Assembly (NCBI GenBank): GCA_019752335.1
Contig: JAIEMJ010000011.1
Span: 1 to 64,000, forward strand
Reading direction: 5' to 3'
DNA length: 64,000 nt
From: Bryobacteraceae bacterium
GTDB taxonomy: Bacteria; Acidobacteriota; Terriglobia; Bryobacterales; Bryobacteraceae
A model generated the notes under the pieces. The model had not been told where the DNA came from. It did no database searches and worked only from the letters and a program-made list of their open reading frames with translations. The position numbers and the translations under genes are program-made. Positions 1 through 64,000 of the stretch are shown here, in pieces (position 1 is the first letter of the stretch; each line of letters begins with the position of its first letter).

Positions 1-55
1 TTCTGGCGTTTTTCGCGAAAACCCCAGCAAAACAGGCATATTCAGGGCACGTTGC

Positions 56-75
56 CCCATCGCTCACGCGATGGG
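56..75. repeat. 8-bp perfect hairpin upstream of the sugar dehydrogenase
   Basis: Arms CCCATCGC (56-63) and GCGATGGG (68-75) enclose a 4-base loop. No T-run follows, so it is not a clear intrinsic terminator. It could be the end of an upstream gene's transcript or a REP-like element. The rest of positions 1-159 shows no convincing gene. Confidence 0.4.
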
Positions 76-159
76 CTCTCCGGATCGCGTGCATCCGAGC
101 ACATTCTTTCTGAGCTTCTCAGCTCAGTCTAAGCCATCGGCTAAGATTGAAGGGATCCC

Positions 160-1335
160 ATGAAAAAAGTCACCCTTGCTCTCTCTCTTCTGGCGATGGG
201 CGCCGGAGCCTGGCAAATGGCCTCCGTGAAGCTACCCGCCCCCTACGCGACGCCCTCTTCCACGAATCGCGCGCAGGTGATTGAGCGCCCCAAAGGCGCC
301 AGGTTGAACCTGCCCGCCGGCTTCACCATCAGCGAGTACGCCACCGACTTTAACCGTCCGCGCTACCTGCTGCAAGGCCCTTCCGGCGAGATCCTGCTCA
401 CCGACTCCGTGGAGAGCGGCAAGGTGATTCTGCTCTTCGACAGGAACAAGGACTATGTCGCCGATGCGCGCAAAGAGTTGATCATCGGCCTCGACCGGCC
501 CTTCGGCATGGCCTTCCACGACGGCTACCTCTACGTCGCCGAAACGACGTCGCTCAAGCGCTACAAGTACGACCCCAAGGCCATGACCGTCAGCGCCGGC
601 CAGGAGATCGTCAAGATGAGCGACTTCGGCCGCGGCCACTGGACGCGCACCATCGCCTTTGACCGCAAAGGCAAGCTCTATCTGGGCGTAGGGTCAGCCA
701 GCAATGTCGACCATGGCGAGCCCACCATGCGCGCGGCCATCTCAAAGATGAACGCCGACGGCACCGGGCAGGAGATTTTTGCTACCGGAACGCGCAACCC
801 CACCAGCATTCGCTTCTATCCCAGTACCGATACGCTGTGGAGCGCCGTACAGGAGCGCGACGGGCTCGGCGATGATCTGGTGCCGGACTACCTCACCTCC
901 ATCCAGCCAGGCGGCTTCTACGGCTGGCCCTACGCCTACATCGGCCCCAACCCCGACCCCCGCCGCAAGGAGAAGCCGGAACTGGTGGCCAAGACGATCG
1001 TGCCCGATATCGTCCTCGGCGCCCACGTGGCAATCATCGACTTTCTGCCGTACACCGGCAAGCAGTTCCCGGCCGAGTACCGCAACGGCGTTTTCCTGGC
1101 GCAGCACGGTTCCTGGAATCGCTCGCAGCGGATCGGCTACAACGTGATGTTCGTGCCGTTCAAGGACGGCAAGCCGTCGGGCCCGCCGAAGGAGTTCCTG
1201 ACCGGCTGGATGCTGTCGCCGGGGCAGCGGGAAGTCTGGGGCCGCCCGGTGGGCTTTCTGCAACTGCCGGACGGTAGCTTGCTGGTCACCGACGATGGTG
1301 GGAACAAGATTTGGCGTATTTCCTACAAGGGCTAA
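160..1335 (+). CDS. PQQ-dependent sugar/sorbosone dehydrogenase-like protein
   Basis: A 391-residue exported protein of the soluble glucose/sorbosone dehydrogenase family, six-bladed propellers that oxidise sugars or aldoses in the periplasm with PQQ. The ATG is followed by a signal peptide (MKKVTLALSLLAMGAGAW). The family pattern is visible as NRPRYL and GMAFHDGYLYVAET in the N-terminal half, GTRNP near residue 210, GGFYGWP near residue 255, HGSWNR near residue 317 and a closing DDGGNKIWRI. The length is normal for the family. Its last 25 bases overlap the start of the multiheme cytochrome gene, so the two are translationally coupled and an electron-transfer partnership is plausible. The substrate cannot be read from sequence, and related secreted propellers without PQQ also exist. 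Confidence 0.82.
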   Translation: MKKVTLALSLLAMGAGAWQMASVKLPAPYATPSSTNRAQVIERPKGARLNLPAGFTISEYATDFNRPRYLLQGPSGEILLTDSVESGKVILLFDRNKDYVADARKELIIGLDRPFGMAFHDGYLYVAETTSLKRYKYDPKAMTVSAGQEIVKMSDFGRGHWTRTIAFDRKGKLYLGVGSASNVDHGEPTMRAAISKMNADGTGQEIFATGTRNPTSIRFYPSTDTLWSAVQERDGLGDDLVPDYLTSIQPGGFYGWPYAYIGPNPDPRRKEKPELVAKTIVPDIVLGAHVAIIDFLPYTGKQFPAEYRNGVFLAQHGSWNRSQRIGYNVMFVPFKDGKPSGPPKEFLTGWMLSPGQREVWGRPVGFLQLPDGSLLVTDDGGNKIWRISYKG

Positions 1336-1883
1336 TCTCCGGGGTGCTGCTGGCCGGATCGCTGGCCGCGCAGACCTTCTCCCATGCCAACCCGCCGGTG
1401 AAGACCTGCCAGCCCTGCCATGCGCCCGTTCCGAAGTCGCGGGAGATTTCGCGGCGGGCAGAGCGGCCCGTGCGTTGGGTGAAATTCTCGCATGAGACAC
1501 ACGTGAAGCTGGCCGGCGGCGTCGCGCAAGCGATCGTCAAGGCAATCGACACCAAGAAGTACCTGGGCCAAGTGTCGCCGGACCTGCGGCAGGCCATCGA
1601 AGCCAGAAATGTCTGCCAGGCGTGCCATCGCGGCATGGCCCAAGTGACCGGGGCGCTGGCGAAGGCCAACTACCCCGCCATGGCCGACTGCCTGGTGTGC
1701 CATAACCAGATCGACCCGCCCTTTTCCTGCGCCCAGTGCCACAGCGAGGACCCACAAACGCTAAAGCCGGCGACCCACGTCGCCGGCTTTATTGACTCGC
1801 ATACGAATAAGGACTCAGGCCTGGAGAAGGCCACCTGCGCTGGCTGTCATGGCCGCCGGTTTACCTGCATGGGCTGCCACTAG
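1311..1883 (+). CDS. Exported hexaheme c-type cytochrome
   Basis: A 190-residue protein with a signal peptide (MAYFLQGLISGVLLAGSLAA) and six CxxCH heme-attachment motifs: CQPCH, CQACH, CLVCH, CAQCH, CAGCH and CMGCH, the last at the extreme C-terminus. The FSHETH stretch offers extra histidines as axial ligands. It should be a periplasmic electron carrier. The start lies 25 bases inside the preceding dehydrogenase gene, in another frame, which suggests coupled expression and possibly transfer of electrons from the quinoprotein. The four heme motifs in the last 70 residues are tightly packed, resembling small class III or c7-type cytochromes. I cannot assign a named family. Confidence 0.85.
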   Translation: MAYFLQGLISGVLLAGSLAAQTFSHANPPVKTCQPCHAPVPKSREISRRAERPVRWVKFSHETHVKLAGGVAQAIVKAIDTKKYLGQVSPDLRQAIEARNVCQACHRGMAQVTGALAKANYPAMADCLVCHNQIDPPFSCAQCHSEDPQTLKPATHVAGFIDSHTNKDSGLEKATCAGCHGRRFTCMGCH

Positions 1884-1888
1884 CCCCT

Positions 1889-2956
1889 TTATTGGCGCTT
1901 CTTCAGCGTCGGGCGGTCGTCTTCGTCGGTGGGCGCCTTGCCTTTACCGGTGCCGTCGTCGGACGGGATGGAGCCGCCAGGAGCACGCTTCAACCGCGGA
2001 CGGTTCGGGTCTTCCGGCGTCGCCTTCCGGCGGCCGTTGATCGCCAATAACCTTGCCTTTACTTCGTTAAACTCCGACGTGGTCACGATGTAGTCCGGGC
2101 GGGCGGTGAGCATCTCACCGATATTCTTCTGGGCGTCGGTAACGCGCTCTGCGGTGGGGGGGTGCGAAGAGAAGATCTTGGCCATCGTGCCCGGCTTGCG
2201 CTTCTCGCGCGACTGCAACTTTTCGAAGAAGTCGACGAAAGACGTCGGGTCGTAACCGGCCTTATACATGTACTGCAGGCCCAGGACGTCGCTCTCGCGC
2301 TCCTGCGCCTGGCTGAACTGGAGGAAGGCCAGCGGGATCAGGACGCTGACACCCTGGCGGATCGCCATGGTGGTCCAGCCCCAGCCCATGAACATCAAGG
2401 GAATGGTGGCCAGGTTGGCAACGGTGCCGCGCGTGGCCTGCTTGGTGCCGTGGCGCGCGGCGATGTGCGCAATCTCGTGGCCCATCACGCCGGCGAGTTC
2501 GCTTTCGCTCTCCGCGGCCATGATTAAGCCGGTATTGACATAGAAGAAGCCACCCGGCAGGGCGAAAGCGTTCACGTCTTCGCTATCCACCACCTTGATC
2601 GTAAACGGCACCTTCGCGTCCGAGTTGCGGACGAGGTTCTGGCCCACGCGGCTGACGTACTCGGCGATGAGCGGGTCGTCGATGATGCGCGCCTGACGCT
2701 CAATGTCGTTGGCGAGGCTCTTGCCGAGCGCAATCTCCTTCTCCAAGGAGTAGAAGTTCATACCCTTGCCCACATCGCGGTTGCCGATCTGGTCGGGGTC
2801 TTTTTTGGCGGGCTTCTTCTTGCCGTCAGCGGTCTTGGCTTCAGGGGCCTTGGTTTCAGGGGCTTTGGCGGGCGGCGTGGTGTCGCCGGCATAAAGGCTG
2901 ACGCTGGCCACCAGGGCCACAGCCATCGCCTGGGAATTCAGAAATTTGCGGAGCAT
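1889..2956 (-). CDS. M48-family metalloprotease, exported
   Basis: A 355-residue zinc peptidase related to the periplasmic BepA/LoiP group, which degrade misfolded envelope proteins. The signal peptide is followed by a Lys/Pro/Ala-rich linker (about residues 25-58). The zinc motif HEIAH is at 160-164 and the third-ligand region ERESD near 219. The C-terminal tail (from about 300) is charged and probably disordered. A strong Shine-Dalgarno AAGGAGA precedes the ATG. The gene converges on the cytochrome gene with only 5 bases between stops, and no terminator hairpin is visible there. Confidence 0.88.
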   Translation of the reverse strand: MLRKFLNSQAMAVALVASVSLYAGDTTPPAKAPETKAPEAKTADGKKKPAKKDPDQIGNRDVGKGMNFYSLEKEIALGKSLANDIERQARIIDDPLIAEYVSRVGQNLVRNSDAKVPFTIKVVDSEDVNAFALPGGFFYVNTGLIMAAESESELAGVMGHEIAHIAARHGTKQATRGTVANLATIPLMFMGWGWTTMAIRQGVSVLIPLAFLQFSQAQERESDVLGLQYMYKAGYDPTSFVDFFEKLQSREKRKPGTMAKIFSSHPPTAERVTDAQKNIGEMLTARPDYIVTTSEFNEVKARLLAINGRRKATPEDPNRPRLKRAPGGSIPSDDGTGKGKAPTDEDDRPTLKKRQ

Positions 2957-3082
2957 CGAGTCTCTCCTTGTTCACACCGCCGGTAAAGGCGCTTGCCCCC
3001 AGTATAGAGCGAAAACTCTTCCGCGAGGCGACGGCGGTTGTTAGAATTAACGTAATCGCCGCCTACGGGGTTACGAAAACCT

Positions 3083-4228
3083 TTGCCCATCCACGACTTC
3101 ACCTCCCAGCCTGACACTTGGCAGCACTACCGGAGCCAGTTTCCCGTGCTCGCCAATCTGACCTATTTGAACCACGCGGCCGTCGCCCCGCTCTGTAAGC
3201 CGGCCGCCGATGCCATGCGCTGGAACGCCGATGACGCCGAAACCTGGGGCAGCTTCCACTACGACCGCTGGATGCAGTGCTACGACGACTTCCGCGCCCA
3301 AGCCGCCCGCATGATCAACGCGGCGCCAGGCGAGATCGCCATCGTCAAGAACACCTCCGAAGGCATCGCCACCGTCCAGATGGGGCTCGACTGGCGCGCG
3401 GGCGACGTGGTCGTCGCCTTTCGGGAGGAGTTCCCCGCCAACTACTTCCCCTGGCAGCGCCTGGAAAGCAAAGGCGTGTCGATCCGCTGGCTCTCCATCT
3501 ACGACTCGCTGGACCAGATCGACGACGCCGCCAACGGCGCCCGTTTGCTCGCCATTAGCTATGTGAACTACCTCAGCGGCCACCGCGTCGACCTGGACGC
3601 GATCGGCGAAATCTGCGCGCGGCATGGCGTTTTCTACTTCGTCGACGCCATCCAAGGTCTGGGCGTCTACCCCATCGATGTCCGGCGCGCGAAAATCCAA
3701 GCCCTGGCCGCCGATGGCCACAAGTGGCTGCTCGGCCCTGAGGGTTGCGGCGTGCTGTATATTCAGCAGGATCAGCAGGATGCAATTGAGCCCGTGGAGT
3801 TCGGCTGGACCAACGTCGCCGGCTACAACGACTACGCCTCGCGCGACATGGCCCTGCGCACCGACGCCGGCCGGTACGAATGTGGCACCCTCAACACCGT
3901 AGGCTGCTTCGGGCTCGAAGCCTCCATGCGCTTCCTGAACGACATCGAAGCGACTTATCCAGGCGCGCTGGCCCAGCGAATCACGCAGTTGGCGGATCGC
4001 CTCGCGGCGGGCGCCCTCGCCAAGGGCTATCAACTGATGATCGACCGCCACCCGGCCTCCGCCGCCGGCATCGTCAGCTTTCGCAAAGAAGGCATCGATA
4101 GCCGCATGACGGTGGCCAAGCTGCGCGCGGCGAAGATCACCTCGGCGCCCCGCCAAGGCTGGATCCGCGTCTCGCCGCACTTCTATCTGGAGACGGCTGA
4201 AGTCGACCGCGCGATTGACTTGCTGTAG
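3083..4228 (+). CDS. Class V aminotransferase / cysteine desulfurase-like PLP enzyme
   Basis: A 381-residue fold-type I PLP enzyme. The signature is present: an N-terminal YLNHAAVAP substrate loop, VDAIQGLGVYP (the Asp that binds the pyridine nitrogen, near 190) and DGHKWLLGPEGCGVLYI with the Schiff-base Lys near 216. Members include cysteine desulfurases, isopenicillin N epimerase-like enzymes and kynureninase relatives, and the exact reaction cannot be deduced. The only in-frame start at the conserved N-terminus is TTG at 3083, with no ATG near it, so expression may be modest. It is divergent from the M48 gene across a 126-bp promoter region. Confidence 0.82.
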   Translation: MPIHDFTSQPDTWQHYRSQFPVLANLTYLNHAAVAPLCKPAADAMRWNADDAETWGSFHYDRWMQCYDDFRAQAARMINAAPGEIAIVKNTSEGIATVQMGLDWRAGDVVVAFREEFPANYFPWQRLESKGVSIRWLSIYDSLDQIDDAANGARLLAISYVNYLSGHRVDLDAIGEICARHGVFYFVDAIQGLGVYPIDVRRAKIQALAADGHKWLLGPEGCGVLYIQQDQQDAIEPVEFGWTNVAGYNDYASRDMALRTDAGRYECGTLNTVGCFGLEASMRFLNDIEATYPGALAQRITQLADRLAAGALAKGYQLMIDRHPASAAGIVSFRKEGIDSRMTVAKLRAAKITSAPRQGWIRVSPHFYLETAEVDRAIDLL

Positions 4229-4331
4229 CGCTGAACCACGCGACGCGACGCGGCAACTGCGCGAAATCCCGCAAACTTGGCCCTGATAGGCATCCCGTGC
4301 CATTGGCCACCAAATTGCTTGTTGGATTTGC

Positions 4332-5390
4332 GTGAAACGGCGCATGGTCATGGCCGGTGGCGTGCTGGGTTTGGCGGGCTGTGCCACCGGCCAGACGGAG
4401 TATGAGCAAGCCGTCCAAAGCACCTGGAGGCATTCTAGCGGCGAGTTGGCCCTCATGCAGGAGTTGGTGCGCTACGCGACACTGGCACCCTCCAGCCATA
4501 ACACCCAGTGCTGGAAGTTCCGCGCCGGCGCACAGAAGATCGCCATCCGGCCGGACTTCACCAGACGCTGCCCAGCTGTCGACCCGGATGATCATCATCT
4601 CTTCGTCTCGCTGGGCTGCGCGACCGAAAATCTGATTCAAGCGGCCTTGGCGAGGGGTTACCACGGCGAAACGATCACGGCCAGCGATGGAGTTGAGATT
4701 ACTCTCGAACCCACGAAGGCCATCGAAACAGAGTCATTCGCCGCAATCCCGCGGCGGCAATCCACCCGCGCGGAGTTTGATGGCAAGCCGCTGGGGAACG
4801 CGGAGTTACGACGACTCGAAATGGCGGGTACGTCGCCGGATGTGCAGGTCCTTCTGCTGACGGATCGTCAGAAGATGGACACCGTCCTGGAATGCGTAGT
4901 GAACGGCAACACCGCGCAGATGGGGAATCCCGCGTTCCTGGCGGAGCTCAAGGCATGGCTCCGCTTCTCCGATGCCGAGGCCTTGCGCACGCGGGACGGC
5001 CTGTTTACCCGGGCCAGCGGGAATCCCGTGGCGCCCCGTTGGCTGGCGGGCGCTATGTTCGACCAGTTCTTCACCGCCAAGTCCGAAAATGACAAGTACG
5101 CGCGCCACGTGCGCAGTTCCGCCGGTATTGCGATCTTCGTTTCCACCGCTAGTAGCCCCGCGAACTGGGTCAGCGCGGGCCGGGCGTTCGAGCGCTTCGC
5201 CTTGCAGGCCACGGCGCTCGGGATTCGTACCGCGCATCTGAATCAGCCGGTGGAGGTAGCCACGTTGCGGCCAGAGTTTGGGCGGGCTCTGGGGATCACC
5301 CAGGGACGGCCCGACCTGGTCGTGCGCTTTGGCCGCGGCCCCGAGTTGCCCCGTTCCTTGCGGCGTCCAATCCAGGAGGTGTTGTCGTGA
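4332..5390 (+). CDS. Acg-type nitroreductase-fold protein with lipoprotein/Tat-like leader
   Basis: A 352-residue protein resembling the Acg/nitroreductase FMN-binding family. The N-terminus (MKRRMVMAGGVLGLAGCATG) has twin arginines and a lipobox LAGC, so it is probably an exported lipoprotein. The nitroreductase-like start LAPSSHNTQCWKF lies near residues 50-63 and the C-terminal ALGITQGRPDLVVRFGRG matches the family end. Two nitroreductase half-domains are typical of Acg proteins. The chosen GTG start at 4332 keeps the two arginines; ATG codons lie 12 and 18 bases downstream. The stop overlaps the next gene's GTG, indicating a coupled operon with the two downstream membrane-linked genes. 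Confidence 0.75.
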   Translation: MKRRMVMAGGVLGLAGCATGQTEYEQAVQSTWRHSSGELALMQELVRYATLAPSSHNTQCWKFRAGAQKIAIRPDFTRRCPAVDPDDHHLFVSLGCATENLIQAALARGYHGETITASDGVEITLEPTKAIETESFAAIPRRQSTRAEFDGKPLGNAELRRLEMAGTSPDVQVLLLTDRQKMDTVLECVVNGNTAQMGNPAFLAELKAWLRFSDAEALRTRDGLFTRASGNPVAPRWLAGAMFDQFFTAKSENDKYARHVRSSAGIAIFVSTASSPANWVSAGRAFERFALQATALGIRTAHLNQPVEVATLRPEFGRALGITQGRPDLVVRFGRGPELPRSLRRPIQEVLS

Positions 5391-6499
5391 AGTACTTTTT
5401 CACGGCCATCTTAGTGATCCACGGGCTGATCCATTTGATGGGCACGACGAAGGCATTTGGCTTCGCCGAAATGCCAAATTTGACCCAGCCCATCTCGCGC
5501 GCCATGGGTGTGCTGTGGCTGCTGGCGGCAACCCTCTGCCTCACGACGGCGCTGATGCTGTTCGTCAGTCCGAAGTGGTGGTGGATGGCCGTGGCGGCGG
5601 TGGCCGCCTCGCAAGCCGTTATCCTTTCGTCGTGGAGTGACGCCAAGTACGGAACCGTCGCGAATCTGATCGTCCTGCTCGGCGCCGGCTTTGGCTACCT
5701 ATCGCAGAGCCCCGCCAGCTATCGGATACAGTACGCGCGGGAAGTAGCGCCAAGGCTCTCGCCGACGCCGCCCGCCAGGCTCCTGAGCGAGTCCGACCTG
5801 TCCCACCTGCCAACGTCCGTACAGCGCTATCTCCGGCGTTCGGGCGCCGTAGGCCGACCCCAAGTGGCCAATTTTCGCGCCCGGATCCACGGACGGATTC
5901 GCAGTGGACCGGAGGCTCAGTGGATGGCCTTTACCGGCGAACAGCATAACTTCTTTGACCCACCCGCCCGGCTCTTTCTGATTCACGCGTCTCAGTATGG
6001 CCTACCGGCGGAGGTCTTCCATCGCTTCGCCGGTCCATCGGCCACCATGCGGGTGAAAGTCGCGTCGCTGATCACCCTGGTGGACGCGAAAGGCCCGGAA
6101 ATGGACGAGGCGGAGACGGTGACGTTGTTCAATGACATGTGCATCTTCGCTCCCGCGACGCTGGTTCTGCCGGGCATCGCCTGGCGAGAGCTCGATGCGC
6201 ATCACGTGGAGGCTTCCTTCACGCACGAGTCGCGCACCGTTCAAGCGACGCTCACTTTCAATGACCGGGACGAACTGATCGACTTCGTTTCCGGCAACCG
6301 CTGGGCGGCGGCGGCAGACGCCAAGTCCTTCCGGCAGATGCGTTGGTCCACACCGCTGAGCAGCTACCAGGCTTTCGGAGCGCATTGGCTCATGAGACAG
6401 GGAAAAGGGATCTGGCACGCACCAGAAGGGGACTATGTCTATCTTGAAATCGCCCTGGACGCCGTTGAGTTCAATGTAGCGGGAACGCCCGACCAATGA
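5387..6499 (+). CDS. DUF6544-type membrane-anchored protein
   Basis: A 370-residue protein of unknown function matching the DUF6544 (formerly DUF6920) pattern. Three hydrophobic helices fill the first 100 residues, and a soluble domain follows from about residue 130, with LPTSVQRYLRRSG and MRVKVASLITLVDAKGPEMDEAETVTLFNDM as recognisable stretches quoted here only in part of the family alignment. The GTG start overlaps the previous stop (GTGA) and has a near-perfect Shine-Dalgarno AGGAGGT. It is coupled by an ATGA overlap to the following membrane protein. A lipocalin-like or lipid-binding role has been guessed for the family, but nothing in this sequence proves it. Confidence 0.72.
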   Translation: MKYFFTAILVIHGLIHLMGTTKAFGFAEMPNLTQPISRAMGVLWLLAATLCLTTALMLFVSPKWWWMAVAAVAASQAVILSSWSDAKYGTVANLIVLLGAGFGYLSQSPASYRIQYAREVAPRLSPTPPARLLSESDLSHLPTSVQRYLRRSGAVGRPQVANFRARIHGRIRSGPEAQWMAFTGEQHNFFDPPARLFLIHASQYGLPAEVFHRFAGPSATMRVKVASLITLVDAKGPEMDEAETVTLFNDMCIFAPATLVLPGIAWRELDAHHVEASFTHESRTVQATLTFNDRDELIDFVSGNRWAAAADAKSFRQMRWSTPLSSYQAFGAHWLMRQGKGIWHAPEGDYVYLEIALDAVEFNVAGTPDQ

Positions 6500-7161
6500 C
6501 TCCCTCGAAAAGCACTTGCCGCTTGGGGTGGATATCCGCCACGGGAATGCTGGGAATCGGGCTCTCCTACCTGATGGCCTACGTAGCGTGGCTCGCGTCC
6601 GGGGCGAATCCCGCCAGTCCCATCGGCGACCCGTTTCTGGCGGTGATGGAAGCGCTGACCCTCGTTTCCGCGCCGCTGTTCGTAGCGATGATCGCGGCGA
6701 TCCATCAGGTAGCCGCAGAAGACAAGAAGGTGTTTGGTGTAATCGCCCTGGCCTTCGCCACAGCCGGGGCGGCCATCACCATGAGCGTCCACTTCGTGCA
6801 ACTGACGGCGGTTCGCCAACTGGGCGGCGACGGCACGTTGCGTTGGCCAGGAATCGCCTATGCGCTGGACCAACTCGCCTGGGACCTTCTCTTCGGCGGA
6901 TCCTTGATCGCCGCCGCCTGCACATTTGGCGAGGATCGTTTCGCGCGGCTCATGCGCGGTTCGCTGCTGGTCACGGGTTCCCTCTGTTGGCTGGGAGGGT
7001 TGGGGCCGGTGCTCGGCGACATGCGCATTCAGCGTATGGGGATCTTGGGCTACGCGGTGGTCCTCCCGGCGGTGTGCCGGTTGTTGGCCGTCTATTTTCG
7101 CCGTTTAGGGCCGGGTGCAGCCCTCAATGCGCAGGGCAAAGCTGCCACGGGAGAAGGGTGA
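6496..7161 (+). CDS. Polytopic membrane protein of unknown function
   Basis: A 221-residue protein with about six or seven hydrophobic segments and no catalytic motif I recognise. It starts in an ATGA overlap with the DUF6544 gene and is the last gene of the nitroreductase/DUF6544/membrane trio. Its 3' end overlaps the 3' end of the convergent S8 protease gene by 57 bases, so its last 18 codons are antisense to the protease C-terminus. The final hydrophilic tail (about residues 198-221) lies mostly in that overlap and may be a recent extension. Confidence 0.6.
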   Translation: MTPSKSTCRLGWISATGMLGIGLSYLMAYVAWLASGANPASPIGDPFLAVMEALTLVSAPLFVAMIAAIHQVAAEDKKVFGVIALAFATAGAAITMSVHFVQLTAVRQLGGDGTLRWPGIAYALDQLAWDLLFGGSLIAAACTFGEDRFARLMRGSLLVTGSLCWLGGLGPVLGDMRIQRMGILGYAVVLPAVCRLLAVYFRRLGPGAALNAQGKAATGEG

Positions 7162-9978
7162 GAAGGGGCTCACCTGGACGCTGAAGAGTCCGGGGTCACG
7201 CAGCACGGTGGTTAAGCGCGCGCGCCCTCCGCCCTCGTTGTCGGTGGCCGTCGCGAGCAGGGCGCCGTTCGGATTCAGCAGGTAGATCACCGTGTCGACG
7301 CTGGTGCTCGTCACTTCCACTGTCACCTCCTGCCCGATCCGGCCGGGGAACTGGTAGATCTCGGTGGGGAAGAGGTCTCCTCGGCGGCCGAGGCGGGTGG
7401 AGCTGTCGGAGATCGTGCCCGTCACGGATGCCGGGCAGCCGCTCAGGCGGACCGGGTCCACGGGGGGTACGCCGGGTACGTCCACGAATTCGAGCCGTAC
7501 AGTGAAAGACCCGGCTTCGTCCGGGTCGAACGTGGTGGCCACGATGGTGTACTTGCCGGCGACCGGCAGCGTCAGGTTGCCGGAGCGGGCCGGCAGCCGC
7601 GAGTCACTCCCGAAAGCGTCGTAGCCGTCGTCATCGGCGGCCAGGAGGCTGCCGTTCGGCAGGAGCAGCATCAGGTAGGTGTCGAGATCGTTGGAGCGTA
7701 GGGAGATATTGATCGCTTGGCCCTGCTTGGCCTCGAAGGTGTAGAGCTTGGAGTAGGCGCTTACCAGGGGATCGAAGAAGCAGTCTTTCTCGCTTAGGTC
7801 GCCTGAAACGTTCACTCCCGGCGTGATGTCCACCGGGCGGCAGCGGACGCTCTGCACCACCTTGATCTTCTTCTCGCCCACCCGCACGCTGGCGGTACGT
7901 GGGCCGTCGGTCTCGTTGGCGGTGACGGAGAGCTTGGCCAGGTCAGTCCCCTGACGCAGGGCGGGGCCCGTCATCTTCATCCAAGCCGGCAGATCCTCGG
8001 CCGTCCAGCGGCTGCAGTGGTTGCCGGTGGTGACGGTGAGTAACGCGAACTCCGCCTTTTCCGTGATGGCCTGCGAAGCCGGCGACAGGGTGATCGAACA
8101 GGGCGGGACGGGGTTCTCGGCGAGGTTCCAGGCCAGCACAAACTCTTGGGAATCCGTCCGCACATCGACGCCACGCACCTCCGCCGTCCAGCGGCCGGCG
8201 GGGGGATTCGCCACCACCACCTGCTTGACGGTATCGCGATCGCCGGCGCGCTCGACGGCGTTGGCCGTGGGATTGGCGGGCGACAGGCGCAGGGGCAGTT
8301 TCTGAGTGACGCCGTCCGGCGCGGTGAGCACCAGTTCGAGGTGATTCGTTATGGGCGAGTCCGCCGTCAGCACGGCGTCGGCATCGGAGTAGACGAGCAT
8401 CACCCGGAGAGACGGGGTGTTGGCGGGCACTTCAATCGGCTGGGCCTTGACCGTGTCCGGCGCGACTTCGTTGATGACGTAAGTCTGGTTGTCGATGGCC
8501 TTCACCGCCGCAACGGTATCCGCGAGACCGTAGCCGTAGACGTAATCCGGCCCGATGTTGCCCAGGTCGCGCGCGGTGTTGAGCAGCGCGGCCTTCACCA
8601 ATGCGGCCTTGGGCGCTTCGCCGTTGCGCGAGCGGTAGCGCTCGATCAGCAGGGCGGCCGCCCCGGAAATGGCCGGGGTGGCCATCGACGTCCCGCTTAA
8701 GGGCTGCGAGCGGTTGGTCTGGAATGTAGAAACCACGTTCACGCCCATGGCCACGATATCTGGCTTGATGCGGTTGTCGCGCATGGGGCCGGCGCTCGAA
8801 AAATCGGCCGCCGCTAGGCTTTCGTCCACGGCGCCCACGGTGATGATGTTCTTCGCCGTGGATGGGCGCCCGATGGTGTAGAAGCCCGCGCGGGGCAGGA
8901 TCGTGCAGTCCGTCCAGTCGCGGTCATTGCCGGAGGCGAAGGCGATGGTCAGGTTCTTGTCGCGCACCAGACGGTCGTAGTCGCGCTCGGCGGTGCCGTA
9001 GGTACCATAGCGGCCGCAGGTACTAGTCGCCGAGGAGTAGGCCTCGCCCCAGGAGTTGTTGGCGACGGCGATGCCAAAGTCGCTGACGCCGCGCTCCATC
9101 TTGACGGGCACGTTGCGAAAGGTCCAGCTAAAGAGCTTGGCCGCGGGGGCCAAGCCTTTCAGCTTCGGATCCCGGCCGGCTGCCACCAGGGTCCCGGCCA
9201 CGTGGGTAGAATGAGCGCTCACGACGGAGCTCTCCACCTGCGTCAAACGGTCGGCAAATTCGATGTGCTGGGCGATGCCCCCGCCGTCGAAGATCCCGAT
9301 GTTGATGTCGCGGCCCGTAAGGGAGTAGGGGTCCGCCTGCAGCAGGTCACCGCCGATCAGCTTGGCGGAAATAGCGTTGTTCTTGGTGCGGGGCGGTGGC
9401 GGCGAGGGTTCCAGAAACTGTACCCAGTCAGCTTGGCTCAACTGCTTCACCTGGGCGGCGGTGGCGCGCACTTCGAAGCGGCCAAAGTAAGGCGCGTCTT
9501 CCAAAATCGCGACACCGAGTTGGGCCAACTCACGGCGGGCCTCCACGACATCGACATCGGCGTGGTAGGAGAGCATCAGTTCCAGGCCCTCTTCGCCACC
9601 AGCCCAAGCCGGCATCCGGCCTTCCTGAAGAGATGAGTCGAGCTTCTCTTCGGGCTCGATAATCGTGGCCTTGCCGCGGCCCGCCAGCATTTCAACACCG
9701 AGGGGCGACGTGAGATCGAGAGCGGCTACGTAGGAGCCGTTGCCCAAGGGTTCGAGCAGACGCAAGCCCGGCGGCACGCTACGCCGGTCCGCGACTTGCA
9801 CCACGAGATGCGCCCGATTGCCTAGTACGCGACGTCCAGCGAGCGAGACCCAAAGCGGCTTTTCTGAAGAGCGCCGGGAGGCGGGCTGCGGACGGGAAAA
9901 GCGGGGGAGCTCGATCTGGGCGGAGAGGGAGGCCGCCGTGAGGGCGGCGATAACCATAAGGTGGTAGTACAAGCGCAA
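7105..9978 (-). CDS. Secreted S8 (subtilisin-like) peptidase with BACON-like and PPC domains
   Basis: A 957-residue secreted serine protease. A signal peptide (VIAALTAASLSAQ) precedes a propeptide-like region. The S8 domain carries the Asp in IGIFDGGGIA, the His in STHVAGTL, the oxyanion Asn in ASGNDRDW and the Ser in SGTSMATPAISG. A BACON-like beta domain follows (about 620-705), then two PPC (pre-peptidase C-terminal) domains, including LDTYLMLLLPNGSLLAADDD and VDTVIYLLNPNG. The first in-frame start is TTG at 9978; an ATG at 9957 is equally possible and still leaves a full signal peptide. A stable hairpin overlaps the Shine-Dalgarno region, so translation may be controlled by structure. Confidence 0.9.
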   Translation of the reverse strand: MRLYYHLMVIAALTAASLSAQIELPRFSRPQPASRRSSEKPLWVSLAGRRVLGNRAHLVVQVADRRSVPPGLRLLEPLGNGSYVAALDLTSPLGVEMLAGRGKATIIEPEEKLDSSLQEGRMPAWAGGEEGLELMLSYHADVDVVEARRELAQLGVAILEDAPYFGRFEVRATAAQVKQLSQADWVQFLEPSPPPPRTKNNAISAKLIGGDLLQADPYSLTGRDINIGIFDGGGIAQHIEFADRLTQVESSVVSAHSTHVAGTLVAAGRDPKLKGLAPAAKLFSWTFRNVPVKMERGVSDFGIAVANNSWGEAYSSATSTCGRYGTYGTAERDYDRLVRDKNLTIAFASGNDRDWTDCTILPRAGFYTIGRPSTAKNIITVGAVDESLAAADFSSAGPMRDNRIKPDIVAMGVNVVSTFQTNRSQPLSGTSMATPAISGAAALLIERYRSRNGEAPKAALVKAALLNTARDLGNIGPDYVYGYGLADTVAAVKAIDNQTYVINEVAPDTVKAQPIEVPANTPSLRVMLVYSDADAVLTADSPITNHLELVLTAPDGVTQKLPLRLSPANPTANAVERAGDRDTVKQVVVANPPAGRWTAEVRGVDVRTDSQEFVLAWNLAENPVPPCSITLSPASQAITEKAEFALLTVTTGNHCSRWTAEDLPAWMKMTGPALRQGTDLAKLSVTANETDGPRTASVRVGEKKIKVVQSVRCRPVDITPGVNVSGDLSEKDCFFDPLVSAYSKLYTFEAKQGQAINISLRSNDLDTYLMLLLPNGSLLAADDDGYDAFGSDSRLPARSGNLTLPVAGKYTIVATTFDPDEAGSFTVRLEFVDVPGVPPVDPVRLSGCPASVTGTISDSSTRLGRRGDLFPTEIYQFPGRIGQEVTVEVTSTSVDTVIYLLNPNGALLATATDNEGGGRARLTTVLRDPGLFSVQVSPFSPFSRGSFALRIEGCTRP

Positions 9979-10013
9979 TAACTCCTGGAGAGAGCACCTC
10001 TCACAGGAGTTAT
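9978..10013. promoter_or_regulatory. Hairpin covering the S8 protease ribosome-binding site
   Basis: Arms ATAACTCCTG (9978-9987) and CAGGAGTTAT (10004-10013) are perfect complements. The inner GAGAG/CTCTC extends the stem to about 15 bp, with one bulged A and a 5-base loop. On the minus strand the AGGAG Shine-Dalgarno and the TTG start lie in one arm. It also sits just after the desaturase stop, so it could serve as a processing or attenuation signal; there is no U-run. Confidence 0.55.
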
Positions 10014-10034
10014 CGGCAATTTCGCGGCGCCTCG

Positions 10035-10916
10035 TTAGGCGGCTTCGCGTTCTTCGAGCAGACGCGAATCGGTCTTGGCGACTTTCACCATCTTGGCGAC
10101 GCCCAGGGCTTGCAGCATCCGGATCTGCAGCCAGGTGATGTCAAGTTCGTACCAGGCTAAGCCGTGCCGGGCCGAAGCCGGGTGGGCGTGGTGGTTGTTG
10201 TGCCAGCCTTCGCCGAAGGTGAGCAGGGCGACCCACCAGTTGTTGCGGGAGTCGTCGGTCGTCTTAAAGCGCTTCGATCCCCACATATGGGTGGCGGAGT
10301 TCACCAGCCAAGTGGAGTGCAGGCCTAAGGTGACCCGCAAGAAAGTGGCCCAGGTCACCATCGACATTGCGCTATACCAGCCGCCGTAGGAGTATCCCCA
10401 GACACCGAGAGCCACGCCGACCACCGTGAGGGGCAGCCAGTGCCAAGTATTCAGCCAGCGATAAAAGCCGTCCGCGTAGAGGTCCGGGGCCATGCGGCCT
10501 AAGGCTTCCGTCTTATTGTGATGACCGGCGCCGGTGATGATCCAGCCCATGTGCGACCACCAGGCACCGTCGCGGGGGGAGTGCGGGTCCCCGTCCTTGT
10601 CGCTCTTGGCGTGATGAACGCGGTGGGTGGCCACCCAGAAAATGGGTCCGCCTTCGAGCGCCAATGAGCCGCAAACGCCGAGGAAGTACTCACCCAGCTT
10701 GGGGATCTTGTATCCCCGATGCGTGTGGAGGCGATGATAGCCCATCCCGATCCCGCAGCTTATGGCCAACCAATACAGGAAGGCGGCGACGGCCACGGAG
10801 CGCCATTCAAAGAAAAAAGGCGCCGCCAAGGCGCCCGCGTGGAAGATGATCAGGGCAACGGTGGTGATCCAATTGATGGGCCGTTGGTCGTGGATGGTGG
10901 TAATGGTAGCTGGCAT
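10035..10916 (-). CDS. Acyl-CoA / fatty acid desaturase
   Basis: A membrane di-iron desaturase of the delta-9 acyl-CoA type, introducing a double bond in acyl chains. All three histidine boxes are present: [18 protein letters not shown] and HNNHHAHP, with hydrophobic segment pairs between them. With ATG 10916 the protein is 293 residues, normal for the bacterial group; a TTG six codons upstream (10934) is an alternative. It lies downstream of the DUF6702 gene on the same strand with a gap of about 70 bp, and may share a transcript with it and the M1 peptidase. Membrane-fluidity adjustment is the expected role. Confidence 0.9.
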
Positions 10917-10985
10917 GTATAAGATCGAATCCAATCTCAGAGTACTGGATCCCAGGCGTTTTGAATGTAATAGTTGTGTAATAGC

Positions 10986-11471
10986 TCAAGGCTTCAGCAA
11001 GGGCTGCTTTACCCCGCCGGCCGCCGCGTTGAACTGCAATTCACGCAACGGATTGCCGTCGCGCTTCACTTGGGCGCTGTTGGTTTGGTCGGGCACGCGG
11101 TCGAGCAGTAGGCGGTTCTCGAGGGTGACGCCTGGCAGGCCATCCGGCAATGCGACTTCAAAATAGGCGGTGAGGAAATGCACCTTCACCTCCATGCCGA
11201 CCCAATGCTGTTTGAGGACCTCGCCGCGGGCGTTGCGTAGTTGAAAGTGCCCCTGCAAGTAATCGCGCACGAAGCGCTCGGCAGCTTTGGGCTCGTCAAA
11301 GTTCGCACGCGGACCGGCTTGCGCCTGGAAGGCGCGCTCGACGTCCTCGGTGTGCAGCCACAGCATCACCTCGACGGTCTTCCTGGCGGAGATGAAGTCC
11401 AACTGCGCGATCGAGGCGTGGTAGGTGTGGGCGCTGGCCAGGCAGGCCAACAGAAATGCCACGCCGCGCAT
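10986..11471 (-). CDS. DUF6702-like exported protein
   Basis: A 161-residue protein with a short signal peptide (MRGVAFLLACLASAHTYHAS). The opening after cleavage (SIAQLDF, then a beta-rich body and a YLQGHFQL segment) looks like the DUF6702 family, small exported proteins often encoded beside M1 peptidases. It starts 4 bases after the stop of the M1 peptidase gene, so the two are almost certainly co-transcribed. Function is unknown; periplasmic location is inferred from the signal peptide and the partner peptidase. Confidence 0.7.
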   Translation of the reverse strand: MRGVAFLLACLASAHTYHASIAQLDFISARKTVEVMLWLHTEDVERAFQAQAGPRANFDEPKAAERFVRDYLQGHFQLRNARGEVLKQHWVGMEVKVHFLTAYFEVALPDGLPGVTLENRLLLDRVPDQTNSAQVKRDGNPLRELQFNAAAGGVKQPLLKP

Positions 11472-11475
11472 CGCC

Positions 11476-13761
11476 TTAGGCCTTGGGCTTCTCTTGCATC
11501 GGGTTCGTGGGCTTCTTGTCCTTGAAGAGTTCGAACTGCCGCTTGAGCGGGCGGCGGGGGAAGTAGTTGTTCGTCAGGTCCGTGTCGGCCGTTTCGAGAT
11601 GGGGATCGAGCGTAATCTCTTTGATCTCTTTGGGCGTAATGATGAGCTTCGACACGGCCGAATTATTCCGCCGCCAGATTTCGACGGGGAGACGCAATTC
11701 GTCTTGCGTGCCATCGGTGTAACTGACTTGGAGAATGACGGGCATGACGAGGCCGCCCAGGTTCTTGAGGTCGAGTAAGTAAAAGTTCTCGCCGCCTTCG
11801 AGTAACTTGCGCTCTTCGGGCTCCAAACCGTCGAGGAACTTCTTGTATTCGTCACGGTCCTTACCAGTGACGGCGAATTCGTCGTAGCTATTGTAAAAGT
11901 CCTTCAATTCGGGCCGGGCGTCGAGTAACTTGGGCAGATTTTTATTGCGCTGCGCTGACAGAGTAACCGGCTCTTCCTCCTTCTTCTTCTTCGAAAACGG
12001 CTTTTCGGTGTCGGGATTCTTGGTGCCGAGGCGGAACATACGGAGGTTATCGAGCGAGAGGTCGGTGTGGTCGGTGGAGAAAAACCAGCCGCGCCAGAAC
12101 CAGTCGAGGTCGACGCCGGTGGCATCTTCCATGGTGCGGAAGAAATCGGCGGGGGTGGGGCGTTTGAACTTCCAGCGGCGGGAGAATTCGCGGAAGGCGA
12201 AGTCGAATTGTTCGCGGCCCAGGATGGTTTCGCGCATCATGTTCAGGCCGGTGGCCGTTTTCTGATAGGCATTGGCGAAGAGGTTCTGCACGGAGTCAGA
12301 ATTGGTCATGATGGAGTCGTGGGAGGGGCCGCTCATGTAGGCGACGATGTCTTTGGGCTCGGCGTCGCGGGAGGGGTAGTTATTCTCCCATTCCTGCTCC
12401 GACAAATACTGCAGGAAAGTATTCATACCTTCGTCCATCCAGGTCCACTGGCGTTCGTCGGAATTGACGATCATCGGGAAGAAGTTATGGCCCACTTCGT
12501 GGATGATGACGGTGATGAGACTGTATTTCGTGCGCGCGCTGTAAGTGCCGTCTTCGAGAGGGCGCGGACCGTTGAAGCAGATCATGGGATATTCCATGCC
12601 GCCGTTGACGACGCCATTCACCGAGATGGCGATGGGGTAGGGATAGGGGAAGCTATATTTTCCGTAGACGTTCAGCGTATGAATAATCGCAGGCGTGGAG
12701 TATTTTTCCCAAAGCGGATTGCTTTCCTTGGAGTAGTAAGACATGGCCATGACGCGGCGGCCATCGACTAAGTGGCCCTGGGCGTCCCAGATGAATTTGC
12801 GGGAGGAGGCGAAGGCGAAGTCGCGGACGTTTTCGGCGTGGAAGATCCAGGTCTTCTTACCCTTGGGCTTCGAACTCTCGGCTTGCTTGGCCTCCGCCGG
12901 GTTGACGATCATGACGGGGGCTTTAGCGGTTTCGGCTTCCTTCAGGCGCGCGAGCTGGGTGGCGGTGAGCACGTCACGCGGATTCTGCAGGACCCCGGTG
13001 GAGCCGACGATGTGGTCGTCAGGCGCGGTGATGCGGACCTTGTAGTCGCCGAATTCGAGCGTAAACTCGCCGGCGCCGAGGTATTGCTTGTGCTGCCAGC
13101 CGACGGCGTCGTAGTAAGCGGCCATGCGGGGAAACCATTGGGCGATGCAGTAGATCCAGTTGCCGTCTTTCGCGAAGAACTCGGCGCCGGTGCGTCCGCC
13201 GATTTTCTTCGAAGGGTTGATGTTGTACTCCCAGTCGATGCTGAAGTCGACGGAGGCGCCGGGAGGGAGTTCGCGGGGGAGGTCGACGCGCATCATGGTG
13301 TTCTGGATGACGTAGCGCAGGCCGTCGCCGCCGGCGTTCTTGACGGCTTTGATGCGGTAGCCGCCGTCGAAGGTGGGGAGAAACTTGAGGCGTTCGAGGG
13401 AATTGAAGGGCAGGTTGTTGAGGTCCGAGGTGGTTTGGGAGGCGGCGGTGAGCGAGTCCTTGGCCCAGATGTTCTGGTCGAGCTGCATCCAGAGGTAGGT
13501 GAGGGTGTCGGGGGAGTTGTTCTTGTAGGTGATCTTTTCGGATCCGGTGATGCGCTGGTTGACGTCGTCGAGTTCGACGGAGATGACGTAGTCGACCTTC
13601 TGCTGCCAGTAGCGATGGCCGGGGGCGCCGGAGGCGGTGCGGTACTCGTTGGGGGTGGGCAGGAGGGTGCCGAGTTGGCCGAAGCGGTCCTGGGAGCCGC
13701 GCTGGGTTTGGGCGGCGAGGGCGTGGGCGGCGACGAGGCAGAGCAAGAGGCGATGGGGCAT
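11476..13761 (-). CDS. M1-family aminopeptidase-like metallopeptidase, exported
   Basis: A 761-residue peptidase with a signal peptide (LLLCLVAAHALAAQ). The M1 N-terminal beta domain ends in the exopeptidase motif (GGMEYP, residues 388-393). The zinc site is intact: HEVGH at 421-425 and the third ligand Glu444 in TWMDEG, the usual 18-residue spacing. The C-terminal part (about 570-761) carries a Lys/Glu-rich insertion and a beta domain. It is longer than a minimal M1 enzyme but fits the Bacteroidetes/Acidobacteria secreted group. It probably processes peptides in the periplasm alongside the S8 protease. Direct repeats with TAGAAT-like elements lie just upstream. Confidence 0.9.
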   Translation of the reverse strand: MPHRLLLCLVAAHALAAQTQRGSQDRFGQLGTLLPTPNEYRTASGAPGHRYWQQKVDYVISVELDDVNQRITGSEKITYKNNSPDTLTYLWMQLDQNIWAKDSLTAASQTTSDLNNLPFNSLERLKFLPTFDGGYRIKAVKNAGGDGLRYVIQNTMMRVDLPRELPPGASVDFSIDWEYNINPSKKIGGRTGAEFFAKDGNWIYCIAQWFPRMAAYYDAVGWQHKQYLGAGEFTLEFGDYKVRITAPDDHIVGSTGVLQNPRDVLTATQLARLKEAETAKAPVMIVNPAEAKQAESSKPKGKKTWIFHAENVRDFAFASSRKFIWDAQGHLVDGRRVMAMSYYSKESNPLWEKYSTPAIIHTLNVYGKYSFPYPYPIAISVNGVVNGGMEYPMICFNGPRPLEDGTYSARTKYSLITVIIHEVGHNFFPMIVNSDERQWTWMDEGMNTFLQYLSEQEWENNYPSRDAEPKDIVAYMSGPSHDSIMTNSDSVQNLFANAYQKTATGLNMMRETILGREQFDFAFREFSRRWKFKRPTPADFFRTMEDATGVDLDWFWRGWFFSTDHTDLSLDNLRMFRLGTKNPDTEKPFSKKKKEEEPVTLSAQRNKNLPKLLDARPELKDFYNSYDEFAVTGKDRDEYKKFLDGLEPEERKLLEGGENFYLLDLKNLGGLVMPVILQVSYTDGTQDELRLPVEIWRRNNSAVSKLIITPKEIKEITLDPHLETADTDLTNNYFPRRPLKRQFELFKDKKPTNPMQEKPKA

Positions 13762-13779
13762 GATGGACCTTATCGTTTC

Positions 13780-13809
13780 ACGAAACGAACCGGAAACTGT
13801 TTGATTCTA
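13780..13809 (-). repeat. 30-bp direct repeat, copy A, with TAGAAT element
   Basis: On the minus strand this copy reads TAGAATCAAACAG then CCGGTTCGTTTCGT. It lies 19 bases before the M1 start codon. TAGAAT resembles a -10 box, so this may be the promoter of the peptidase operon. Copy B lies 134 bases upstream with about four differences. Confidence 0.45.
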
Positions 13810-13913
13810 AAAGACTGAACACACGGACAAGGGCCGCCTGCGAAGGGCGGGACAGCGATGGCTTGGCCTTTCTGGATCAGGATAGCAGATCTCTTTGTGG
13901 GCTGGCTCCCGGG

Positions 13914-13943
13914 ACGAAACGAACCGGCAAGTGGTTGATTCTA
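13914..13943 (-). repeat. 30-bp direct repeat, copy B, with TAGAAT element
   Basis: Second copy of the element near the M1 gene, keeping TAGAATCAA and CCGGTTCGTTTCGT on the minus strand. The retained blocks suggest a duplicated promoter or binding site rather than random similarity. Confidence 0.45.
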
Positions 13944-14171
13944 CGATCAGAAAGCGATTTTGAGTGGGCGGACCCGGTTTGGGGTGGTCTTCCGTTAATG
14001 AGGATAGCAGAAGGAAACAAGCGACCTGATGCAGATCGACGGATAGGGACAATGATTGCAACAGGTTACGGCGAGGAAATTCAGCGGGACTGGCCATCGC
14101 CGAGAACCACCCGGTCACTATCGTTCCCGGCTGGACTGGCGTGGCGGTTTAGTTAGGCGACGGACAGCAGA

Positions 14172-14186
14172 CGGACCCCGGGTCCG
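14172..14186 (-). terminator. Hairpin just downstream of the DMT exporter stop
   Basis: CGGACCC and GGGTCCG form a 7-bp GC-rich stem around one base, 3 bases beyond the exporter stop codon. There is no U-tract, so it is a weak terminator candidate, and the one-base centre would force a few pairs open. Confidence 0.35.
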
Positions 14187-14188
14187 CA

Positions 14189-15070
14189 TTACGTGCGAGT
14201 TCGCCGGATCGCGCCCCACAGCAACAGCACCACTCCCGACAGAATCACACCGCTGGCGGCCCATTCCCGTGGACTGAGGGTCTCGCCCGCGATCGTGGCG
14301 CCTAAGGCCAAACCCACCACGGGGTTGACCAGCGTGTAGCTGGAGGCGGTGCCGGGTCGGACGCGCGCTAGCAGGTACATGTAGGCGTTGAAGGCGATGA
14401 GCGAACCGAAGACGACGAGGTAAATCCAGGCTAGAGTCGCCGTGGTTTGCGGTGGCCACGCGAAATGCTCGCCCGCGAGGAGCGCGACGAGGGTCAGGCC
14501 GACTCCGCCGCAGAGCATCTGGCTCGCATAGCCCATGCTGCCGGGGGCCGGCCTTAGCCGGTGGCGGCTCAGCACGCTACCGAGCGACCAGCCTACCGCC
14601 GCCGTACACATCGCCCCCAGCGCCACCGGCGAGGCCACGAAGCCCTGGCCGCGCACCAACAGGAGCACCCCGGCGAACCCCACGGCGAGACCGGCGAGTT
14701 CGAAGGCGTCCGGTCGTACGCCGAACCAGAGGCTGAATAGGATCATCAGCATGGGCATCGTGCCGACGAAGACCACGGCGAGGCTGGAGGAGATGGTCTG
14801 TTCGGCGTAGGCCGTGCAGCCCATGCCGCCGACCATCATCAGCACGCTCACGATGGCGGCGTTGCGCCACTCGCTGCGCGAGGGCCAGGGAGATCCCTGC
14901 CGGCGGGACCATAGCAGCACGATCAGGCCGGCGACCAGGAAGCGGCTACCCATTTGGGAGAAGGGGGGAAAGCTGACCAGGGCGAACTTGATGGCGAGGT
15001 AAGTGGAGCCCCAGATGGTCCAGGTGGCCAGCAGGCACAAGCCGATCACTAGGCGGGAGGATCGTTCCAT
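14189..15070 (-). CDS. EamA-family (DMT superfamily) transporter
   Basis: A 293-residue inner-membrane protein with about ten hydrophobic helices arranged as two EamA repeats. WTIWGSTYLAIKFAL opens the first repeat, and the second ends in the proline-containing NPVVGLALGATIAGE pattern. Relatives (YedA/RhtA-like) export amino acids and metabolites; the substrate is not readable. The start ATG at 15070 lies inside the 3' end of a truncated toxin ORF, which suggests that the exporter's upstream flank is a junction. Confidence 0.85.
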   Translation of the reverse strand: MERSSRLVIGLCLLATWTIWGSTYLAIKFALVSFPPFSQMGSRFLVAGLIVLLWSRRQGSPWPSRSEWRNAAIVSVLMMVGGMGCTAYAEQTISSSLAVVFVGTMPMLMILFSLWFGVRPDAFELAGLAVGFAGVLLLVRGQGFVASPVALGAMCTAAVGWSLGSVLSRHRLRPAPGSMGYASQMLCGGVGLTLVALLAGEHFAWPPQTTATLAWIYLVVFGSLIAFNAYMYLLARVRPGTASSYTLVNPVVGLALGATIAGETLSPREWAASGVILSGVVLLLWGAIRRTRT

Positions 15071-15207
15071 AGTCCAGTGTACGTGGAGTGGGGCCTGATC
15101 GATTTCGCCACTGCGCGGTGGGATGCAGCGGGTCTTTCCTGGGCAATGAAGTCCTCACTCCCGTCAAGATCGTTAGACGCTTCCGCGTGGAGCGCGTAAA
15201 CGCTCAT
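15049..15207 (-). pseudogene. Truncated ParE/RelE-like toxin remnant
   Basis: A 52-codon ORF starting ATGA-overlapped with the antitoxin stop. Its first 25 residues (MSVYALHAEASNDLDGSEDF then IAQERPAA) follow the ParE-type N-terminus, where intact members usually read YALHPEA..DLDEIWEFIAQD. Intact toxins are about 95-105 residues with a C-terminal beta sheet. Here the homology is lost after about residue 36 and the ORF runs into the DMT exporter start, so the active part is missing. It is probably a dead half of a type II toxin-antitoxin module. Confidence 0.55.
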
Positions 15208-15446
15208 GCCGCGCCATTACGCCTGGCTTCAATGCGCTGGTGCAGGAAGGCGATGGCGGATTCGCCTTCGAGCGGACTTACCCGGCCACGCTTGAGGTCG
15301 TCGTAGCGGGAGTTGAGCATGGCTTGGGGAGCGGAGTATTCATCGACGCAACCGGCTACCGCATCCTTGACGAGTTCGGCGGCGGCGCGGCCACTTTCGC
15401 GGGCCATCTGCTCCAGCTTGGCTTGGATGACGGGTTCAAACTGCAC
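15204..15446 (-). CDS. Antitoxin-like small protein of a decayed type II TA module
   Basis: About 80 residues from GTG 15446; the frame stays open to GTG 15515. The start VQFEPVIQAKLEQMARESGR with AAELVKDAVAGC looks like the small MEVQF-type ParD/RHH-like antitoxins, and the tail RYDDLKRGRVSPLEGESAIA matches their usual ending. The GGAGG upstream is spaced too far (about 16 bases) for GTG 15446. An ATG in the neighbouring frame would give MEVQF if one base were restored, so a one-base deletion may have moved the start out of frame. Its stop overlaps the start of the truncated toxin (ATGA), which supports the TA reading. Confidence 0.6.
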   Translation of the reverse strand: MQFEPVIQAKLEQMARESGRAAAELVKDAVAGCVDEYSAPQAMLNSRYDDLKRGRVSPLEGESAIAFLHQRIEARRNGAA

Positions 15447-15606
15447 TTCATGACTTGTGGCTCCTCCCGAAATGGTTTCTCCGTTGAAGATAAGGGATAT
15501 CGGCGAGCTTGTCACGTGCCAGTTAGGCGAACTGCCGGCAAGATGTTCTTTCCAATGGGTTAAGCGATCGGTTGGGAATTCCGAGGGCTACAATTTCACC
15601 GCCGCG

Positions 15607-18600
15607 TCACGCCGTCTCGTCTGCTGGCAACACTCTTCGGGCATGACTAATCTTGAACCCATCCGGCACCGGTTTGAAGGGCTTAGCAGGCGAACGATGG
15701 CTGCTTTGGAATTGGCGCAACGCGTGGATGTCAATCTCGCCAATAACGCAGTAATCGGAGATTCCGCCTTTGACCCTCAAAACGTCGCGCTTCCAAAGGT
15801 CCTTGTACGGCGCGCGGATGCGGCTGTCGCCATATTCCCGATCATTGCACTGAATGACATAGGCGTGGACGTCCAAGGCCGTTGACTCGACCAGCACGTT
15901 AAATGTCTCGGTGTCCGGATTCCATTCCGGCACGAATAGCGCGTCTACTTGACCACGTAGCGCGGCTCGATATTCTATGTTCGTGAGTTCGCTACACACC
16001 AGCAAAGCAAAAAGGAATTCGCCGTGCTGGATGATGGGCGGGGTCTTCCATTTCTTGGCAGGCTCCAACTTCAGACCAGCCAGTCTTTGTAGCTCCTGCT
16101 CCTCGTGTAGCGCAGGGCGCTGCTTGTCTTGCCGGTGGATCATGTACGATGGGAAGCCTAACCCATTGTGGGACAGTGCCGCCCAAACTTGGTTTCGCAC
16201 GCGTCTCTTGCCGCCATGCAGGTACGCGATACCACTTATCAGCGAAATACCACGGCCCTGTAGTTTTCGGGCAATACGAATGAACCAATGTGCCGGCAAG
16301 GCCAGTTCGGGCAAGATCAGGTAATTAGTTGCGTGAGGGTCCTTGATTACTCCATCCAGCAGCCGGTTCATCCGGGCATAACGTCCGGTGTCTGGATCGG
16401 GCAAGCGAGTCACGGATGCGGTCCAACTATCGATGTGGGTCTTCCAACTCGATACCGCAATGATGTATCGGGGTCTCAATGCGCCATCAGGAATCCGCAG
16501 GATCCCATGCTGGTCAACAAGAGGCATCTTGTCGTTCAGCCTGAAGCCACGCAGCGCCATCACTACGGATGCCATATCTGCTTGGCCGCTCTCGCTAGTG
16601 GGCTCCTTGCCGATTACGTACAACTCGGGCAGGTTGAAAGGGCGCGTCGCAAAGAGCAGCCCATGCGGTATCTTCTTGAGCCCAATCCACCTGGCCAGCA
16701 ATGAGATGCCCTGGCAAACTGGCTCTGGGACTATCTGCTCTGCCTCGCTGAAAAACGTGACGGTCTTTCTGGCTGGAATACCGCGCTGGGTTACCATCTC
16801 AGCGGGCAAACCAATGAAGCGGAAAGGCATATGGGCCAGATCAAACGAGAACAGCCGTTCCTGTGCCGCCTTGAATTCCTTAGCGGACGAGGGCCATGAT
16901 GCGGGTAGTTCACCGGAAATTGCAAGACCGGGGCCTGCGATATGTTCCTGCCATGCTCGCTTACCAGATCTGGATAGACGGGGGGGAAACGACGCCATGA
17001 TGCTTTCATAGATGGCCCTGAAGAGTTGTTTCTCCCAGCGCGCAAGGATGCCGCTGGATTCGGGCGGAGGTTCCGCCTCAGGCCATGCCTTAATGCTAAC
17101 GGTGCAGTCGTTTCTTACTTTGGCGCAGAGCAGCTTCAGCGAATCGATGATTTTGCGCAAGTCGTGGTAGTCCTCGCACGCCGTTGCTAGCTGTATCACT
17201 CGTGGCAGATAGTTGGCCAATTCGAAGAAATCCGGCAGAACAAGAACGTGCTGGGTGAAGGCTCGAAAGAACGTATGCCGATGGTCCTTCCAGGCATCAG
17301 GAGTCAAGTCGCGCTCATATGCTTCAAAGTCGCGAAGCTTTATGGCAAAGGCGGCACGACGCATGGTCAGGGCATCTGCTTTACGCAGGTTGTCGACTGC
17401 CTCGCCGTCAGTTTGGGTTGCCGCTAGCAAGTCGGTACCAATGTGGCTTGCGGAATGAGGTAGCTGCGGCATCCCTCGCCATTCGCTGGCACTCTCGTGG
17501 ACTTGACGGGCGATAGAATCGACTAGAGCTTGACCAGTTTCGCCGGCCAGGAGAAACACCTTGGTCTTTGCATTCGCGAAAATAATGTGGCTCGCGCTCT
17601 TGCCTTCCTTAAGGTAGTCTGGTTGAAAGCAGATCCTCTTTTTCTCCTCGCCATCGACCCAGTTGAGTTTCCCACCGGAGCGCGCGAACACCCATTCCCA
17701 GAGCTGGCTTGCCGACTGGAAATCCGCTCCATTTTCCATGACCAGCAGTATGTCATCCACGTAGCGGCCATAGTAAAGCGGGACGATTTGCTGTTCAACC
17801 AGTCGATCTAGTTCGATCAACGCCATGTTGGCGACGACCGCTGACGCGGGCAGCCCTACAGGCAAACCTTTTTTCAGGGGAGTATTCATCGACCATGATT
17901 CTAAGGCGCGGATGAACAAGCGGTTGAGTTTCTGTTGCGCTTCAGTAAGATCGAGCGACAGCACGTCCTGAAGAAATGCAGCGTCGAGCATGAAGCCTGG
18001 GTTGAGTTCGTGGTAGAACGATCGAACATCCGCCGTCAGGGCGACGACTTTCTTGCCTGCGGCTAAGGCAACTCGCATTGCGTCGATGCCTCGGTCGCGC
18101 CAATTCTTAAAGGGTCTCAGGTATGGGGCGAACGAGCCCATCGAATAGGGATTGATGTCCTTCCGGTCCTTAGTCCGGCGGAGCCGATTGCCGTAGGCAC
18201 ACTTTTTCAGCTTGGAGTCGTAAAGATGACCGACCTTTAGTATCCACAGTGCGGACAGCACGTGAAAATCAAGACTGCAATTGGCCATGACACGGAACTC
18301 AGCCGTAGGCTTTTTCGAAGCATCCACGCCCGTCAACGTGCAGGCGTGGTTCCATTTGTCCGCAGGCGACGAGAAGATCAGGCCACTGCTGCCCGCCTCC
18401 TTTCCCGTTACTTCGCTCGGCAAAGAGATGGATTTCGTGCCATATGTCCAGCCATCGACAAGAGCCGGCGACTCAACCCATGTCTCGTCGATTCCGTTTA
18501 GCTTTACCAGCAAGTCTGTCAAGTTAACGTACAAGCGGCTCTCGTAATCCGCAATCGCAAGGAGTGATGCATTGGACGAGTAATAAAGATCGACTTTCGC

Positions 18601-18642
18601 TTTTCGATAGGCTAGCCCCAAATCCTCGATGGTGAAGGACAT
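15607..18642 (-). CDS. Defence-associated reverse transcriptase fused to a nitrilase domain (UG/DRT type 1-like)
   Basis: A 1011-residue fusion. The RT domain occupies roughly 100-360: motif A ALTADVRSFYHEL with Asp205, motif B GLPVGLPAS (259-267) and the catalytic YVDD box (294-297). A helical middle region follows. The C-terminal third is a carbon-nitrogen hydrolase fold with a plausible Glu779 (LPELALP), Lys840 (DKQRPALHEE) and Cys883 (LLVCSELTN) triad. RT-nitrilase fusions are known among the UG/DRT antiphage RTs (UG1 is DRT type 1; UG5 and UG8 relatives also carry nitrilase domains); the exact class needs a phylogeny. The known type 1 system has a small membrane partner, and none is visible here. 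Base composition looks less GC-rich than the neighbours, and a decayed TA pair lies downstream. ATG 18642 follows an AT-rich leader. Confidence 0.85.
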   Translation of the reverse strand: MSFTIEDLGLAYRKAKVDLYYSSNASLLAIADYESRLYVNLTDLLVKLNGIDETWVESPALVDGWTYGTKSISLPSEVTGKEAGSSGLIFSSPADKWNHACTLTGVDASKKPTAEFRVMANCSLDFHVLSALWILKVGHLYDSKLKKCAYGNRLRRTKDRKDINPYSMGSFAPYLRPFKNWRDRGIDAMRVALAAGKKVVALTADVRSFYHELNPGFMLDAAFLQDVLSLDLTEAQQKLNRLFIRALESWSMNTPLKKGLPVGLPASAVVANMALIELDRLVEQQIVPLYYGRYVDDILLVMENGADFQSASQLWEWVFARSGGKLNWVDGEEKKRICFQPDYLKEGKSASHIIFANAKTKVFLLAGETGQALVDSIARQVHESASEWRGMPQLPHSASHIGTDLLAATQTDGEAVDNLRKADALTMRRAAFAIKLRDFEAYERDLTPDAWKDHRHTFFRAFTQHVLVLPDFFELANYLPRVIQLATACEDYHDLRKIIDSLKLLCAKVRNDCTVSIKAWPEAEPPPESSGILARWEKQLFRAIYESIMASFPPRLSRSGKRAWQEHIAGPGLAISGELPASWPSSAKEFKAAQERLFSFDLAHMPFRFIGLPAEMVTQRGIPARKTVTFFSEAEQIVPEPVCQGISLLARWIGLKKIPHGLLFATRPFNLPELYVIGKEPTSESGQADMASVVMALRGFRLNDKMPLVDQHGILRIPDGALRPRYIIAVSSWKTHIDSWTASVTRLPDPDTGRYARMNRLLDGVIKDPHATNYLILPELALPAHWFIRIARKLQGRGISLISGIAYLHGGKRRVRNQVWAALSHNGLGFPSYMIHRQDKQRPALHEEQELQRLAGLKLEPAKKWKTPPIIQHGEFLFALLVCSELTNIEYRAALRGQVDALFVPEWNPDTETFNVLVESTALDVHAYVIQCNDREYGDSRIRAPYKDLWKRDVLRVKGGISDYCVIGEIDIHALRQFQSSHRSPAKPFKPVPDGFKISHARRVLPADETA

Positions 18643-19058
18643 AAATATTTTTCCATTCGATCTTTAATGCGGCGACCCTTTCAGTATATTCAATTGCCTT
18701 TCGCTTTTCGTGATAGACACTGCGAAGTTACGGATAAACAGGGGAGAAACGGCTGTTATGAAGCTTCTATACCCTCGAAAGCGTCTTCTCTTAACCACAG
18801 ATGAGGGTATTCGGCAAAGCTCATGACTGAATGGTCAATCACCCCTTTCCCGTCAGGGCCCGCCACGCGACAACTATGGTTGCTCATTTGCTGTGGATCG
18901 ACGCCAAGTTACACTGCCAGCCTCGCGAAGCCTGGTTTGGTCTAAAGTCGACGGTGCCAGTCGCTTCTGCGCGTCTTCTGCGCTTGACTCGAAGTGCTCG
19001 ACCAGACCGATGCGTCCACTACTCGAGGCGCAAGGGCGGGCGGTATACTTGGGGGATT
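18643..19058. other. Intergenic region between the divergent RT-nitrilase and cpaF genes
   Basis: 416 bp without a supported gene. The RT-proximal part is AT-rich. On the minus strand it holds a TATACT -10-like box (18683-18688) about 40 bases before the RT start, without a good -35. It also holds an inverted repeat at 18769-18810. The cpaF reading frame stays open back to 18831, but those codons do not resemble the family. Confidence 0.5.
18769..18810. repeat. Inverted repeat ATACCCTC/GAGGGTAT in the RT leader region
   Basis: Perfect 8-bp arms at 18769-18776 and 18803-18810 with a 26-base loop. Several DRT systems need an RNA encoded next to the RT, so this is a candidate structured RNA element. 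A chance inverted repeat is also possible. Confidence 0.35.
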
Positions 19059-20501
19059 ATGGGTACCCCCCCTTTTCGGCCGATTGGTTCGCGTTCTCCG
19101 ATGTCGCCGGTGTCCCGGCCGGGAGGGATGTCTGCGCCGGGGAATCGTCCACCGGTGGCCGCTAAGCCGGGTCCGGGTGGGCGGAGGCCGACTTCGGCGC
19201 CGCCGACGTCGGCTCGGCCGACGGACCGTTACTTCGAGCTCAAGAGCGAAATTCACCGCAAGCTGATTGGCGTGCTGAACCTGGACAAGGTCTCGTCGCT
19301 GCCGAAGGACCGGGTGCGGGCGGAGATTGGGCGGGTGGTCGAGAAGCTACTCGATGATGAGCGCGTGCCGATGACGGCGCAGGAGGAGAACCGGATCGTC
19401 GAGGAGGTGCTCGATGAGGTGCTGGGTTTGGGTCCGCTGGAGACGTTGCTCAAAGAGCCTTCCATCTCGGACATCCTGGTGAACGGGCCGCACAAGGTCT
19501 TTATCGAGCGGGCGGGCAAACTCACCCTGACCGGCGTGCGCTTTAAGGACAACGCGCATCTGCTGCACATTATCGAGAAGATCGTGTCGCAGGTGGGGCG
19601 CCGGGTGGACGAAGCGAATCCTCTCGTGGACGCGCGTTTGCTGGATGGCTCGCGCGTGAATGCGATCATTCCGCCGCTGGCTTTGGATGGCCCGGCGCTG
19701 TCGATCCGGCGCTTCGGGCGGCACGTGATCACGTCAGACGAGATGGTGGCGAACAAGACGATCATGCCGACGATGCTGCGCTTTCTGGCGGCTTGCGTCG
19801 CCTCGAAGAGCACGATTCTGATTTCCGGCGGCACGGGCTCCGGCAAGACCACCACCTTGAATGCGCTTTCGCGCTTTATCCCCGAGGAAGAGCGCATTGT
19901 GACGATTGAAGACACGGCCGAGTTGCAACTGCAGCAGCGGCACGTGGTGAAGTTCGAAACGCGTCCGCCGACGCTGAATAAAGAGGGCGGCGTGAATCAG
20001 CGCGTGCTGGTGCGGACCGCGCTACGCATGCGGCCGGACCGGATTGTGATTGGCGAGTGCCGCGGCGCCGAGGCGCTGGACATGCTGCAGGCGATGAATA
20101 CGGGCGTGGAGGGCTCGATGACGACGATCCACGCGAACACGCCGCGCGACGCTTTTTCGCGCCTGGAAGCGATGATGCTGATGGCCGACCTGGACATTCC
20201 GAGCAAGGTGCTGCTCCAGCAACTGGCGAGCGCGATTCGCCTGGTGGTGCAGGTGTCGCGTTTATCGGACGGGTCGCGCAAGATTTTGAATATCGCCGAG
20301 GTGACGGGTGTGGAACAGGGCCGGGTGATGACGCAGGACATCTTCTTTTTCGAGCGGACCGGGGTCCGGGATGACGGCAAAGTGCAAGGCCGTTTCCGCT
20401 GGACGGGCATACAGCCGAAGATGCTGGAGCGTTTCCGCATTATGGGCATTTCACTTCCCGACGGCGTCTTTGACGAAGTGATGGAAGTGAACATGGATTA
20501 G
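19059..20501 (+). CDS. CpaF/TadA-type secretion or pilus ATPase
   Basis: A 480-residue type II/IV secretion ATPase. A proline/serine-rich disordered leader (about residues 1-50) precedes the CpaF N-terminal helical domain and the RecA-like core, with Walker A GGTGSGKTTTL near residue 254, Walker B region PDRIVIGECRG and MTTIHANTPRDAFSRLE. It hexamerises and powers Flp/Tad pilus assembly in known systems. ATG 19059 is preferred because a GGGGG Shine-Dalgarno precedes it and the longer upstream frame has no family similarity. No other tad or flp genes lie in the window, so it is an orphan here. Confidence 0.9.
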   Translation: MGTPPFRPIGSRSPMSPVSRPGGMSAPGNRPPVAAKPGPGGRRPTSAPPTSARPTDRYFELKSEIHRKLIGVLNLDKVSSLPKDRVRAEIGRVVEKLLDDERVPMTAQEENRIVEEVLDEVLGLGPLETLLKEPSISDILVNGPHKVFIERAGKLTLTGVRFKDNAHLLHIIEKIVSQVGRRVDEANPLVDARLLDGSRVNAIIPPLALDGPALSIRRFGRHVITSDEMVANKTIMPTMLRFLAACVASKSTILISGGTGSGKTTTLNALSRFIPEEERIVTIEDTAELQLQQRHVVKFETRPPTLNKEGGVNQRVLVRTALRMRPDRIVIGECRGAEALDMLQAMNTGVEGSMTTIHANTPRDAFSRLEAMMLMADLDIPSKVLLQQLASAIRLVVQVSRLSDGSRKILNIAEVTGVEQGRVMTQDIFFFERTGVRDDGKVQGRFRWTGIQPKMLERFRIMGISLPDGVFDEVMEVNMD

Positions 20502-20713
20502 TGCGGTGACCGGTTGCTCCCGCAGGACCCCCCTCGCTGCGCTCGGGGCTGGTGGGCGCATCATGCGCGAGGGTGTCGTGAAAGTTTCACCGCTACTTGT
20601 GGCCCCGCAGGGCCAACGGGGCTCTCCATGAACCACCTTGTAGACCATTGATTCTGAACGACCCCTCACCGTTCGGGGCTGCTTGGCACGCATAATTCAG
20701 GGTGGCTGTTGTA

Positions 20714-20760
20714 CCCCATGACGCCTCAAGGCATGCGGGACTGCGTTATCTTTCATGGGG
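20714..20760 (-). terminator. Inverted repeat after the ADOP permease gene
   Basis: CCCCATGA (20714-20721) and TCATGGGG (20753-20760) are perfect 8-bp arms around a 31-base loop, 7 bases past the permease stop. The 20502-20766 gap contains further GC-rich partial palindromes (for example GCGCAT/ATGCGC) but no gene. It may mark transcript ends from both sides. Confidence 0.35.
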
Positions 20761-20766
20761 ACCGCG

Positions 20767-23139
20767 CTACCGCAGCAACTGCTGCGGGTCAGCGCGGCCG
20801 GCGCGGTAGGCGGGCCACCAGGAGGCGGCTAGGGCGATGGCTGGTACTAGCGTGAGCACGACGGCGTAGCTCAGCGGGTCAAACGGCGCGACTTCGAAGA
20901 GCCAACTGGCGAGCCAGCGTTGGGCCACCCAGGCCAGGAAGACGCCGAGCGCGAGACCCAGTACGAGCCAGCGGCCCGTACCTTGCAAAACCAATCGCGT
21001 GACTCCGCCACTGGTCGCGCCCAGGGCCAGGCGAAGGCCGAACTCCGGTAGACGGCGCTCCACCAGATAGGCCGTGACGCTGTAAACGCCGGCGAGAGCG
21101 ACCAGCAGGGCCGCGGCGGCGAAGAGCAGGAAGAGGCGCGTGCGGAGGAGTTCCGCGCTGACTGAGTCATTGACGCTTTCACGGAAGGATTCAAAGCGCG
21201 TCGCTACCAACGGCTCGAGCTTCGCGCTGACGGCGCGCACGGTGGCGATCAGGCTGGTGGGTGGCACGCTCGACCGAATCACCACCTGTTGCTCGTTGGC
21301 GAAAACGGGGTGCTGGGCGAGCGGCATGTAGAGTTCGGGCGCGGGGGGCGTGGCGGGAGAGTCACTGCGGACGTCGCCGACGATGCCCACGATGCGCATC
21401 CAGACGTTACGGTCCAGCCCGCATTTGAGGCGCTGGCCCAGCGAGTCCTGCCCGGCGAAGCTTTGCCGCGCCAGTGACTCGCTGATGATGGCGACGGGTT
21501 CCGCCGCGAACTGGTCGGCGAAGGTGAAGTCGCGGCCTTGGCGCAGAGGGATGCCGAGGGCGGCAAAGTAGCCGGGTTGTGCGAGGCGGAAGCCGGCTTG
21601 CGCGAGACCGGTGACGCCGGGGACGAAGTCGTTCTTGCCTTCCACGGCATAGGCGCCGTTTGAGCCATACTGGCCGGCGGGGAGTCCCATGGCGGCGGAG
21701 ACGGCGGTGACGCCGGGCAGGGCGGCGAGGCTCGCGTAGAGGCGTTCGGTGCGGCGTTGCACGGCTTGGAGTTCGGCGTCGGACTTGGCGGGGACATGGG
21801 CGTACATGATGAGGACGGAGTCCGGCTGGTAGCCGAGTTCGGCGCGATTCAGTTGCAGGAGGCTGCGGCCCAGCAGCGCGGCGGAGATACTCAGCCCGAC
21901 TGACAGTGCGATCTGCGCGACGACCAGTGCGGCCCGGAAGCCGCCAGTCTGCGCGCCGATCAGTCCACGCAGTCCGCCTTGTTGCAAGCCGCGGCTAACA
22001 TCCACTTGGCTGGCGCGCCAAGCGGGCAGCAGTCCGGCGAGCAACGCCGATACGAGCGAGACGGTGGCGGAAAAGGCGAAGATGCGCCAATCCACTTGGA
22101 CCTCCTCCCAACGCGGCAAAGCGTTGGCGGCGAGGCGCGACATCGCCTGTACGCCAAACTGCGCACCCACGAAGGCGACGGCGGCGGCGGCGAGCCCGAT
22201 CACCGTGCATTCGGTGAGCAGTTGGCGCATCAGTTGGGCGCGGCTGGCGCCGACCGCCGTCCGCACGGCGAACTCCGCGGCCCGGGCGCCAGCGCGGGCC
22301 AGCAGCAGGTTCGCGACGTTGGCGCAGGCGATGAGCAACACGAGTCCTACGGCGCCCAGCAGCAGCCACAGCATGGTGCCCGCGCGGCCCACCATTTGCG
22401 CCTGCAAGGGTGTGACGTAGAAGCTCTTGTCGCGATTCTCCGGAATGGCGGCGGCAAGCCGGGCGCCCAGGGCGGTGAGTTCGGCTTGCGCCTGGGCGAG
22501 CGAGACTCCCGGGCGCAGCTTGGCCACCAGGCGATAGTTGTAAGCGTTGCGATTCGGCTGGCCTTGCACCTTCGCCTGCGAGAGCCACACGTTGGCCGTG
22601 GCCGGGTAGCCGCGCGCCACCACGCCGCTGATCTCGTAGACTTGGTTCTCCACCGTCACGGTGCGCCCCACGGCTTTCTCGAAGCCGCCAAAGTGACGCT
22701 GGGCGAAGCCCTCTGAAACCACGGCGACCGGAGTCTTCTCGTCGGCGCCAAACCAGCGCCCCGCCAAGGGAGCCAGCGTGAAGACGCGTCCGTATTCGCC
22801 GCGCACCAGGGAGACGCCCGTGAATTCGGCTTGCCCGCCCACTTGCACGCCGATGGTGCCGCCGCCCGGCATGGCCCAGGCTTCCAGCGACGTGGTGGAC
22901 TTCTCGATGTCGAGCCAGTCACCGCCGGTGAGGCGCGGATGATCGCGGCCCTCCTTCACGAAGCGGGTGCCGACGGAGACGAGGCGGTCGGCGTCTGGGA
23001 AGCGCAGCGGACGCAGGAGTACGCCGTCCACCACGCTGAAGACCGTGGTACTAAGGCCAATGCCGAGGGCCAGCGTCAGGACGCAGATGGTGAAAAAGGC
23101 GGGGCTTTTGGCGAGTTGGCGAAAGGCTTGGCGGAACAT
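20767..23139 (-). CDS. ADOP-type ABC transporter permease (MacB/FtsX double module)
   Basis: A 790-residue member of the acidobacterial duplicated orphan permeases. The N-terminus (FRQLAKSPAFFTICVLTLAL) is the first membrane helix. A MacB-type periplasmic domain follows, then an FtsX triplet of helices, a second periplasmic domain and a second FtsX triplet ending at the C-terminus. ADOP genes characteristically lack a neighbouring ATPase, as here. ATG 23139 matches the usual start of the family; the frame continues to a TTG at 23205 that would add 22 poorly matching residues. The substrate is unknown; relatives move lipoproteins, peptides or toxins. Confidence 0.88.
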   Translation of the reverse strand: MFRQAFRQLAKSPAFFTICVLTLALGIGLSTTVFSVVDGVLLRPLRFPDADRLVSVGTRFVKEGRDHPRLTGGDWLDIEKSTTSLEAWAMPGGGTIGVQVGGQAEFTGVSLVRGEYGRVFTLAPLAGRWFGADEKTPVAVVSEGFAQRHFGGFEKAVGRTVTVENQVYEISGVVARGYPATANVWLSQAKVQGQPNRNAYNYRLVAKLRPGVSLAQAQAELTALGARLAAAIPENRDKSFYVTPLQAQMVGRAGTMLWLLLGAVGLVLLIACANVANLLLARAGARAAEFAVRTAVGASRAQLMRQLLTECTVIGLAAAAVAFVGAQFGVQAMSRLAANALPRWEEVQVDWRIFAFSATVSLVSALLAGLLPAWRASQVDVSRGLQQGGLRGLIGAQTGGFRAALVVAQIALSVGLSISAALLGRSLLQLNRAELGYQPDSVLIMYAHVPAKSDAELQAVQRRTERLYASLAALPGVTAVSAAMGLPAGQYGSNGAYAVEGKNDFVPGVTGLAQAGFRLAQPGYFAALGIPLRQGRDFTFADQFAAEPVAIISESLARQSFAGQDSLGQRLKCGLDRNVWMRIVGIVGDVRSDSPATPPAPELYMPLAQHPVFANEQQVVIRSSVPPTSLIATVRAVSAKLEPLVATRFESFRESVNDSVSAELLRTRLFLLFAAAALLVALAGVYSVTAYLVERRLPEFGLRLALGATSGGVTRLVLQGTGRWLVLGLALGVFLAWVAQRWLASWLFEVAPFDPLSYAVVLTLVPAIALAASWWPAYRAGRADPQQLLR

Positions 23140-23236
23140 TCCCCGTCTGATAGGCACGTCGAGGGCCACTGTTTTTGTGAGGATTTCAAGCTGACGGCGA
23201 AGCAAGGCTGTCCGCTTGTGGGACAGCGTTGTCCAG

Positions 23237-24187
23237 TTACGCCCAGGGGCGGACTAGGCAGGCGACGCCGCCGGCGGCCATCAGTTCGCGGCTTTGGGCG
23301 ACCACTTCGAGGCGAGCACCCGTGCGCTCCGCCAACAGCGCGGCCTCTTCGCGGGCTTCGGATTCGAGGGCGCCGGCGGAGAGCAGCACGCGGCTGGCCG
23401 CCCCTTGTTGCAGGGTGGACCGGACGTCGGCCCACCCGGCGCGGGCCAGCCGCCGGTCCGTTAATTGACGAGGGAGCAAGCGGGCCACGGCTTGGTCCTC
23501 AGCTTCCTCGAAGGTTAAGAAGCGGCGGATGGCGCGGGGCAGAATGCCTTCCTCGTCGCCCACCTCGTCAATCAACGTGTCGAGAGCATCCTCGGTGAGG
23601 ATGGCCTCAAACGCATCCGTCTGTTCACGGGAAGCGGCCAGCATCCAGCGCCGCGCCGGATCCTCGGCTCGCAACTTGTCGAGCGCCCGGGCGGCCTTGC
23701 GTAGCAGCGGGAGGCCGGAGCCTTGGTAAATGCGTTTGCGCGTCACGCCGCCGAGTTCGACAACGGAGACCGTGGCCCCGTTGGTCTGCAGTTCGACCAA
23801 AACGAAGCGGTCGTAGTTGTCGCGCAGTTCGGTGAGTGAGTAAATGGCCGGGCCGACGCGCAGGCTGACGGCCATCTCGACCGGAGCGCTCAGCGGGAGA
23901 GCGCAAAACATGGGGGAGGAGCCGGCGCGGGCAAAAAGGGCCAACCCGCCGTCGGGCTGCGGCGGGTTGGCCTTGTGGTAGTTCATCACGACACTAAACG
24001 CTTCATCCGAAGCGGCTTTCGCGGCCTTGGGCATCTGGGTCCGGGCCGCGTAGTAGTGCAGGTTCAGGCCGTACAACTGGGCGGCCGGAGCGATGCGCGA
24101 ATCCACGTAGGCGCTCAACACCGGCGAGCCGCCACTCGCCAAAGTCGCCAGGCGACGGAGGCATTCGTTCATTTCGGAGAGATGCAT
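23237..24187 (-). CDS. baeRF-family protein (bacterial eRF1-like)
   Basis: A 316-residue protein resembling the bacterial archaeo-eukaryotic release factor family, relatives of eRF1/Vms1 thought to act on ribosomes or peptidyl-tRNA. The visible pattern is a starting SAYVDSR strand, a central strand RFVLVELQTNGATVSVVELG, and the C-terminal baeRF-like end RVLLSAGALES through LAERTGARLEVV to a GGVACLVRPW tail. No classic GGQ loop stands out, as in many baeRF proteins. It lies between the ADOP permease and the SBBP genes on the same strand. ATG 24187 is taken over the TTG at 24196. Confidence 0.6.
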   Translation of the reverse strand: MHLSEMNECLRRLATLASGGSPVLSAYVDSRIAPAAQLYGLNLHYYAARTQMPKAAKAASDEAFSVVMNYHKANPPQPDGGLALFARAGSSPMFCALPLSAPVEMAVSLRVGPAIYSLTELRDNYDRFVLVELQTNGATVSVVELGGVTRKRIYQGSGLPLLRKAARALDKLRAEDPARRWMLAASREQTDAFEAILTEDALDTLIDEVGDEEGILPRAIRRFLTFEEAEDQAVARLLPRQLTDRRLARAGWADVRSTLQQGAASRVLLSAGALESEAREEAALLAERTGARLEVVAQSRELMAAGGVACLVRPWA

Positions 24188-24248
24188 TCTGGCCAATGGA
24201 TGCGACTCGAATGCGGGCGGTTGCGAGAAAAAGTAAATTCCTTAATTT

Positions 24249-27200
24249 TTACTGGACGCGCACCTCCATCCGGCCCAAGGGTAAGTCGCCGGTGCGGATT
24301 TCGACAAAGGCGCTACCGGGGGCAGCGAGGATCAGGTTGATTTGGGGAGCGGGATCGATCGGCGTGACGGGAAGCGTGAGCGGGGTGATGGTCCCTACGG
24401 CCACGATACGCGGGTCAGTAGAGCGTACCGTGAAGCTAACCGGTACGCCGGGGCGCGCGAGGAGCTGAGCCGGGATGGGATCGCTGGGATCGGCGTCGAA
24501 GGCATACTGCGCCGTCAGGAAGAGGTTGATGACGCCGCGGGGCAAGACCAAAGGATTCGTGGGAAACCCGGCTGGCGCGCGCAGCACAACCTGGGGCGCG
24601 CGGATGTTGACGGGGATCAGCCAGTTGCCTTCGGGACCGCCGCCCGAAAGCGAAAGGCTGCTGTTGCCGGGCGTCGGCGCGGGGCCGATGGCCTGCACGT
24701 AGACGAGCGGGCCCTCCCGAATGCCCGGGGGAAAGGTCAAATTCAACACCCCGCTGCCAATCACGGTCGGATTGAAGGAGAGCAGCAGACGTGAGCTGTC
24801 GCTCGAGCGGAACGAGTAACTGGCGGCCTGTGAGGTGGGTTGCGCGAATTGGAACCGGAAGGCGGTTTGCTGGTCCCGGCCAAGCGCGATCGCGCGCGGC
24901 ACTACGAAGGGCCCGGCCTCTACCGTCACCAGCGCTACTCCCCGCACACTCGGCACAGTGGAGCCAGGGGGGCCGGCCAAGCGGACCAGCGTGGAGCCCG
25001 GCGCGAGGCCAGAAACCGAGACGCTGCCGGATGGGTTGAAGACAGAGCCCAAGGTGAGGGAGGCAGGGGAGACCGCGGCGATCGCGGGGTCCGCGACCGT
25101 GAAGCGCACGATATAGGGCGGGCCGCCGGGCCGTAAGGTGCCCTGTTGCTGCGGTTGAAGGCTATTCGGGTCGAGGCTAAAGAGGCGGACGCTCAGGGAA
25201 GCGGGGCCGCTGCCGGTGCGGACCGTCACGCGTTCGTTCTCAAAGACCGGGCCCGAGGGAATGAGCGCGACGCGGTAGGTGGCCGGGTCATAGCCCTGGA
25301 TGCTCACCGTGATGGTGATGGTACCCGAGTCACCCAGGGCGTTGGCGAAGAAACTGGTCCCGCCACTGGGCCAAGGAAACGTCACGGAGCCTTGTCCAGC
25401 GGCCGTGTTGCTGTCGCTGACCAGCAACCGGGTGGGGTCAGAACTGGTGACGGTTACCGGCGTGCCGGACCGCACCGGAGTCTGGGTCCGAATGCCGAAG
25501 CCGCCCTGGAAGTCGCGGCCTAGGGTGCCGGGGCCGGAGATCTCTGGACGCTCCGAGCGAACTTCGAGCGTCACGCTGGAGACATCGGCATCGAAGTTCG
25601 GTGGCGGCTGAATGCGCAGAGTCGTTTCGCCCGCGCCGGTAAGGGGCACGTTCCAGGCGGCATCGGGCCGGCCGGGCAGCAAGGTAAGGGTGGAGGTAGC
25701 AGCGACCGCGGGATTGGAGCTGATCAAGGTCACTGGCAAGGGAGGCAAGCCGCCGCGCAGGGTGAGCGAATCCATAACAAACTGCTGACTCTGCTGATTC
25801 GGATCGGGAGACAGGCGGAAGTCGACCGCCACGCTGAGCGTGCCTTGCTGTTGGTTGGCGCTGAGGCGGGAGTTGCTTCTGAGTTGCAAGATCGCCCGAC
25901 TCGCCACCACGCGCAGGGTGGAATCCTCATAGCCGTCGGCGGAGATGACCACCGTGCCCTCGCCTTCCGTCAGAGCCTGGATGTAAACCGGCGTTACGCC
26001 GAAGGGTCCGCGTTGCTGGTCGCTGCCGGCCGCTGCCGGATCCAGCGCGACCAGCAGGCGTGAAGGGTCAGTGGAGCGGATGGTGATACTCGGGGGTGTG
26101 GGAGAGGGTATGTTTCCCTCCGCCTGCACGCGGTAAGCAAACTGCGTGTCGCGGCCGGTACGGTAGGGCACCGTCCGGAAGCGGGGACGCCGGACCGTGA
26201 AGGCGAGCGCGCTGGGGTCGCCATGGGTGGGCGTCGCGTTGAGGGTGACGGAACCAGAGCCCACGGGGCGTACGGTGAGTTCCTTGGAGGTCTCACCCGA
26301 CTGGAAGCGAAGAGTGGGATTGCCTACGGTGGCCACCGACGGGTCACTCAAGGTGAAGGTGACATCAAGCGGAGGCGCGCCCGCGCGCAACTGCAGCGGG
26401 ACCATGCCAGCCTGGATACCCGGTGCAGTGCTTAAAGAAACCTGCACCGAACCGGTGGCGCTGGTCAACAATTCGAAGCGCCGGTTGTCCGTGGACTGAA
26501 ACCCTGCACCGAAACTGCCCGTGGTGGGCGACAGCATGACTTGCAGCGGGACGAGTTGGACGTCAGTGGTGGCGTCGCGCAGGCCGGGGCCGCTCACCGT
26601 CACGCGGACGGTACCTTCGCTGGCGAGCGCCTGCAGCAAGATATTCGGGTAGCTGCCGTTCGAATCGCGCACCATGCGGAGAGAGCCGGTACCGGGACGC
26701 GCCGCGCCGTCGGAGATGACCAGCCGCGTAGGATCGCTCGAAGTAATCGTGACGGCCTCGTTTACCTCGCGGGCATACGGCAAAGTGATCGGGTACGGAG
26801 TTTGCAAGTCACGGCCCAGTGGCAACACTGGGTTCACGCCGATGGCCGCCGCCTCCACGCGGATGCGCATCGTCTGGTCGACGGCGGGGGCGATGAATCC
26901 AGGAGGTGCGCTGAGGGTGAGCAAGGTCTCGCCGATGGAGCGGGGAGCGAAGAACGGTCCGTTACTTGGCGAGCTAGTGATGATGCTGGGCAGCGTCGCG
27001 GCGCTGAGCGCGCCGACCTCGGGGCGCGAGCTCGTTACCGGTATGGGCTCGGCGCTGAATGAGCGTTGTTCGGCCACCGGCAGGCGCGTGTCTGGATCCA
27101 GCGCCATGCCTCTGACGAGCGGTTCGTAGCCCCGAGCGCGGCTATCGAATTGCGAAAAAGCATGCAAAGGCACGGTGGCGGCGCTGGTGGCCCAAACGAA

Positions 27201-30200
27201 GCCAGCCGGCCGCAGCCTGACTCGCACCTCGGTGGTTTCAACACCAGGAGCGGAGAGGCGCAACGTGGTTTCGCCAGAGTCGGCGCGGCCGATGGCGTTG
27301 AGGGTGACTTCTCCCAAGGCGTTGAAGTTGCTCGATACCGTCACGCTTCCGGATGGGGTACCCGAGACTTGCAGTTGCATCAGACTAGGGTCGCCGGACT
27401 CGGCAACGACAGAGCCAGCGAATCCGGCAGGCAGTCCGATACGGAGGGGCGAGACGAGTCCGCGTCCCAGTTCAAAGTCACGCAATCCGAAACGAGCGGG
27501 ACTCACACGGACGGCGATGGTACCGGAGCCCGGTGCGTTGATCACACCAGGCGGCGGCGCCACCCGGACGAGCGCGGTGCCTGGTTTTAGGAGCAGAATT
27601 GAGCTACGGTTGACGGTGCTCGTTGGCGCAGTGACTGGAATCTCGAAGGACCCGCGCACTTCGGCCACCGAGGGATCACTGGACTCGATGGGCACCGTGA
27701 TGGCGGGAAAACCGGGCGTGCGGATAAGTGCGCCCACTCCACTTAGACCGCCATACAAGAATCCGGGTTGCCCTATGCTCCATTCGGCCCCCGCTTCTCC
27801 CGAAAGGCTTTCGGTCGTCGCCAGAAACGAAAGCTGCCCCCGGGGACTGGTTGCTTGGAGGCGGACGGTGGGTGGAATGATTCGTACCGTTATGGTTTCG
27901 GGAGGGAAATCGTCCAGTTGCAGCGTGAGCGCTACCTCGCCGGTTTCGGTAAGGGCCTGCAGGTGTGCCAGGACCGGCACAGTGTTGGCCGTAGTGAAGT
28001 CGATAGAGCCGGTTCCCCGCTGAGTGCTCTGGGTAGAGACCAGCAGTCGCGACGGGTCGCCGCTCGTTAGCCGGAGGCGAGTAGCCCGCCCCTCCGGAGA
28101 GAGGGCGAACGAGAATTGGCTGGCCGTAGGAATTGATACCCCTCCGGAGAAGGGGACAAACTGGGAGGTGACCACGACGCGAACACGAAGTACCGGAATA
28201 TCTTCACGATTCGTGGCCCGGACCAGAATTTCGGTTTCGCCGGGAGCCGCTGGACGTAGTAAGAATGTCGCGGGATTCCCGTCTCCTGAGAGCACCCCAG
28301 TTCGGGCGTCCACAAAAGTGACAATTCCAGAAGATGCGGCTTCGATAGTGAGGTTGATGGGCTCAACACCGGGACGGAGAAATGCGATGGAGTTATTGAG
28401 GCCAACACGAAAGAATGAGGGGACTTGGAGTTGCGACATGTTTAGCCGCACGATATCCGGACTTCCGCCGAAAAACCAGCCTAGCTGAACAGGCACGAAT
28501 TGCACGGCGGTCCGGCGTTCCGGATAGCCGTCCGCGGAAAAGATCAGTTCAGCCGACCCCGAACTGGCCAAGGCGTAAGCGGCAAATTGGTAGCTAGATT
28601 CGTTGGCGCCGTTCGTTGGGCTGAACGTTAGCTCGCCCAGGCCGGGCCCGCCGATCCTTCCTGCTACCTGAAGGCGATTCGGGTCACTGCTGCGCACCCG
28701 CAACGCTGTTCGCGCACGAAACGATCCACTTAAAGAGACGGAAGACCACGCACCAGTGTCCTGCATCACCGTGAGGCCGGCCGGAGCATTGATCAGATCC
28801 GATTGCACCCGGACGGTGAAGCCTTCGGTTCCACCGCGCCACTCGGGTCCGGCGCCACTCTCGGGCGTCGGCAGACCTCCGGCGTCAGTGATGCCGGCCA
28901 GCACGAGGCTTCCCAGGGTCTCCTCGGTGATCGCGGTGACGTAATCACGGCCGGGCCCCCCAAGATAGCTGGCCTGATAGAGCCGCATCGACGGCAGTTC
29001 ATATCGGGCGAAGAATCCGTCGGAGGCACCTCCGCCGTAAGCTGGCTGCAATGCGTCCTGGACTGGCAGTCGCGTGGAGTCCGTCCGCCCCGCGACGGTC
29101 ACGGATAGGTCGGCGCCGGTAGATACCGCCAGCGCTTCGTCCCGTCCATCCCCTCCGAAAAGCCGCGACTCCACCAGTCTCACCTCGGTGCTAGCCAATC
29201 GCGTCCAACGCTGCACAAAAGCATCCGACGCGCCACCGGCGTAGGGCGTAGCCTTGACTTGGGGAAAATCGCTTGAGGTTGTACTTCCACCCGTGAACCA
29301 ATCGCTAAAGCCGCCGGGGGAGGTGGCGACGGCATTGATCCGGTCTTCGCCGGAACCGCCGAAGACCTGCACCGTTTCAAACTCGGCAACTCCAGAGAAC
29401 GTGTTCAACTGCTTCATCGTGATCAGGAAGGCATCGGAAGGGCCATTGAGTCCGCCGGCGGAGGGGAAGTCGGCAGAACGGGTTTCCCCACCAAAAGCGA
29501 ACACGGCTCCCGCCGCAACGCTGCGGCCTTCATCATCGCCGCTACCACCGGCATAGGTGGTGCTACCCGCACCGTTGAGGATGTCGAGGAAAGCAAAAAA
29601 AGCGTCTTTGCCGCCGCGCGGCTCTCGCTGGATTCCGAGCCGGCCCGGCAAACCGGCGGCGTCACTGTAGCCGGTAATCGCGATCGAAGTCCCCGCCCCA
29701 AAAGCCGAGGTCCAAATGCCCTGGATCCGGTCCTCCCCGGGAGAGCCAAAGTAGGTGGCCGACAATGGCCGAAGGGGCTCCCGAAGAGTGGGAAAGCTAT
29801 TGAAGTTCGAATTTCTCTGAAAAACAACAATGAAGCCATCGGAGGCACCGCCCGCATACTCCGATTGCAGCGCAGCGCCTTGAAGCACCGTACCGCGCTG
29901 GTCACCCACGAAGCGCGTTACCGGCAGATCGCTGGAGTTGGTGTATCCGCCCGCGACGACGGTACTGTTCCTGGCCACCGAAGTGCCGCACGTCGCGACG
30001 TCGTCGCCAGAGCCACCGAAGACGAGCGTGCCTTCTCCCGGATAGACGACAAAAACATCACGGCCGCGGCGGCGGCTGGCGGAGTTTGGTAGGTCTACCG
30101 ACGACGTCGTGCCTACGACGAAGCCGCTCTCCGCGTAGACGACTTCGTCTTCCGCCGAGCCACCCCAGAAGCTGGCGGAGTCGATGACCGGGTCAATCCA

Positions 30201-30809
30201 CAGAGTCCGGGCGCGGTCGTAGGGGCCGGTGGCGAAGCGGGCGGTGTTGGCTTCCACCACGAAGCGGCCGGTGACTGGCTCGCGCTTACCGTTGTGCAAC
30301 TGGTAGAGCTCGGGACGGTGCTGCACCAGGGGACCGGCGGCGGTGGCGACTTCGAGATCGCCGTTCGTTTTCACGCGTAACGACGTGGCGCCGGCGAAGC
30401 GCATGCGGATGCGGCTGGGGTCGGCGCCGGGGGCGACGACGAAGTCGTACTCCATCGTGTTTTTCGCGCCGTAGGCGATCCAGTCGATGCCGGGGTAGAC
30501 CCGGTTGCGGCGCAAGGTGCCGAAGCGCGGCACGTCGCGAATCACTTGCTCGTAGAAGTAGGTGGTGCGATCCGGCAAGGGATCGGCGGTGACCCAGGCG
30601 GCATCGGTACGCGCGCCTTCCAGCGTCATGCGCACGACGGCGTTGCCCTTCGAGAAGATCGTCTCCGTGCTGGACCATTGCACCGCGCCGTGACGTAAGC
30701 GCGCGGCATAGACGACGCTGGTATCGAACTGGCCGCGATTGGGCTCCACGGCGAAAGTTCCCGCCACTAGGGGCGTCGCGAAAAGAGCGAAAAGGGTAAG
30801 CCTGAGCAT
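24249..30809 (-). CDS. Giant exported SBBP-propeller / Ig-like repeat protein 1
   Basis: A 2186-residue surface or secreted protein. The signal peptide (MLRLTLFALFATPLVA) precedes the DUF7948-like N-terminal domain (FAVEPNRGQFDTSVVYAARL, up to about 210) and SBBP propeller repeats (about 215-640) built on GGSGDD and VAGxTxSxDLP motifs. Ig-like repeats fill the rest, in alternating modules with the recurring core TSSDPTRLLVS; I count about seven SSDPxRLLVS-like cores. Expected roles are adhesion or carbohydrate/surface binding, but no catalytic domain is seen. It starts 3 bases after the stop of the downstream half of its paralogue, so both share one transcript. Confidence 0.85.
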   Translation of the reverse strand: MLRLTLFALFATPLVAGTFAVEPNRGQFDTSVVYAARLRHGAVQWSSTETIFSKGNAVVRMTLEGARTDAAWVTADPLPDRTTYFYEQVIRDVPRFGTLRRNRVYPGIDWIAYGAKNTMEYDFVVAPGADPSRIRMRFAGATSLRVKTNGDLEVATAAGPLVQHRPELYQLHNGKREPVTGRFVVEANTARFATGPYDRARTLWIDPVIDSASFWGGSAEDEVVYAESGFVVGTTSSVDLPNSASRRRGRDVFVVYPGEGTLVFGGSGDDVATCGTSVARNSTVVAGGYTNSSDLPVTRFVGDQRGTVLQGAALQSEYAGGASDGFIVVFQRNSNFNSFPTLREPLRPLSATYFGSPGEDRIQGIWTSAFGAGTSIAITGYSDAAGLPGRLGIQREPRGGKDAFFAFLDILNGAGSTTYAGGSGDDEGRSVAAGAVFAFGGETRSADFPSAGGLNGPSDAFLITMKQLNTFSGVAEFETVQVFGGSGEDRINAVATSPGGFSDWFTGGSTTSSDFPQVKATPYAGGASDAFVQRWTRLASTEVRLVESRLFGGDGRDEALAVSTGADLSVTVAGRTDSTRLPVQDALQPAYGGGASDGFFARYELPSMRLYQASYLGGPGRDYVTAITEETLGSLVLAGITDAGGLPTPESGAGPEWRGGTEGFTVRVQSDLINAPAGLTVMQDTGAWSSVSLSGSFRARTALRVRSSDPNRLQVAGRIGGPGLGELTFSPTNGANESSYQFAAYALASSGSAELIFSADGYPERRTAVQFVPVQLGWFFGGSPDIVRLNMSQLQVPSFFRVGLNNSIAFLRPGVEPINLTIEAASSGIVTFVDARTGVLSGDGNPATFLLRPAAPGETEILVRATNREDIPVLRVRVVVTSQFVPFSGGVSIPTASQFSFALSPEGRATRLRLTSGDPSRLLVSTQSTQRGTGSIDFTTANTVPVLAHLQALTETGEVALTLQLDDFPPETITVRIIPPTVRLQATSPRGQLSFLATTESLSGEAGAEWSIGQPGFLYGGLSGVGALIRTPGFPAITVPIESSDPSVAEVRGSFEIPVTAPTSTVNRSSILLLKPGTALVRVAPPPGVINAPGSGTIAVRVSPARFGLRDFELGRGLVSPLRIGLPAGFAGSVVAESGDPSLMQLQVSGTPSGSVTVSSNFNALGEVTLNAIGRADSGETTLRLSAPGVETTEVRVRLRPAGFVWATSAATVPLHAFSQFDSRARGYEPLVRGMALDPDTRLPVAEQRSFSAEPIPVTSSRPEVGALSAATLPSIITSSPSNGPFFAPRSIGETLLTLSAPPGFIAPAVDQTMRIRVEAAAIGVNPVLPLGRDLQTPYPITLPYAREVNEAVTITSSDPTRLVISDGAARPGTGSLRMVRDSNGSYPNILLQALASEGTVRVTVSGPGLRDATTDVQLVPLQVMLSPTTGSFGAGFQSTDNRRFELLTSATGSVQVSLSTAPGIQAGMVPLQLRAGAPPLDVTFTLSDPSVATVGNPTLRFQSGETSKELTVRPVGSGSVTLNATPTHGDPSALAFTVRRPRFRTVPYRTGRDTQFAYRVQAEGNIPSPTPPSITIRSTDPSRLLVALDPAAAGSDQQRGPFGVTPVYIQALTEGEGTVVISADGYEDSTLRVVASRAILQLRSNSRLSANQQQGTLSVAVDFRLSPDPNQQSQQFVMDSLTLRGGLPPLPVTLISSNPAVAATSTLTLLPGRPDAAWNVPLTGAGETTLRIQPPPNFDADVSSVTLEVRSERPEISGPGTLGRDFQGGFGIRTQTPVRSGTPVTVTSSDPTRLLVSDSNTAAGQGSVTFPWPSGGTSFFANALGDSGTITITVSIQGYDPATYRVALIPSGPVFENERVTVRTGSGPASLSVRLFSLDPNSLQPQQQGTLRPGGPPYIVRFTVADPAIAAVSPASLTLGSVFNPSGSVSVSGLAPGSTLVRLAGPPGSTVPSVRGVALVTVEAGPFVVPRAIALGRDQQTAFRFQFAQPTSQAASYSFRSSDSSRLLLSFNPTVIGSGVLNLTFPPGIREGPLVYVQAIGPAPTPGNSSLSLSGGGPEGNWLIPVNIRAPQVVLRAPAGFPTNPLVLPRGVINLFLTAQYAFDADPSDPIPAQLLARPGVPVSFTVRSTDPRIVAVGTITPLTLPVTPIDPAPQINLILAAPGSAFVEIRTGDLPLGRMEVRVQ

Positions 30810-30812
30810 GGT

Positions 30813-32294
30813 TTATTGCACCTGAAAGTCAAGAGTGGTGGTTGTGCCGGGCAAAGCCTGATAGCCCGGAGGCTGCGTCAAACGAATCGTCGCCGAGCCC
30901 GCGCGGAGGGCCCGGATGGTGACGTTGCCGGGCAGATTGGGACCAAATACCGCTTCCGATACCGACAGCACTTGCGGATCAGAGGAAGTGACACTCACTG
31001 GGACGCGCAGACCTGGGCGTGGCGTCGCCGCCAGGAGTTGGCCGCTAACCGCGTCGTACAACTGAAGTTGCAAGAGGCGGAAATCAGAGCTGCCCACGTT
31101 GAGGGTGCTGCCCGAGAAGACCCGTTGGAACGAGAATCCGGCGGGCAAAATGTCGATGTCGGCGAAGAAGGGATTGGCGCCCGCGGCCGAGAAGCGCACC
31201 GGGACGCTGCCGTCACCCCCGATGCCGTGGAAGCTGACTTCGACTCCGTTGCCATTGGCCGGCAAGATTGCCTCAATGGATCCGGCGGCGGGGGTGCTTC
31301 CCGACGACACCAGGAGCCGCGCGGGGTCGGTGGAGGTGATCGTCACTCGTACCGGCGCCGCCAGCGGACCCTCACCGAGGCGCAAGTTGCTAGACACCAT
31401 AGTCCCCGCGCCGACCGCTCGCGCGGGGCCTTGCAACTGCAAGCGGGCGGGCAACACGGTGATCAACACTTGCCGTGGCGCCAATTGATTCACGAAGCCC
31501 GGCGGTTGCGAGACGGTGACAATGGTCGTTCCCGGCGACCGGGCTTCGAAAAGCACAAGTCGCTCCGTGGCGCTGGCCACCAGTTCAATCGACGCCGTTG
31601 GAACGGTGCCTACGAAGGGGTCTGAACTGGTGAGCGTCACCGGGATGCGCATGCCAGGCCGGACGGCTTGCGAGGAAAAAGACTGATTTGGAGGAGAGGC
31701 TCCTACGAGAATGGAGAGTTGCAGCGGCGCGTCCAGCGGAGTCACCTGCGTCGACCGCCGCGACGTCAATTGAATCGCGGCTTGCGCCAAGGCGACCGGG
31801 ACTGTGCGGTCTGGATAGCCAGCCGCGCTTAGAGTGACGTTCACCGTGCCTTCGCCGCCCAAGGCTTGCAGCCAAACCGAAGGATCTTCGAAGGGAAAGC
31901 CCGGTCGCCGCGGTTCCACCGCAATTTCCGCGGAGGCCGTGCCCGTGAACGCCGGATTCGCTGACACCAGCAGACGGCTGGGGTCAGCGCTGGTGACGCG
32001 GAAGACGGTCCGCGCCGGCAGTTCAAACGGAACGCTGAGCCGCGCGCTCACTTGCAGATCCCTTCCGATGGGAGAAGAGTTGAGAAACAGATTGGCCGCC
32101 TCCGGCACCGCCACTTCCACGGGAATCGGCTCGCCGGCGCGGAAGCCGCCGCTGGTTTCGATGCTGAGCCGGGTGTTCCCCGCGGAGACCGGTTCTACTT
32201 CTACCGTCCAACCCGTATTGAAGAACCGGGTGGCGGCTTCGGAGCGAACGCGGACCAGTCCGGGGTTCGCGCTCACGACGCGAATGGCGGGCAA
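30813..32294 (-). CDS. C-terminal part of giant SBBP/Ig-like protein 2 (after frameshift)
   Basis: A 493-residue ORF without signal peptide, starting in the middle of an Ig-like module (PAIRVVSANPGLVRV) and continuing with TSADPSRLLVS and TSTDPARLLVS repeats. It lies in a different frame from the upstream 1,589-residue ORF. Reading one extra base near 32336-32338 joins them as FEQVP then QPELHLPVTGPGIELPAIR, the normal module sequence. It is therefore the second half of one protein, and probably is not translated on its own unless ribosomes re-initiate. Confidence 0.8.
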   Translation of the reverse strand: MPAIRVVSANPGLVRVRSEAATRFFNTGWTVEVEPVSAGNTRLSIETSGGFRAGEPIPVEVAVPEAANLFLNSSPIGRDLQVSARLSVPFELPARTVFRVTSADPSRLLVSANPAFTGTASAEIAVEPRRPGFPFEDPSVWLQALGGEGTVNVTLSAAGYPDRTVPVALAQAAIQLTSRRSTQVTPLDAPLQLSILVGASPPNQSFSSQAVRPGMRIPVTLTSSDPFVGTVPTASIELVASATERLVLFEARSPGTTIVTVSQPPGFVNQLAPRQVLITVLPARLQLQGPARAVGAGTMVSSNLRLGEGPLAAPVRVTITSTDPARLLVSSGSTPAAGSIEAILPANGNGVEVSFHGIGGDGSVPVRFSAAGANPFFADIDILPAGFSFQRVFSGSTLNVGSSDFRLLQLQLYDAVSGQLLAATPRPGLRVPVSVTSSDPQVLSVSEAVFGPNLPGNVTIRALRAGSATIRLTQPPGYQALPGTTTTLDFQVQ

Positions 32295-35200
32295 CTCGAT
32301 GCCGGGCCCAGTGACGGGGAGATGAAGTTCTGGCTGGGCACCTGTTCAAAGCTCGGGCGCAGCTCTACCGTCGTTCCTGGAGTCAGGGTGGTTAAACGCA
32401 GTTGACGGGAGTCGAAACCGATGCGTGTGGGGACGAAACTCACCCGGCCGGTGCCGGACGGCGCGCCGTCCAGCGTGATGGCGACATCGGCAAAGCCGTT
32501 ATCGGCCAAGGCATGCAGAAACACGGGCACCGAACTCGAACCACCGGAGGCGTTGATCTCGATTCGCGCCGACGCTGGACGGTCTGGACCCGCGCTCAGC
32601 AATAGCCGGGTGGGATCGCGGCTCTCGATCGTTACCACCGCCGGCCCCGGGAAGCGGGCATTGCTACCCTCCAATTGCACTCCCCACTGGGCCATCAGCC
32701 CAAAGCCCAGGGTGACGGGGTTCATGGTGAGGGAGGGGCCTCCAGCCTGTACGGTGACGCGATTGATCGCCGGATCCACCCGTAGCTCGTCACTGCGCAA
32801 CACCAGTTCGGCGCTACCTACGGCGAGCGCTGAAACCCGGAACTGGCCGCCGATGGACGGGCCTATTTGAGCTGCACTCGGGTCCACCGAAACCGCTCGC
32901 GGGTTGCTATTCTCCAACCGCACCATCGCCGGAGGCGCGCCCGCCCGCCGCTGCGGACGATCGTTTGAGAATACCGCCCCTGCCCAAGAGAATTGGACTC
33001 CCAGGCTAACGCTGCCACCCGGAACCAACAGCCGTAGACTTTCCGCACCCGGTGTTGGCAACGACACCATTGGTTCCGCCAGCGTCACGGGCATCGTGAA
33101 AGGCTCCAGGTCCGGCCCCGACAGTATGACATTCACCTCACCGGATCCGGCCATTGCCTGAAGAAATGCGCCTACGGTCCCGTCCGCGTTCTCTCTGCAC
33201 TCCGCACTCGCTCCCCCAAGTTGTGACGGATCGTTCGACACTCGCAGGGCACTCGGGTTCGCGCTAGTGATCGTGATCGGTACTCCGCGAGGCAAGACAA
33301 GATTGCGGCGCCACTCGATTTGAAAATCGCGCGGCACGTTCAAGGGCAGAAGATTGATCTGGATCCGCTGCGGCTCCACGCGAACCCTTACCCGGGCCGG
33401 GGCAAAACCAACGGCCTTCAGCGTCAAGGTGACGTCGCCCAAAGCGGTCGGCGTCGCCCGGATCACCGCATTGCCGTCAATTGCCGGCACGCTGACCCGC
33501 GCGTCAAGGATGCCGTCGCGGCTGGAGGTCAACTCGAGTTGCGGCGCGAAACCCGCGCGGAAGGCCTGGGCCATCACCGGAGCCCGCGAAGCGGGATCCA
33601 GCATCCAGGGCGCACCGAAAATGGACAGTTCGGCGTAGCGCGGCGCGAAGATAGAGTCCGGAAGCACCAAACCCGATGGGCGCAACTGGTACACCACTTC
33701 CGCAGGCTCAAAACCGGGGCTTTCCAAGCGAACCGTCACCTCGCCCGCGCCGGCCAGCGCCTGCACAAAGACGGTCCGGTTGGTAGACGGCAAAACGATG
33801 CGCGCTTGCCCCGGCAAATCGCGTTGTGGCGACACCAGCAGGCGCGCTGGATCGAGGCTGGTTACCGTCACGTCCCCAGTGCCCGTTAAAGTGAAGCCGG
33901 TTTGCAGATTCTCGCCCACGCGCGGAACTCCCGCCTGGAAGGGCACGCGCCGCGGCGTCACCTGCACGCGAATTGCCCCCTCCGGCTCCACCGTCAGGCC
34001 GTCAGTTGAGGCGAAGCGGACGGTCCCAGTGCCCGGCTGCCGTCCAGTGATGCGCAGCGTCTGTTGGGTGAGATCGTTCGTGAATACCAGGCGCGAAACA
34101 TCGAGTTGGGCTACGGCGGGCGCCGAGGATTCGACGGGCACCTCAATGGAAGACAAGCCCGCCCGCACGCGGAAGCCGAAGTCGCCAGTGTCATCGGCGC
34201 CCCTGGGCCGCAGCGAGGCGGAGATACTCGTGGTGTCCCCGGCGGCCAAAGTCACATCCGGCGAAAGCGCACTCACGCGCAGCGTGAGCGGCTCTACCCG
34301 GATGGGGAACCGGAAATCGCACGACTCCGGCGAGATCGCAATCAGTTCCGTATCCCCCAGTTCCAGACCATTGAGGTAGACATCCGTCACCTGATGGCCT
34401 TGTTGGAAATTGAATGCCACCGGACCCAAGCCCCCTTGCGGACCAAACGAAGTTTGCAGGCGCCGCGAATCGTTGGAATACACCGTCAGCAGGTGCTGCA
34501 CCCCCGCGGGTGTGGGGGCCTCGAATTGTACCCTCACACGGGTCTGCAAACCCTTACCTACCGGAGCCGCGCTAAGCGTGATTCGTGGCCTTCGCACTGT
34601 CGCCGTAACGCGCACCGGAGCGAGTCCGGGCGCGGTGGCGACGAACGTCACTTCGCCGGTCTGTTTCCAGCGCACTCGCAAGTTGGGAGGATTCTCCTGG
34701 CCAAGGATATCGACGATATCCGGCGTATCCGTGGTGATGCGCAGGCCAGCGGGCAGCGGCAGAATGCCGCGAATCTGGCCCGTGCGGGGGTCGCGCGGCC
34801 CAGACTGCAAGGCCAGACCGATAAAGCTGCTGAAGGTGGTGAACGGTCCGTTCGGTCCAGCCGCGAACTCCGGCGGCCGGCACTGCAGTGGCACCACTGA
34901 CTCGGCATCGCCAAACCGGTAGCGAATACTGGTATCGCCTGAATCCACCAGGCAGCGGAACCCGGCAACTCCGCTGGTCCATAAGGGAAATGTCAGGCGA
35001 TCCACCGGCTCGCGTTGGCGTAGTAAGGTGGCCACGGTGGGGTCGAGAATCTCGGCGGTGATCTCACCGGTGGCCAGTTCGAAGCGCACATGTGGGGTCG
35101 CGTCGGCGTCGGCGCCCTTGGTCCCCAGTAGCTCTGCCCACAGTGGCTCTCTCAGCGACACCGTGAAGCCGTCGTTGGGGCCGGAGAGGTCTCTCATCTG

Positions 35201-37042
35201 AAAATTCAACCGCGAGGACGCGCTCGCGCTGACGAGGTCCGTCGAGGTCGTTACGCCGCCGGCGATGGCATCGAGTGGTTCCTGTCCGGACACGCTCAGC
35301 ACGCGGTCATCGCCGCTGCCGCCCAGATAGGTGAGCCACGACGTCGTTCCTTCCGGAGTCAGCGCCGCCACCCAGCCGTCCTGGCCGCCCGCGTTGAAGG
35401 CCTGCACGCTTTTCTGCACGGGCAAGTCGCGCGAGTCCGTCCAGCCGCCCGCGAGCAAGCCCCGGCTGCTGGCCGATAGGCTCAAGACTTCGCCACGGCC
35501 GGATCCGCCCAGCGCCCACTCCCAGCGCGCGGTGCCTAGATCTGCCGAGATGAGGCTGACCAAGCCATCACCCGCCACGACGGGTTCACCCCGCCACAAC
35601 TGCATGGCGTTGATTCGCGAAACGGCTGGCCAGCGGCGAGTGGCACGGAGGGAGCCAGGCGCCGCGCGTGCCAGGAAGCCCTCCATACGGCCAGCGGCGG
35701 ACAAGGATCCTTGCGCAAGTTCCACGGAAGACGTCGCGCCGCCCAACCAGATTGTCTCCTCGTTAAACTGCACCGCGTTCACCGCGTCTCGACCGCTGCC
35801 GCCCACATACGTCGCCGACTCCATCAGCCCATTGGCCGTAAAGGTCGCCCACAGGCCATCGCTCTCGCCGCCCCCGTTCAGCCGCTGCGCCGCATTGCGG
35901 ACCGGCAAATCTGATGAGTTGGTCTCACCGCCCACCACGATGCTCTGGTTCGGACCGATCGCCACCGCATTCAATCGGTCCGCGCCGGATCCTCCCAAGT
36001 AGGTCGCGAAATTCAGCCCATAGCTGACCGAGAAAGCGAAAACGACGATGAAGCCATCGGAGTTGCCGCCGCCGTAGCGCGGCTGTTCAATGCGTCCGCG
36101 ATTAGGTAAGAATTGCGAGCCGCGTAGCGGCAGATCGGGCGAGTCCGTTTCGCCCACAATCGCCAGCGCACTGAAGGGTTGCTCCACCACGGCGCGCGCG
36201 CGGTCCGTCCCGCTGCCACCGAAGAAGAAGGTCTGCGGGGTGAAGGCGCCGGTCCCGGTGATCACCACGTCCAGGCCGCTGGTCTCTGGCTTCGGGAAAT
36301 TGCGCCAGTCCAGGGAACGCGTATTGCCAACTGTCCAATTGGGGCCGCTGTAGATCACTTCGTCCGCGCCGGCGCCGCCCACGAGTTGCGCCGCGGTGAC
36401 TACCGGGTCGATCGTCAGGGGCCGGTGACGGTCGTAGGCGCCGATGACGAAGCGGACGCGGTTACCCGCCAGTTGATAGCGGCAGTCCACGGGTTCGCGC
36501 ACGCCGTTGGAGGTTAGCTGGTAGGCCACCGGCCGGTGCTGTAGGAACGGACCCAGGCGCAGGGCTCCGTCGGCTCGTACTTCGGCGGGGGCGCCTTCCA
36601 CGCTCAGTTGAATAAGTGAGACGTCCGCGCCGGGCCGCACCTCGAAATCGAACTCCAATTTTCCCGTGCGACCGTGAAACAGTACGTCAATTCCGGAATA
36701 AATGCTTTGGCGCCGCACGCTGGCCGTCCGCGCCACTTCCTTGGCTTCCGAAGAAGACTTCCAATAGTGGCTGCTGCCCGTGGTCTCGCCTTCCACCCAC
36801 TGCGCTGTCCGAGCGGCGCCGATGAAGGCGATCTGGGCGATGCCAGGGTCTGCGGGACGGGAGGAACGCAAGACCAAGCGGTCGTCGAGTAGGAAAGCTT
36901 GGACGCCGGGCGCGCGTCCGGCAAAGCGCACCGGCGCGGCGGTCTGTCCCACGTTTTTTTCGAAATGGACACCCGTTCCCTGGACACGGGTTGGCATAAG
37001 CAGAAAAATCGCCGGAATCATCAGCCGAATTACCGTGGCCAT
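32273..37042 (-). CDS. Giant exported SBBP-propeller / Ig-like repeat protein 2, N-terminal part (frameshifted)
   Basis: 1,589 residues from ATG 37042; the frame stays open to 37366, but the first 108 codons are shadow sequence. MATVIRLMIPAIFLLMPTRV is a signal peptide, followed by the DUF7948-like start (VHFEKNVGQTAAPVRFAG), an SBBP propeller and Ig-like repeats. The ORF ends abruptly with a non-family tail (SLGPASSCPPFAS) 35 bases after the module is cut. Joined to the downstream ORF it makes about 2,076 residues, close to the 2,186 of protein 1, and the two share the same domain order. They are tandem paralogues. The break may be a true mutation or a one-base assembly error in a C-run. Confidence 0.82.
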   Translation of the reverse strand: MATVIRLMIPAIFLLMPTRVQGTGVHFEKNVGQTAAPVRFAGRAPGVQAFLLDDRLVLRSSRPADPGIAQIAFIGAARTAQWVEGETTGSSHYWKSSSEAKEVARTASVRRQSIYSGIDVLFHGRTGKLEFDFEVRPGADVSLIQLSVEGAPAEVRADGALRLGPFLQHRPVAYQLTSNGVREPVDCRYQLAGNRVRFVIGAYDRHRPLTIDPVVTAAQLVGGAGADEVIYSGPNWTVGNTRSLDWRNFPKPETSGLDVVITGTGAFTPQTFFFGGSGTDRARAVVEQPFSALAIVGETDSPDLPLRGSQFLPNRGRIEQPRYGGGNSDGFIVVFAFSVSYGLNFATYLGGSGADRLNAVAIGPNQSIVVGGETNSSDLPVRNAAQRLNGGGESDGLWATFTANGLMESATYVGGSGRDAVNAVQFNEETIWLGGATSSVELAQGSLSAAGRMEGFLARAAPGSLRATRRWPAVSRINAMQLWRGEPVVAGDGLVSLISADLGTARWEWALGGSGRGEVLSLSASSRGLLAGGWTDSRDLPVQKSVQAFNAGGQDGWVAALTPEGTTSWLTYLGGSGDDRVLSVSGQEPLDAIAGGVTTSTDLVSASASSRLNFQMRDLSGPNDGFTVSLREPLWAELLGTKGADADATPHVRFELATGEITAEILDPTVATLLRQREPVDRLTFPLWTSGVAGFRCLVDSGDTSIRYRFGDAESVVPLQCRPPEFAAGPNGPFTTFSSFIGLALQSGPRDPRTGQIRGILPLPAGLRITTDTPDIVDILGQENPPNLRVRWKQTGEVTFVATAPGLAPVRVTATVRRPRITLSAAPVGKGLQTRVRVQFEAPTPAGVQHLLTVYSNDSRRLQTSFGPQGGLGPVAFNFQQGHQVTDVYLNGLELGDTELIAISPESCDFRFPIRVEPLTLRVSALSPDVTLAAGDTTSISASLRPRGADDTGDFGFRVRAGLSSIEVPVESSAPAVAQLDVSRLVFTNDLTQQTLRITGRQPGTGTVRFASTDGLTVEPEGAIRVQVTPRRVPFQAGVPRVGENLQTGFTLTGTGDVTVTSLDPARLLVSPQRDLPGQARIVLPSTNRTVFVQALAGAGEVTVRLESPGFEPAEVVYQLRPSGLVLPDSIFAPRYAELSIFGAPWMLDPASRAPVMAQAFRAGFAPQLELTSSRDGILDARVSVPAIDGNAVIRATPTALGDVTLTLKAVGFAPARVRVRVEPQRIQINLLPLNVPRDFQIEWRRNLVLPRGVPITITSANPSALRVSNDPSQLGGASAECRENADGTVGAFLQAMAGSGEVNVILSGPDLEPFTMPVTLAEPMVSLPTPGAESLRLLVPGGSVSLGVQFSWAGAVFSNDRPQRRAGAPPAMVRLENSNPRAVSVDPSAAQIGPSIGGQFRVSALAVGSAELVLRSDELRVDPAINRVTVQAGGPSLTMNPVTLGFGLMAQWGVQLEGSNARFPGPAVVTIESRDPTRLLLSAGPDRPASARIEINASGGSSSVPVFLHALADNGFADVAITLDGAPSGTGRVSFVPTRIGFDSRQLRLTTLTPGTTVELRPSFEQVPSQNFISPSLGPASSCPPFAS

Positions 37043-37362
37043 AGTCTTACCTGTCTTTAATGTTACCCGATGGCGTACTCCCTGACCTAGGCAAAACCAC
37101 GACCCTTGTCCCCCACGCTTTTGAATCGGGATGATTCTCGGGCCATTCGCTCGGCACGAGGCGGGAGCGAGCAGAGGCCGCTGTACCTGAAGCAAAACTG
37201 GTCGCGTTCCTCGAAGCGGAGTCTGCGGGACGCTTACCTGCCGATGGACGAACTTCGAGTGGATGCGGGAGCGGCGAGATGGGCTTTGGCGACATCTCAC
37301 GTATCCGCTCAGCGCGGGCGGACCGGCGTTCGCGAAAGTCGCCTGTTGGATACGGCGAGAAA
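37043..37362. other. 320-bp gap before giant protein 2
   Basis: Upstream of the giant-protein operon and downstream of the Fic gene. I see no supported gene, no convincing -35/-10 pair and no strong hairpin. A weak TAACAT box lies near the ATG at 37042. Confidence 0.4.
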
Positions 37363-38763
37363 TCACATGAGGTTAATCTCACGCCAACGGTTGAGCCCGC
37401 GCGTAACCAGCTTTTCAAACCAGTCCTTGAATCTGGCTAGGGCCAAATCTTCTTCCTCCGCGAACGTCGTAAGGAACGGGTGGCCTAACAACTCATGTTG
37501 ATTGTTGGGCCCTTCAAATCCAACCGCAAAGACACCCAACCCTCGGGGCTTTGGGCCCAAGACTCCCGAGAAAAAGTAGACTTTGCAAGGCGTTGGTGTA
37601 TTCAGCCACAGTGTTCCAGCAGGGCCAGGCGACTGGACCGCGAAGCCATAATTGGCAAACTGGTCGCGCAAGTCCGTGGGTGCGTCTTCGCTGACCCTGA
37701 AATGCCAGTTGGGCGCCACTTTGGATAGGCTCGCCGTTACTTCATGCAATCGAGAGCGAGCCGCTTGAGATAGCAGCCCTGCAATGCGCCCCTGTGCCTT
37801 CCATGGCTCGGGAATGCTGAGGTCTTTACACAGGAGGTCGGTGCGAATCGCTTCCATCAGTTCGTCAATCGTTGCCGCTTCATCCCTTCTCTGCTTGAAC
37901 TCCACCCGCTGACTCAAGTCCACCACCAAGCGACCCTGCCACCGCCGAATCGCCGCAACCAGCGGTGAGTAATCATGCTGATCGGCCTCTTCCAGCACGG
38001 GAATGTACACGCTCTGCTTCTCCGTCGTCGGCACCACCAGGGGCATCAACCCTCCCTTGATCAGGACCAGCGTGGCCAGCGCGCGGGCCACACGGCCGTT
38101 GCCGTCCGGATAGGGGTGGATGTGGGTAAAGGCGTGGTGCAGCCACGCCGCCTGGAGTTCAATCGGCAAACCCTCGTTCTCGTGCTCCCGATAGCCCTGA
38201 ATGAGTTGGTCCATCTCAGCCTCAACCTGCTCGGGCGGACAGAAATGCAGTACCGAGCCGTCCGGCCGAGTGGGGTTGTTGGGCTGATCTTTATACCGGC
38301 CAGCAACCAGTTCCTTTTCAAAGAAGGTCCTGGTGGCCATGGCATAAACCGTATGGGACTTCTGATTGCGCAGCAGCGCCTGATGCAGTTCGTGAATGTA
38401 GCTCTTGCTCAGCGGCCGGTCGCCCTTGACGAAAGCGAATAGGGCTTCGAGAGCCGTCAGGTGATCGTTGAGAATCGCGGCGACTTGCTCCGGACTCATC
38501 TGGCTCGACGTTGGCGGAATCCGGGAAACGGTGAACCCGTCTTCAATCAACGTGATCGTCAGGCCGCGATCAAACTGATACAACCCCTCGATCTGACCCG
38601 TCTCAATTGCCCATTCCCGAGCTACGCGCGTCTGAAATGCACTCCAACTCTCCGGAGATAGGAACTCGCGGTAATTCTCGATCACCCTCTTGAGAGCCGG
38701 GATCTCGCTATCGGCCAGCGCCAGATCGGTCTGCCCCAGGCGCTGAATGTGCTCGTATTGCAT
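37363..38763 (-). CDS. Fic-domain protein (probable AMP transferase)
   Basis: A 466-residue Fic protein. The canonical motif HPYPDGNGRVAR is at 216-227, complete with the catalytic His216 and the anion-binding GNGR. The autoinhibitory motif of class II enzymes appears N-terminally as TGQIEG (Thr55, Glu59, Gly60), as in Fic proteins that self-restrain. The C-terminal region (from about 300) looks like a helical and winged-helix segment, common in the SoFic-like group. Fic enzymes usually AMPylate proteins; the target cannot be deduced. It stands alone, not next to an antitoxin. Confidence 0.88.
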   Translation of the reverse strand: MQYEHIQRLGQTDLALADSEIPALKRVIENYREFLSPESWSAFQTRVAREWAIETGQIEGLYQFDRGLTITLIEDGFTVSRIPPTSSQMSPEQVAAILNDHLTALEALFAFVKGDRPLSKSYIHELHQALLRNQKSHTVYAMATRTFFEKELVAGRYKDQPNNPTRPDGSVLHFCPPEQVEAEMDQLIQGYREHENEGLPIELQAAWLHHAFTHIHPYPDGNGRVARALATLVLIKGGLMPLVVPTTEKQSVYIPVLEEADQHDYSPLVAAIRRWQGRLVVDLSQRVEFKQRRDEAATIDELMEAIRTDLLCKDLSIPEPWKAQGRIAGLLSQAARSRLHEVTASLSKVAPNWHFRVSEDAPTDLRDQFANYGFAVQSPGPAGTLWLNTPTPCKVYFFSGVLGPKPRGLGVFAVGFEGPNNQHELLGHPFLTTFAEEEDLALARFKDWFEKLVTRGLNRWREINLM

Positions 38764-38826
38764 AGCATCTCATTCTAGCGTTCGATCTCCCGGGCGGGTC
38801 TCATGGGTCAGGTGCGAGTGAAGCGG

Positions 38827-40008
38827 TTAAGCCTTCAAGCGCACATGCTGAATCTTGTCCATATCGCCGACGCCTAAACCCAGCGCTCCCGCGATGTCGA
38901 CGTGCTCCGGCTGCATCCGGACGAAGCCCGAGTCGGCGTCGGGCTTGGCGTCGGCGATGAGCGCCATCCCGACGCTGAGCCGCTTGGCGTCGAGCGCCTT
39001 CCAGCCGATGCGGTCCATCGCCACGGGGTCCGTGCTGAAGTAGAGCGTTTTGTGCTCCCAGACGTACTTCGCCTTCCGCGGACTCACGCCCGGCCCGCCA
39101 TGATAAAGACCCTTGATGCCGTCGCAGATATTCAGCACCGTCTTGTTGCGAATCACGGGTACGGAGACGGCCGCCGGAATGAAGGCCCCGCAGGCGTTCA
39201 GCATCGGCGACGAGTGGCTCCGGCACACGTTGTTCACCAAGCCGTGCGAGAGGTTCTTCAGCGCAATCGTAATGCCGGCTGACTGGTGGTGCTTCAACAA
39301 ACAGAGGTTCACCAGCTTGTCCACCTCGGTGGTGATGTAGCGCGACGCGTAGGAGCGGCGCGCACGTTCGTTCTTGAAATCGAAGCCTGGCATCGTGAGT
39401 TGCATGTCGAGGTAGTGATCCGGATCGTAGCCGTCGATGCCCTGTTGCACGCCGTCGTAAGCCTGCGCCGCAAAGCTCCAGCGGACGCCTTCGGGCAGCC
39501 ACTTATCGAAGCCGGCCTCGAGAAACTCCTGCTTGTAACGGTCATAGACGACGATGTCCTTGCGCTTGATGCCCGCCGCTTCCAGGCCGGCGACAATCTC
39601 GTGGACCACCGACGGATCCGACATGACATAGGGCCGGCTCACCGGATTCAGCTTGATCCCGACACGCTCGCCGGGCGAGAAGAACATCTTCCAGCTCTCG
39701 ACGTAGTCGGCCGCGCCGGTGAGCGACTGCATCCCTTGCCGCATCATCTGCCGCACGGGTTCTTTTTGGTAAACGCCGTTGACGATGGAGTTGCCCTGCT
39801 CCACCGACACTACTTTGCCGGGAAACAGACCGGGTAACGAGAACTTGGTGGCCTCGCTCTTGCTCGACGTCGAGTTCCCCAGGGCGAGGCTCTGGCAGAA
39901 GGTGGGCGCGACGGCCGCCATGGCCAGCATTCTTTCCATCCAGGCCCGGCGCGACTCCGGCCGGTAATTCTCGCCACGGTTCTTGGCTTCGCCAGTGAGT
40001 AGATGCAT
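38827..40008 (-). CDS. DUF362-domain protein with Tat-like signal
   Basis: A 393-residue exported protein with a DUF362 domain. The N-terminus has SRRAWMERM followed by a hydrophobic stretch, like a Tat signal. Recognisable are ERVGIKLNPVSRPYVMSDPS, IVVYDRYKQE and LLKHHQSAGITIALKNLSHG, which fit the family. Some DUF362 proteins carry Fe-S clusters, but no CxxC cluster motif is visible here. The long antisense frame running past the start to 41034 is not real, since it overlaps the aldo/keto reductase gene. It is divergent from that gene across 42 bp. Confidence 0.75.
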   Translation of the reverse strand: MHLLTGEAKNRGENYRPESRRAWMERMLAMAAVAPTFCQSLALGNSTSSKSEATKFSLPGLFPGKVVSVEQGNSIVNGVYQKEPVRQMMRQGMQSLTGAADYVESWKMFFSPGERVGIKLNPVSRPYVMSDPSVVHEIVAGLEAAGIKRKDIVVYDRYKQEFLEAGFDKWLPEGVRWSFAAQAYDGVQQGIDGYDPDHYLDMQLTMPGFDFKNERARRSYASRYITTEVDKLVNLCLLKHHQSAGITIALKNLSHGLVNNVCRSHSSPMLNACGAFIPAAVSVPVIRNKTVLNICDGIKGLYHGGPGVSPRKAKYVWEHKTLYFSTDPVAMDRIGWKALDAKRLSVGMALIADAKPDADSGFVRMQPEHVDIAGALGLGVGDMDKIQHVRLKA

Positions 40009-40050
40009 GCCTTGATTATGAGATAATTCTGAGCCAAGGAGAAACAAAAA

Positions 40051-41049
40051 ATGCAGATGCCGACGCGCCGCGAGGTGGCCCGCGCCCTTTCCGTCACCGC
40101 ACTCGCCAAACAGGTCCTGGGCCAAACGTCGGCCTCGGCGACGGGCATGCCCACGCGCGTCTTGGGCCGCACCGGCCAGCGCGTCAGCATTGTCTGCCTC
40201 GGCGGCTGGCACATCGGCGCGGTGAAGGAAGAAAAGGAAGCCTTCCGCATCATGCACGCCGCGATTGACGAAGGGCTCACGTTCTTCGATAACGCCTGGG
40301 ACTATCACAACGGCCATAGCGAAGAGGTGATGGGCAAGGCGCTCGCCATGGACAAAAAGCGCGACAAGGTCTTTCTGATGACCAAGAATTGCGAGCGCGA
40401 CTACGCGGGCAGTATGAGGAATTTGGAAGAGTCCTTGAAGCGGCTGAAGACGGACCACCTGGACCTGTGGCAGTTCCACGAGAACAACTACGACAACGAT
40501 CCGGATTGGATCTTCGAGAAAGGCGGCATCAAGGCCGCCATGGAAGCGCGCAAGCAGGGTAAGGTCCGCTTTATCGGCTTCACCGGCCATAAGGACCCGC
40601 GCATTCACCTGAAAATGTTGGCCAAGCCCTTCGAGTGGGACACAGCGCAGATGCCGATCAACGTCCTCGACGCGCACTTCCGTAGCTTCCAGAAAGAAGT
40701 AGTGCCGGTTTGCCTGAAGCAGAACGTCGGCGTGATCGGGATGAAGGGCCTCGCCGGTGGCGACGTCCAAGGCCGGATCATCGAGAAGCTGGGGCTCACC
40801 TCGGACCAAGCCTATCGCTACTGCCTCAGCGTGCCCGTAGCCACGCAGGTGATGGGCATTACGTCGATGGCGCAACTGAAGCAGGACATCGCTCTGGCTC
40901 GTACCTTGAAGCCGATGACACGCTCCGAGATGGACGCGATGGCCGGGCGCTTCCGCGAAGTTTCGAGCGACGGCCGGCACGAGCTCTTTAAGTCGACCCA
41001 GCGCTTCGATGGCCCCCACCATCGCAAACAGCACACGTTCGACGTTTAG
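40051..41049 (+). CDS. Aldo/keto reductase with Tat-like leader
   Basis: A 332-residue NADPH-dependent oxidoreductase of the AKR TIM-barrel fold. The catalytic tetrad is present: Asp in FFDNAWDYHNG, Tyr in DYHNGHSE, Lys in LMTKN and His in LWQFHENN. The start TRREVARALSVTALAKQVLG looks like a twin-arginine leader. AAGGAG lies 9 bases before the ATG. It converges on the sulfatase gene with a 4-base overlap at the stop codons. Its substrate is unknown; it may act with the neighbouring exported catabolic genes. Confidence 0.85.
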   Translation: MQMPTRREVARALSVTALAKQVLGQTSASATGMPTRVLGRTGQRVSIVCLGGWHIGAVKEEKEAFRIMHAAIDEGLTFFDNAWDYHNGHSEEVMGKALAMDKKRDKVFLMTKNCERDYAGSMRNLEESLKRLKTDHLDLWQFHENNYDNDPDWIFEKGGIKAAMEARKQGKVRFIGFTGHKDPRIHLKMLAKPFEWDTAQMPINVLDAHFRSFQKEVVPVCLKQNVGVIGMKGLAGGDVQGRIIEKLGLTSDQAYRYCLSVPVATQVMGITSMAQLKQDIALARTLKPMTRSEMDAMAGRFREVSSDGRHELFKSTQRFDGPHHRKQHTFDV

Positions 41050-42404
41050 CCGTCGAGCAATTTAGCCATCCGCGCCGCGAGCGCTGGCTGGGACGCCACC
41101 AGATTGTCGTTCTCCTGCGGATCTCGCCCCAGGTGAAACAGCAGCGGTCCGGTCTTCTTCCAGCCGCGCACGTATTTGTAGTCTCCTTGCAGCACCAAGC
41201 GCCAGTCGTCCATGCCGGAGAGCACATAGTCCCGTGGATTCCGTCCTCCCGTCAGCCAAGGACGCAGCGAACGGCTGTCCATCCCGGCCGGACGCGGCAG
41301 TCCGGCGTAATCGAGGAAGGTGGCGGTGACGTCGAGCGTAGTGGCCGGGTCCTTCACGACGCGACCCGCGCGTACACCGGGGCCGCGCACGATGAGCGGC
41401 ACGCCGGTTGACCCCTGATACGGGTGGCGCTTCGCCCACAGGTCATGGTCGCCCAGCATCTCGCCGTGGTCGCTCGCAAAGACGACCAGGGTGTTGGCTT
41501 CCTCGCCGCGCTGCTTCACCTTGGCGAGGAAGTCGCCCACCAGCCGGTCAATATTTTCGATCATCGCGGCGTAGTTCTGTCGCACTGCCACGTGCTGCTC
41601 CAGCGTCAGTTGCGTGCTGCGATTCGGCCCCGAAAAACTGGTACCGCGGCAACGCTGCTCCATGCTGGCCGTGATGTCCCATGGGTCATGCGGACCGTTG
41701 AAGTTCACTTGCAGAAACCAGGGCTTCCCGCGCGGCGCGGCGTCGAGCAAGGCCAGCCCATTGCGCGCAATCCAATTGTCGCCGTAGCTTTCGTCGGGCA
41801 AGGGCGTCGGAAATACATCGGCCTTGCTCTTGCGCTTCTCGTAGTCCTCCACGTGCAGGTGCGCCAAGCCACGCTGGTCCAGATACGCCAGAAAAGGACC
41901 CTTCGGGCGCCCCGCGAGCTGAAACGCGCGGGTGCCATCGTGTTTTCCCTCATTGTCGATGCCGTCCGAAAAGCCCCATTCGCGAATCAGCCGTTTGCCG
42001 TCCAAGCCCCAGTCGAGTTCCGGCTTATGCAGGTCAAACTTGCCGCAGCCCATCACGTGGTAGCCGCCTTGGCGGAGCATCTGATAGAGGGTCGGCTGAT
42101 CGAGCGGGTAATTCTGGGCGTTCGTCGGCACACGGCAGCGATCGTACTCAAGGCCGGAAGCCAGGCAGGCCCGCGCTGGCGCGCACAGAGGCGCGGGCGT
42201 CACGGCCCGGGTGAAGCGGACCCCTTCCGCCGCCAAGCGCTTCAGGTTTGGCGTGCGGACGGGAATTCGCGCGTCGTTCGGCTCAATGAAGTCGTGCCGA
42301 AGCTGGTCCGGAAAGAGAAAGAGCAGATTCGGCGGCTTACTCGCCGCGGGCGCGGCCAGCGCCGCGGCGGACTTCAGGAAATCCCGGCGTTCGACAAATT
42401 CCAT
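41046..42404 (-). CDS. Tat-exported sulfatase (formylglycine type)
   Basis: A 452-residue type I sulfatase. A Tat signal (VERRDFLKSAAALAAPAAS) precedes the alkaline-phosphatase-like domain. The active-site Cys lies in CAPARACLASG, the CxPxR pattern converted to formylglycine by maturases. PNLLFLFPDQLRHD gives metal-binding residues, and SDHGEMLGDHDLW is also present. ATG 42404 is chosen because it forms the TAATG overlap with a DUF1501 gene end; the longer frame to 42491 includes the DUF1501 remnant. It probably desulfates polysaccharides together with the DUF1501/PSD1 pair. Confidence 0.88.
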   Translation of the reverse strand: MEFVERRDFLKSAAALAAPAASKPPNLLFLFPDQLRHDFIEPNDARIPVRTPNLKRLAAEGVRFTRAVTPAPLCAPARACLASGLEYDRCRVPTNAQNYPLDQPTLYQMLRQGGYHVMGCGKFDLHKPELDWGLDGKRLIREWGFSDGIDNEGKHDGTRAFQLAGRPKGPFLAYLDQRGLAHLHVEDYEKRKSKADVFPTPLPDESYGDNWIARNGLALLDAAPRGKPWFLQVNFNGPHDPWDITASMEQRCRGTSFSGPNRSTQLTLEQHVAVRQNYAAMIENIDRLVGDFLAKVKQRGEEANTLVVFASDHGEMLGDHDLWAKRHPYQGSTGVPLIVRGPGVRAGRVVKDPATTLDVTATFLDYAGLPRPAGMDSRSLRPWLTGGRNPRDYVLSGMDDWRLVLQGDYKYVRGWKKTGPLLFHLGRDPQENDNLVASQPALAARMAKLLDG

Positions 42405-42460
42405 TAGGCCAGTATCTCCCGCACAACATTCCCATGCACGTCGGTGAGGCGCATGTCGCG
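42404..42460 (-). pseudogene. 3' remnant of a DUF1501 gene fused to the sulfatase start
   Basis: The last 18 codons plus stop of a DUF1501 gene (RDMRLTDVHGNVVREILA). The same amino acids end the intact DUF1501 gene at 45379. The stop codon shares its last base with the sulfatase ATG (TAATG), which shows the sulfatase used to follow DUF1501 directly. Upstream of position 42460 the similarity stops abruptly. Confidence 0.85.
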
Positions 42461-42462
42461 GC
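42408..42462. repeat. 55-bp direct repeat, left copy flanking the SPFH module
   Basis: Matches 45383-45437 at 52 of 55 positions. The three differences are silent in the DUF1501 frame. The pair brackets about 2.9 kb of inserted DNA and looks like an attachment-site or recombination duplication. No integrase is present in the module. Confidence 0.85.
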
Positions 42463-42547
42463 ACGTTGCCCGAAGAAAGAGTGTACTCCACGAAACACGA
42501 CGAAGCTAAAGAAGACGCCCACCGACGCGTTCACCTTGGAGGAGAAC

Positions 42548-42616
42548 ATGAAAACCAGCCTGCATGCTACGGGGCAAAACTTTGCTCTTGACATAAGTGT
42601 CTTATCGACACCATAA
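42548..42616 (+). CDS. Possible 22-residue leader peptide before the SPFH gene
   Basis: ATG 42548 is preceded by a strong GGAGGAG (42538-42544) and ends at TAA 42614-42616. The peptide begins MKTSLHATGQNFALDIS. It spans the -35/-10 promoter of the SPFH gene, so it would need an upstream transcript. It may be a relic of a gene lost at the insertion. Confidence 0.3.
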   Translation: MKTSLHATGQNFALDISVLSTP

Positions 42617-42617
42617 T
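42588..42617 (+). promoter_or_regulatory. Sigma70-like promoter of the SPFH module
   Basis: TTGACA (42588-42593) and CATAAT (42612-42617) are spaced by 18 bases. The start codon at 42650 is preceded by AAGGAGA with good spacing. This matches a housekeeping promoter well, unlike most genes in the window. Confidence 0.65.
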
Positions 42618-42623
42618 AGTGTC
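42597..42623. promoter_or_regulatory. Candidate NrtR-type operator with three GTGTC half-sites
   Basis: GTGTC at 42597, GACAC at 42607 and GTGTC at 42619 alternate in direction, forming two overlapping palindromes (5-base and 7-base centres). They cover the -35 to -10 spacer and the -10 box. Binding by the module's own Nudix/NrtR protein would repress the operon; this is inference from position and symmetry. Confidence 0.5.
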
Positions 42624-42649
42624 ACTGGAACACATAAGGAGAGACTCAT

Positions 42650-43366
42650 ATGTTTGGCATCGGCTATTGCAAATCCGGCCCCACCGACTACATCCTGCAC
42701 TTTTCTTCCGGCAGACTCGCCCGCGAAGGAGCGGGCCTTTCGTTCTTCTACCTTCAACCTGTCTCAAGCATCGTTTCGGTGCCTCTCGCCAGCGTTAACA
42801 TCCCGTTTGTTTTCAACGAGCCTACCTCTGACTTTCAATCGCTCACGGTCCAAGGACAATTAACCTACAGGATTGCTGATCCGAAGAAGGCCGCAGCCAT
42901 GCTGGACTTCACTTTGGACGCCAAGGGGCGCTACTCCAGCGACCATTATCAAGAACTTCCCGAACGGTTGGTCTACAGCTTGCAAACCTTGGCGCGCTCA
43001 GAAATTCAAAGTCTTCCACTTCGCCACGCCCTGGTCCATGGGGACGCCTTGGCGGCGCGGGCACTGGACCAACTGCGGGCCAGCCCGGAAGTAGCCCAGC
43101 TAGGCGTAGAAATTCTCAATCTGGCCATTCTTTCCGTGCGTCCTTCGCCGGAAATGGCAAAGGCCCTGGAAGCAGATGCGCGTGAGGCTCTCAATCGAGC
43201 GGCCGATGAAGCTGTGTATACTCGACGCAACGCAGCCATCGAGCAGGAACGCCGCATCAAGGAAAATGAACTCCAAACCGAGCTTCTGGTCCAATCTAAG
43301 CAGCGGGAATTGCACGAGTGCGAACTGGATGCGCAGATCGCACTGGAAAACAACGCGCCGCGTTGA
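42650..43366 (+). CDS. SPFH/Band 7 protein, N-terminal part (frameshifted)
   Basis: 238 residues in frame before a premature TGA. It belongs to the SPFH/Band 7 superfamily (stomatin/prohibitin-like scaffold proteins). The SPFH core runs from about residue 10 to 170 and includes VQGQLTYRIADPKKAAAMLD. An alpha-helical coiled-coil region (about 175-238) follows, rich in Glu/Arg. No N-terminal membrane helix is obvious, so it is probably cytosolic or peripheral, like the short YdjI-like SPFH group. Restoring one base near 43356 (AACAACGC read as AACAAACGC) continues the coiled coil into the next ORF for about 322 residues. AAGGAGA precedes the ATG. Confidence 0.75.
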   Translation: MFGIGYCKSGPTDYILHFSSGRLAREGAGLSFFYLQPVSSIVSVPLASVNIPFVFNEPTSDFQSLTVQGQLTYRIADPKKAAAMLDFTLDAKGRYSSDHYQELPERLVYSLQTLARSEIQSLPLRHALVHGDALAARALDQLRASPEVAQLGVEILNLAILSVRPSPEMAKALEADAREALNRAADEAVYTRRNAAIEQERRIKENELQTELLVQSKQRELHECELDAQIALENNAPR

Positions 43367-43617
43367 CAGATGAGAAGGTGGAAAATGAGCGCAAAGAGGC
43401 TGACAGCCGAGCCTATTCATTAAAGTCGATGCTCACCCCAGTCCAAGGGCTCGATTGGCGCATGTTGATGATGTTAAACCCACAAGGTGGAGACTCGCGC
43501 AACACTATCGCGATGGCGTTTCAGGAATTGGCCTCGAATGCGCAAAAGATTGGTGAGCTCAATATCTCGCCCGACTTACTGCGAACCCTGATGGGTACAA
43601 CGCCGTCCAAGAACTAG
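43318..43617 (+). CDS. C-terminal part of the SPFH protein (after frameshift)
   Basis: The real homologous part begins at about 43357. It reads as a direct continuation of the SPFH coiled coil (RAALTDEKVENERKEADSRA) and ends with a short C-terminal helix pair (TIAMAFQELASNAQKIGE). It lacks its own start signals. It is the second half of one frameshifted gene, and its stop lies 30 bases before the start of the NAD-kinase-like gene. Confidence 0.7.
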   Translation: MRTGCADRTGKQRAALTDEKVENERKEADSRAYSLKSMLTPVQGLDWRMLMMLNPQGGDSRNTIAMAFQELASNAQKIGELNISPDLLRTLMGTTPSKN

Positions 43618-43647
43618 TTGCAGAGGAGCAGACGAGAGGGCAAACCC

Positions 43648-44568
43648 GTGTACGAGAAGATTGTCTTAGTCACGCGTAAAACACGCTTGGACGAACTAGT
43701 GGAAAGATTCAACACTCGGGCGCAGGCGAAGTTCTATATTGAGCATGGAGGTGGAGATTTTTCCGCCTATGTGCTGGAATACGAAACCTATCAAGACTCC
43801 CTAGAAACAGTACGCCGAAACATCGAGATCGGGTTGAAGATTCAAGTGATGGACCGGTCCATGGTCCCCACATATCTTTTCTCCAAGCAAGACTTGATTG
43901 TCACCCTCGGACAAGACGGGTTGGTTGCGAACACCGCGAAATACGTGGCAGGACAACCTATTGTTGCCGTCAACCCAGATCCCGAGCGCTTCGACGGGAT
44001 CTTACTTCCGTTTTCGCCCGCTCACCTTGGCAAAACTCTGGAGAGGGTTTTGAATGGCAAGGAAACAATAGGCACCATCACCATGGCGCAGGCTCTATTG
44101 AAGGACGGGCAACGCCTAGTTGCCTTCAACGACCTGTTCATCGGTACAAAGAATCACGTTTCTGCGCGCTACCGGGTTGGTTTTGAGGACAAGCGTGAAA
44201 ATCAGTCTTCGAGCGGCATCATCGTTTCCACTGGCGCAGGCAGTACCGGTTGGCTTTCCTCCATCTTTAATGAAACGGCCGGCATCCTGTCGTTCCTCGG
44301 CGGGCCGGCAATCGTTCCGCTTCGCATGGCCTGGGATGAGCAGCGCCTCCTGTTCGTTGTTCGCGAACCATTTATCAGCCGCCATTCGGAAGCGGGGATT
44401 GTAGCCGGTTCCATATTGCCGAAGGCGCCCTTGACGGTGGAATCGCAAATGCCATCGGGCGGCGTGATCTTTTCCGATGGCGTGGAAGCCGACCATTTGG
44501 ATTTCAATTCCGGCGCGATCGCCGGCATCGGTATTGCCCCAGAGCGAGCCAACTTAGTTGTTGGATAA
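43648..44568 (+). CDS. NAD-kinase-like protein (divergent)
   Basis: A 306-residue protein with the NAD kinase fold pattern. The usual GGDG loop is GQDG here (88-91, Asp90 kept), followed by PIVAVNPDPERFDGILLPF, the NDLFIG element (161-166, NE replaced by ND), the glycine-rich STGAGSTGW (194-202) and the late FSDGVEAD strand. It may phosphorylate NAD, or bind NAD(P) without full activity. GTG 43648 is preferred, with AGAGGG 8 bases upstream; the frame opens at TTG 43618. Co-operonic with the SPFH and NrtR genes. Confidence 0.65.
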   Translation: MYEKIVLVTRKTRLDELVERFNTRAQAKFYIEHGGGDFSAYVLEYETYQDSLETVRRNIEIGLKIQVMDRSMVPTYLFSKQDLIVTLGQDGLVANTAKYVAGQPIVAVNPDPERFDGILLPFSPAHLGKTLERVLNGKETIGTITMAQALLKDGQRLVAFNDLFIGTKNHVSARYRVGFEDKRENQSSSGIIVSTGAGSTGWLSSIFNETAGILSFLGGPAIVPLRMAWDEQRLLFVVREPFISRHSEAGIVAGSILPKAPLTVESQMPSGGVIFSDGVEADHLDFNSGAIAGIGIAPERANLVVG

Positions 44569-44595
44569 AGAAGTTGTTCGTACAAAGGAAATTCC

Positions 44596-45234
44596 GTGAG
44601 CAGGCTCCTCGTAACTGTCGACATTGTTCTCTTCACTATCCGGGAACGCGTTCTCCATGTGCTCTTGATTCGCCGTTTGGCTAGGCCATTTGAAAACCGA
44701 TACGCTTTGCCCGGCGGCTTTGTGCTCGAAGACGAGTCTCTTGAAGCCGCAGCCGCTCGGGAACTGCGGGAAGAGGCCGGCGTTGAAAAGGTCTATCTAG
44801 AGCAGTTATACTCGTTTGGCGATCCGAAGCGGGATCCGCGCGGACGTGTGGTAACCGTCGCGTATTACGCCCTCGTGTCAGAAACGCAGCCTTTGCGCGC
44901 GGGTTCTGACGCTTCTGTTGCGGCATGGTTTCCCGTAGCTCAACTTCCAACGCTAGCCTTTGACCATCGAAAGATTGTCGAGTGCGCGCACCAGCGCATT
45001 CGAAACAAACTGGACTACACTAACGTTGGCTTTGAGCTTTTGCCAGAAATGTTTACGCTCGGCGATCTTCAACTCGTCCACGAAGCCATTGTTGGGCAGG
45101 CCTTAGACAAACGAAACTTCCGCCGCAAGATTACGCAGAAGGCAATCGTCAAACCGCTCAAGGAATGGAGAAAGACTGGCAGAAAGCCCGCTCAACTCTT
45201 CCGATTCAGCGACGAAGTCGGCCATATTCACTGA
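44596..45234 (+). CDS. NrtR-family Nudix transcriptional regulator
   Basis: A 212-residue protein with the NrtR architecture: an N-terminal Nudix domain and a C-terminal winged helix. The Nudix box at 41-63 (G, five residues, Glu48, then REL..EEAGV) is complete. The C-terminal MFTLGDLQLVHEAIVGQALD followed by KRNFRRKI is the NrtR DNA-binding signature. NrtR proteins repress NAD-related genes and respond to ADP-ribose. GTG 44596 has an AAGGAA Shine-Dalgarno. The neighbours and the promoter palindromes make autoregulation of this operon likely. Confidence 0.82.
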   Translation: MSRLLVTVDIVLFTIRERVLHVLLIRRLARPFENRYALPGGFVLEDESLEAAAARELREEAGVEKVYLEQLYSFGDPKRDPRGRVVTVAYYALVSETQPLRAGSDASVAAWFPVAQLPTLAFDHRKIVECAHQRIRNKLDYTNVGFELLPEMFTLGDLQLVHEAIVGQALDKRNFRRKITQKAIVKPLKEWRKTGRKPAQLFRFSDEVGHIH

Positions 45235-45342
45235 CCAATCGGCGGGCAGGCTGCGGGGGACGAGGGGCTCAAAAGCCATCGAATGGCATATTGATTTGGG
45301 CAAGAACGAGATTTCAGTGGGGAAGACTCGGTCACTACCTGC

Positions 45343-45360
45343 TGCGGGCTGAAGCCCGCA
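45343..45360. repeat. Short palindromic hairpin TGCGGGCT/AGCCCGCA
   Basis: Perfect 8-bp arms (45343-45350 and 45353-45360) around GA, just upstream of the DUF1501 gene end. The compact GC-rich shape resembles REP-type palindromes, so a REP-like element or a terminator for the inserted operon is plausible. Only one copy is visible in this window. Confidence 0.45.
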
Positions 45361-45378
45361 ACCACGCCCCACAGCTTC

Positions 45379-46749
45379 CTACGCCAGTATCTCTCGCACG
45401 ACGTTCCCATGCACGTCGGTGAGGCGCATGTCGCGGCCGCTGTAGCGGTAGGTGAGGCGCTTGTGATCGAGCCCCAGCAGATGCAGCATCGTCGCATGCA
45501 GGTCATGCACGTGGACCTTATTCTCCACGGCGAAGTAACCGTAGTCGTCGGTGGCGCCGTGGACGATGCCCGGCTTGATGCCGCCGCCGGCCAGCCACAT
45601 CGTGAAGCCGTAGGGATTGTGGTCACGGCCGATGGAGGCGGCGGAAGCGTTGTCGCCCATTTGCGCGCAGGGCGTGCGGCCGAATTCCCCGCCCCAAATG
45701 ACGAGCGTTTGGTCCAGCAGTCCGCGCGACTTCAGGTCCTTCAGCAAACCGGCGATCGGCCGGTCGACGGCGCGGGCGTTAATGCGATGGCCTTTTTCCA
45801 GGCCGCTGTGCTGGTCCCAACGGTCCAGCCCGGTGCGGGGCGGCGTCAGCAATTCGATGAAGCGGACCCCGCGTTCCACCAGGCGCCTAGCCAGTAAGCA
45901 CTCGCGTCCGAACTCAGCCGTGTCGGTTTCGTCGAGCCCGTACAGCGCGCGCGTGGCGTTGCTCTCTTGCCGTAAGTCCAGCAACTCCGGCACCGCGCTC
46001 TGCATGCGGAAGGCGAGTTCGTAATTGCGGATGGTCGCGTCCATCTCGCTCACTTCGCCGAAGCGGGCGACGACTCCGGGATTCAGTTTCGCCAGCAAGG
46101 CGAGCTTCTGGCGCTGCGCGGCGGCTTCGCGCTCCGGCGGCTGCAAGTCGGCGACGGGGTGGTCGCCTTTGCGAAAGACGGTGCCCTGATAGCTGGCGGG
46201 CAGAAAGCCACTGCCGAAGCAATCGATGCCGCCGGGCGGGATGAGTCCGCTTTCGAGCACGATGAAGCCCGGCAGATTCTGGCTTTCCGAACCCAAGCCG
46301 TAGTTCACCCAGGCCCCCATACTGGGCCGGCCTTGAAAGCCGGAGCCCGAATGCATGAAGTAATTCGCGGCGGTGTGCTCAGAGTGGTCCGCCACCATGG
46401 AGCGAATGACGCACAGGTCATCGACGCAAGTACCGATTTCGGGAAACAGTTCGCTGACGGGCGTGCCGCTTTGGCCGTACCGTTTGAATTCGTAGGGCGA
46501 GCCGAAGATCTGATCGCTGATGTTGAAGACCGTGGTGGGCGGCTTGAAGGGCAGCGTCTGGCCGTGCTCGGCGCGCAGGCGGGGCTTGGGGTCAAACGAA
46601 TCCATCTGCGAGGGGCCGCCGTCCATGTAGAGGTAGATGACGGACTTCGCCTTCGCGGGAAAGTGCGCCCCGCGCGCAAGCATTTGCAGCAGAGCCAGCC
46701 CGCCGAAGCCATTGGCCGCGCGGCAGAGAAAGTCGCGTCTACGGTACAT
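45379..46749 (-). CDS. Tat-exported DUF1501 protein
   Basis: A 456-residue protein of the DUF1501 family (sulfatase-fold relatives, function unresolved). The Tat signal (MYRRRDFLCRAANGFGGLAL) precedes SVIYLYMDGGPSQMDSFDPK and, later, WGGEFGRTPCAQ and GRDHNPYGFTMWLAGGG, all family marks. ATG 46749 overlaps the PSD1 stop by 11 bases; the longer frame to 46932 lies in PSD1 sequence and is not credible. DUF1501 and PSD1 pairs occur in planctomycetes and acidobacteria, often near sulfatases, and this gene was once coupled to the sulfatase at 41046-42404. Confidence 0.85.
   Translation of the reverse strand: MYRRRDFLCRAANGFGGLALLQMLARGAHFPAKAKSVIYLYMDGGPSQMDSFDPKPRLRAEHGQTLPFKPPTTVFNISDQIFGSPYEFKRYGQSGTPVSELFPEIGTCVDDLCVIRSMVADHSEHTAANYFMHSGSGFQGRPSMGAWVNYGLGSESQNLPGFIVLESGLIPPGGIDCFGSGFLPASYQGTVFRKGDHPVADLQPPEREAAAQRQKLALLAKLNPGVVARFGEVSEMDATIRNYELAFRMQSAVPELLDLRQESNATRALYGLDETDTAEFGRECLLARRLVERGVRFIELLTPPRTGLDRWDQHSGLEKGHRINARAVDRPIAGLLKDLKSRGLLDQTLVIWGGEFGRTPCAQMGDNASAASIGRDHNPYGFTMWLAGGGIKPGIVHGATDDYGYFAVENKVHVHDLHATMLHLLGLDHKRLTYRYSGRDMRLTDVHGNVVREILA
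45383..45437. repeat. 55-bp direct repeat, right copy flanking the SPFH module
   Basis: The functional copy, encoding the C-terminus of the intact DUF1501 gene. It matches 42408-42462 at 52 of 55 positions. Confidence 0.85.
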
Positions 46750-49327
46750 AGAGAAACTCCGGCGAATTGAAGAGCACGTGGGCGAAACCGGCGAGCGTGC
46801 CGCCTTGGCGCAGATACTCCCGCGCTTCGGCCTGCTCGCGCGCATCGGGCGGACGGCTGAAGGCCTCCTGGTACATCTGCGCGACGGGATCCTTTGCGCC
46901 GCTGACGCGGGCTGCCCAGCGCGCGGCTTCACCCAGCACGAATTCGTTATTCATCAGCATCAGCGCCTGCGTGGGCACGGTGCTTTGATTGCGCGCGCCG
47001 ATCGTCGAAATGGGCAGCGGGTAGTCGAAGGCGAGAAACAGCGGCGTGAGGAAATTCCGGCGCACCTCGATATAGATGCTGCGCCGGCCGGCGCCATCGA
47101 GCGGCCCGGACTTCGGCTTGCCACGCCCAATCTGGTAGGCGCTTACATAAGGGGTCACGCTGGGGCCGTACATCTGGCGGTCCAAGGTGCCCGAGACAGC
47201 CAGCATGGCGTCGCGAATCGCCTCGGCCTCTAGCCGGCGCACGGGATAGTGATGCAAGAGCTCATTGCGCGGATCGGCCTTGGCGGCGGCGGGATCCTCG
47301 CGGCTGCTCATGCGGTACGCCGCCGAGAGCACGATTTCACGCTGCAGGCGCTTGGTGCTCCAGCCATCGGCGATGAAGCGTGCGGCGAGCGTGTCCAGCA
47401 ATTCGCGATGCTCGGGGCGTTCACCCGTCAGGCCAAAGTTGTCAACGCTGCGCGCCAGCCCTTCTCCGAAATGATGGCGCCAAATGCGGTTGACGTAGAC
47501 GCGGGCCAACAGCGCTGACGCATCGTGAGTGAGCCATTGCGCCAGCTCCAAACGTCCACTACCCGTGAGCGCGGGCTGTTGGCCGGGCGTGATCACTTGC
47601 AGAAAATGGCGCGGCACCGGTTCGCCCAAATTCTGATGGCTGCCGCGAATGTGCAGCTTCGTATCCTGCGCGCTCTCATCCCACGCCACCATCCCAAACG
47701 TGGATGGCGGAATCGACGGCTGCGGCCGGGGAGCCTCCCACACCGCGGGCTCTTCTTCGCTGACCGGCGGCGGATCTTTCTCTTCCGAGAAGACGATGGC
47801 GTCCACCGCCACTTGCCCCGTGCGCGACCGGTCCACGATCTCGAAATAGCAGGTGCGCCCATAAGGCAACGTCATGCGATGCGTCACCCACTCGAACTTG
47901 CCTTGGCCTTTGCCCAAGTAGTGCAGGCTCTTGTACTCGTCGGCCACCAACGTCACCCGCACCGGTTCGCGCTCCGCCAGGTCCTTGTTGCCCTGGCTCG
48001 CATTCAACCGGATGTGGACGTAGTGATTGGGCATGCGAAACTTGCGCGAGATCAGCGAGCCCGTGAGTTCGCTGGCGCCACGACCGGCCGAATCTACCAC
48101 TCCCTCGCGCGGACCCAGTGCGAAGGCTTCACCGCTCGCGTGCCACGCATTGCGGCTCAGGTCGTCGAAGTCCTCCCAGAGCGTTTCGCCAGGCCGCAAC
48201 TGAATCTTCGCGCGCCCCGGGCGGCGCGCGACGGGCGCGACTTGCAGATGGGCGGCATGAATGGCCGCGACTTGCGCGGGCGAATCCACCACCACTTCGC
48301 GCATGCCGGTGGAATGCAGAACGCCCGCCAAGCCGTAGTAATCGCGGGTCGGCACGGGATCGAACTTATGATCGTGGCAGCGCGCGCAGGCCACCGTAAG
48401 CCCCAGAAAGGCCTTGTTGAGGACGTCGATCTGGTTATCCACGCCGTCCGCTTTGCTCTTCACCGAGTCAGTCGCGCTGTTGAGCACTTCGCCGAACCAG
48501 TAGAAGCTGGTCGCCAACGGTGACTCTAGAAACTTGCCGTCCGCCGACACGCGCGGCTTCGCCAGCAGGTCCCCCGCCACGTGCTCTTCGACGAAACGGT
48601 TGAACGGCAAATCGTCATTCATGGCCCGAATCACGTAGTCGCGATACTGCCAGGCATCCAGCTTGCTGTTGTCGTACTCGTGGCCGTTGGTCTCGGCGAA
48701 GCGCACCAGATCCAGCCAATGCCGCGCCCAACGTTCACCGTAGTGCGGCGAAGCGAGCAATCGGTCAACCACGGACTCGTGCGAGGCCCCGGCCAGAAAG
48801 GCGTCTACCTCGGCCTTCGTCGGCGGCAGACCCGTCAGATCAAAGGTCACGCGCCGCAGCCAGGCGCGCCGCGAGGCTTCGGGCGCCGTCGCCAAGCCCT
48901 TGGCCTGCCGCTTGGCTGCGAGGAAACGGTCAATGCTGTCGCGCGATGGCGTCGCGGGCAGCGGCTGAAAGGACCAGAACTTGCGTCCGCGCGCCAGATC
49001 CAGGCCGGGCTTCACGGGCGCCGCGTTAACCGCCGGACGGGGATCGGGAGCGCCGCGCTCAATCCAGGCGCGGAAGTCCGCGATCACGGCGTCCGGCAGC
49101 TTGCCGGTGGGTGGCATGCGCAGTCGCAGGTCAGTGTAGGAAATGGCCTGGAGTAACTTCTGCGTGATGTGCGGCGCGGGCGCGTCCAGCCGCAGGCCGG
49201 CCTTGGGCTCGCTCACTTGGGCGCTGTGGCAGCCGTAACACTTCTCCGCCAGCACCGGCCGGATGCGTTGTTCGAAGAATTCGTCGGCCAGGAGGACGGA
49301 CGGAAAAAGCAGAATGAACCGCAGCAT
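46739..49327 (-). CDS. PSD1 (DUF1549/DUF1553) cytochrome-c-like protein
   Basis: An 862-residue exported protein. The signal peptide precedes an N-terminal single CxxCH heme motif (CYGCHSAQ, in a PSC1-like domain), then DUF1549 (WARHWLDLVRFAETNGHEYD), a carbohydrate-binding-like insertion (about 370-540) and DUF1553 (about 570-860). The order and length fit planctomycete-type PSD1 proteins. It forms a coupled pair with DUF1501. A role in periplasmic polysaccharide breakdown is usually inferred, and its mechanism is unknown. Confidence 0.87.
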   Translation of the reverse strand: MLRFILLFPSVLLADEFFEQRIRPVLAEKCYGCHSAQVSEPKAGLRLDAPAPHITQKLLQAISYTDLRLRMPPTGKLPDAVIADFRAWIERGAPDPRPAVNAAPVKPGLDLARGRKFWSFQPLPATPSRDSIDRFLAAKRQAKGLATAPEASRRAWLRRVTFDLTGLPPTKAEVDAFLAGASHESVVDRLLASPHYGERWARHWLDLVRFAETNGHEYDNSKLDAWQYRDYVIRAMNDDLPFNRFVEEHVAGDLLAKPRVSADGKFLESPLATSFYWFGEVLNSATDSVKSKADGVDNQIDVLNKAFLGLTVACARCHDHKFDPVPTRDYYGLAGVLHSTGMREVVVDSPAQVAAIHAAHLQVAPVARRPGRAKIQLRPGETLWEDFDDLSRNAWHASGEAFALGPREGVVDSAGRGASELTGSLISRKFRMPNHYVHIRLNASQGNKDLAEREPVRVTLVADEYKSLHYLGKGQGKFEWVTHRMTLPYGRTCYFEIVDRSRTGQVAVDAIVFSEEKDPPPVSEEEPAVWEAPRPQPSIPPSTFGMVAWDESAQDTKLHIRGSHQNLGEPVPRHFLQVITPGQQPALTGSGRLELAQWLTHDASALLARVYVNRIWRHHFGEGLARSVDNFGLTGERPEHRELLDTLAARFIADGWSTKRLQREIVLSAAYRMSSREDPAAAKADPRNELLHHYPVRRLEAEAIRDAMLAVSGTLDRQMYGPSVTPYVSAYQIGRGKPKSGPLDGAGRRSIYIEVRRNFLTPLFLAFDYPLPISTIGARNQSTVPTQALMLMNNEFVLGEAARWAARVSGAKDPVAQMYQEAFSRPPDAREQAEAREYLRQGGTLAGFAHVLFNSPEFLYVP

Positions 49328-49362
49328 GCCGTATCAATTATGTCATCGTAAGCTGGAGACAT

Positions 49363-50229
49363 ATGCGTTGCGCCATCATCGGTGCGGGGATGGCAGGCAT
49401 CGCCGCCGCTCGCGGACTTCTTCAGGCTGGCTGTCAGCCCGTCCTCTTCGACAAAGGACAACGCCCCGGCGGCCGCATGGCCACGCGACGCCTGGGCGGC
49501 GGCACGCTCGATTCGGGCGCTCAATTCTTCACCGCCCACCACCCGGACTTTCAGGCTTGCATCCAAGCATGGCAATCCGCCGGACTCGTCGCGCGCTGGG
49601 AGTTGCCCGGCGACGGCGAATACGTGCGCTACCGCGGAACCCGCGGCATGAACGCCGTTGCGCGCGAATGGGCCTCGGGCCTGACGATCCATACCGGCGT
49701 CCGCATCGAGCGACTGGAAGCCGTGGCACGGGGCTGGCGCATCAACGGCGAGGACTTCGACGCCGCCATCCTCACGCCACCGGTCCCGCAAGCGCTCGAG
49801 CTCATGGGCCAGCGAGAGCATCCGGTGTTGGGGGTGATCGCGTATGAACCCTGCCTCGCGGTGCTCGCGATCCCGGCTGGGCCTTTGGTGTTGCCGCCGG
49901 CTTCGGGAGACATCGCCTTCCTCGCCGATAACCAGGCCAAAGGCATCTCCGCCGTAGCCGCGGTGACCCTGCACGCCACCGGCGCCTACAGCCAGGAGCA
50001 TTGGGATGACGCCGAAGCGCCGGCCAGTCTGCTGCGGCAAGCTGGGATTTCCGCTACAGAGATTTACTTGCATCGCTGGAAGTATGCGAAGGCGGTGGTG
50101 GTCCACGGCGAGTCCTGCTACCGGGAACCCAGCGGTCCGCCGCTGGTCTACGCGGGAGACGGCTTCGCCGGGCCGCGCGTGGAAGGCGCGGTGCTTTCGG
50201 GCTGGGCCGCCGCTAAGGCAATCTTGTAA
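49363..50229 (+). CDS. Renalase-like FAD-dependent oxidoreductase
   Basis: A 288-residue FAD enzyme with the dinucleotide-binding motif IIGAGMAGIAAARGL at the N-terminus and the renalase-type second motif GQRPGGRMATRR. The C-terminal VYAGDGFAGPRVEGAVLSGW closes the FAD site. Bacterial renalases oxidise off-target dihydro-NAD isomers; whether this one does so is inference. GGAG lies 5 bases before the ATG. It diverges from the PSD1 gene over 35 bp. Confidence 0.8.
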   Translation: MRCAIIGAGMAGIAAARGLLQAGCQPVLFDKGQRPGGRMATRRLGGGTLDSGAQFFTAHHPDFQACIQAWQSAGLVARWELPGDGEYVRYRGTRGMNAVAREWASGLTIHTGVRIERLEAVARGWRINGEDFDAAILTPPVPQALELMGQREHPVLGVIAYEPCLAVLAIPAGPLVLPPASGDIAFLADNQAKGISAVAAVTLHATGAYSQEHWDDAEAPASLLRQAGISATEIYLHRWKYAKAVVVHGESCYREPSGPPLVYAGDGFAGPRVEGAVLSGWAAAKAIL

Positions 50230-50240
50230 CCCGGTGAGCC

Positions 50241-51410
50241 TTACTTGTAAGCGGCAATACCGGTGACACGTTCGCCGATCACTAGCGTATGAATATGGTC
50301 GGTGCCTTCGTAAGTCTTCACCGTTTCGAGGTTACACAAATGGCGCATGATCGGATATTCGTCCATGATGCCGTTGCCGCCGAGTAAGTCGCGCGAGAGG
50401 CGGGCGCATTCGAGCGCGATGGCGACGTTATTCTGCTTCAGCATCGAGATGTGCGCCGGTTCCAACTTACCTTTGTCCTTCAAACGGCCACACTGTAAAG
50501 CCAGTAACTGCCCCTTGGTGATTTCGGTAATCATCCAGGCCAATTTCTCTTGCACCAACTGATGGCCGGCGATGGGTTTGTCGTCGAACTGCTTGCGCAG
50601 CATCGTGTATTGGCGCGCGGTCTCGTAGCAGTCCATGGCCGCGCCGAGCACACCCCAACCGATACCGTGCCGGGCTTGCGACAGGCAACCCAGCGGACCC
50701 TTCAAGCCCTTCACGTTCGGCAGCATGTTCGCGGCCGGAATGCGGCAGTCCGCAAAGGCCAGGCTCGACGTCACCGACGCGCGCATCGAGAGTTTTCCGT
50801 GAATATCGGAGGTGGCGTAACCGGGGGTGCCGGCCTCTACCAGGAAGCCGCGAATGCCTTCGTCGGTGCGCGCCCAGACGATGGCGATCTCCGCGACGCC
50901 GCCGTTCGTGATCCAAGTCTTTTCGCCATTCAGCACCCAGTGCGCGCCATCGCGCACGGCCTTGGTGAGCATGCCCGCGGGATTCGAGCCGTAGCCGGGC
51001 TCGGTGAGGCCGAAGCAGCCAATCGACTTCCCTGATTGCAGCCGCGGCAGCCAATGCTGCTTCTGCTCCTCGCTGCCGTAGGCGAAGATTGGGTACATGA
51101 CGAGCGCGCCTTGCACCGAGACGAAGCTGCGCAGGCCCGAGTCACAACGTTCGATCTCCTGCATGATCAGGCCATACTCGACGTTGCTCATCCCGGCGCA
51201 GCCATAGCCTTCCAGATTGGCGCCGAAGAAGCCGAGTTCGCCCATTTCGGGAATCAATTCCTTGGGAAAACGTCCATCGCGATAGCAATCGCGAATCAGG
51301 GGCATCGCGCGATCCTCAATGAACTGGCGCGTGGTCTGGCGGACGAGAAGCTCCTGCTCATTGAAGAGGGAGTCGATTTGTAGGTAGTCAACACCGGCGA
51401 AACGGGGCAT
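50241..51410 (-). CDS. Acyl-CoA dehydrogenase (glutaryl-CoA dehydrogenase-like)
   Basis: A 389-residue flavoenzyme of the acyl-CoA dehydrogenase fold, oxidising acyl-CoA at the alpha-beta bond. FAD/substrate patterns such as GCFGLTEPGYGSNP and WITNGG are visible, and the catalytic Glu region is ETVKTYEGTDHIH near residue 370. The close resemblance to glutaryl-CoA dehydrogenase suggests that activity, without proof. It starts 7 bases after the RND pump gene stop, so it may be read through from the efflux operon despite having no clear Shine-Dalgarno. Confidence 0.87.
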   Translation of the reverse strand: MPRFAGVDYLQIDSLFNEQELLVRQTTRQFIEDRAMPLIRDCYRDGRFPKELIPEMGELGFFGANLEGYGCAGMSNVEYGLIMQEIERCDSGLRSFVSVQGALVMYPIFAYGSEEQKQHWLPRLQSGKSIGCFGLTEPGYGSNPAGMLTKAVRDGAHWVLNGEKTWITNGGVAEIAIVWARTDEGIRGFLVEAGTPGYATSDIHGKLSMRASVTSSLAFADCRIPAANMLPNVKGLKGPLGCLSQARHGIGWGVLGAAMDCYETARQYTMLRKQFDDKPIAGHQLVQEKLAWMITEITKGQLLALQCGRLKDKGKLEPAHISMLKQNNVAIALECARLSRDLLGGNGIMDEYPIMRHLCNLETVKTYEGTDHIHTLVIGERVTGIAAYK

Positions 51411-51416
51411 GCACTT

Positions 51417-54400
51417 TTAGTTTAGCGGTCCGGCTAGGGGGGCTGCCGCGGGCGCGGTCAACCTGGCTCGCAGCCAGAGGGACAAGTCTTCGAAGAGCGA
51501 ATAGAACACCGGCACGGCGAGCAGGGTCAGCAGGAGGCACAGACTTTGCCCGCCCACCACCAGTAAGCCGATGCTGCGATTGGTCTCCGCGCCTTGGCCT
51601 TGGCCCACCACGAGGGGGATCATCCCGGCGACGAGCGCGATAGTCGTCATCAAGATGGGGCGCAGGCGGTCACGGTTGGCGGTGAGAATGGCTTCGTCTC
51701 GCGGCATGCCGCCGGAGCGGAGCTGATTCGTGTGGTCAATCTGCAGAATCGCGTTCTTCTTCACCACGCCAAAGAGCAACAGGATGCCGAGCATGGAGAA
51801 GATATTCAGCGGCTGCCCCGCCAAGTAACTACTCAGCAAGGCAAACGGCACACTCAGTGGCAGCGTCAGCAAAATGGTTACCGGATGGATCAAGCTTTCA
51901 AACTGGGCAGCCAGCACCATGTACATAAAGACGAAAGTAAGTCCGACGGCCAGCAGGAAATAGTAACCGGTTTTCTCCAACTCCTTCGCGTTGCCGGTGA
52001 GCGCCTCGCTGTAAGCGGGCTCCATTTTGAGCTCCGCCACGGCTTGGCGAATCGCGGTGACGGCTTCGCTTTGGCTTGCGCCGGGCGCGAGGTTGGCGTA
52101 AAGCGTAACTTGCCGCTGCCGGTTCAAACGGTCGATCGAGCCAGGGCCGGTGCCGGGGGAAAAGCGGGCCAACTGGCTGAGGGGAACCAGTCCACGAGTT
52201 TCCGTGTCGCCCGGCACTCCGCGCGGCACGAGAATCTCCTGCAGGCGTTGCGCGCTGCCGCGTTCGGAGAGGCGGGCGCGGAGGCGAATGTCGTACAGAT
52301 TCTTGCCCTCGCCATAACTGCCCGTAAGTTCGCCCGCCAGCAGACTATTCACGGCGCCGGCTAAGTCGTCGATGTTCACACCCAGGTCCGCGGCACGCTC
52401 GCGGTCGATCATCAGACGTAATTCTGGCTTACCGGGAATAAAGCTACGGTCACTATCGGCCAGCTTCGGATTCGTCTTCATCTTGGCCAGCGCGCGCCCG
52501 GAGTAATCGCCGAGTGTTTCCAAGTCTGGCCCGCGTAGCACGAATTGGACTTCGGTATTCTTTTCCCCGCCGCTAAATGGGTCCACCGGCTGAACAGAAG
52601 TGTAGATGTCCGAGGGATAACGCAAGAGTTTCTGCCGGGTAAACGCGACCAGGCTTTTCTGATCCAGCTCTCGCGCGCTCGCCGGCACCAGGCGGACCAG
52701 AATCGTACCCTGATTTACTTTCTGCAAAGAATTAAAACCCGGAATCGACAACGTACTTTCGACGCCGGGCACGTCGCGGCGAATCGTCCGCGCCATGTCC
52801 TCCATCACGCTCTCCGTTGCGGCCAAGCTGGCGCCTTCGGGCAGGCGCACGGAGACTTCGTATTCGCTTTCGTCGTCCTGCGCGATGAACTGGAAACCCG
52901 TCAACATCCCGAGCGGAATCGTGCTGAGGACCACCGCGACGCAGAGCCAGGCCATCGCTGCGCGATGCTCCATACTCCAGCGGAGTAAACGCGTGTAGTG
53001 CTCGTCCAGCCAACGATTCAGCGCCGATTGGCCGCTGGCCGGCGCGTGGGCATTGTGTTTCAGCCATTTCGCCGCCAGGCTGGGCGTGAGCGTAAAGCTC
53101 ACCAGCAGACTCACCGCGATCGCCGCGGCGCTGGTGAAGCCGAAGCTCGACATGAACTTGCCGACAATGCCGCCCATGAAGCCGATGGGCACGAAAACCG
53201 CCAACAAGCTGAGTGTAGTCGCCATCACCGCCAGGCCGATTTCCCGGGTACCTTCGATGGCCGCTTGTTCGGGCGTGAGGCCCTTCTCCTCCATCACCTT
53301 GACGATATTTTCGAGCACGACGATGGCATCGTCAATCACGATGCCCACCATCAACGTGAGGGCGAGCATGGTCATTAAATTGAGGGTATAACCGAGCGCG
53401 GCCATCAAACCGAAGCTGGCGATGATGGAGGCCGGAATGGCAAGCGCGGCGATCACCGTGCTGCGCCAGTTTCCCAGAAATACATACACCACCAGCGCCG
53501 CCAGAATCGCACCGACGACTAAGTGCTCCTCAATGCTACTCAAGCTGGCGCGAATAAACTCACTCTGGTCGCGGACCATCGTAAGTTTCACATCCGGGGG
53601 CAAGCCGGCGCGCACCTCGTCCAGGCGTTCCTGCACGGCATCAATCACCGCCACCGTATTTACACCCGATTGCTTCGCTACCGCGAGCACCAAAGCGGGC
53701 TCGCCATTACGGCGGGCCACGCTGCGGGCCTCCTTACCGGCATCGCGGACTTCGGCAACGTCGGAGATACGGACGGCGTAGCCCGCGGTCTGCTTAATCA
53801 CCAGGCGGGCGAAGTCCTCCACACGTTCCACCTTGCCCATGGTTTTCACGGTAAGTGAGCGCGCACCCTGATCGAGCGTTCCGCCGGGCAACTCCAAATT
53901 CTGGGCGCGCAGCGCTTTGGCGATATCGCTGACGGTCAGCGAGTAAGCACGCAGACGATCTAGATCGACGAGTATTTGGACTTCGCGCTTCCGTCCGCCG
54001 TAAATGCTGACTTTGCCCACGCCGTTCACGCTCGACAGGCGGTCGACAATTTGTTTGTCCACTAACTCCGTGAGCGCAACCAGTTCGCGCGGCGAAGTTA
54101 CCGCGTACAAGAGGACGTCGGCCGTATCGGAGTTGATTTTCTGCACCACGGGTTTTTCGGCGGTGCGCGGCAATTCGTTCAAGATTAAGTCGACCTTCTG
54201 CCGGACCTCCGCGGCGGCCGCGTCGACGCCACGGCCCAGTTGGAATTGGACGACGACATTCGAAATGCCTTCACTCGACACCGAGCGCAATTCCTCAATC
54301 CCGCTCACCGTATTCACGGCCGCCTCAACGCGCTCGGTGATCTCGCGCTCGATCTCTGTGGGGCTGGCGCCGGGCTGCGCGGTGGTCACGGTGACAATCG

Positions 54401-54530
54401 GCAAATCGACGTTGGGAAAGCGATCCAGGCCCAACAGGAAGAAGCTGACGCCACCCACCACCATCAGCGCCAGGATCAGCATGGCGGCGAAGACAGGCCG
54501 CCGGACACAGACTTCCGCAAGTTTCTGCAT
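51417..54530 (-). CDS. RND efflux transporter permease (AcrB/HAE-1 type)
   Basis: A 1037-residue inner-membrane pump with 12 predicted helices and two periplasmic loops. The N-terminus (VRRPVFAAMLILALMVVGG) and the GIVIDDAIVVLENI helix with the proton-relay Asp pair are typical, as is ATTLSLLAVFVPIGFMGG. It should work as a trimer with the adaptor and TolC-like channel encoded in the same operon to export drugs, bile-like compounds or lipids. It abuts the adaptor gene with a 2-base gap. Confidence 0.93.
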   Translation of the reverse strand: MQKLAEVCVRRPVFAAMLILALMVVGGVSFFLLGLDRFPNVDLPIVTVTTAQPGASPTEIEREITERVEAAVNTVSGIEELRSVSSEGISNVVVQFQLGRGVDAAAAEVRQKVDLILNELPRTAEKPVVQKINSDTADVLLYAVTSPRELVALTELVDKQIVDRLSSVNGVGKVSIYGGRKREVQILVDLDRLRAYSLTVSDIAKALRAQNLELPGGTLDQGARSLTVKTMGKVERVEDFARLVIKQTAGYAVRISDVAEVRDAGKEARSVARRNGEPALVLAVAKQSGVNTVAVIDAVQERLDEVRAGLPPDVKLTMVRDQSEFIRASLSSIEEHLVVGAILAALVVYVFLGNWRSTVIAALAIPASIIASFGLMAALGYTLNLMTMLALTLMVGIVIDDAIVVLENIVKVMEEKGLTPEQAAIEGTREIGLAVMATTLSLLAVFVPIGFMGGIVGKFMSSFGFTSAAAIAVSLLVSFTLTPSLAAKWLKHNAHAPASGQSALNRWLDEHYTRLLRWSMEHRAAMAWLCVAVVLSTIPLGMLTGFQFIAQDDESEYEVSVRLPEGASLAATESVMEDMARTIRRDVPGVESTLSIPGFNSLQKVNQGTILVRLVPASARELDQKSLVAFTRQKLLRYPSDIYTSVQPVDPFSGGEKNTEVQFVLRGPDLETLGDYSGRALAKMKTNPKLADSDRSFIPGKPELRLMIDRERAADLGVNIDDLAGAVNSLLAGELTGSYGEGKNLYDIRLRARLSERGSAQRLQEILVPRGVPGDTETRGLVPLSQLARFSPGTGPGSIDRLNRQRQVTLYANLAPGASQSEAVTAIRQAVAELKMEPAYSEALTGNAKELEKTGYYFLLAVGLTFVFMYMVLAAQFESLIHPVTILLTLPLSVPFALLSSYLAGQPLNIFSMLGILLLFGVVKKNAILQIDHTNQLRSGGMPRDEAILTANRDRLRPILMTTIALVAGMIPLVVGQGQGAETNRSIGLLVVGGQSLCLLLTLLAVPVFYSLFEDLSLWLRARLTAPAAAPLAGPLN

Positions 54531-54532
54531 GG

Positions 54533-55798
54533 CTACCGGATCTCCTGCCGCAAGGAGGCCGCCATGCCGTCGTAGAGCGTCGGCGGCGGCGACAGAACGA
54601 CGCGTGTTCCAGCGGTGAGTCCGGCCGCCTCAGCCGCGCGCAATTCCACCGTGGGGCCTTGTTTGCGCGGCACGGCCACCAGATGCAGCTTTACTTGACC
54701 TTGCTGATAGCACCAGACCCGGTAAGTCTCCGTGCGCGGGTCAAAGTCCAGCGCCGCAGCCGGTAACCGTAGCGCGCGTTCGGCGCCGCCCAGCAGGATC
54801 CGGGCGTCGGCGAAGTAGCCGGGCTTCAAGCGGTGGCCCGGATTGGCGAATTCCGCCTCCACGGTGAGCGCGCGCGACGCCGCGTCGAGCGAGCCGTTCG
54901 GCGTCCGCAGTTTACCGCGAAAGACTTCACCCGGCCAGGCCGCGACCCGCGCTTCCACCGGCAAGCCCGCGATGAGACCCGGCGGCTCCGGAATCGTGAA
55001 GACCAGCTTCAGCGGCTCAACCTTTTCGAGCCGCACGAGCTTGCTCTGCGGTCCGGCGAACTCGCCTACCGAGATGGAACGCCCCGTCACGACGCCGGCA
55101 AAGGGCGCGCGCAACACCGTATCGGCGACGCGCTTGCGCGCTTGCGACACCTGGGCCTGCGCGCTCTGGCGTTGTGCTCGCGCGACGTCAATACCGCGCG
55201 CCGCTTGTTGCGCGCCGTTGCGCGCGGCGGCCAGTTGTTGCCGGGCGCCACGCAGGCGGGCTTGCGCGTTCAGGGAAGCGCTCCGCGCCCGGTCATAGCT
55301 GCTCTGCGAGATGTCCTTCGTCGCCCACAGCCGCTCGGCGCGCGCCGCTTCACTGGCCGCCAGGCGCGCGTCTTCCTCGGCTGAATCCACGGCGGACTGC
55401 GCGTTCAGCACGTCGGCGGTAAGCTCCGGGCCATCCGGCCCGACGCGCGCTTCAGCTTGCCGCACGGCGGCTTCGGCTTCGGCGGCGCGGGCCAACGCTT
55501 CGTCCAGCCGCCACTGCGCCTCCTTGGTTTCGAGCTGCAATAAGGGCTGTCCCGCGCTCACCGAGTCGCCCAGGCGGACGTAGACTTCGCGCACGACGCC
55601 CTCCGTCTCCGGGCCCAATTCGGCGGCCTCGGTCGCCGCGAAGCTGGCGGTGCTGGTGATCGCTGGCGGCGCATCAAAGGCTTCCACGGCCACCGTGTTC
55701 ACGGTGATGGGCGGAGAAGCCGGCACCGGCGTCTGGCTGCCGCGGGGTCCGCAGGCCGTTAGGGCGGCCGCGGCAAGAATGAGATAGATTCGCTCCAA
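54533..55798 (-). CDS. RND efflux periplasmic adaptor lipoprotein (MFP)
   Basis: A 421-residue membrane fusion protein. The start MERIYLILAAAALTACG has a lipobox LTAC, so it is a lipoprotein. A biotinyl/lipoyl-like domain (VYVRLGDSVSAGQPLLQLET) is followed by a long alpha-helical hairpin (about 120-220) and beta-barrel domains. It links the pump to the outer-membrane channel. The start is TTG 55798, with no ATG near it, and it lies 3 bases after the TolC stop. Confidence 0.88.
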   Translation of the reverse strand: MERIYLILAAAALTACGPRGSQTPVPASPPITVNTVAVEAFDAPPAITSTASFAATEAAELGPETEGVVREVYVRLGDSVSAGQPLLQLETKEAQWRLDEALARAAEAEAAVRQAEARVGPDGPELTADVLNAQSAVDSAEEDARLAASEAARAERLWATKDISQSSYDRARSASLNAQARLRGARQQLAAARNGAQQAARGIDVARAQRQSAQAQVSQARKRVADTVLRAPFAGVVTGRSISVGEFAGPQSKLVRLEKVEPLKLVFTIPEPPGLIAGLPVEARVAAWPGEVFRGKLRTPNGSLDAASRALTVEAEFANPGHRLKPGYFADARILLGGAERALRLPAAALDFDPRTETYRVWCYQQGQVKLHLVAVPRKQGPTVELRAAEAAGLTAGTRVVLSPPPTLYDGMAASLRQEIR

Positions 55799-55801
55799 GG
55801 T

Positions 55802-57313
55802 TTACTCCACTGTGATAGAAAAAGTTTCCAGGGTCAGCGCGGCGGCGCGCCGCAGTTCAGCGCTGGCCAGATTGGCCGCCCGGCGCGCTTCCACCAGCGC
55901 TTGCAGGCTTACCGTCCGTTCGCTTTGCCGCACGTTCAAACTCAAGTTGTTCGACTGGCCTTCGCGATAGAGCCGCAATTCGCTTTCGAGGCGCTCGCGG
56001 CTGGCGGACTCGGCGTCCGACGCCGCGCTGATCCGCGCTTGCGCCGCCGCGTAACTCGCCCACGCGCGGCGTACCTCCAGCGCGGCCTGCACTTCCAATT
56101 GGCGCGTTTGCGCTTCTACGCGACGCTCTTGGGCGACTTGCTGCCGATAGCGGCCTTCAGCCTCGCGATTGCGCCAAGGCAGTTCGACGGTCAGCGACGC
56201 CTCGAGCGTCGCGTAGCGATTGCGCAAGAGTTGATCGAAGGCCCGCCCCGCGCCGCCGACGAGTTGCGGCGGCGCGTCCAGCGTGAAGCCGGGAAACAGC
56301 GCGCCCTGCGGCACGGACCTTCCGGCCAAGCCTTGCACCGTCCGCGAGAATGACAGGTTCACGGCCGGTTTCCGGCCCTCCTCCGCGAGTTGCGAGTTGG
56401 CCTTCTCCGCGTCCAGGCGCGCCAGAGCGGCAGCCAGGTCCGGACGCTTGGCCAAGGCACGCGCCGTCAACTCGCTGGCCGACTGCGCTTCCAGCGCCAA
56501 CTTCGTTTCCACCGGACGCCACACGCGCTCCCAAACGGCGTCGCGTCCGTCGCGCGCCAACCAGGACTTCAGTTGCTGCTCCGCCTCCCGCGCCGCTCCA
56601 CTGGCTTGCGCGGCTTGTTCTTCGCCGCGGCGCAGTTGGCCACGGGCTCCCGCTAATTCAGAGTCCGCCTGCTCTCCCGCGTTCACCAGCCGCTCGGTGG
56701 AAGCGAGTGCCTCGCGGGCATAGCGGACGGCGTCCGCGGCGGCCGCTTCGCCCTCCAAGGCGGCGACCCAAGTCCAGTAGCTGGCCTCCACGCGCGAGGC
56801 CAGGTCCAGCACGCGCGCCTCGAAGTCGTGGCCCGCCGCGCGGTGATTCGCGCGGCGCACCTTCAGGGTCGTGCGCGCTTCATCGGTCCGCCGGCCGCGC
56901 CACAGCGGCACCAGCAGCGTGTCGCGCCACAGCGTGGCGTAGTAAGGATTCAGCGACGTGAAGGGATTGCTCGTCGAAACACGGTTGGTCTCCAGTTGGG
57001 AAAGCAGCGACATGCCGAGCCAGGGCAGGCGTTGGCGAAAGCTGGTCTCCTGCGTCGAAGTCCGCTCGTCGAGCCGGCCGTTCGCGCCTTGCAAGATGGA
57101 GGACGCCGGCGTCGTCGCGTTCCGGCGTCCGAAGCGCAAGCCAAGCACGGGATCGAAGGCGCCTTGCGCGGCAAACAGCGCGCCCGTCGCAGCCTCTTGG
57201 CTGGCGCGCTCGGCGACGATCTCCGGATTGCGTTCCAGCGCCAGCGTGATCGCCTCGCGGACGCTGAGGGGTTCGGCGCCGGCCAGCAGTACGAAGCAAA
57301 GTGGACAGATCAT
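55802..57313 (-). CDS. TolC-family outer membrane efflux protein
   Basis: A 503-residue outer-membrane factor. ATG 57313 overlaps the tetR stop (ATGA). The signal peptide (MICPLCFVLLAGA) precedes LSVREAITLALERNPEIVAE, the usual start of the TolC repeat, and two long coiled-coil halves follow. It forms a trimeric channel. The longer frame to 57412 lies inside tetR and is rejected. Confidence 0.85.
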   Translation of the reverse strand: MICPLCFVLLAGAEPLSVREAITLALERNPEIVAERASQEAATGALFAAQGAFDPVLGLRFGRRNATTPASSILQGANGRLDERTSTQETSFRQRLPWLGMSLLSQLETNRVSTSNPFTSLNPYYATLWRDTLLVPLWRGRRTDEARTTLKVRRANHRAAGHDFEARVLDLASRVEASYWTWVAALEGEAAAADAVRYAREALASTERLVNAGEQADSELAGARGQLRRGEEQAAQASGAAREAEQQLKSWLARDGRDAVWERVWRPVETKLALEAQSASELTARALAKRPDLAAALARLDAEKANSQLAEEGRKPAVNLSFSRTVQGLAGRSVPQGALFPGFTLDAPPQLVGGAGRAFDQLLRNRYATLEASLTVELPWRNREAEGRYRQQVAQERRVEAQTRQLEVQAALEVRRAWASYAAAQARISAASDAESASRERLESELRLYREGQSNNLSLNVRQSERTVSLQALVEARRAANLASAELRRAAALTLETFSITVE

Positions 57314-57870
57314 GCGGCCTCCCGGCGGCGCGAACGGGCGATCAACCGCTGGTGCAAGAGCTCGATGCGCGGATCTCCGGCGTCGTAGAAGCCCAACAGG
57401 ACGTTCATCCAACAGCCGTCGCTGGCGGCGGCCAGCGTGAGTGCCTGCATGGGTGGCAAGCCGTCATGGTCCAACTGTTGTTGCCATTGGTCCCACATCT
57501 GGCGCCGTTGCGCCAGTAGATCCGGCAGGACGAGCACCAGTTCGATGAGTCCACGCATGGATTGCGCCTCGCCGCTTTGGATCGACTCGAGGTTGACGCG
57601 CAGGTAAGCGCGCGTAAACCGGCCCACGCGCCCCTCGGGCTCGTCCGCCAGGCAGGCGGCCAGCTTGGCTTGGAGGGAGGCAATCACCAGGTCGGCCAAG
57701 CCGAGGAAGAGATCATTCTTGCTCTTGAAATGATGGGTAAGGCCGCCTTTGCTTACTCCCGCCTGGTGGGCGACTTTGTCGAGCGAGACAGCCCGGGCGC
57801 CTTCGCGATTTAAGACGGCGAGGGCGGCGGCGAGGATCTTGGCTTTGGCTTGGTCTGCTTTGGGGTTCAT
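57310..57870 (-). CDS. TetR/AcrR-family repressor of the efflux operon
   Basis: A 186-residue regulator. The N-terminal HTH (about residues 24-46) reads AVSLDKVAHQAGVSKGGLTHHF, followed by a helical ligand-binding domain. It is the first gene of the tetR-tolC-adaptor-RND operon and starts 7 bases after a palindromic operator, so it likely represses its own operon and responds to an exported compound. Confidence 0.87.
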   Translation of the reverse strand: MNPKADQAKAKILAAALAVLNREGARAVSLDKVAHQAGVSKGGLTHHFKSKNDLFLGLADLVIASLQAKLAACLADEPEGRVGRFTRAYLRVNLESIQSGEAQSMRGLIELVLVLPDLLAQRRQMWDQWQQQLDHDGLPPMQALTLAAASDGCWMNVLLGFYDAGDPRIELLHQRLIARSRRREAA

Positions 57871-57876
57871 ATAAAA

Positions 57877-57927
57877 ACCGACTGGTCGGTCTTTTCACAG
57901 GATAAAGCCAGTTGGACGGTCCGTCAA
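57877..57927 (-). promoter_or_regulatory. Promoter and operator of the tetR-efflux operon
   Basis: On the minus strand, TTGACG (57922-57927) and TATCCT (57899-57904) are spaced by 17 bases. A palindrome ACCGAC/GTCGGT (57877-57890, 2-base centre) lies at the transcription start, and a smaller ACGG/CCGT palindrome (57916-57924) overlaps the -35. This is the classic arrangement for TetR repression. Confidence 0.7.
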
Positions 57928-57955
57928 GTCCCCCGGGTGAGAGCGCGCTGGTAAC

Positions 57956-58258
57956 ATGAAGATTATGGCGGATGCGCGGGCACTTCGAGACCTGGAAGGA
58001 ATTGGCGGGGCGATGCTGGGCGACTTTGCCGTACTCGGCGTCGCGACCGTCTCCCAACTCGCCGCCGCTGACCCTGACGAACTCTACGCCCGCCTCAGCC
58101 AACTCACCGGACGCCGGCAAGACATTTGCGTGCTGGACGTCTTTCGCTGTGCCGTCGCCCAGGCGCGCGACCCTCGTCTGCCCGATGCCCAGCGTAAGTG
58201 GTGGTGGTGGAGCCGCCAGCGGCGCGCCTCTGGTATGACTCAGGCTGCTCGACAGTGA
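57956..58258 (+). CDS. Cdd1-like helix-hairpin-helix protein
   Basis: A 100-residue protein resembling the Cdd1 (pathogenicity locus) family. The HhH-like opening DLEGIGGAMLGDFAVLGVAT is followed by ELYARLSQLTGRRQDICVLD and VFRCAVAQA, matching the family pattern, and a WWWW-rich end. The function is unknown; HhH motifs usually bind DNA. It overlaps the dehydrogenase GTG start (GTGA), suggesting coupled expression. A second ATG lies 9 bases into the frame. Confidence 0.75.
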   Translation: MKIMADARALRDLEGIGGAMLGDFAVLGVATVSQLAAADPDELYARLSQLTGRRQDICVLDVFRCAVAQARDPRLPDAQRKWWWWSRQRRASGMTQAARQ

Positions 58259-59175
58259 AGGGTGCCTGGCTTGAGCACGGCCAAGTCTCCTCGCGCGACT
58301 TGCCCACCCCGGATCCCCCCGACGGCCACGCCCTCTTGCGGCTCATCGCCGGCGGCATCTGCAACACGGACCTCGAACTGCAGCGCGGCTACTACGGCTT
58401 CTCCGGCGTCCCTGGCCACGAGTTCGTCGCCGAAGTCGTCGCCACTGGGCAACGCGTGGTCGGAGAGATCAACCTCGCCTGTGGCCATTGCGACTGGTGT
58501 ACCCGCGACCTCGGCCGCCACTGTCCGCAGCGCACCGTTCTGGGCATCGTCCGTCATCCCGGCGCCTTTGCCGAATTCTTCACGCTACCCGTTCGCAACC
58601 TGCTGCCCGTTCCGGATCATGTCAAGACCGAGCACGCCGTTTTCACGGAACCGGTTGCCGCCGCTTGCGAAATTCTTGACCAGGTGGCGATCCCCGCCCG
58701 CAGCGAGATCGCCGTCCTGGGCGACGGGAAGCTTGGGCTGCTCATCGGGCAGGTGCTCGCCGCGCATGGCCACCGCGTGCATCAGTTCGGGCGCCACGCC
58801 AACAAGCTGCGCATCGCCGCCTTGGCCGGCGCCGATATCTCGCAGACGAATCGGCTCTTCCGTTACGTCGTCGATGCGACTGGCTCCGCGGAAGGTTTGG
58901 CCCAGGCCATTCGCATGACCGAGCCCCGCGGTGTGCTGATCATGAAGTCGACGATCGCCAGCCGCGTGGCCATCGACACGGCTCCGATCATCGTCAACGA
59001 AGTCACGCTCGTCGGTTCCCGCTGCGGACGCTTTGCGCCGGCCTTGGACCTCATCGCCAGCGGACGCCTGCATTTGGACGAAATGATCGACGGCCGGTAT
59101 CCGTTGCCCGAAGTCACCACGGCCTTTGCGCATGCCGCCACGCGCGGCACACTCAAGATTCTGCTCGACAACTAG
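58255..59175 (+). CDS. Zinc-dependent medium-chain alcohol/sorbitol-type dehydrogenase
   Basis: A 306-residue MDR dehydrogenase from GTG 58255, whose start matches the family (VKGAWLEHGQVS). Catalytic zinc ligands are Cys in GGICNTDLE, His/Glu in GHEF and the FTEPVAAA Glu. The structural zinc lobe has four Cys (CGHCDWCTRDLGRHC). The Rossmann motif is GDGKLGLLIG. Short length and motif order resemble threonine/sorbitol-type dehydrogenases. It is coupled to Cdd1 by a GTGA overlap and converges on the NamZ-fusion gene with stops sharing CTAG. Confidence 0.87.
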   Translation: MKGAWLEHGQVSSRDLPTPDPPDGHALLRLIAGGICNTDLELQRGYYGFSGVPGHEFVAEVVATGQRVVGEINLACGHCDWCTRDLGRHCPQRTVLGIVRHPGAFAEFFTLPVRNLLPVPDHVKTEHAVFTEPVAAACEILDQVAIPARSEIAVLGDGKLGLLIGQVLAAHGHRVHQFGRHANKLRIAALAGADISQTNRLFRYVVDATGSAEGLAQAIRMTEPRGVLIMKSTIASRVAIDTAPIIVNEVTLVGSRCGRFAPALDLIASGRLHLDEMIDGRYPLPEVTTAFAHAATRGTLKILLDN

Positions 59176-61439
59176 GGATAAAGCAGAAACTGCTGCCGCA
59201 TCTGCGACCAGCGTTCCAGCGCCGGTTCCCAGGACTGCTGAATCTTCTTGGGATCTTCCAGCCCCTGAATCGACGCCACCGTCGACTTGCTCCCAATCAG
59301 CTTCAGGCTCCCCGGAAAATCGATCTTGCCCGGATAGAGCGTATTGAGCGCGAGACAAATTTCGAGGCCCAGCCGCGTCGAGTCAAAGGCTTCGCGATCC
59401 GTGATCACGAAGCGCACGCCCTCAATCGTCTTCTTCGCAAAGTACGAAGCTTGCGGCGTGAAGCGCGTGGCATAAATGCGCACGCCCGGCAAGGCGCGGC
59501 GATTCAAGTAGCCGGCGAGCTGCGCTCCGTTGATCCAATCGGCGCCCACTTGCTCGAACGGTGCGTCCGTGCCGCGGCCCACCGAATAATTCTTCGCGTA
59601 CTCAATCATCGCCACGCCCGGGTAAAGCAACGCAGCGTTGAGCGAGCGCATGTTGGGCGAGAGGTCCACCCAGGTCTGCCCCGTCGAGTCATACCAGTCG
59701 CTGCGGCTCCAGCCCTCCATCCGCACGACGCGCAAACGTGCGGGCTTCGCCAGGCCGGAATTGATCAGGCCCGCGAGTTCGCCCAGCGTCATGCCGTGGC
59801 GCAAAGGCATGGGAATCGTTGCCACGAAGGAGACGAGGTCCTCATCCAGCACCGGACCCTCCACGTGACGGCCGCTGATCGGATTCGGCCGGTCCAGCAC
59901 GTAGAAGTCGAGGTTGTTTTCCGCCGCCGCTTCCATGGCGTTCTTCATCGTCGAAACGTAAGTGTAAAAGCGCGCGCCCGCGTCTTGAATATCGAAGACC
60001 AACGCGCGCAATCCCTGCAAATGCTGAGGATTCGGCTTCCGCGTCTCGCCCTGATAAAGACTGTAAACCGGCAGGCCGCTCTTCTCATCCTTCGCGTCGG
60101 CCACCTTCTCGTGGTCCTCTTTGCCTTGAATGCCGTGCTCGGGTGAGAACAGCCGCGTCAGCTTCACGCCGGAGGCGAGCATCACGTCGATGTTGCGGCG
60201 CCCGTCTGGAAAAAGGCCCGTGTGGTTGGTGATCAAGCCGACGGCCTGTCCGCCAAAGTCAGAGAACTTGCGCGCTGCCGCTACTTCCAGGCCGGTCTTC
60301 GTGGGCATGGCCGAGGGCGTGGGCAGGTTCGCCGCCACCACGGAGGCGATGCGGCCGCGCAAGGATACCGCGGCGGGGCGACGGTAGGGATGCACGGAGT
60401 TCGACATCACGATGATGTAAGTGGCCGTGCCGGGGTCCACCCAGATTGACGTGCCAGTGAAGCCGGTATGGCCGTAGCCGGTGGCTGGGAAGAGATCGCC
60501 GCGTTGGCCGGCGTACGCCGAGTCGATGTCCCAGCCGAGTCCGCGTACGGCGGGCATACTGGGGGGCGTTTGCGGCGTCGTGAAGCGCTGGACGGTGAAG
60601 GGCGAGAAGATCTGCTTGCCGCCCACGGAGCCCATGCCCAGCATCATCGAGCAGAATTTCGAGAGATCGAGCGCCGTCGTGAACAAGCCCGCGTGGCCGG
60701 CGATCCCGCCCATGAAGCGCGCCGTGGGGTCGTGGACGCGGCCGCGCAAGGGCGCGGACATCCCCTTGTAGAGTTCGGTTGGCGCGATGCGCGGCATCCA
60801 GGCCTCGGGCGGTTGAAAGGCCGTATCGGTCATGCCAAGTGGGGCAAAGATCTCGCGCCGCGTGTACTCCGCCAGGTTCACGCCCGAGGTGCGGCGCACA
60901 ATTTCGCCCAGCAAAACGAAGTTGATGTCGGAGTAAATGAAGCGCGCATTCGGTTCGGCGACGGGCTTGTCACGCAACGCCAATTGGATGCCCGTGTCGT
61001 AGCCGCTCCATTCGGGTGTCAGATCCACGTCGGGCCGCAGGCCCGAAAAGTGCGTCATCAACTGGCGCACGGTGATGGCCGATTTGCCCCCTTGAAACTC
61101 CGGCAAGTAGTTCGTCACCGGATCGCCCAGCCGCACTTGGCCGGACTCGACCAGCTTCATCATCGCCGAAGTCGTCGCCACCACTTTGGTTAAGGAGGCA
61201 GCGTCGAAAACCGTGTCCAAGGTCATCGGCTCCTTCGCTGGCGACAGTGCCCGCGAACCGTAGGCCTTGTAATGCAGCAACTGGCCGCGATGCCCCACCA
61301 GCACCACGGCGCCGGGCAACTGATCCTTGCGCACGGCCTCGTCGACCAGCCGGTCCAGGATCGGCGTCCCGCTCCAAGGCGCCACCACGGGAGGCGCGGC
61401 GTAGGCCACCATGGCCAATAAGCAAACGGTTAGGCGCAT
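59172..61439 (-). CDS. Fusion of beta-lactamase-like serine hydrolase and DUF1343/NamZ muramidase
   Basis: A 755-residue exported two-domain protein. A signal peptide (MRLTVCLLAMVAYA) precedes a class C-like serine hydrolase with SLTK (the SxxK motif), YSDINF (YxN) and HTGFTG (KTG-like). The C-terminal half is DUF1343, whose family includes NamZ, an exo-acting N-acetylmuramidase; GHRHGI-type ends are not seen, but GLITNHTGLF, SPEHGIQG and FDIQDAGARFYTYVSTM fit. It probably works in cell-wall turnover. ATG 61439 overlaps the pterin dehydratase stop by 10 bases. Confidence 0.8.
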   Translation of the reverse strand: MRLTVCLLAMVAYAAPPVVAPWSGTPILDRLVDEAVRKDQLPGAVVLVGHRGQLLHYKAYGSRALSPAKEPMTLDTVFDAASLTKVVATTSAMMKLVESGQVRLGDPVTNYLPEFQGGKSAITVRQLMTHFSGLRPDVDLTPEWSGYDTGIQLALRDKPVAEPNARFIYSDINFVLLGEIVRRTSGVNLAEYTRREIFAPLGMTDTAFQPPEAWMPRIAPTELYKGMSAPLRGRVHDPTARFMGGIAGHAGLFTTALDLSKFCSMMLGMGSVGGKQIFSPFTVQRFTTPQTPPSMPAVRGLGWDIDSAYAGQRGDLFPATGYGHTGFTGTSIWVDPGTATYIIVMSNSVHPYRRPAAVSLRGRIASVVAANLPTPSAMPTKTGLEVAAARKFSDFGGQAVGLITNHTGLFPDGRRNIDVMLASGVKLTRLFSPEHGIQGKEDHEKVADAKDEKSGLPVYSLYQGETRKPNPQHLQGLRALVFDIQDAGARFYTYVSTMKNAMEAAAENNLDFYVLDRPNPISGRHVEGPVLDEDLVSFVATIPMPLRHGMTLGELAGLINSGLAKPARLRVVRMEGWSRSDWYDSTGQTWVDLSPNMRSLNAALLYPGVAMIEYAKNYSVGRGTDAPFEQVGADWINGAQLAGYLNRRALPGVRIYATRFTPQASYFAKKTIEGVRFVITDREAFDSTRLGLEICLALNTLYPGKIDFPGSLKLIGSKSTVASIQGLEDPKKIQQSWEPALERWSQMRQQFLLYP

Positions 61440-61717
61440 CGTTTCGCCACCTGATCCAATACCGCCGCGAGCGCGAAATCCTTCATTGTGATGCCTCCGG
61501 CATCGTGTGTAACGCAATTGACACTCACTCGATTGTAAACGTTTGCCCATTCCGGATGGTGATCCAGCACCTCGATCTTCAGCGCCGCCATGGTGAGGAA
61601 GCCGATGGCCTGCGAGAAATCAGCGAAGCGATAGTCGCGATGGAGCTTGCCGTTTTCCACGCTCCAGCCCGGATGTTGCTTTAGCAGTTTTCTAATTTCG
61701 ATCGTCGTGAGTTTCAT
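61430..61717 (-). CDS. Pterin-4a-carbinolamine dehydratase
   Basis: A 95-residue enzyme of the PCD/DCoH family, recycling tetrahydrobiopterin after aromatic hydroxylation or acting in cofactor synthesis. The family motif is visible as VLDHHPEWANVYNRVSV followed by HDAGGITMKDFALA. Normal length. ATG 61717 lies inside the end of glgB (26-base overlap), so it is translationally coupled between glgB and the hydrolase gene. Confidence 0.88.
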   Translation of the reverse strand: MKLTTIEIRKLLKQHPGWSVENGKLHRDYRFADFSQAIGFLTMAALKIEVLDHHPEWANVYNRVSVNCVTHDAGGITMKDFALAAVLDQVAKRCA

Positions 61718-64000
61718 CGATTTTCTGATGCGCCAAGGCGTAGGCGAGTTCAGGATCTTCGATCGCCTGCTCGGCGATAATCCGTGCTACATCCGCGTCC
61801 GTGAAGGGCAGGGGAGCGCTCTTGAGCTTGTCCGGATCCTCTTCGCCCGGCGGACGGCGCCACTTATAGGCCACCACCGCGAGGGGCGGCAGGGCCAGCC
61901 GGATGCTCGCGCGACGCTCGTGCGACGCTACCGCCTCCGCGTGGACCTCGCTACCACTGCTGACGCCGGAGCCGCCAAAGCGCGCCGCGTCCGTATTCAG
62001 AATCTCATCCCAAATGCCCAGCTTGGGCACGCCCAGCCGGTAGTTGTAGCGCACCACGGGCGTGAAGTTACAAACGAACAGAATTACTTCGTTGCCGTCG
62101 CGGCCACGCCGCAGGAAGGCGAGCACCGAACTCTCCACGTCTTTAAAGTCCACCCATTCGAAGCCGCGCATCTGGTTGTCCACTTCGTGCAAAGCCGGCT
62201 CATCGCGATGCAAACGGTTGAGTTCGGTCACCAAGGACCGGATCTCGCGATGCGGCGCGTACTGCAACAAATTCCAACGGACTGACTTATTCTCGTTCCA
62301 CTCCTCGTACTGCGCGATCTCCTGGCCCATGAAAAGCAGCTTCTTGCCGGGATGGCCGTACATATAGGCGAGAAAACAACGCGCATTGGCGAAGCGCTGC
62401 CACTCGTCGCCGGGCATCTTGCCAATCAACGACGACTTCCCGTGTACCACCTCATCGTGCGAAATCGGCAGCACGAAGCTCTCGCTGAAGGCGTACATGA
62501 TGGAGAACGTCAAGCTTTGGTGTGAGCCCTTGCGGAACACCGGATCCAGCTTGAAGTAGTTAAACATGTCGTGCATCCAGCCCATGTTCCACTTCATCGA
62601 GAAACCGAGCCCGCCTACGTAAGTGGGATGCGTCACCCCGGGAAAAGACGTTGATTCCTCGGCAATCGTAAGAATTCCCGGCTGGCGGTGGCACGCCTCG
62701 TTGAACCGCCGCAAGAAAGAAATGGCCTCCAAATTCTCGGTGCCGCCGTAGCGGTTCGGCAGCCATTCGCCTTCCTGCTTGCCGAAGTCGAGATACAGCA
62801 TGCTCGCCACGGCGTCCACCCGGAAGCCATCCAGGTGAAAGGCCTCCAGCCAATAGGCCGCGCTCGAAAGCAGGAAGCTCTGCACCTCGGGCCGCCCGTA
62901 GTTGAAGATCAACGTGCCCCACTCCTTGTGCTCACCCCGGCGCGGATCGGCGTGCTCGTAGAGGAAGCTGCCATCGAAGTAGTGCAGCCCGTGCAGATCG
63001 CGCGGAAAGTGTCCCGGCACCCAATCGAGAATCACGCCGAGTCCGGCTTGGTGGCATTGATCCACAAAGTAGCGGAAGTCGTCCGGCGACCCGTGGCGCG
63101 ACGTCGGCGCGAACATCCCCGTCACCTGATAGCCCCAGGAGCCGCTGAAGGGATGCTCGGTGATCGGCAGCAGTTCCAGATGCGTATAGTTCATCTCCAC
63201 CGCATAGGGAATCAGCTTGGCGGCCAGTTGGCGGTAGCTCAACTCGCGGCCGTCCTCGCCCCGCAGCCAGGAGCCCAGATGGACTTCATACAAGGACATC
63301 GGTGCGGCGTGCCAATTCGTAGCCATGCGCCGCGCGAGCCAGCTTTCGTCGTGCCACTCAAAGCGATCCGGCGCCGTCACGATGGAGCCGGTGGCCGGCG
63401 GCAGTTCCGCCGCGAACGCGTACGGATCCGCCTTCAGCACGCTATAGCCATTCAGGCTGGAGCGCACGTAGTACTTGTAGATGGCCCCGGGCTCCAGGCC
63501 CGGGACGAACAGCTCCCACACCCCGCCGTCGCGCCGCCGCATCGGCAGGGCGCGCAGGTTCCATTGGTTGAAGTCGCCCGTCAACAGCACCGCGTTGGCG
63601 CTCGGCGCCCACACCGCGAAGTGGACCCCCGCCACGCCCTCGCACTCCTGGACATGCGCGCCCAGGAATTTGTAAGCCGCCTGGTGCGAGCCTTCGCCAA
63701 ACAAATGCAGATCGAAGCTGGTAATCAGCGGCGGAAAGCGGTAGGCATCCTCCACCAAGTGCGTGCCCTGCGCATCGGTGACGTTGAGCATGTAGGTGCC
63801 GGGACGGCCGGCCAATTCGGCGACGAAAAAGCCCTCCGGGTGGACGCGCCGCATGGTGACGGAGCCTTCCATCGTCATCACCGAAACGTCGCTCGCCAGG
63901 GGCATCCAGACGCGAATCTCCCAGCCGGCTTCGGTTTGGTGCGGCCCCAGGATACTAAAGGGGTCACCGTGGTAGCCACCGGCGATGGAATCGATCTCGG
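61692..64000 (-). CDS. glgB: 1,4-alpha-glucan branching enzyme (partial, runs off the right edge)
   Basis: At least 768 residues and still open at the window edge; the usual start lies beyond 64000. Coordinates 63906-64000 encode GGYHGDPFSILGPH, the typical N-terminal family motif. The GH13 core has GFRVDAVASML (nucleophile Asp), AEES (acid/base Glu) and SHDEVVHGK. A CBM48-like domain precedes it. It makes alpha-1,6 branches in glycogen. No other glg genes are visible in the window. The gene ends inside the pterin dehydratase start region. Confidence 0.95.
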   Translation of the reverse strand, partial: EIDSIAGGYHGDPFSILGPHQTEAGWEIRVWMPLASDVSVMTMEGSVTMRRVHPEGFFVAELAGRPGTYMLNVTDAQGTHLVEDAYRFPPLITSFDLHLFGEGSHQAAYKFLGAHVQECEGVAGVHFAVWAPSANAVLLTGDFNQWNLRALPMRRRDGGVWELFVPGLEPGAIYKYYVRSSLNGYSVLKADPYAFAAELPPATGSIVTAPDRFEWHDESWLARRMATNWHAAPMSLYEVHLGSWLRGEDGRELSYRQLAAKLIPYAVEMNYTHLELLPITEHPFSGSWGYQVTGMFAPTSRHGSPDDFRYFVDQCHQAGLGVILDWVPGHFPRDLHGLHYFDGSFLYEHADPRRGEHKEWGTLIFNYGRPEVQSFLLSSAAYWLEAFHLDGFRVDAVASMLYLDFGKQEGEWLPNRYGGTENLEAISFLRRFNEACHRQPGILTIAEESTSFPGVTHPTYVGGLGFSMKWNMGWMHDMFNYFKLDPVFRKGSHQSLTFSIMYAFSESFVLPISHDEVVHGKSSLIGKMPGDEWQRFANARCFLAYMYGHPGKKLLFMGQEIAQYEEWNENKSVRWNLLQYAPHREIRSLVTELNRLHRDEPALHEVDNQMRGFEWVDFKDVESSVLAFLRRGRDGNEVILFVCNFTPVVRYNYRLGVPKLGIWDEILNTDAARFGGSGVSSGSEVHAEAVASHERRASIRLALPPLAVVAYKWRRPPGEEDPDKLKSAPLPFTDADVARIIAEQAIEDPELAYALAHQKIDETHDDRN

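Follow-up and report, generated by a model that had tools for sequence, protein, structure and literature searches.

The window analysed here, a stretch of 64,000 nucleotides from a Bryobacteraceae bacterium (contig JAIEMJ010000011.1), carries on its minus strand an open reading frame that begins with an ATG at position 18642 and has its stop codon ending at 15607. A fusion of a reverse transcriptase (RT) with a nitrilase had been predicted here from the DNA letters, and the frame is present and intact, with no internal stops and a product of 1011 amino acids (P0001). Its main features and those of its surroundings are listed below, where counts out of 78 refer to the family alignment described further on.

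13720..19041, no strand: segment absent from one same-genus genome compared (blastn), with an EamA exporter, a RelB-like ORF and the RT-nitrilase gene inside
15607..18642, minus strand: UG5-nitrilase RT gene (P0001), intact ORF of 1011 amino acids, matched by PADLOC RT_UG5-nitrilase over residues 2-1009
17548..18294, minus strand: RT part, approximately residues 117-365, from Pfam RVT_1 and the invariant columns R117 to F363, with boundaries estimated from model secondary structure
17752..17763, minus strand: YVDD catalytic motif, residues 294-297, each residue in 78/78
17485..17487, minus strand: S386, candidate priming serine in the SExR motif, 78/78, its putative role taken from DRT1 S402
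16483..17544, minus strand: mostly alpha-helical middle region, approximately residues 367-720, from the secondary structure of the AlphaFold2 model
15652..16482, minus strand: nitrilase/amidase-fold domain, residues 721-997, from VIA-align to aliphatic amidase and a profile match to DRT1 (9YFD)
16306..16308, minus strand: E779, nitrilase active site, 78/78, aligned with E of the DRT1 SEL segment
16123..16125, minus strand: K840, nitrilase active site, 78/78, aligned with K of DRT1 QGK
16102..16104, minus strand: E847, probable fourth nitrilase active-site residue, 78/78, aligned with E of DRT1 GEM
15994..15996, minus strand: C883, nitrilase nucleophile, 78/78, aligned with DRT1 C1116
15655..15675, minus strand: C-terminal lid motif KxxPxGF, residues 990-996, with K990, P993 and G995 each in 78/78, aligned with DRT1 K1219-F1225

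The presence of a C-terminal nitrilase in RT classes UG1 and UG5 was stated in 2021 (PMC8934634). The PADLOC profile RT_UG5-nitrilase (PDLC03780) matched residues 2-1009 of P0001 over positions 20-903 of its 907 (E = 0, 1012 bits), and the other PADLOC RT-nitrilase profiles, Drt1a models included, gave partial matches. The profile RT_UG5_small was also matched (E = 1.3e-26), its best stretch covering residues 121-312 only; the RT part is thus related to that of UG5-small, and the nitrilase domain of P0001 constitutes the difference. Nothing exceeded the cut-offs in a scan against NCBIfam (the best match, Drt3a, reached 42.9 of the required 200 bits). In Pfam, RVT_1 was the sole match (residues 171-327, E = 1.6e-9, 38.2 bits for a cut-off of 29.6), and no nitrilase family was found up to E = 1. 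P0001 shares with the PADLOC RT_UG5-nitrilase family the full-length profile match, domain order, YVDD motif, nitrilase residues, length and RT phylogeny, and nothing was found that sets it apart; here it is solitary, and its genome holds two divergent copies. P0001 is a well-preserved representative of this family, which has a name but has been little studied and is suspected of a role in phage defence; the window copy looks ordinary among its members. Under the name UG5-nitrilase, a literature search brought up neither phage nor structural studies.

The search for relatives covered 84,980 genomes, each standing for one species, and used two short peptide patterns. This procedure led to 149 confirmed matches, the best 80 of which were returned and correspond to 79 distinct loci; because of this selection, and because the matches were found via two short patterns, all counts over the 79 relatives lean towards closer ones. 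These best 80 of 149 belong to Proteobacteria, Actinobacteria, Verrucomicrobia-type bacteria and others, and the closest among the matches listed is a full-length Burkholderia protein, 70% identical to P0001. In total, 81 loci were extracted (79 from genomes and 2 viral). The family alignment has 78 rows, made of P0001-P0003 and 75 other proteins down to 30% identity; L081, L083, L087, L095, L121 and L129 were omitted because of cut or broken frames. Viral loci were left unaligned in 43 of 45 cases, and two divergent ones, L141 and L142, were used only in the tree and in motif comparison by eye. The YVDD residues, E779, K840, E847, C883, K990, P993 and G995 are each invariant in all 78 proteins. 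A second intact RT-nitrilase copy, 31-33% identical to P0001, exists in the same genome. Among 61 genomes searched as relatives, this genome alone had full-length matches, and a phylum-wide sample of 396 genomes yielded one other genome with a full-length match; the distribution is sporadic.

The YVDD centre anticipated for the RT lies at residues 294-297. When the RT side of a predicted structure of P0001 was compared with known structures using Foldseek, the matches comprised UG15, DRT9, DRT6, DRT4, AbiK, AbiA and DRT2, mixed in the same list with G2L4, DGR, retron, R2 and LINE-1 RTs. An RT-only tree was built from 32 RT domains cut around the YxDD motif, a panel in which few UG classes are represented. 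Its labels were taken from PADLOC and NCBIfam where proteins had been scanned, and all five UG1 proteins proved to be Drt1a. The names 'DGRlike' and 'Drt4like' were assigned for working purposes, and L003, labelled group II, was scanned against PADLOC only. The RT of L184 is truncated; L189 was excluded since its motif was unmatched. P0001 groups with the UG5-nitrilase proteins, and this group is sister to UG1/DRT1 (support of 0.982 for UG1 and UG5 together). The five UG1 proteins form a clade of their own (support 1.0), with P0001 outside. Support for UG5 is 0.684 when the divergent L141 and L142 are included and 0.805 without them; deeper nodes are weak, one of them at 0.25. The original prediction had left open a placement in UG1, UG5 or UG8: both PADLOC and the tree point to UG5, and neither UG1 nor UG8 is retained. 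It had also named a position outside the UG/Abi clade as the outcome that would count against it; on this panel of 32 RTs the protein falls inside, in UG5-nitrilase.

The AlphaFold2 model of P0001, computed from an alignment reduced to 60 rows at 85% identity, has a mean pLDDT of 89.3 and a pTM of 0.91. Comparison of its residues 721-997 with amidases and nitrilases by VIA-align gave Z-scores of up to 23.8 (240 aligned residues, 3.0 Å). The fold is common to the aliphatic amidase, formamidase and Nit2 branches of the nitrilase superfamily; in contrast to these, the P0001 domain is fused to an RT, and identity in the VIA-align rows is 10-18%. The top rows are tied, so that the substrate of the nitrilase is unreadable from fold matches. 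DRT1 of class UG1 (PDB 9YFD) was found with the UG5-nitrilase family profile at E = 1.2e-21 for the whole sequence, parts of both domains being aligned. In this alignment a Glu, a Lys, a second Glu and C1116 of DRT1 stand opposite E779, K840, E847 and C883, respectively, and the DRT1 tail K1219-T-Q-P-A-G-F stands opposite K990-P-V-P-D-G-F, so that K990, P993 and G995 align with K1219, P1222 and G1224. Among the matches listed in the structure comparisons 9YFD does not occur, an absence to which we attach no weight. The Glu-Lys-Cys triad proposed earlier (779, 840 and 883) was correctly chosen, and E847, which it did not include, probably completes the residue set. Taken together, sequence, predicted fold and phylogeny support the view of P0001 as a defence-associated RT-nitrilase whose two active sites appear intact.

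By eye, the lid motif was also recognised in L141; of four DRT1-like proteins, three have it in the form KxPPAG and the fourth, L185, has KYPPAN at its end. L142 is disrupted ahead of the lid.

DRT1 and P0001 are both single-gene proteins with an RT followed by a C-terminal nitrilase, and the catalytic Cys, Lys and two Glu align as does the lid. They differ in that P0001 is shorter (1011 against 1229 amino acids), lies outside the UG1 clade, matches the Drt1a models only in part and has no stated equivalent of the DRT1 priming serine. We propose S386 as a candidate priming residue by analogy. It is the sole serine invariant in 78/78 proteins, within an S386-E387-x-R389 motif that is itself invariant, and it is located in a low-confidence loop (mean pLDDT of 63 for residues 381-390) directly after the helix 367-384. 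Its distance from the second YVDD aspartate is 89 residues, against 77 for S402 in DRT1. Since S402 was stated to be non-conserved in other class 3 DRTs (PMC13275509), S386 is only a positional analogue, and it could instead be structural. A by-eye comparison of the divergent L141 and L142 found a serine at this position in both, with the glutamate absent.

In the window the gene is flanked by a RelB-like ORF, an exporter of the EamA type and an ATPase of the TadA/CpaF type; the RelB-like assignment is a weak one (E = 0.0014, 18.8 bits for a cut-off of 50). In a blastn comparison of window positions 8001-24000 with the congener L211, about 5.3 kb of the window corresponded to 99 bases, which in L211 separate the aligned parts of a peptidase gene and an ATPase gene. 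GC content is 0.52-0.56 across the RT-nitrilase gene and 0.56-0.69 around it. Gain of the segment of about 5.3 kb, either together with its small neighbours or stepwise, is likelier than its loss in the congener. Together, 20 genes neighbouring the two copies were scanned with PADLOC. Four family matches resulted, with a subtilase model on a protease at window positions 7105-9978 and with SspH and mad8 models on a translocase of FtsK type close to the second copy. These are partial matches to shared domains and are not read as defence systems; no recognised defence system was found by PADLOC among these 20 neighbours.

As had been noted before, no gene for a small membrane protein stands out beside P0001, to judge from the family matches of the window neighbours. 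The variant architecture that was suggested from this absence is not supported, because no recurrent partner was seen beside the relatives and the published DRT1 is a single gene. When ORFs of at least 60 amino acids were called (in 7 of the 81 loci this left at least one side of the gene with no neighbour), a directly adjacent same-strand ORF of 60-220 amino acids with a membrane-like segment occurred in 2 of the 81 loci, downstream in both (102 amino acids in L119 and 215 in L127). A missing membrane partner was accordingly rejected as a sign of new architecture.

DRT1 defends as a single gene and synthesises DNA without template on its own S402; this synthesis both assembles the tetrameric nitrilase and silences it via the C-terminal lid, and infection is thought to release the nitrilase, with abortive infection as the outcome (PMC13275509). 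DRT1 requires D324/D325, C1116, S402 and the lid, where the substitutions K1219A and A1223F abolish its defence (PMC13275509). Template-independent synthesis of protein-linked DNA was also found in vitro for DRT5S and DRT5L, which likewise belong to class 3, and for these as for DRT1 it is reported to proceed with RNase present and no RNA supplied (PMC13275509); from the names only, we presume DRT5L to be a UG5-large protein. Judging by its residues, P0001 appears to keep every DRT1 element checked except an identified primer. By homology to DRT1, we consider P0001 to be a stand-alone class 3 DRT of the UG5-nitrilase family that most likely works like DRT1, a reading to which we give a probability of roughly 0.6. 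The mechanism would then comprise three steps: (i) the RT part, using no RNA template, would add dNTPs to a serine of its own, perhaps S386, yielding a short DNA adduct; (ii) this adduct would make the nitrilase domains oligomerise, and within the oligomer the nitrilase pocket would be closed by the KxxPxGF tail (a motif whose conservation is observed) of the subunit next to it, leaving the enzyme assembled but off; and (iii) an activity of phage replication would free the lid, upon which the Cys-Lys-Glu hydrolase would attack an essential metabolite and the infected cell would be stopped, i.e. abortive infection. The regulatory lid motif of DRT1 is kept in 78/78 UG5-nitrilase proteins, and S386, C883 and K990 are residues at which the family can be tested.

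The neighbourhoods of the relatives bring in a different consideration. Scoring used profiles whose seeds came from the annotations of four loci (L064, L065, L066 and L069), within flanks of up to 8 kb, often shorter; these profiles can miss divergent systems. As a raw count, at least two BREX genes were found near the RT in 24 of 79 loci; at least two type I restriction-modification (RM) genes were found in 11, and 35, some with short flanks, had no match to any seeded gene. In 20 loci the RT lies between the N- and C-terminal halves of a split PglX, all on one strand and sometimes with further cargo. When only loci with 7 kb or more of flank on either side are counted (56 in all), the corresponding numbers are 21 for BREX, 17 for split PglX and 8 for RM. 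HsdS is the last match upstream of the RT in 10 of the 11 RM loci, and the split-PglX contexts occur, by eye, on several separate branches of the family tree. These neighbourhoods suggest a coupling to modification-based immunity.

The split falls at about residue 600. Mapped on an intact PglX of 1176 amino acids, the N-half alignment ends at 544-603 in 20/20 cases; that of the C-half begins at 581-605 in 17/19, the two others being fragmented and starting later; in L106, which is near a contig end, the C-half was not called. E. coli BrxX has been divided into 'upper' (residues 1-660) and 'lower' (661-1205) jaws (PMC11842806), and the cut in PglX roughly coincides with the boundary between them, by position only. 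Four plasmids carrying close relatives of the PglX N-half were examined: two have an unsplit PglX and no RT (Sphingobium AP027317 and Methylomonas AP019778), a third, from Hymenobacter, is annotated with a PglX divided over three ORFs that enclose no RT, and the fourth has no annotation. The two plasmid-borne RT-nitrilase loci examined (Sinorhizobium, E. coli) have no annotated BREX or RM genes. No published report of an RT inside a split PglX was found among titles and abstract openings, and the main text of a 2026 survey of BREX diversity mentions neither reverse transcriptase, nitrilase nor a split (PMC12839542). The nesting in split PglX is the most interesting lead of this analysis, and it is true of the relatives, not of the window copy; this repeated home in a split BREX methyltransferase would make the question of RT-nitrilase fusions in defence more directly testable.

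Anticodon nucleases serve as a back-up in some RM operons. By comparison, the main job of the same RT-nitrilase enzyme in the family could be to back up BREX or type I RM, firing when that machinery is blocked, with the window copy being an escaped module or one that acts independently. We hold this to be possible and rather unlikely. The counts for BREX, split PglX and RM, the position of HsdS and the scattering of split contexts over the tree speak for it; against it are the 35 relatives with no match to any seeded gene, the plasmid case in which a split PglX was seen without an RT, and the fact that defence genes can be neighbours in an island with no joint function. Neither the window copy nor the second copy has such neighbours: there are no BREX genes among the scanned window neighbours, and the genome gave no match to BrxC with the one BrxC model used. 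Tentatively, UG5-nitrilase RTs might form a guard module of modification-based immunity, placed in BREX operons between a methylating and a recognising half of PglX and in type I RM operons behind hsdS, such that a blocked or lost recognition subunit leads to nitrilase-driven suicide, the window copy being a portable form; we would not give this better odds. That the gene has decayed, or has no part in defence and is carried fortuitously, would fit with the lack of a recognised defence system beside it in the window, but we think this very improbable in view of the intact 1011-amino acid frame with all family-invariant residues, the absence of the segment from the congener and the second intact copy in the genome.

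The weakest alternative to the stand-alone, DRT1-like reading is a DRT like DRT2 or DRT9, templated by a nearby non-coding RNA, which is most improbable: the RT core of P0001 also resembles DRT2/DRT9 enzymes, but its sister group is UG1, whose product is untemplated, window positions 14000-20000 gave no Rfam match up to E = 0.1 (a search in which only described families can match), and ORFs are tightly packed in 19 of 72 loci. No flanking RNA seems to be needed. Same-strand ORFs of at least 100 amino acids come within 20 nt of the RT gene on its upstream side in 32 of 72 loci and on both sides in 19 of 72; with such packing there is hardly space for an RNA gene of its own.

Comparison with a single genome of the same genus shows that this congener lacks a 5.3-kb segment of the window carrying the RT-nitrilase gene (13720-19041) and has 99 bases in its place. 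The segment contains an EamA exporter, a RelB-like ORF and the RT-nitrilase.

Features in and beside the segment
13780-13809 and 13914-13943, direct repeats (30 nt, two copies, 90% identity), close to the 13720 end of the segment
15204-15515 (-), RelB-like ORF, 103 aa
18831-20501, CpaF/TadA-type ORF

The first ~60 codons of the CpaF/TadA-type ORF (18831-19041) lie inside the missing segment and are unmatched in the congener; the real start of this ORF is therefore probably near 19060. The RelB-like ORF has a weak match to RelB antitoxins (E = 0.0014, under the cut-off), and no toxin gene was recognised adjoining it.

The source genome has a second, intact UG5-nitrilase copy, 31–33% identical to that of the window, which adjoins a phosphoenolpyruvate carboxylase gene (positions 1417-4491 of locus L002 and 7747-10821 of locus L190). 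A full-length relative (30% identity) was found on an E. coli plasmid (NZ_CP146678, 8965-12174), where it is adjoined by an AbiEi/AbiEii pair.

At 20 loci carrying relatives, the RT-nitrilase lies between the separately encoded N- and C-halves of the BREX methyltransferase PglX (L066, L069, L070, L071, L074, L076, L084, L086, L088, L096, L100, L103, L106, L107, L109, L114, L116, L120, L124 and L131). Additional BREX genes are present at most of these loci, and several have other cargo, from the HEC-02, HEC-05 and PDC-S02 families.
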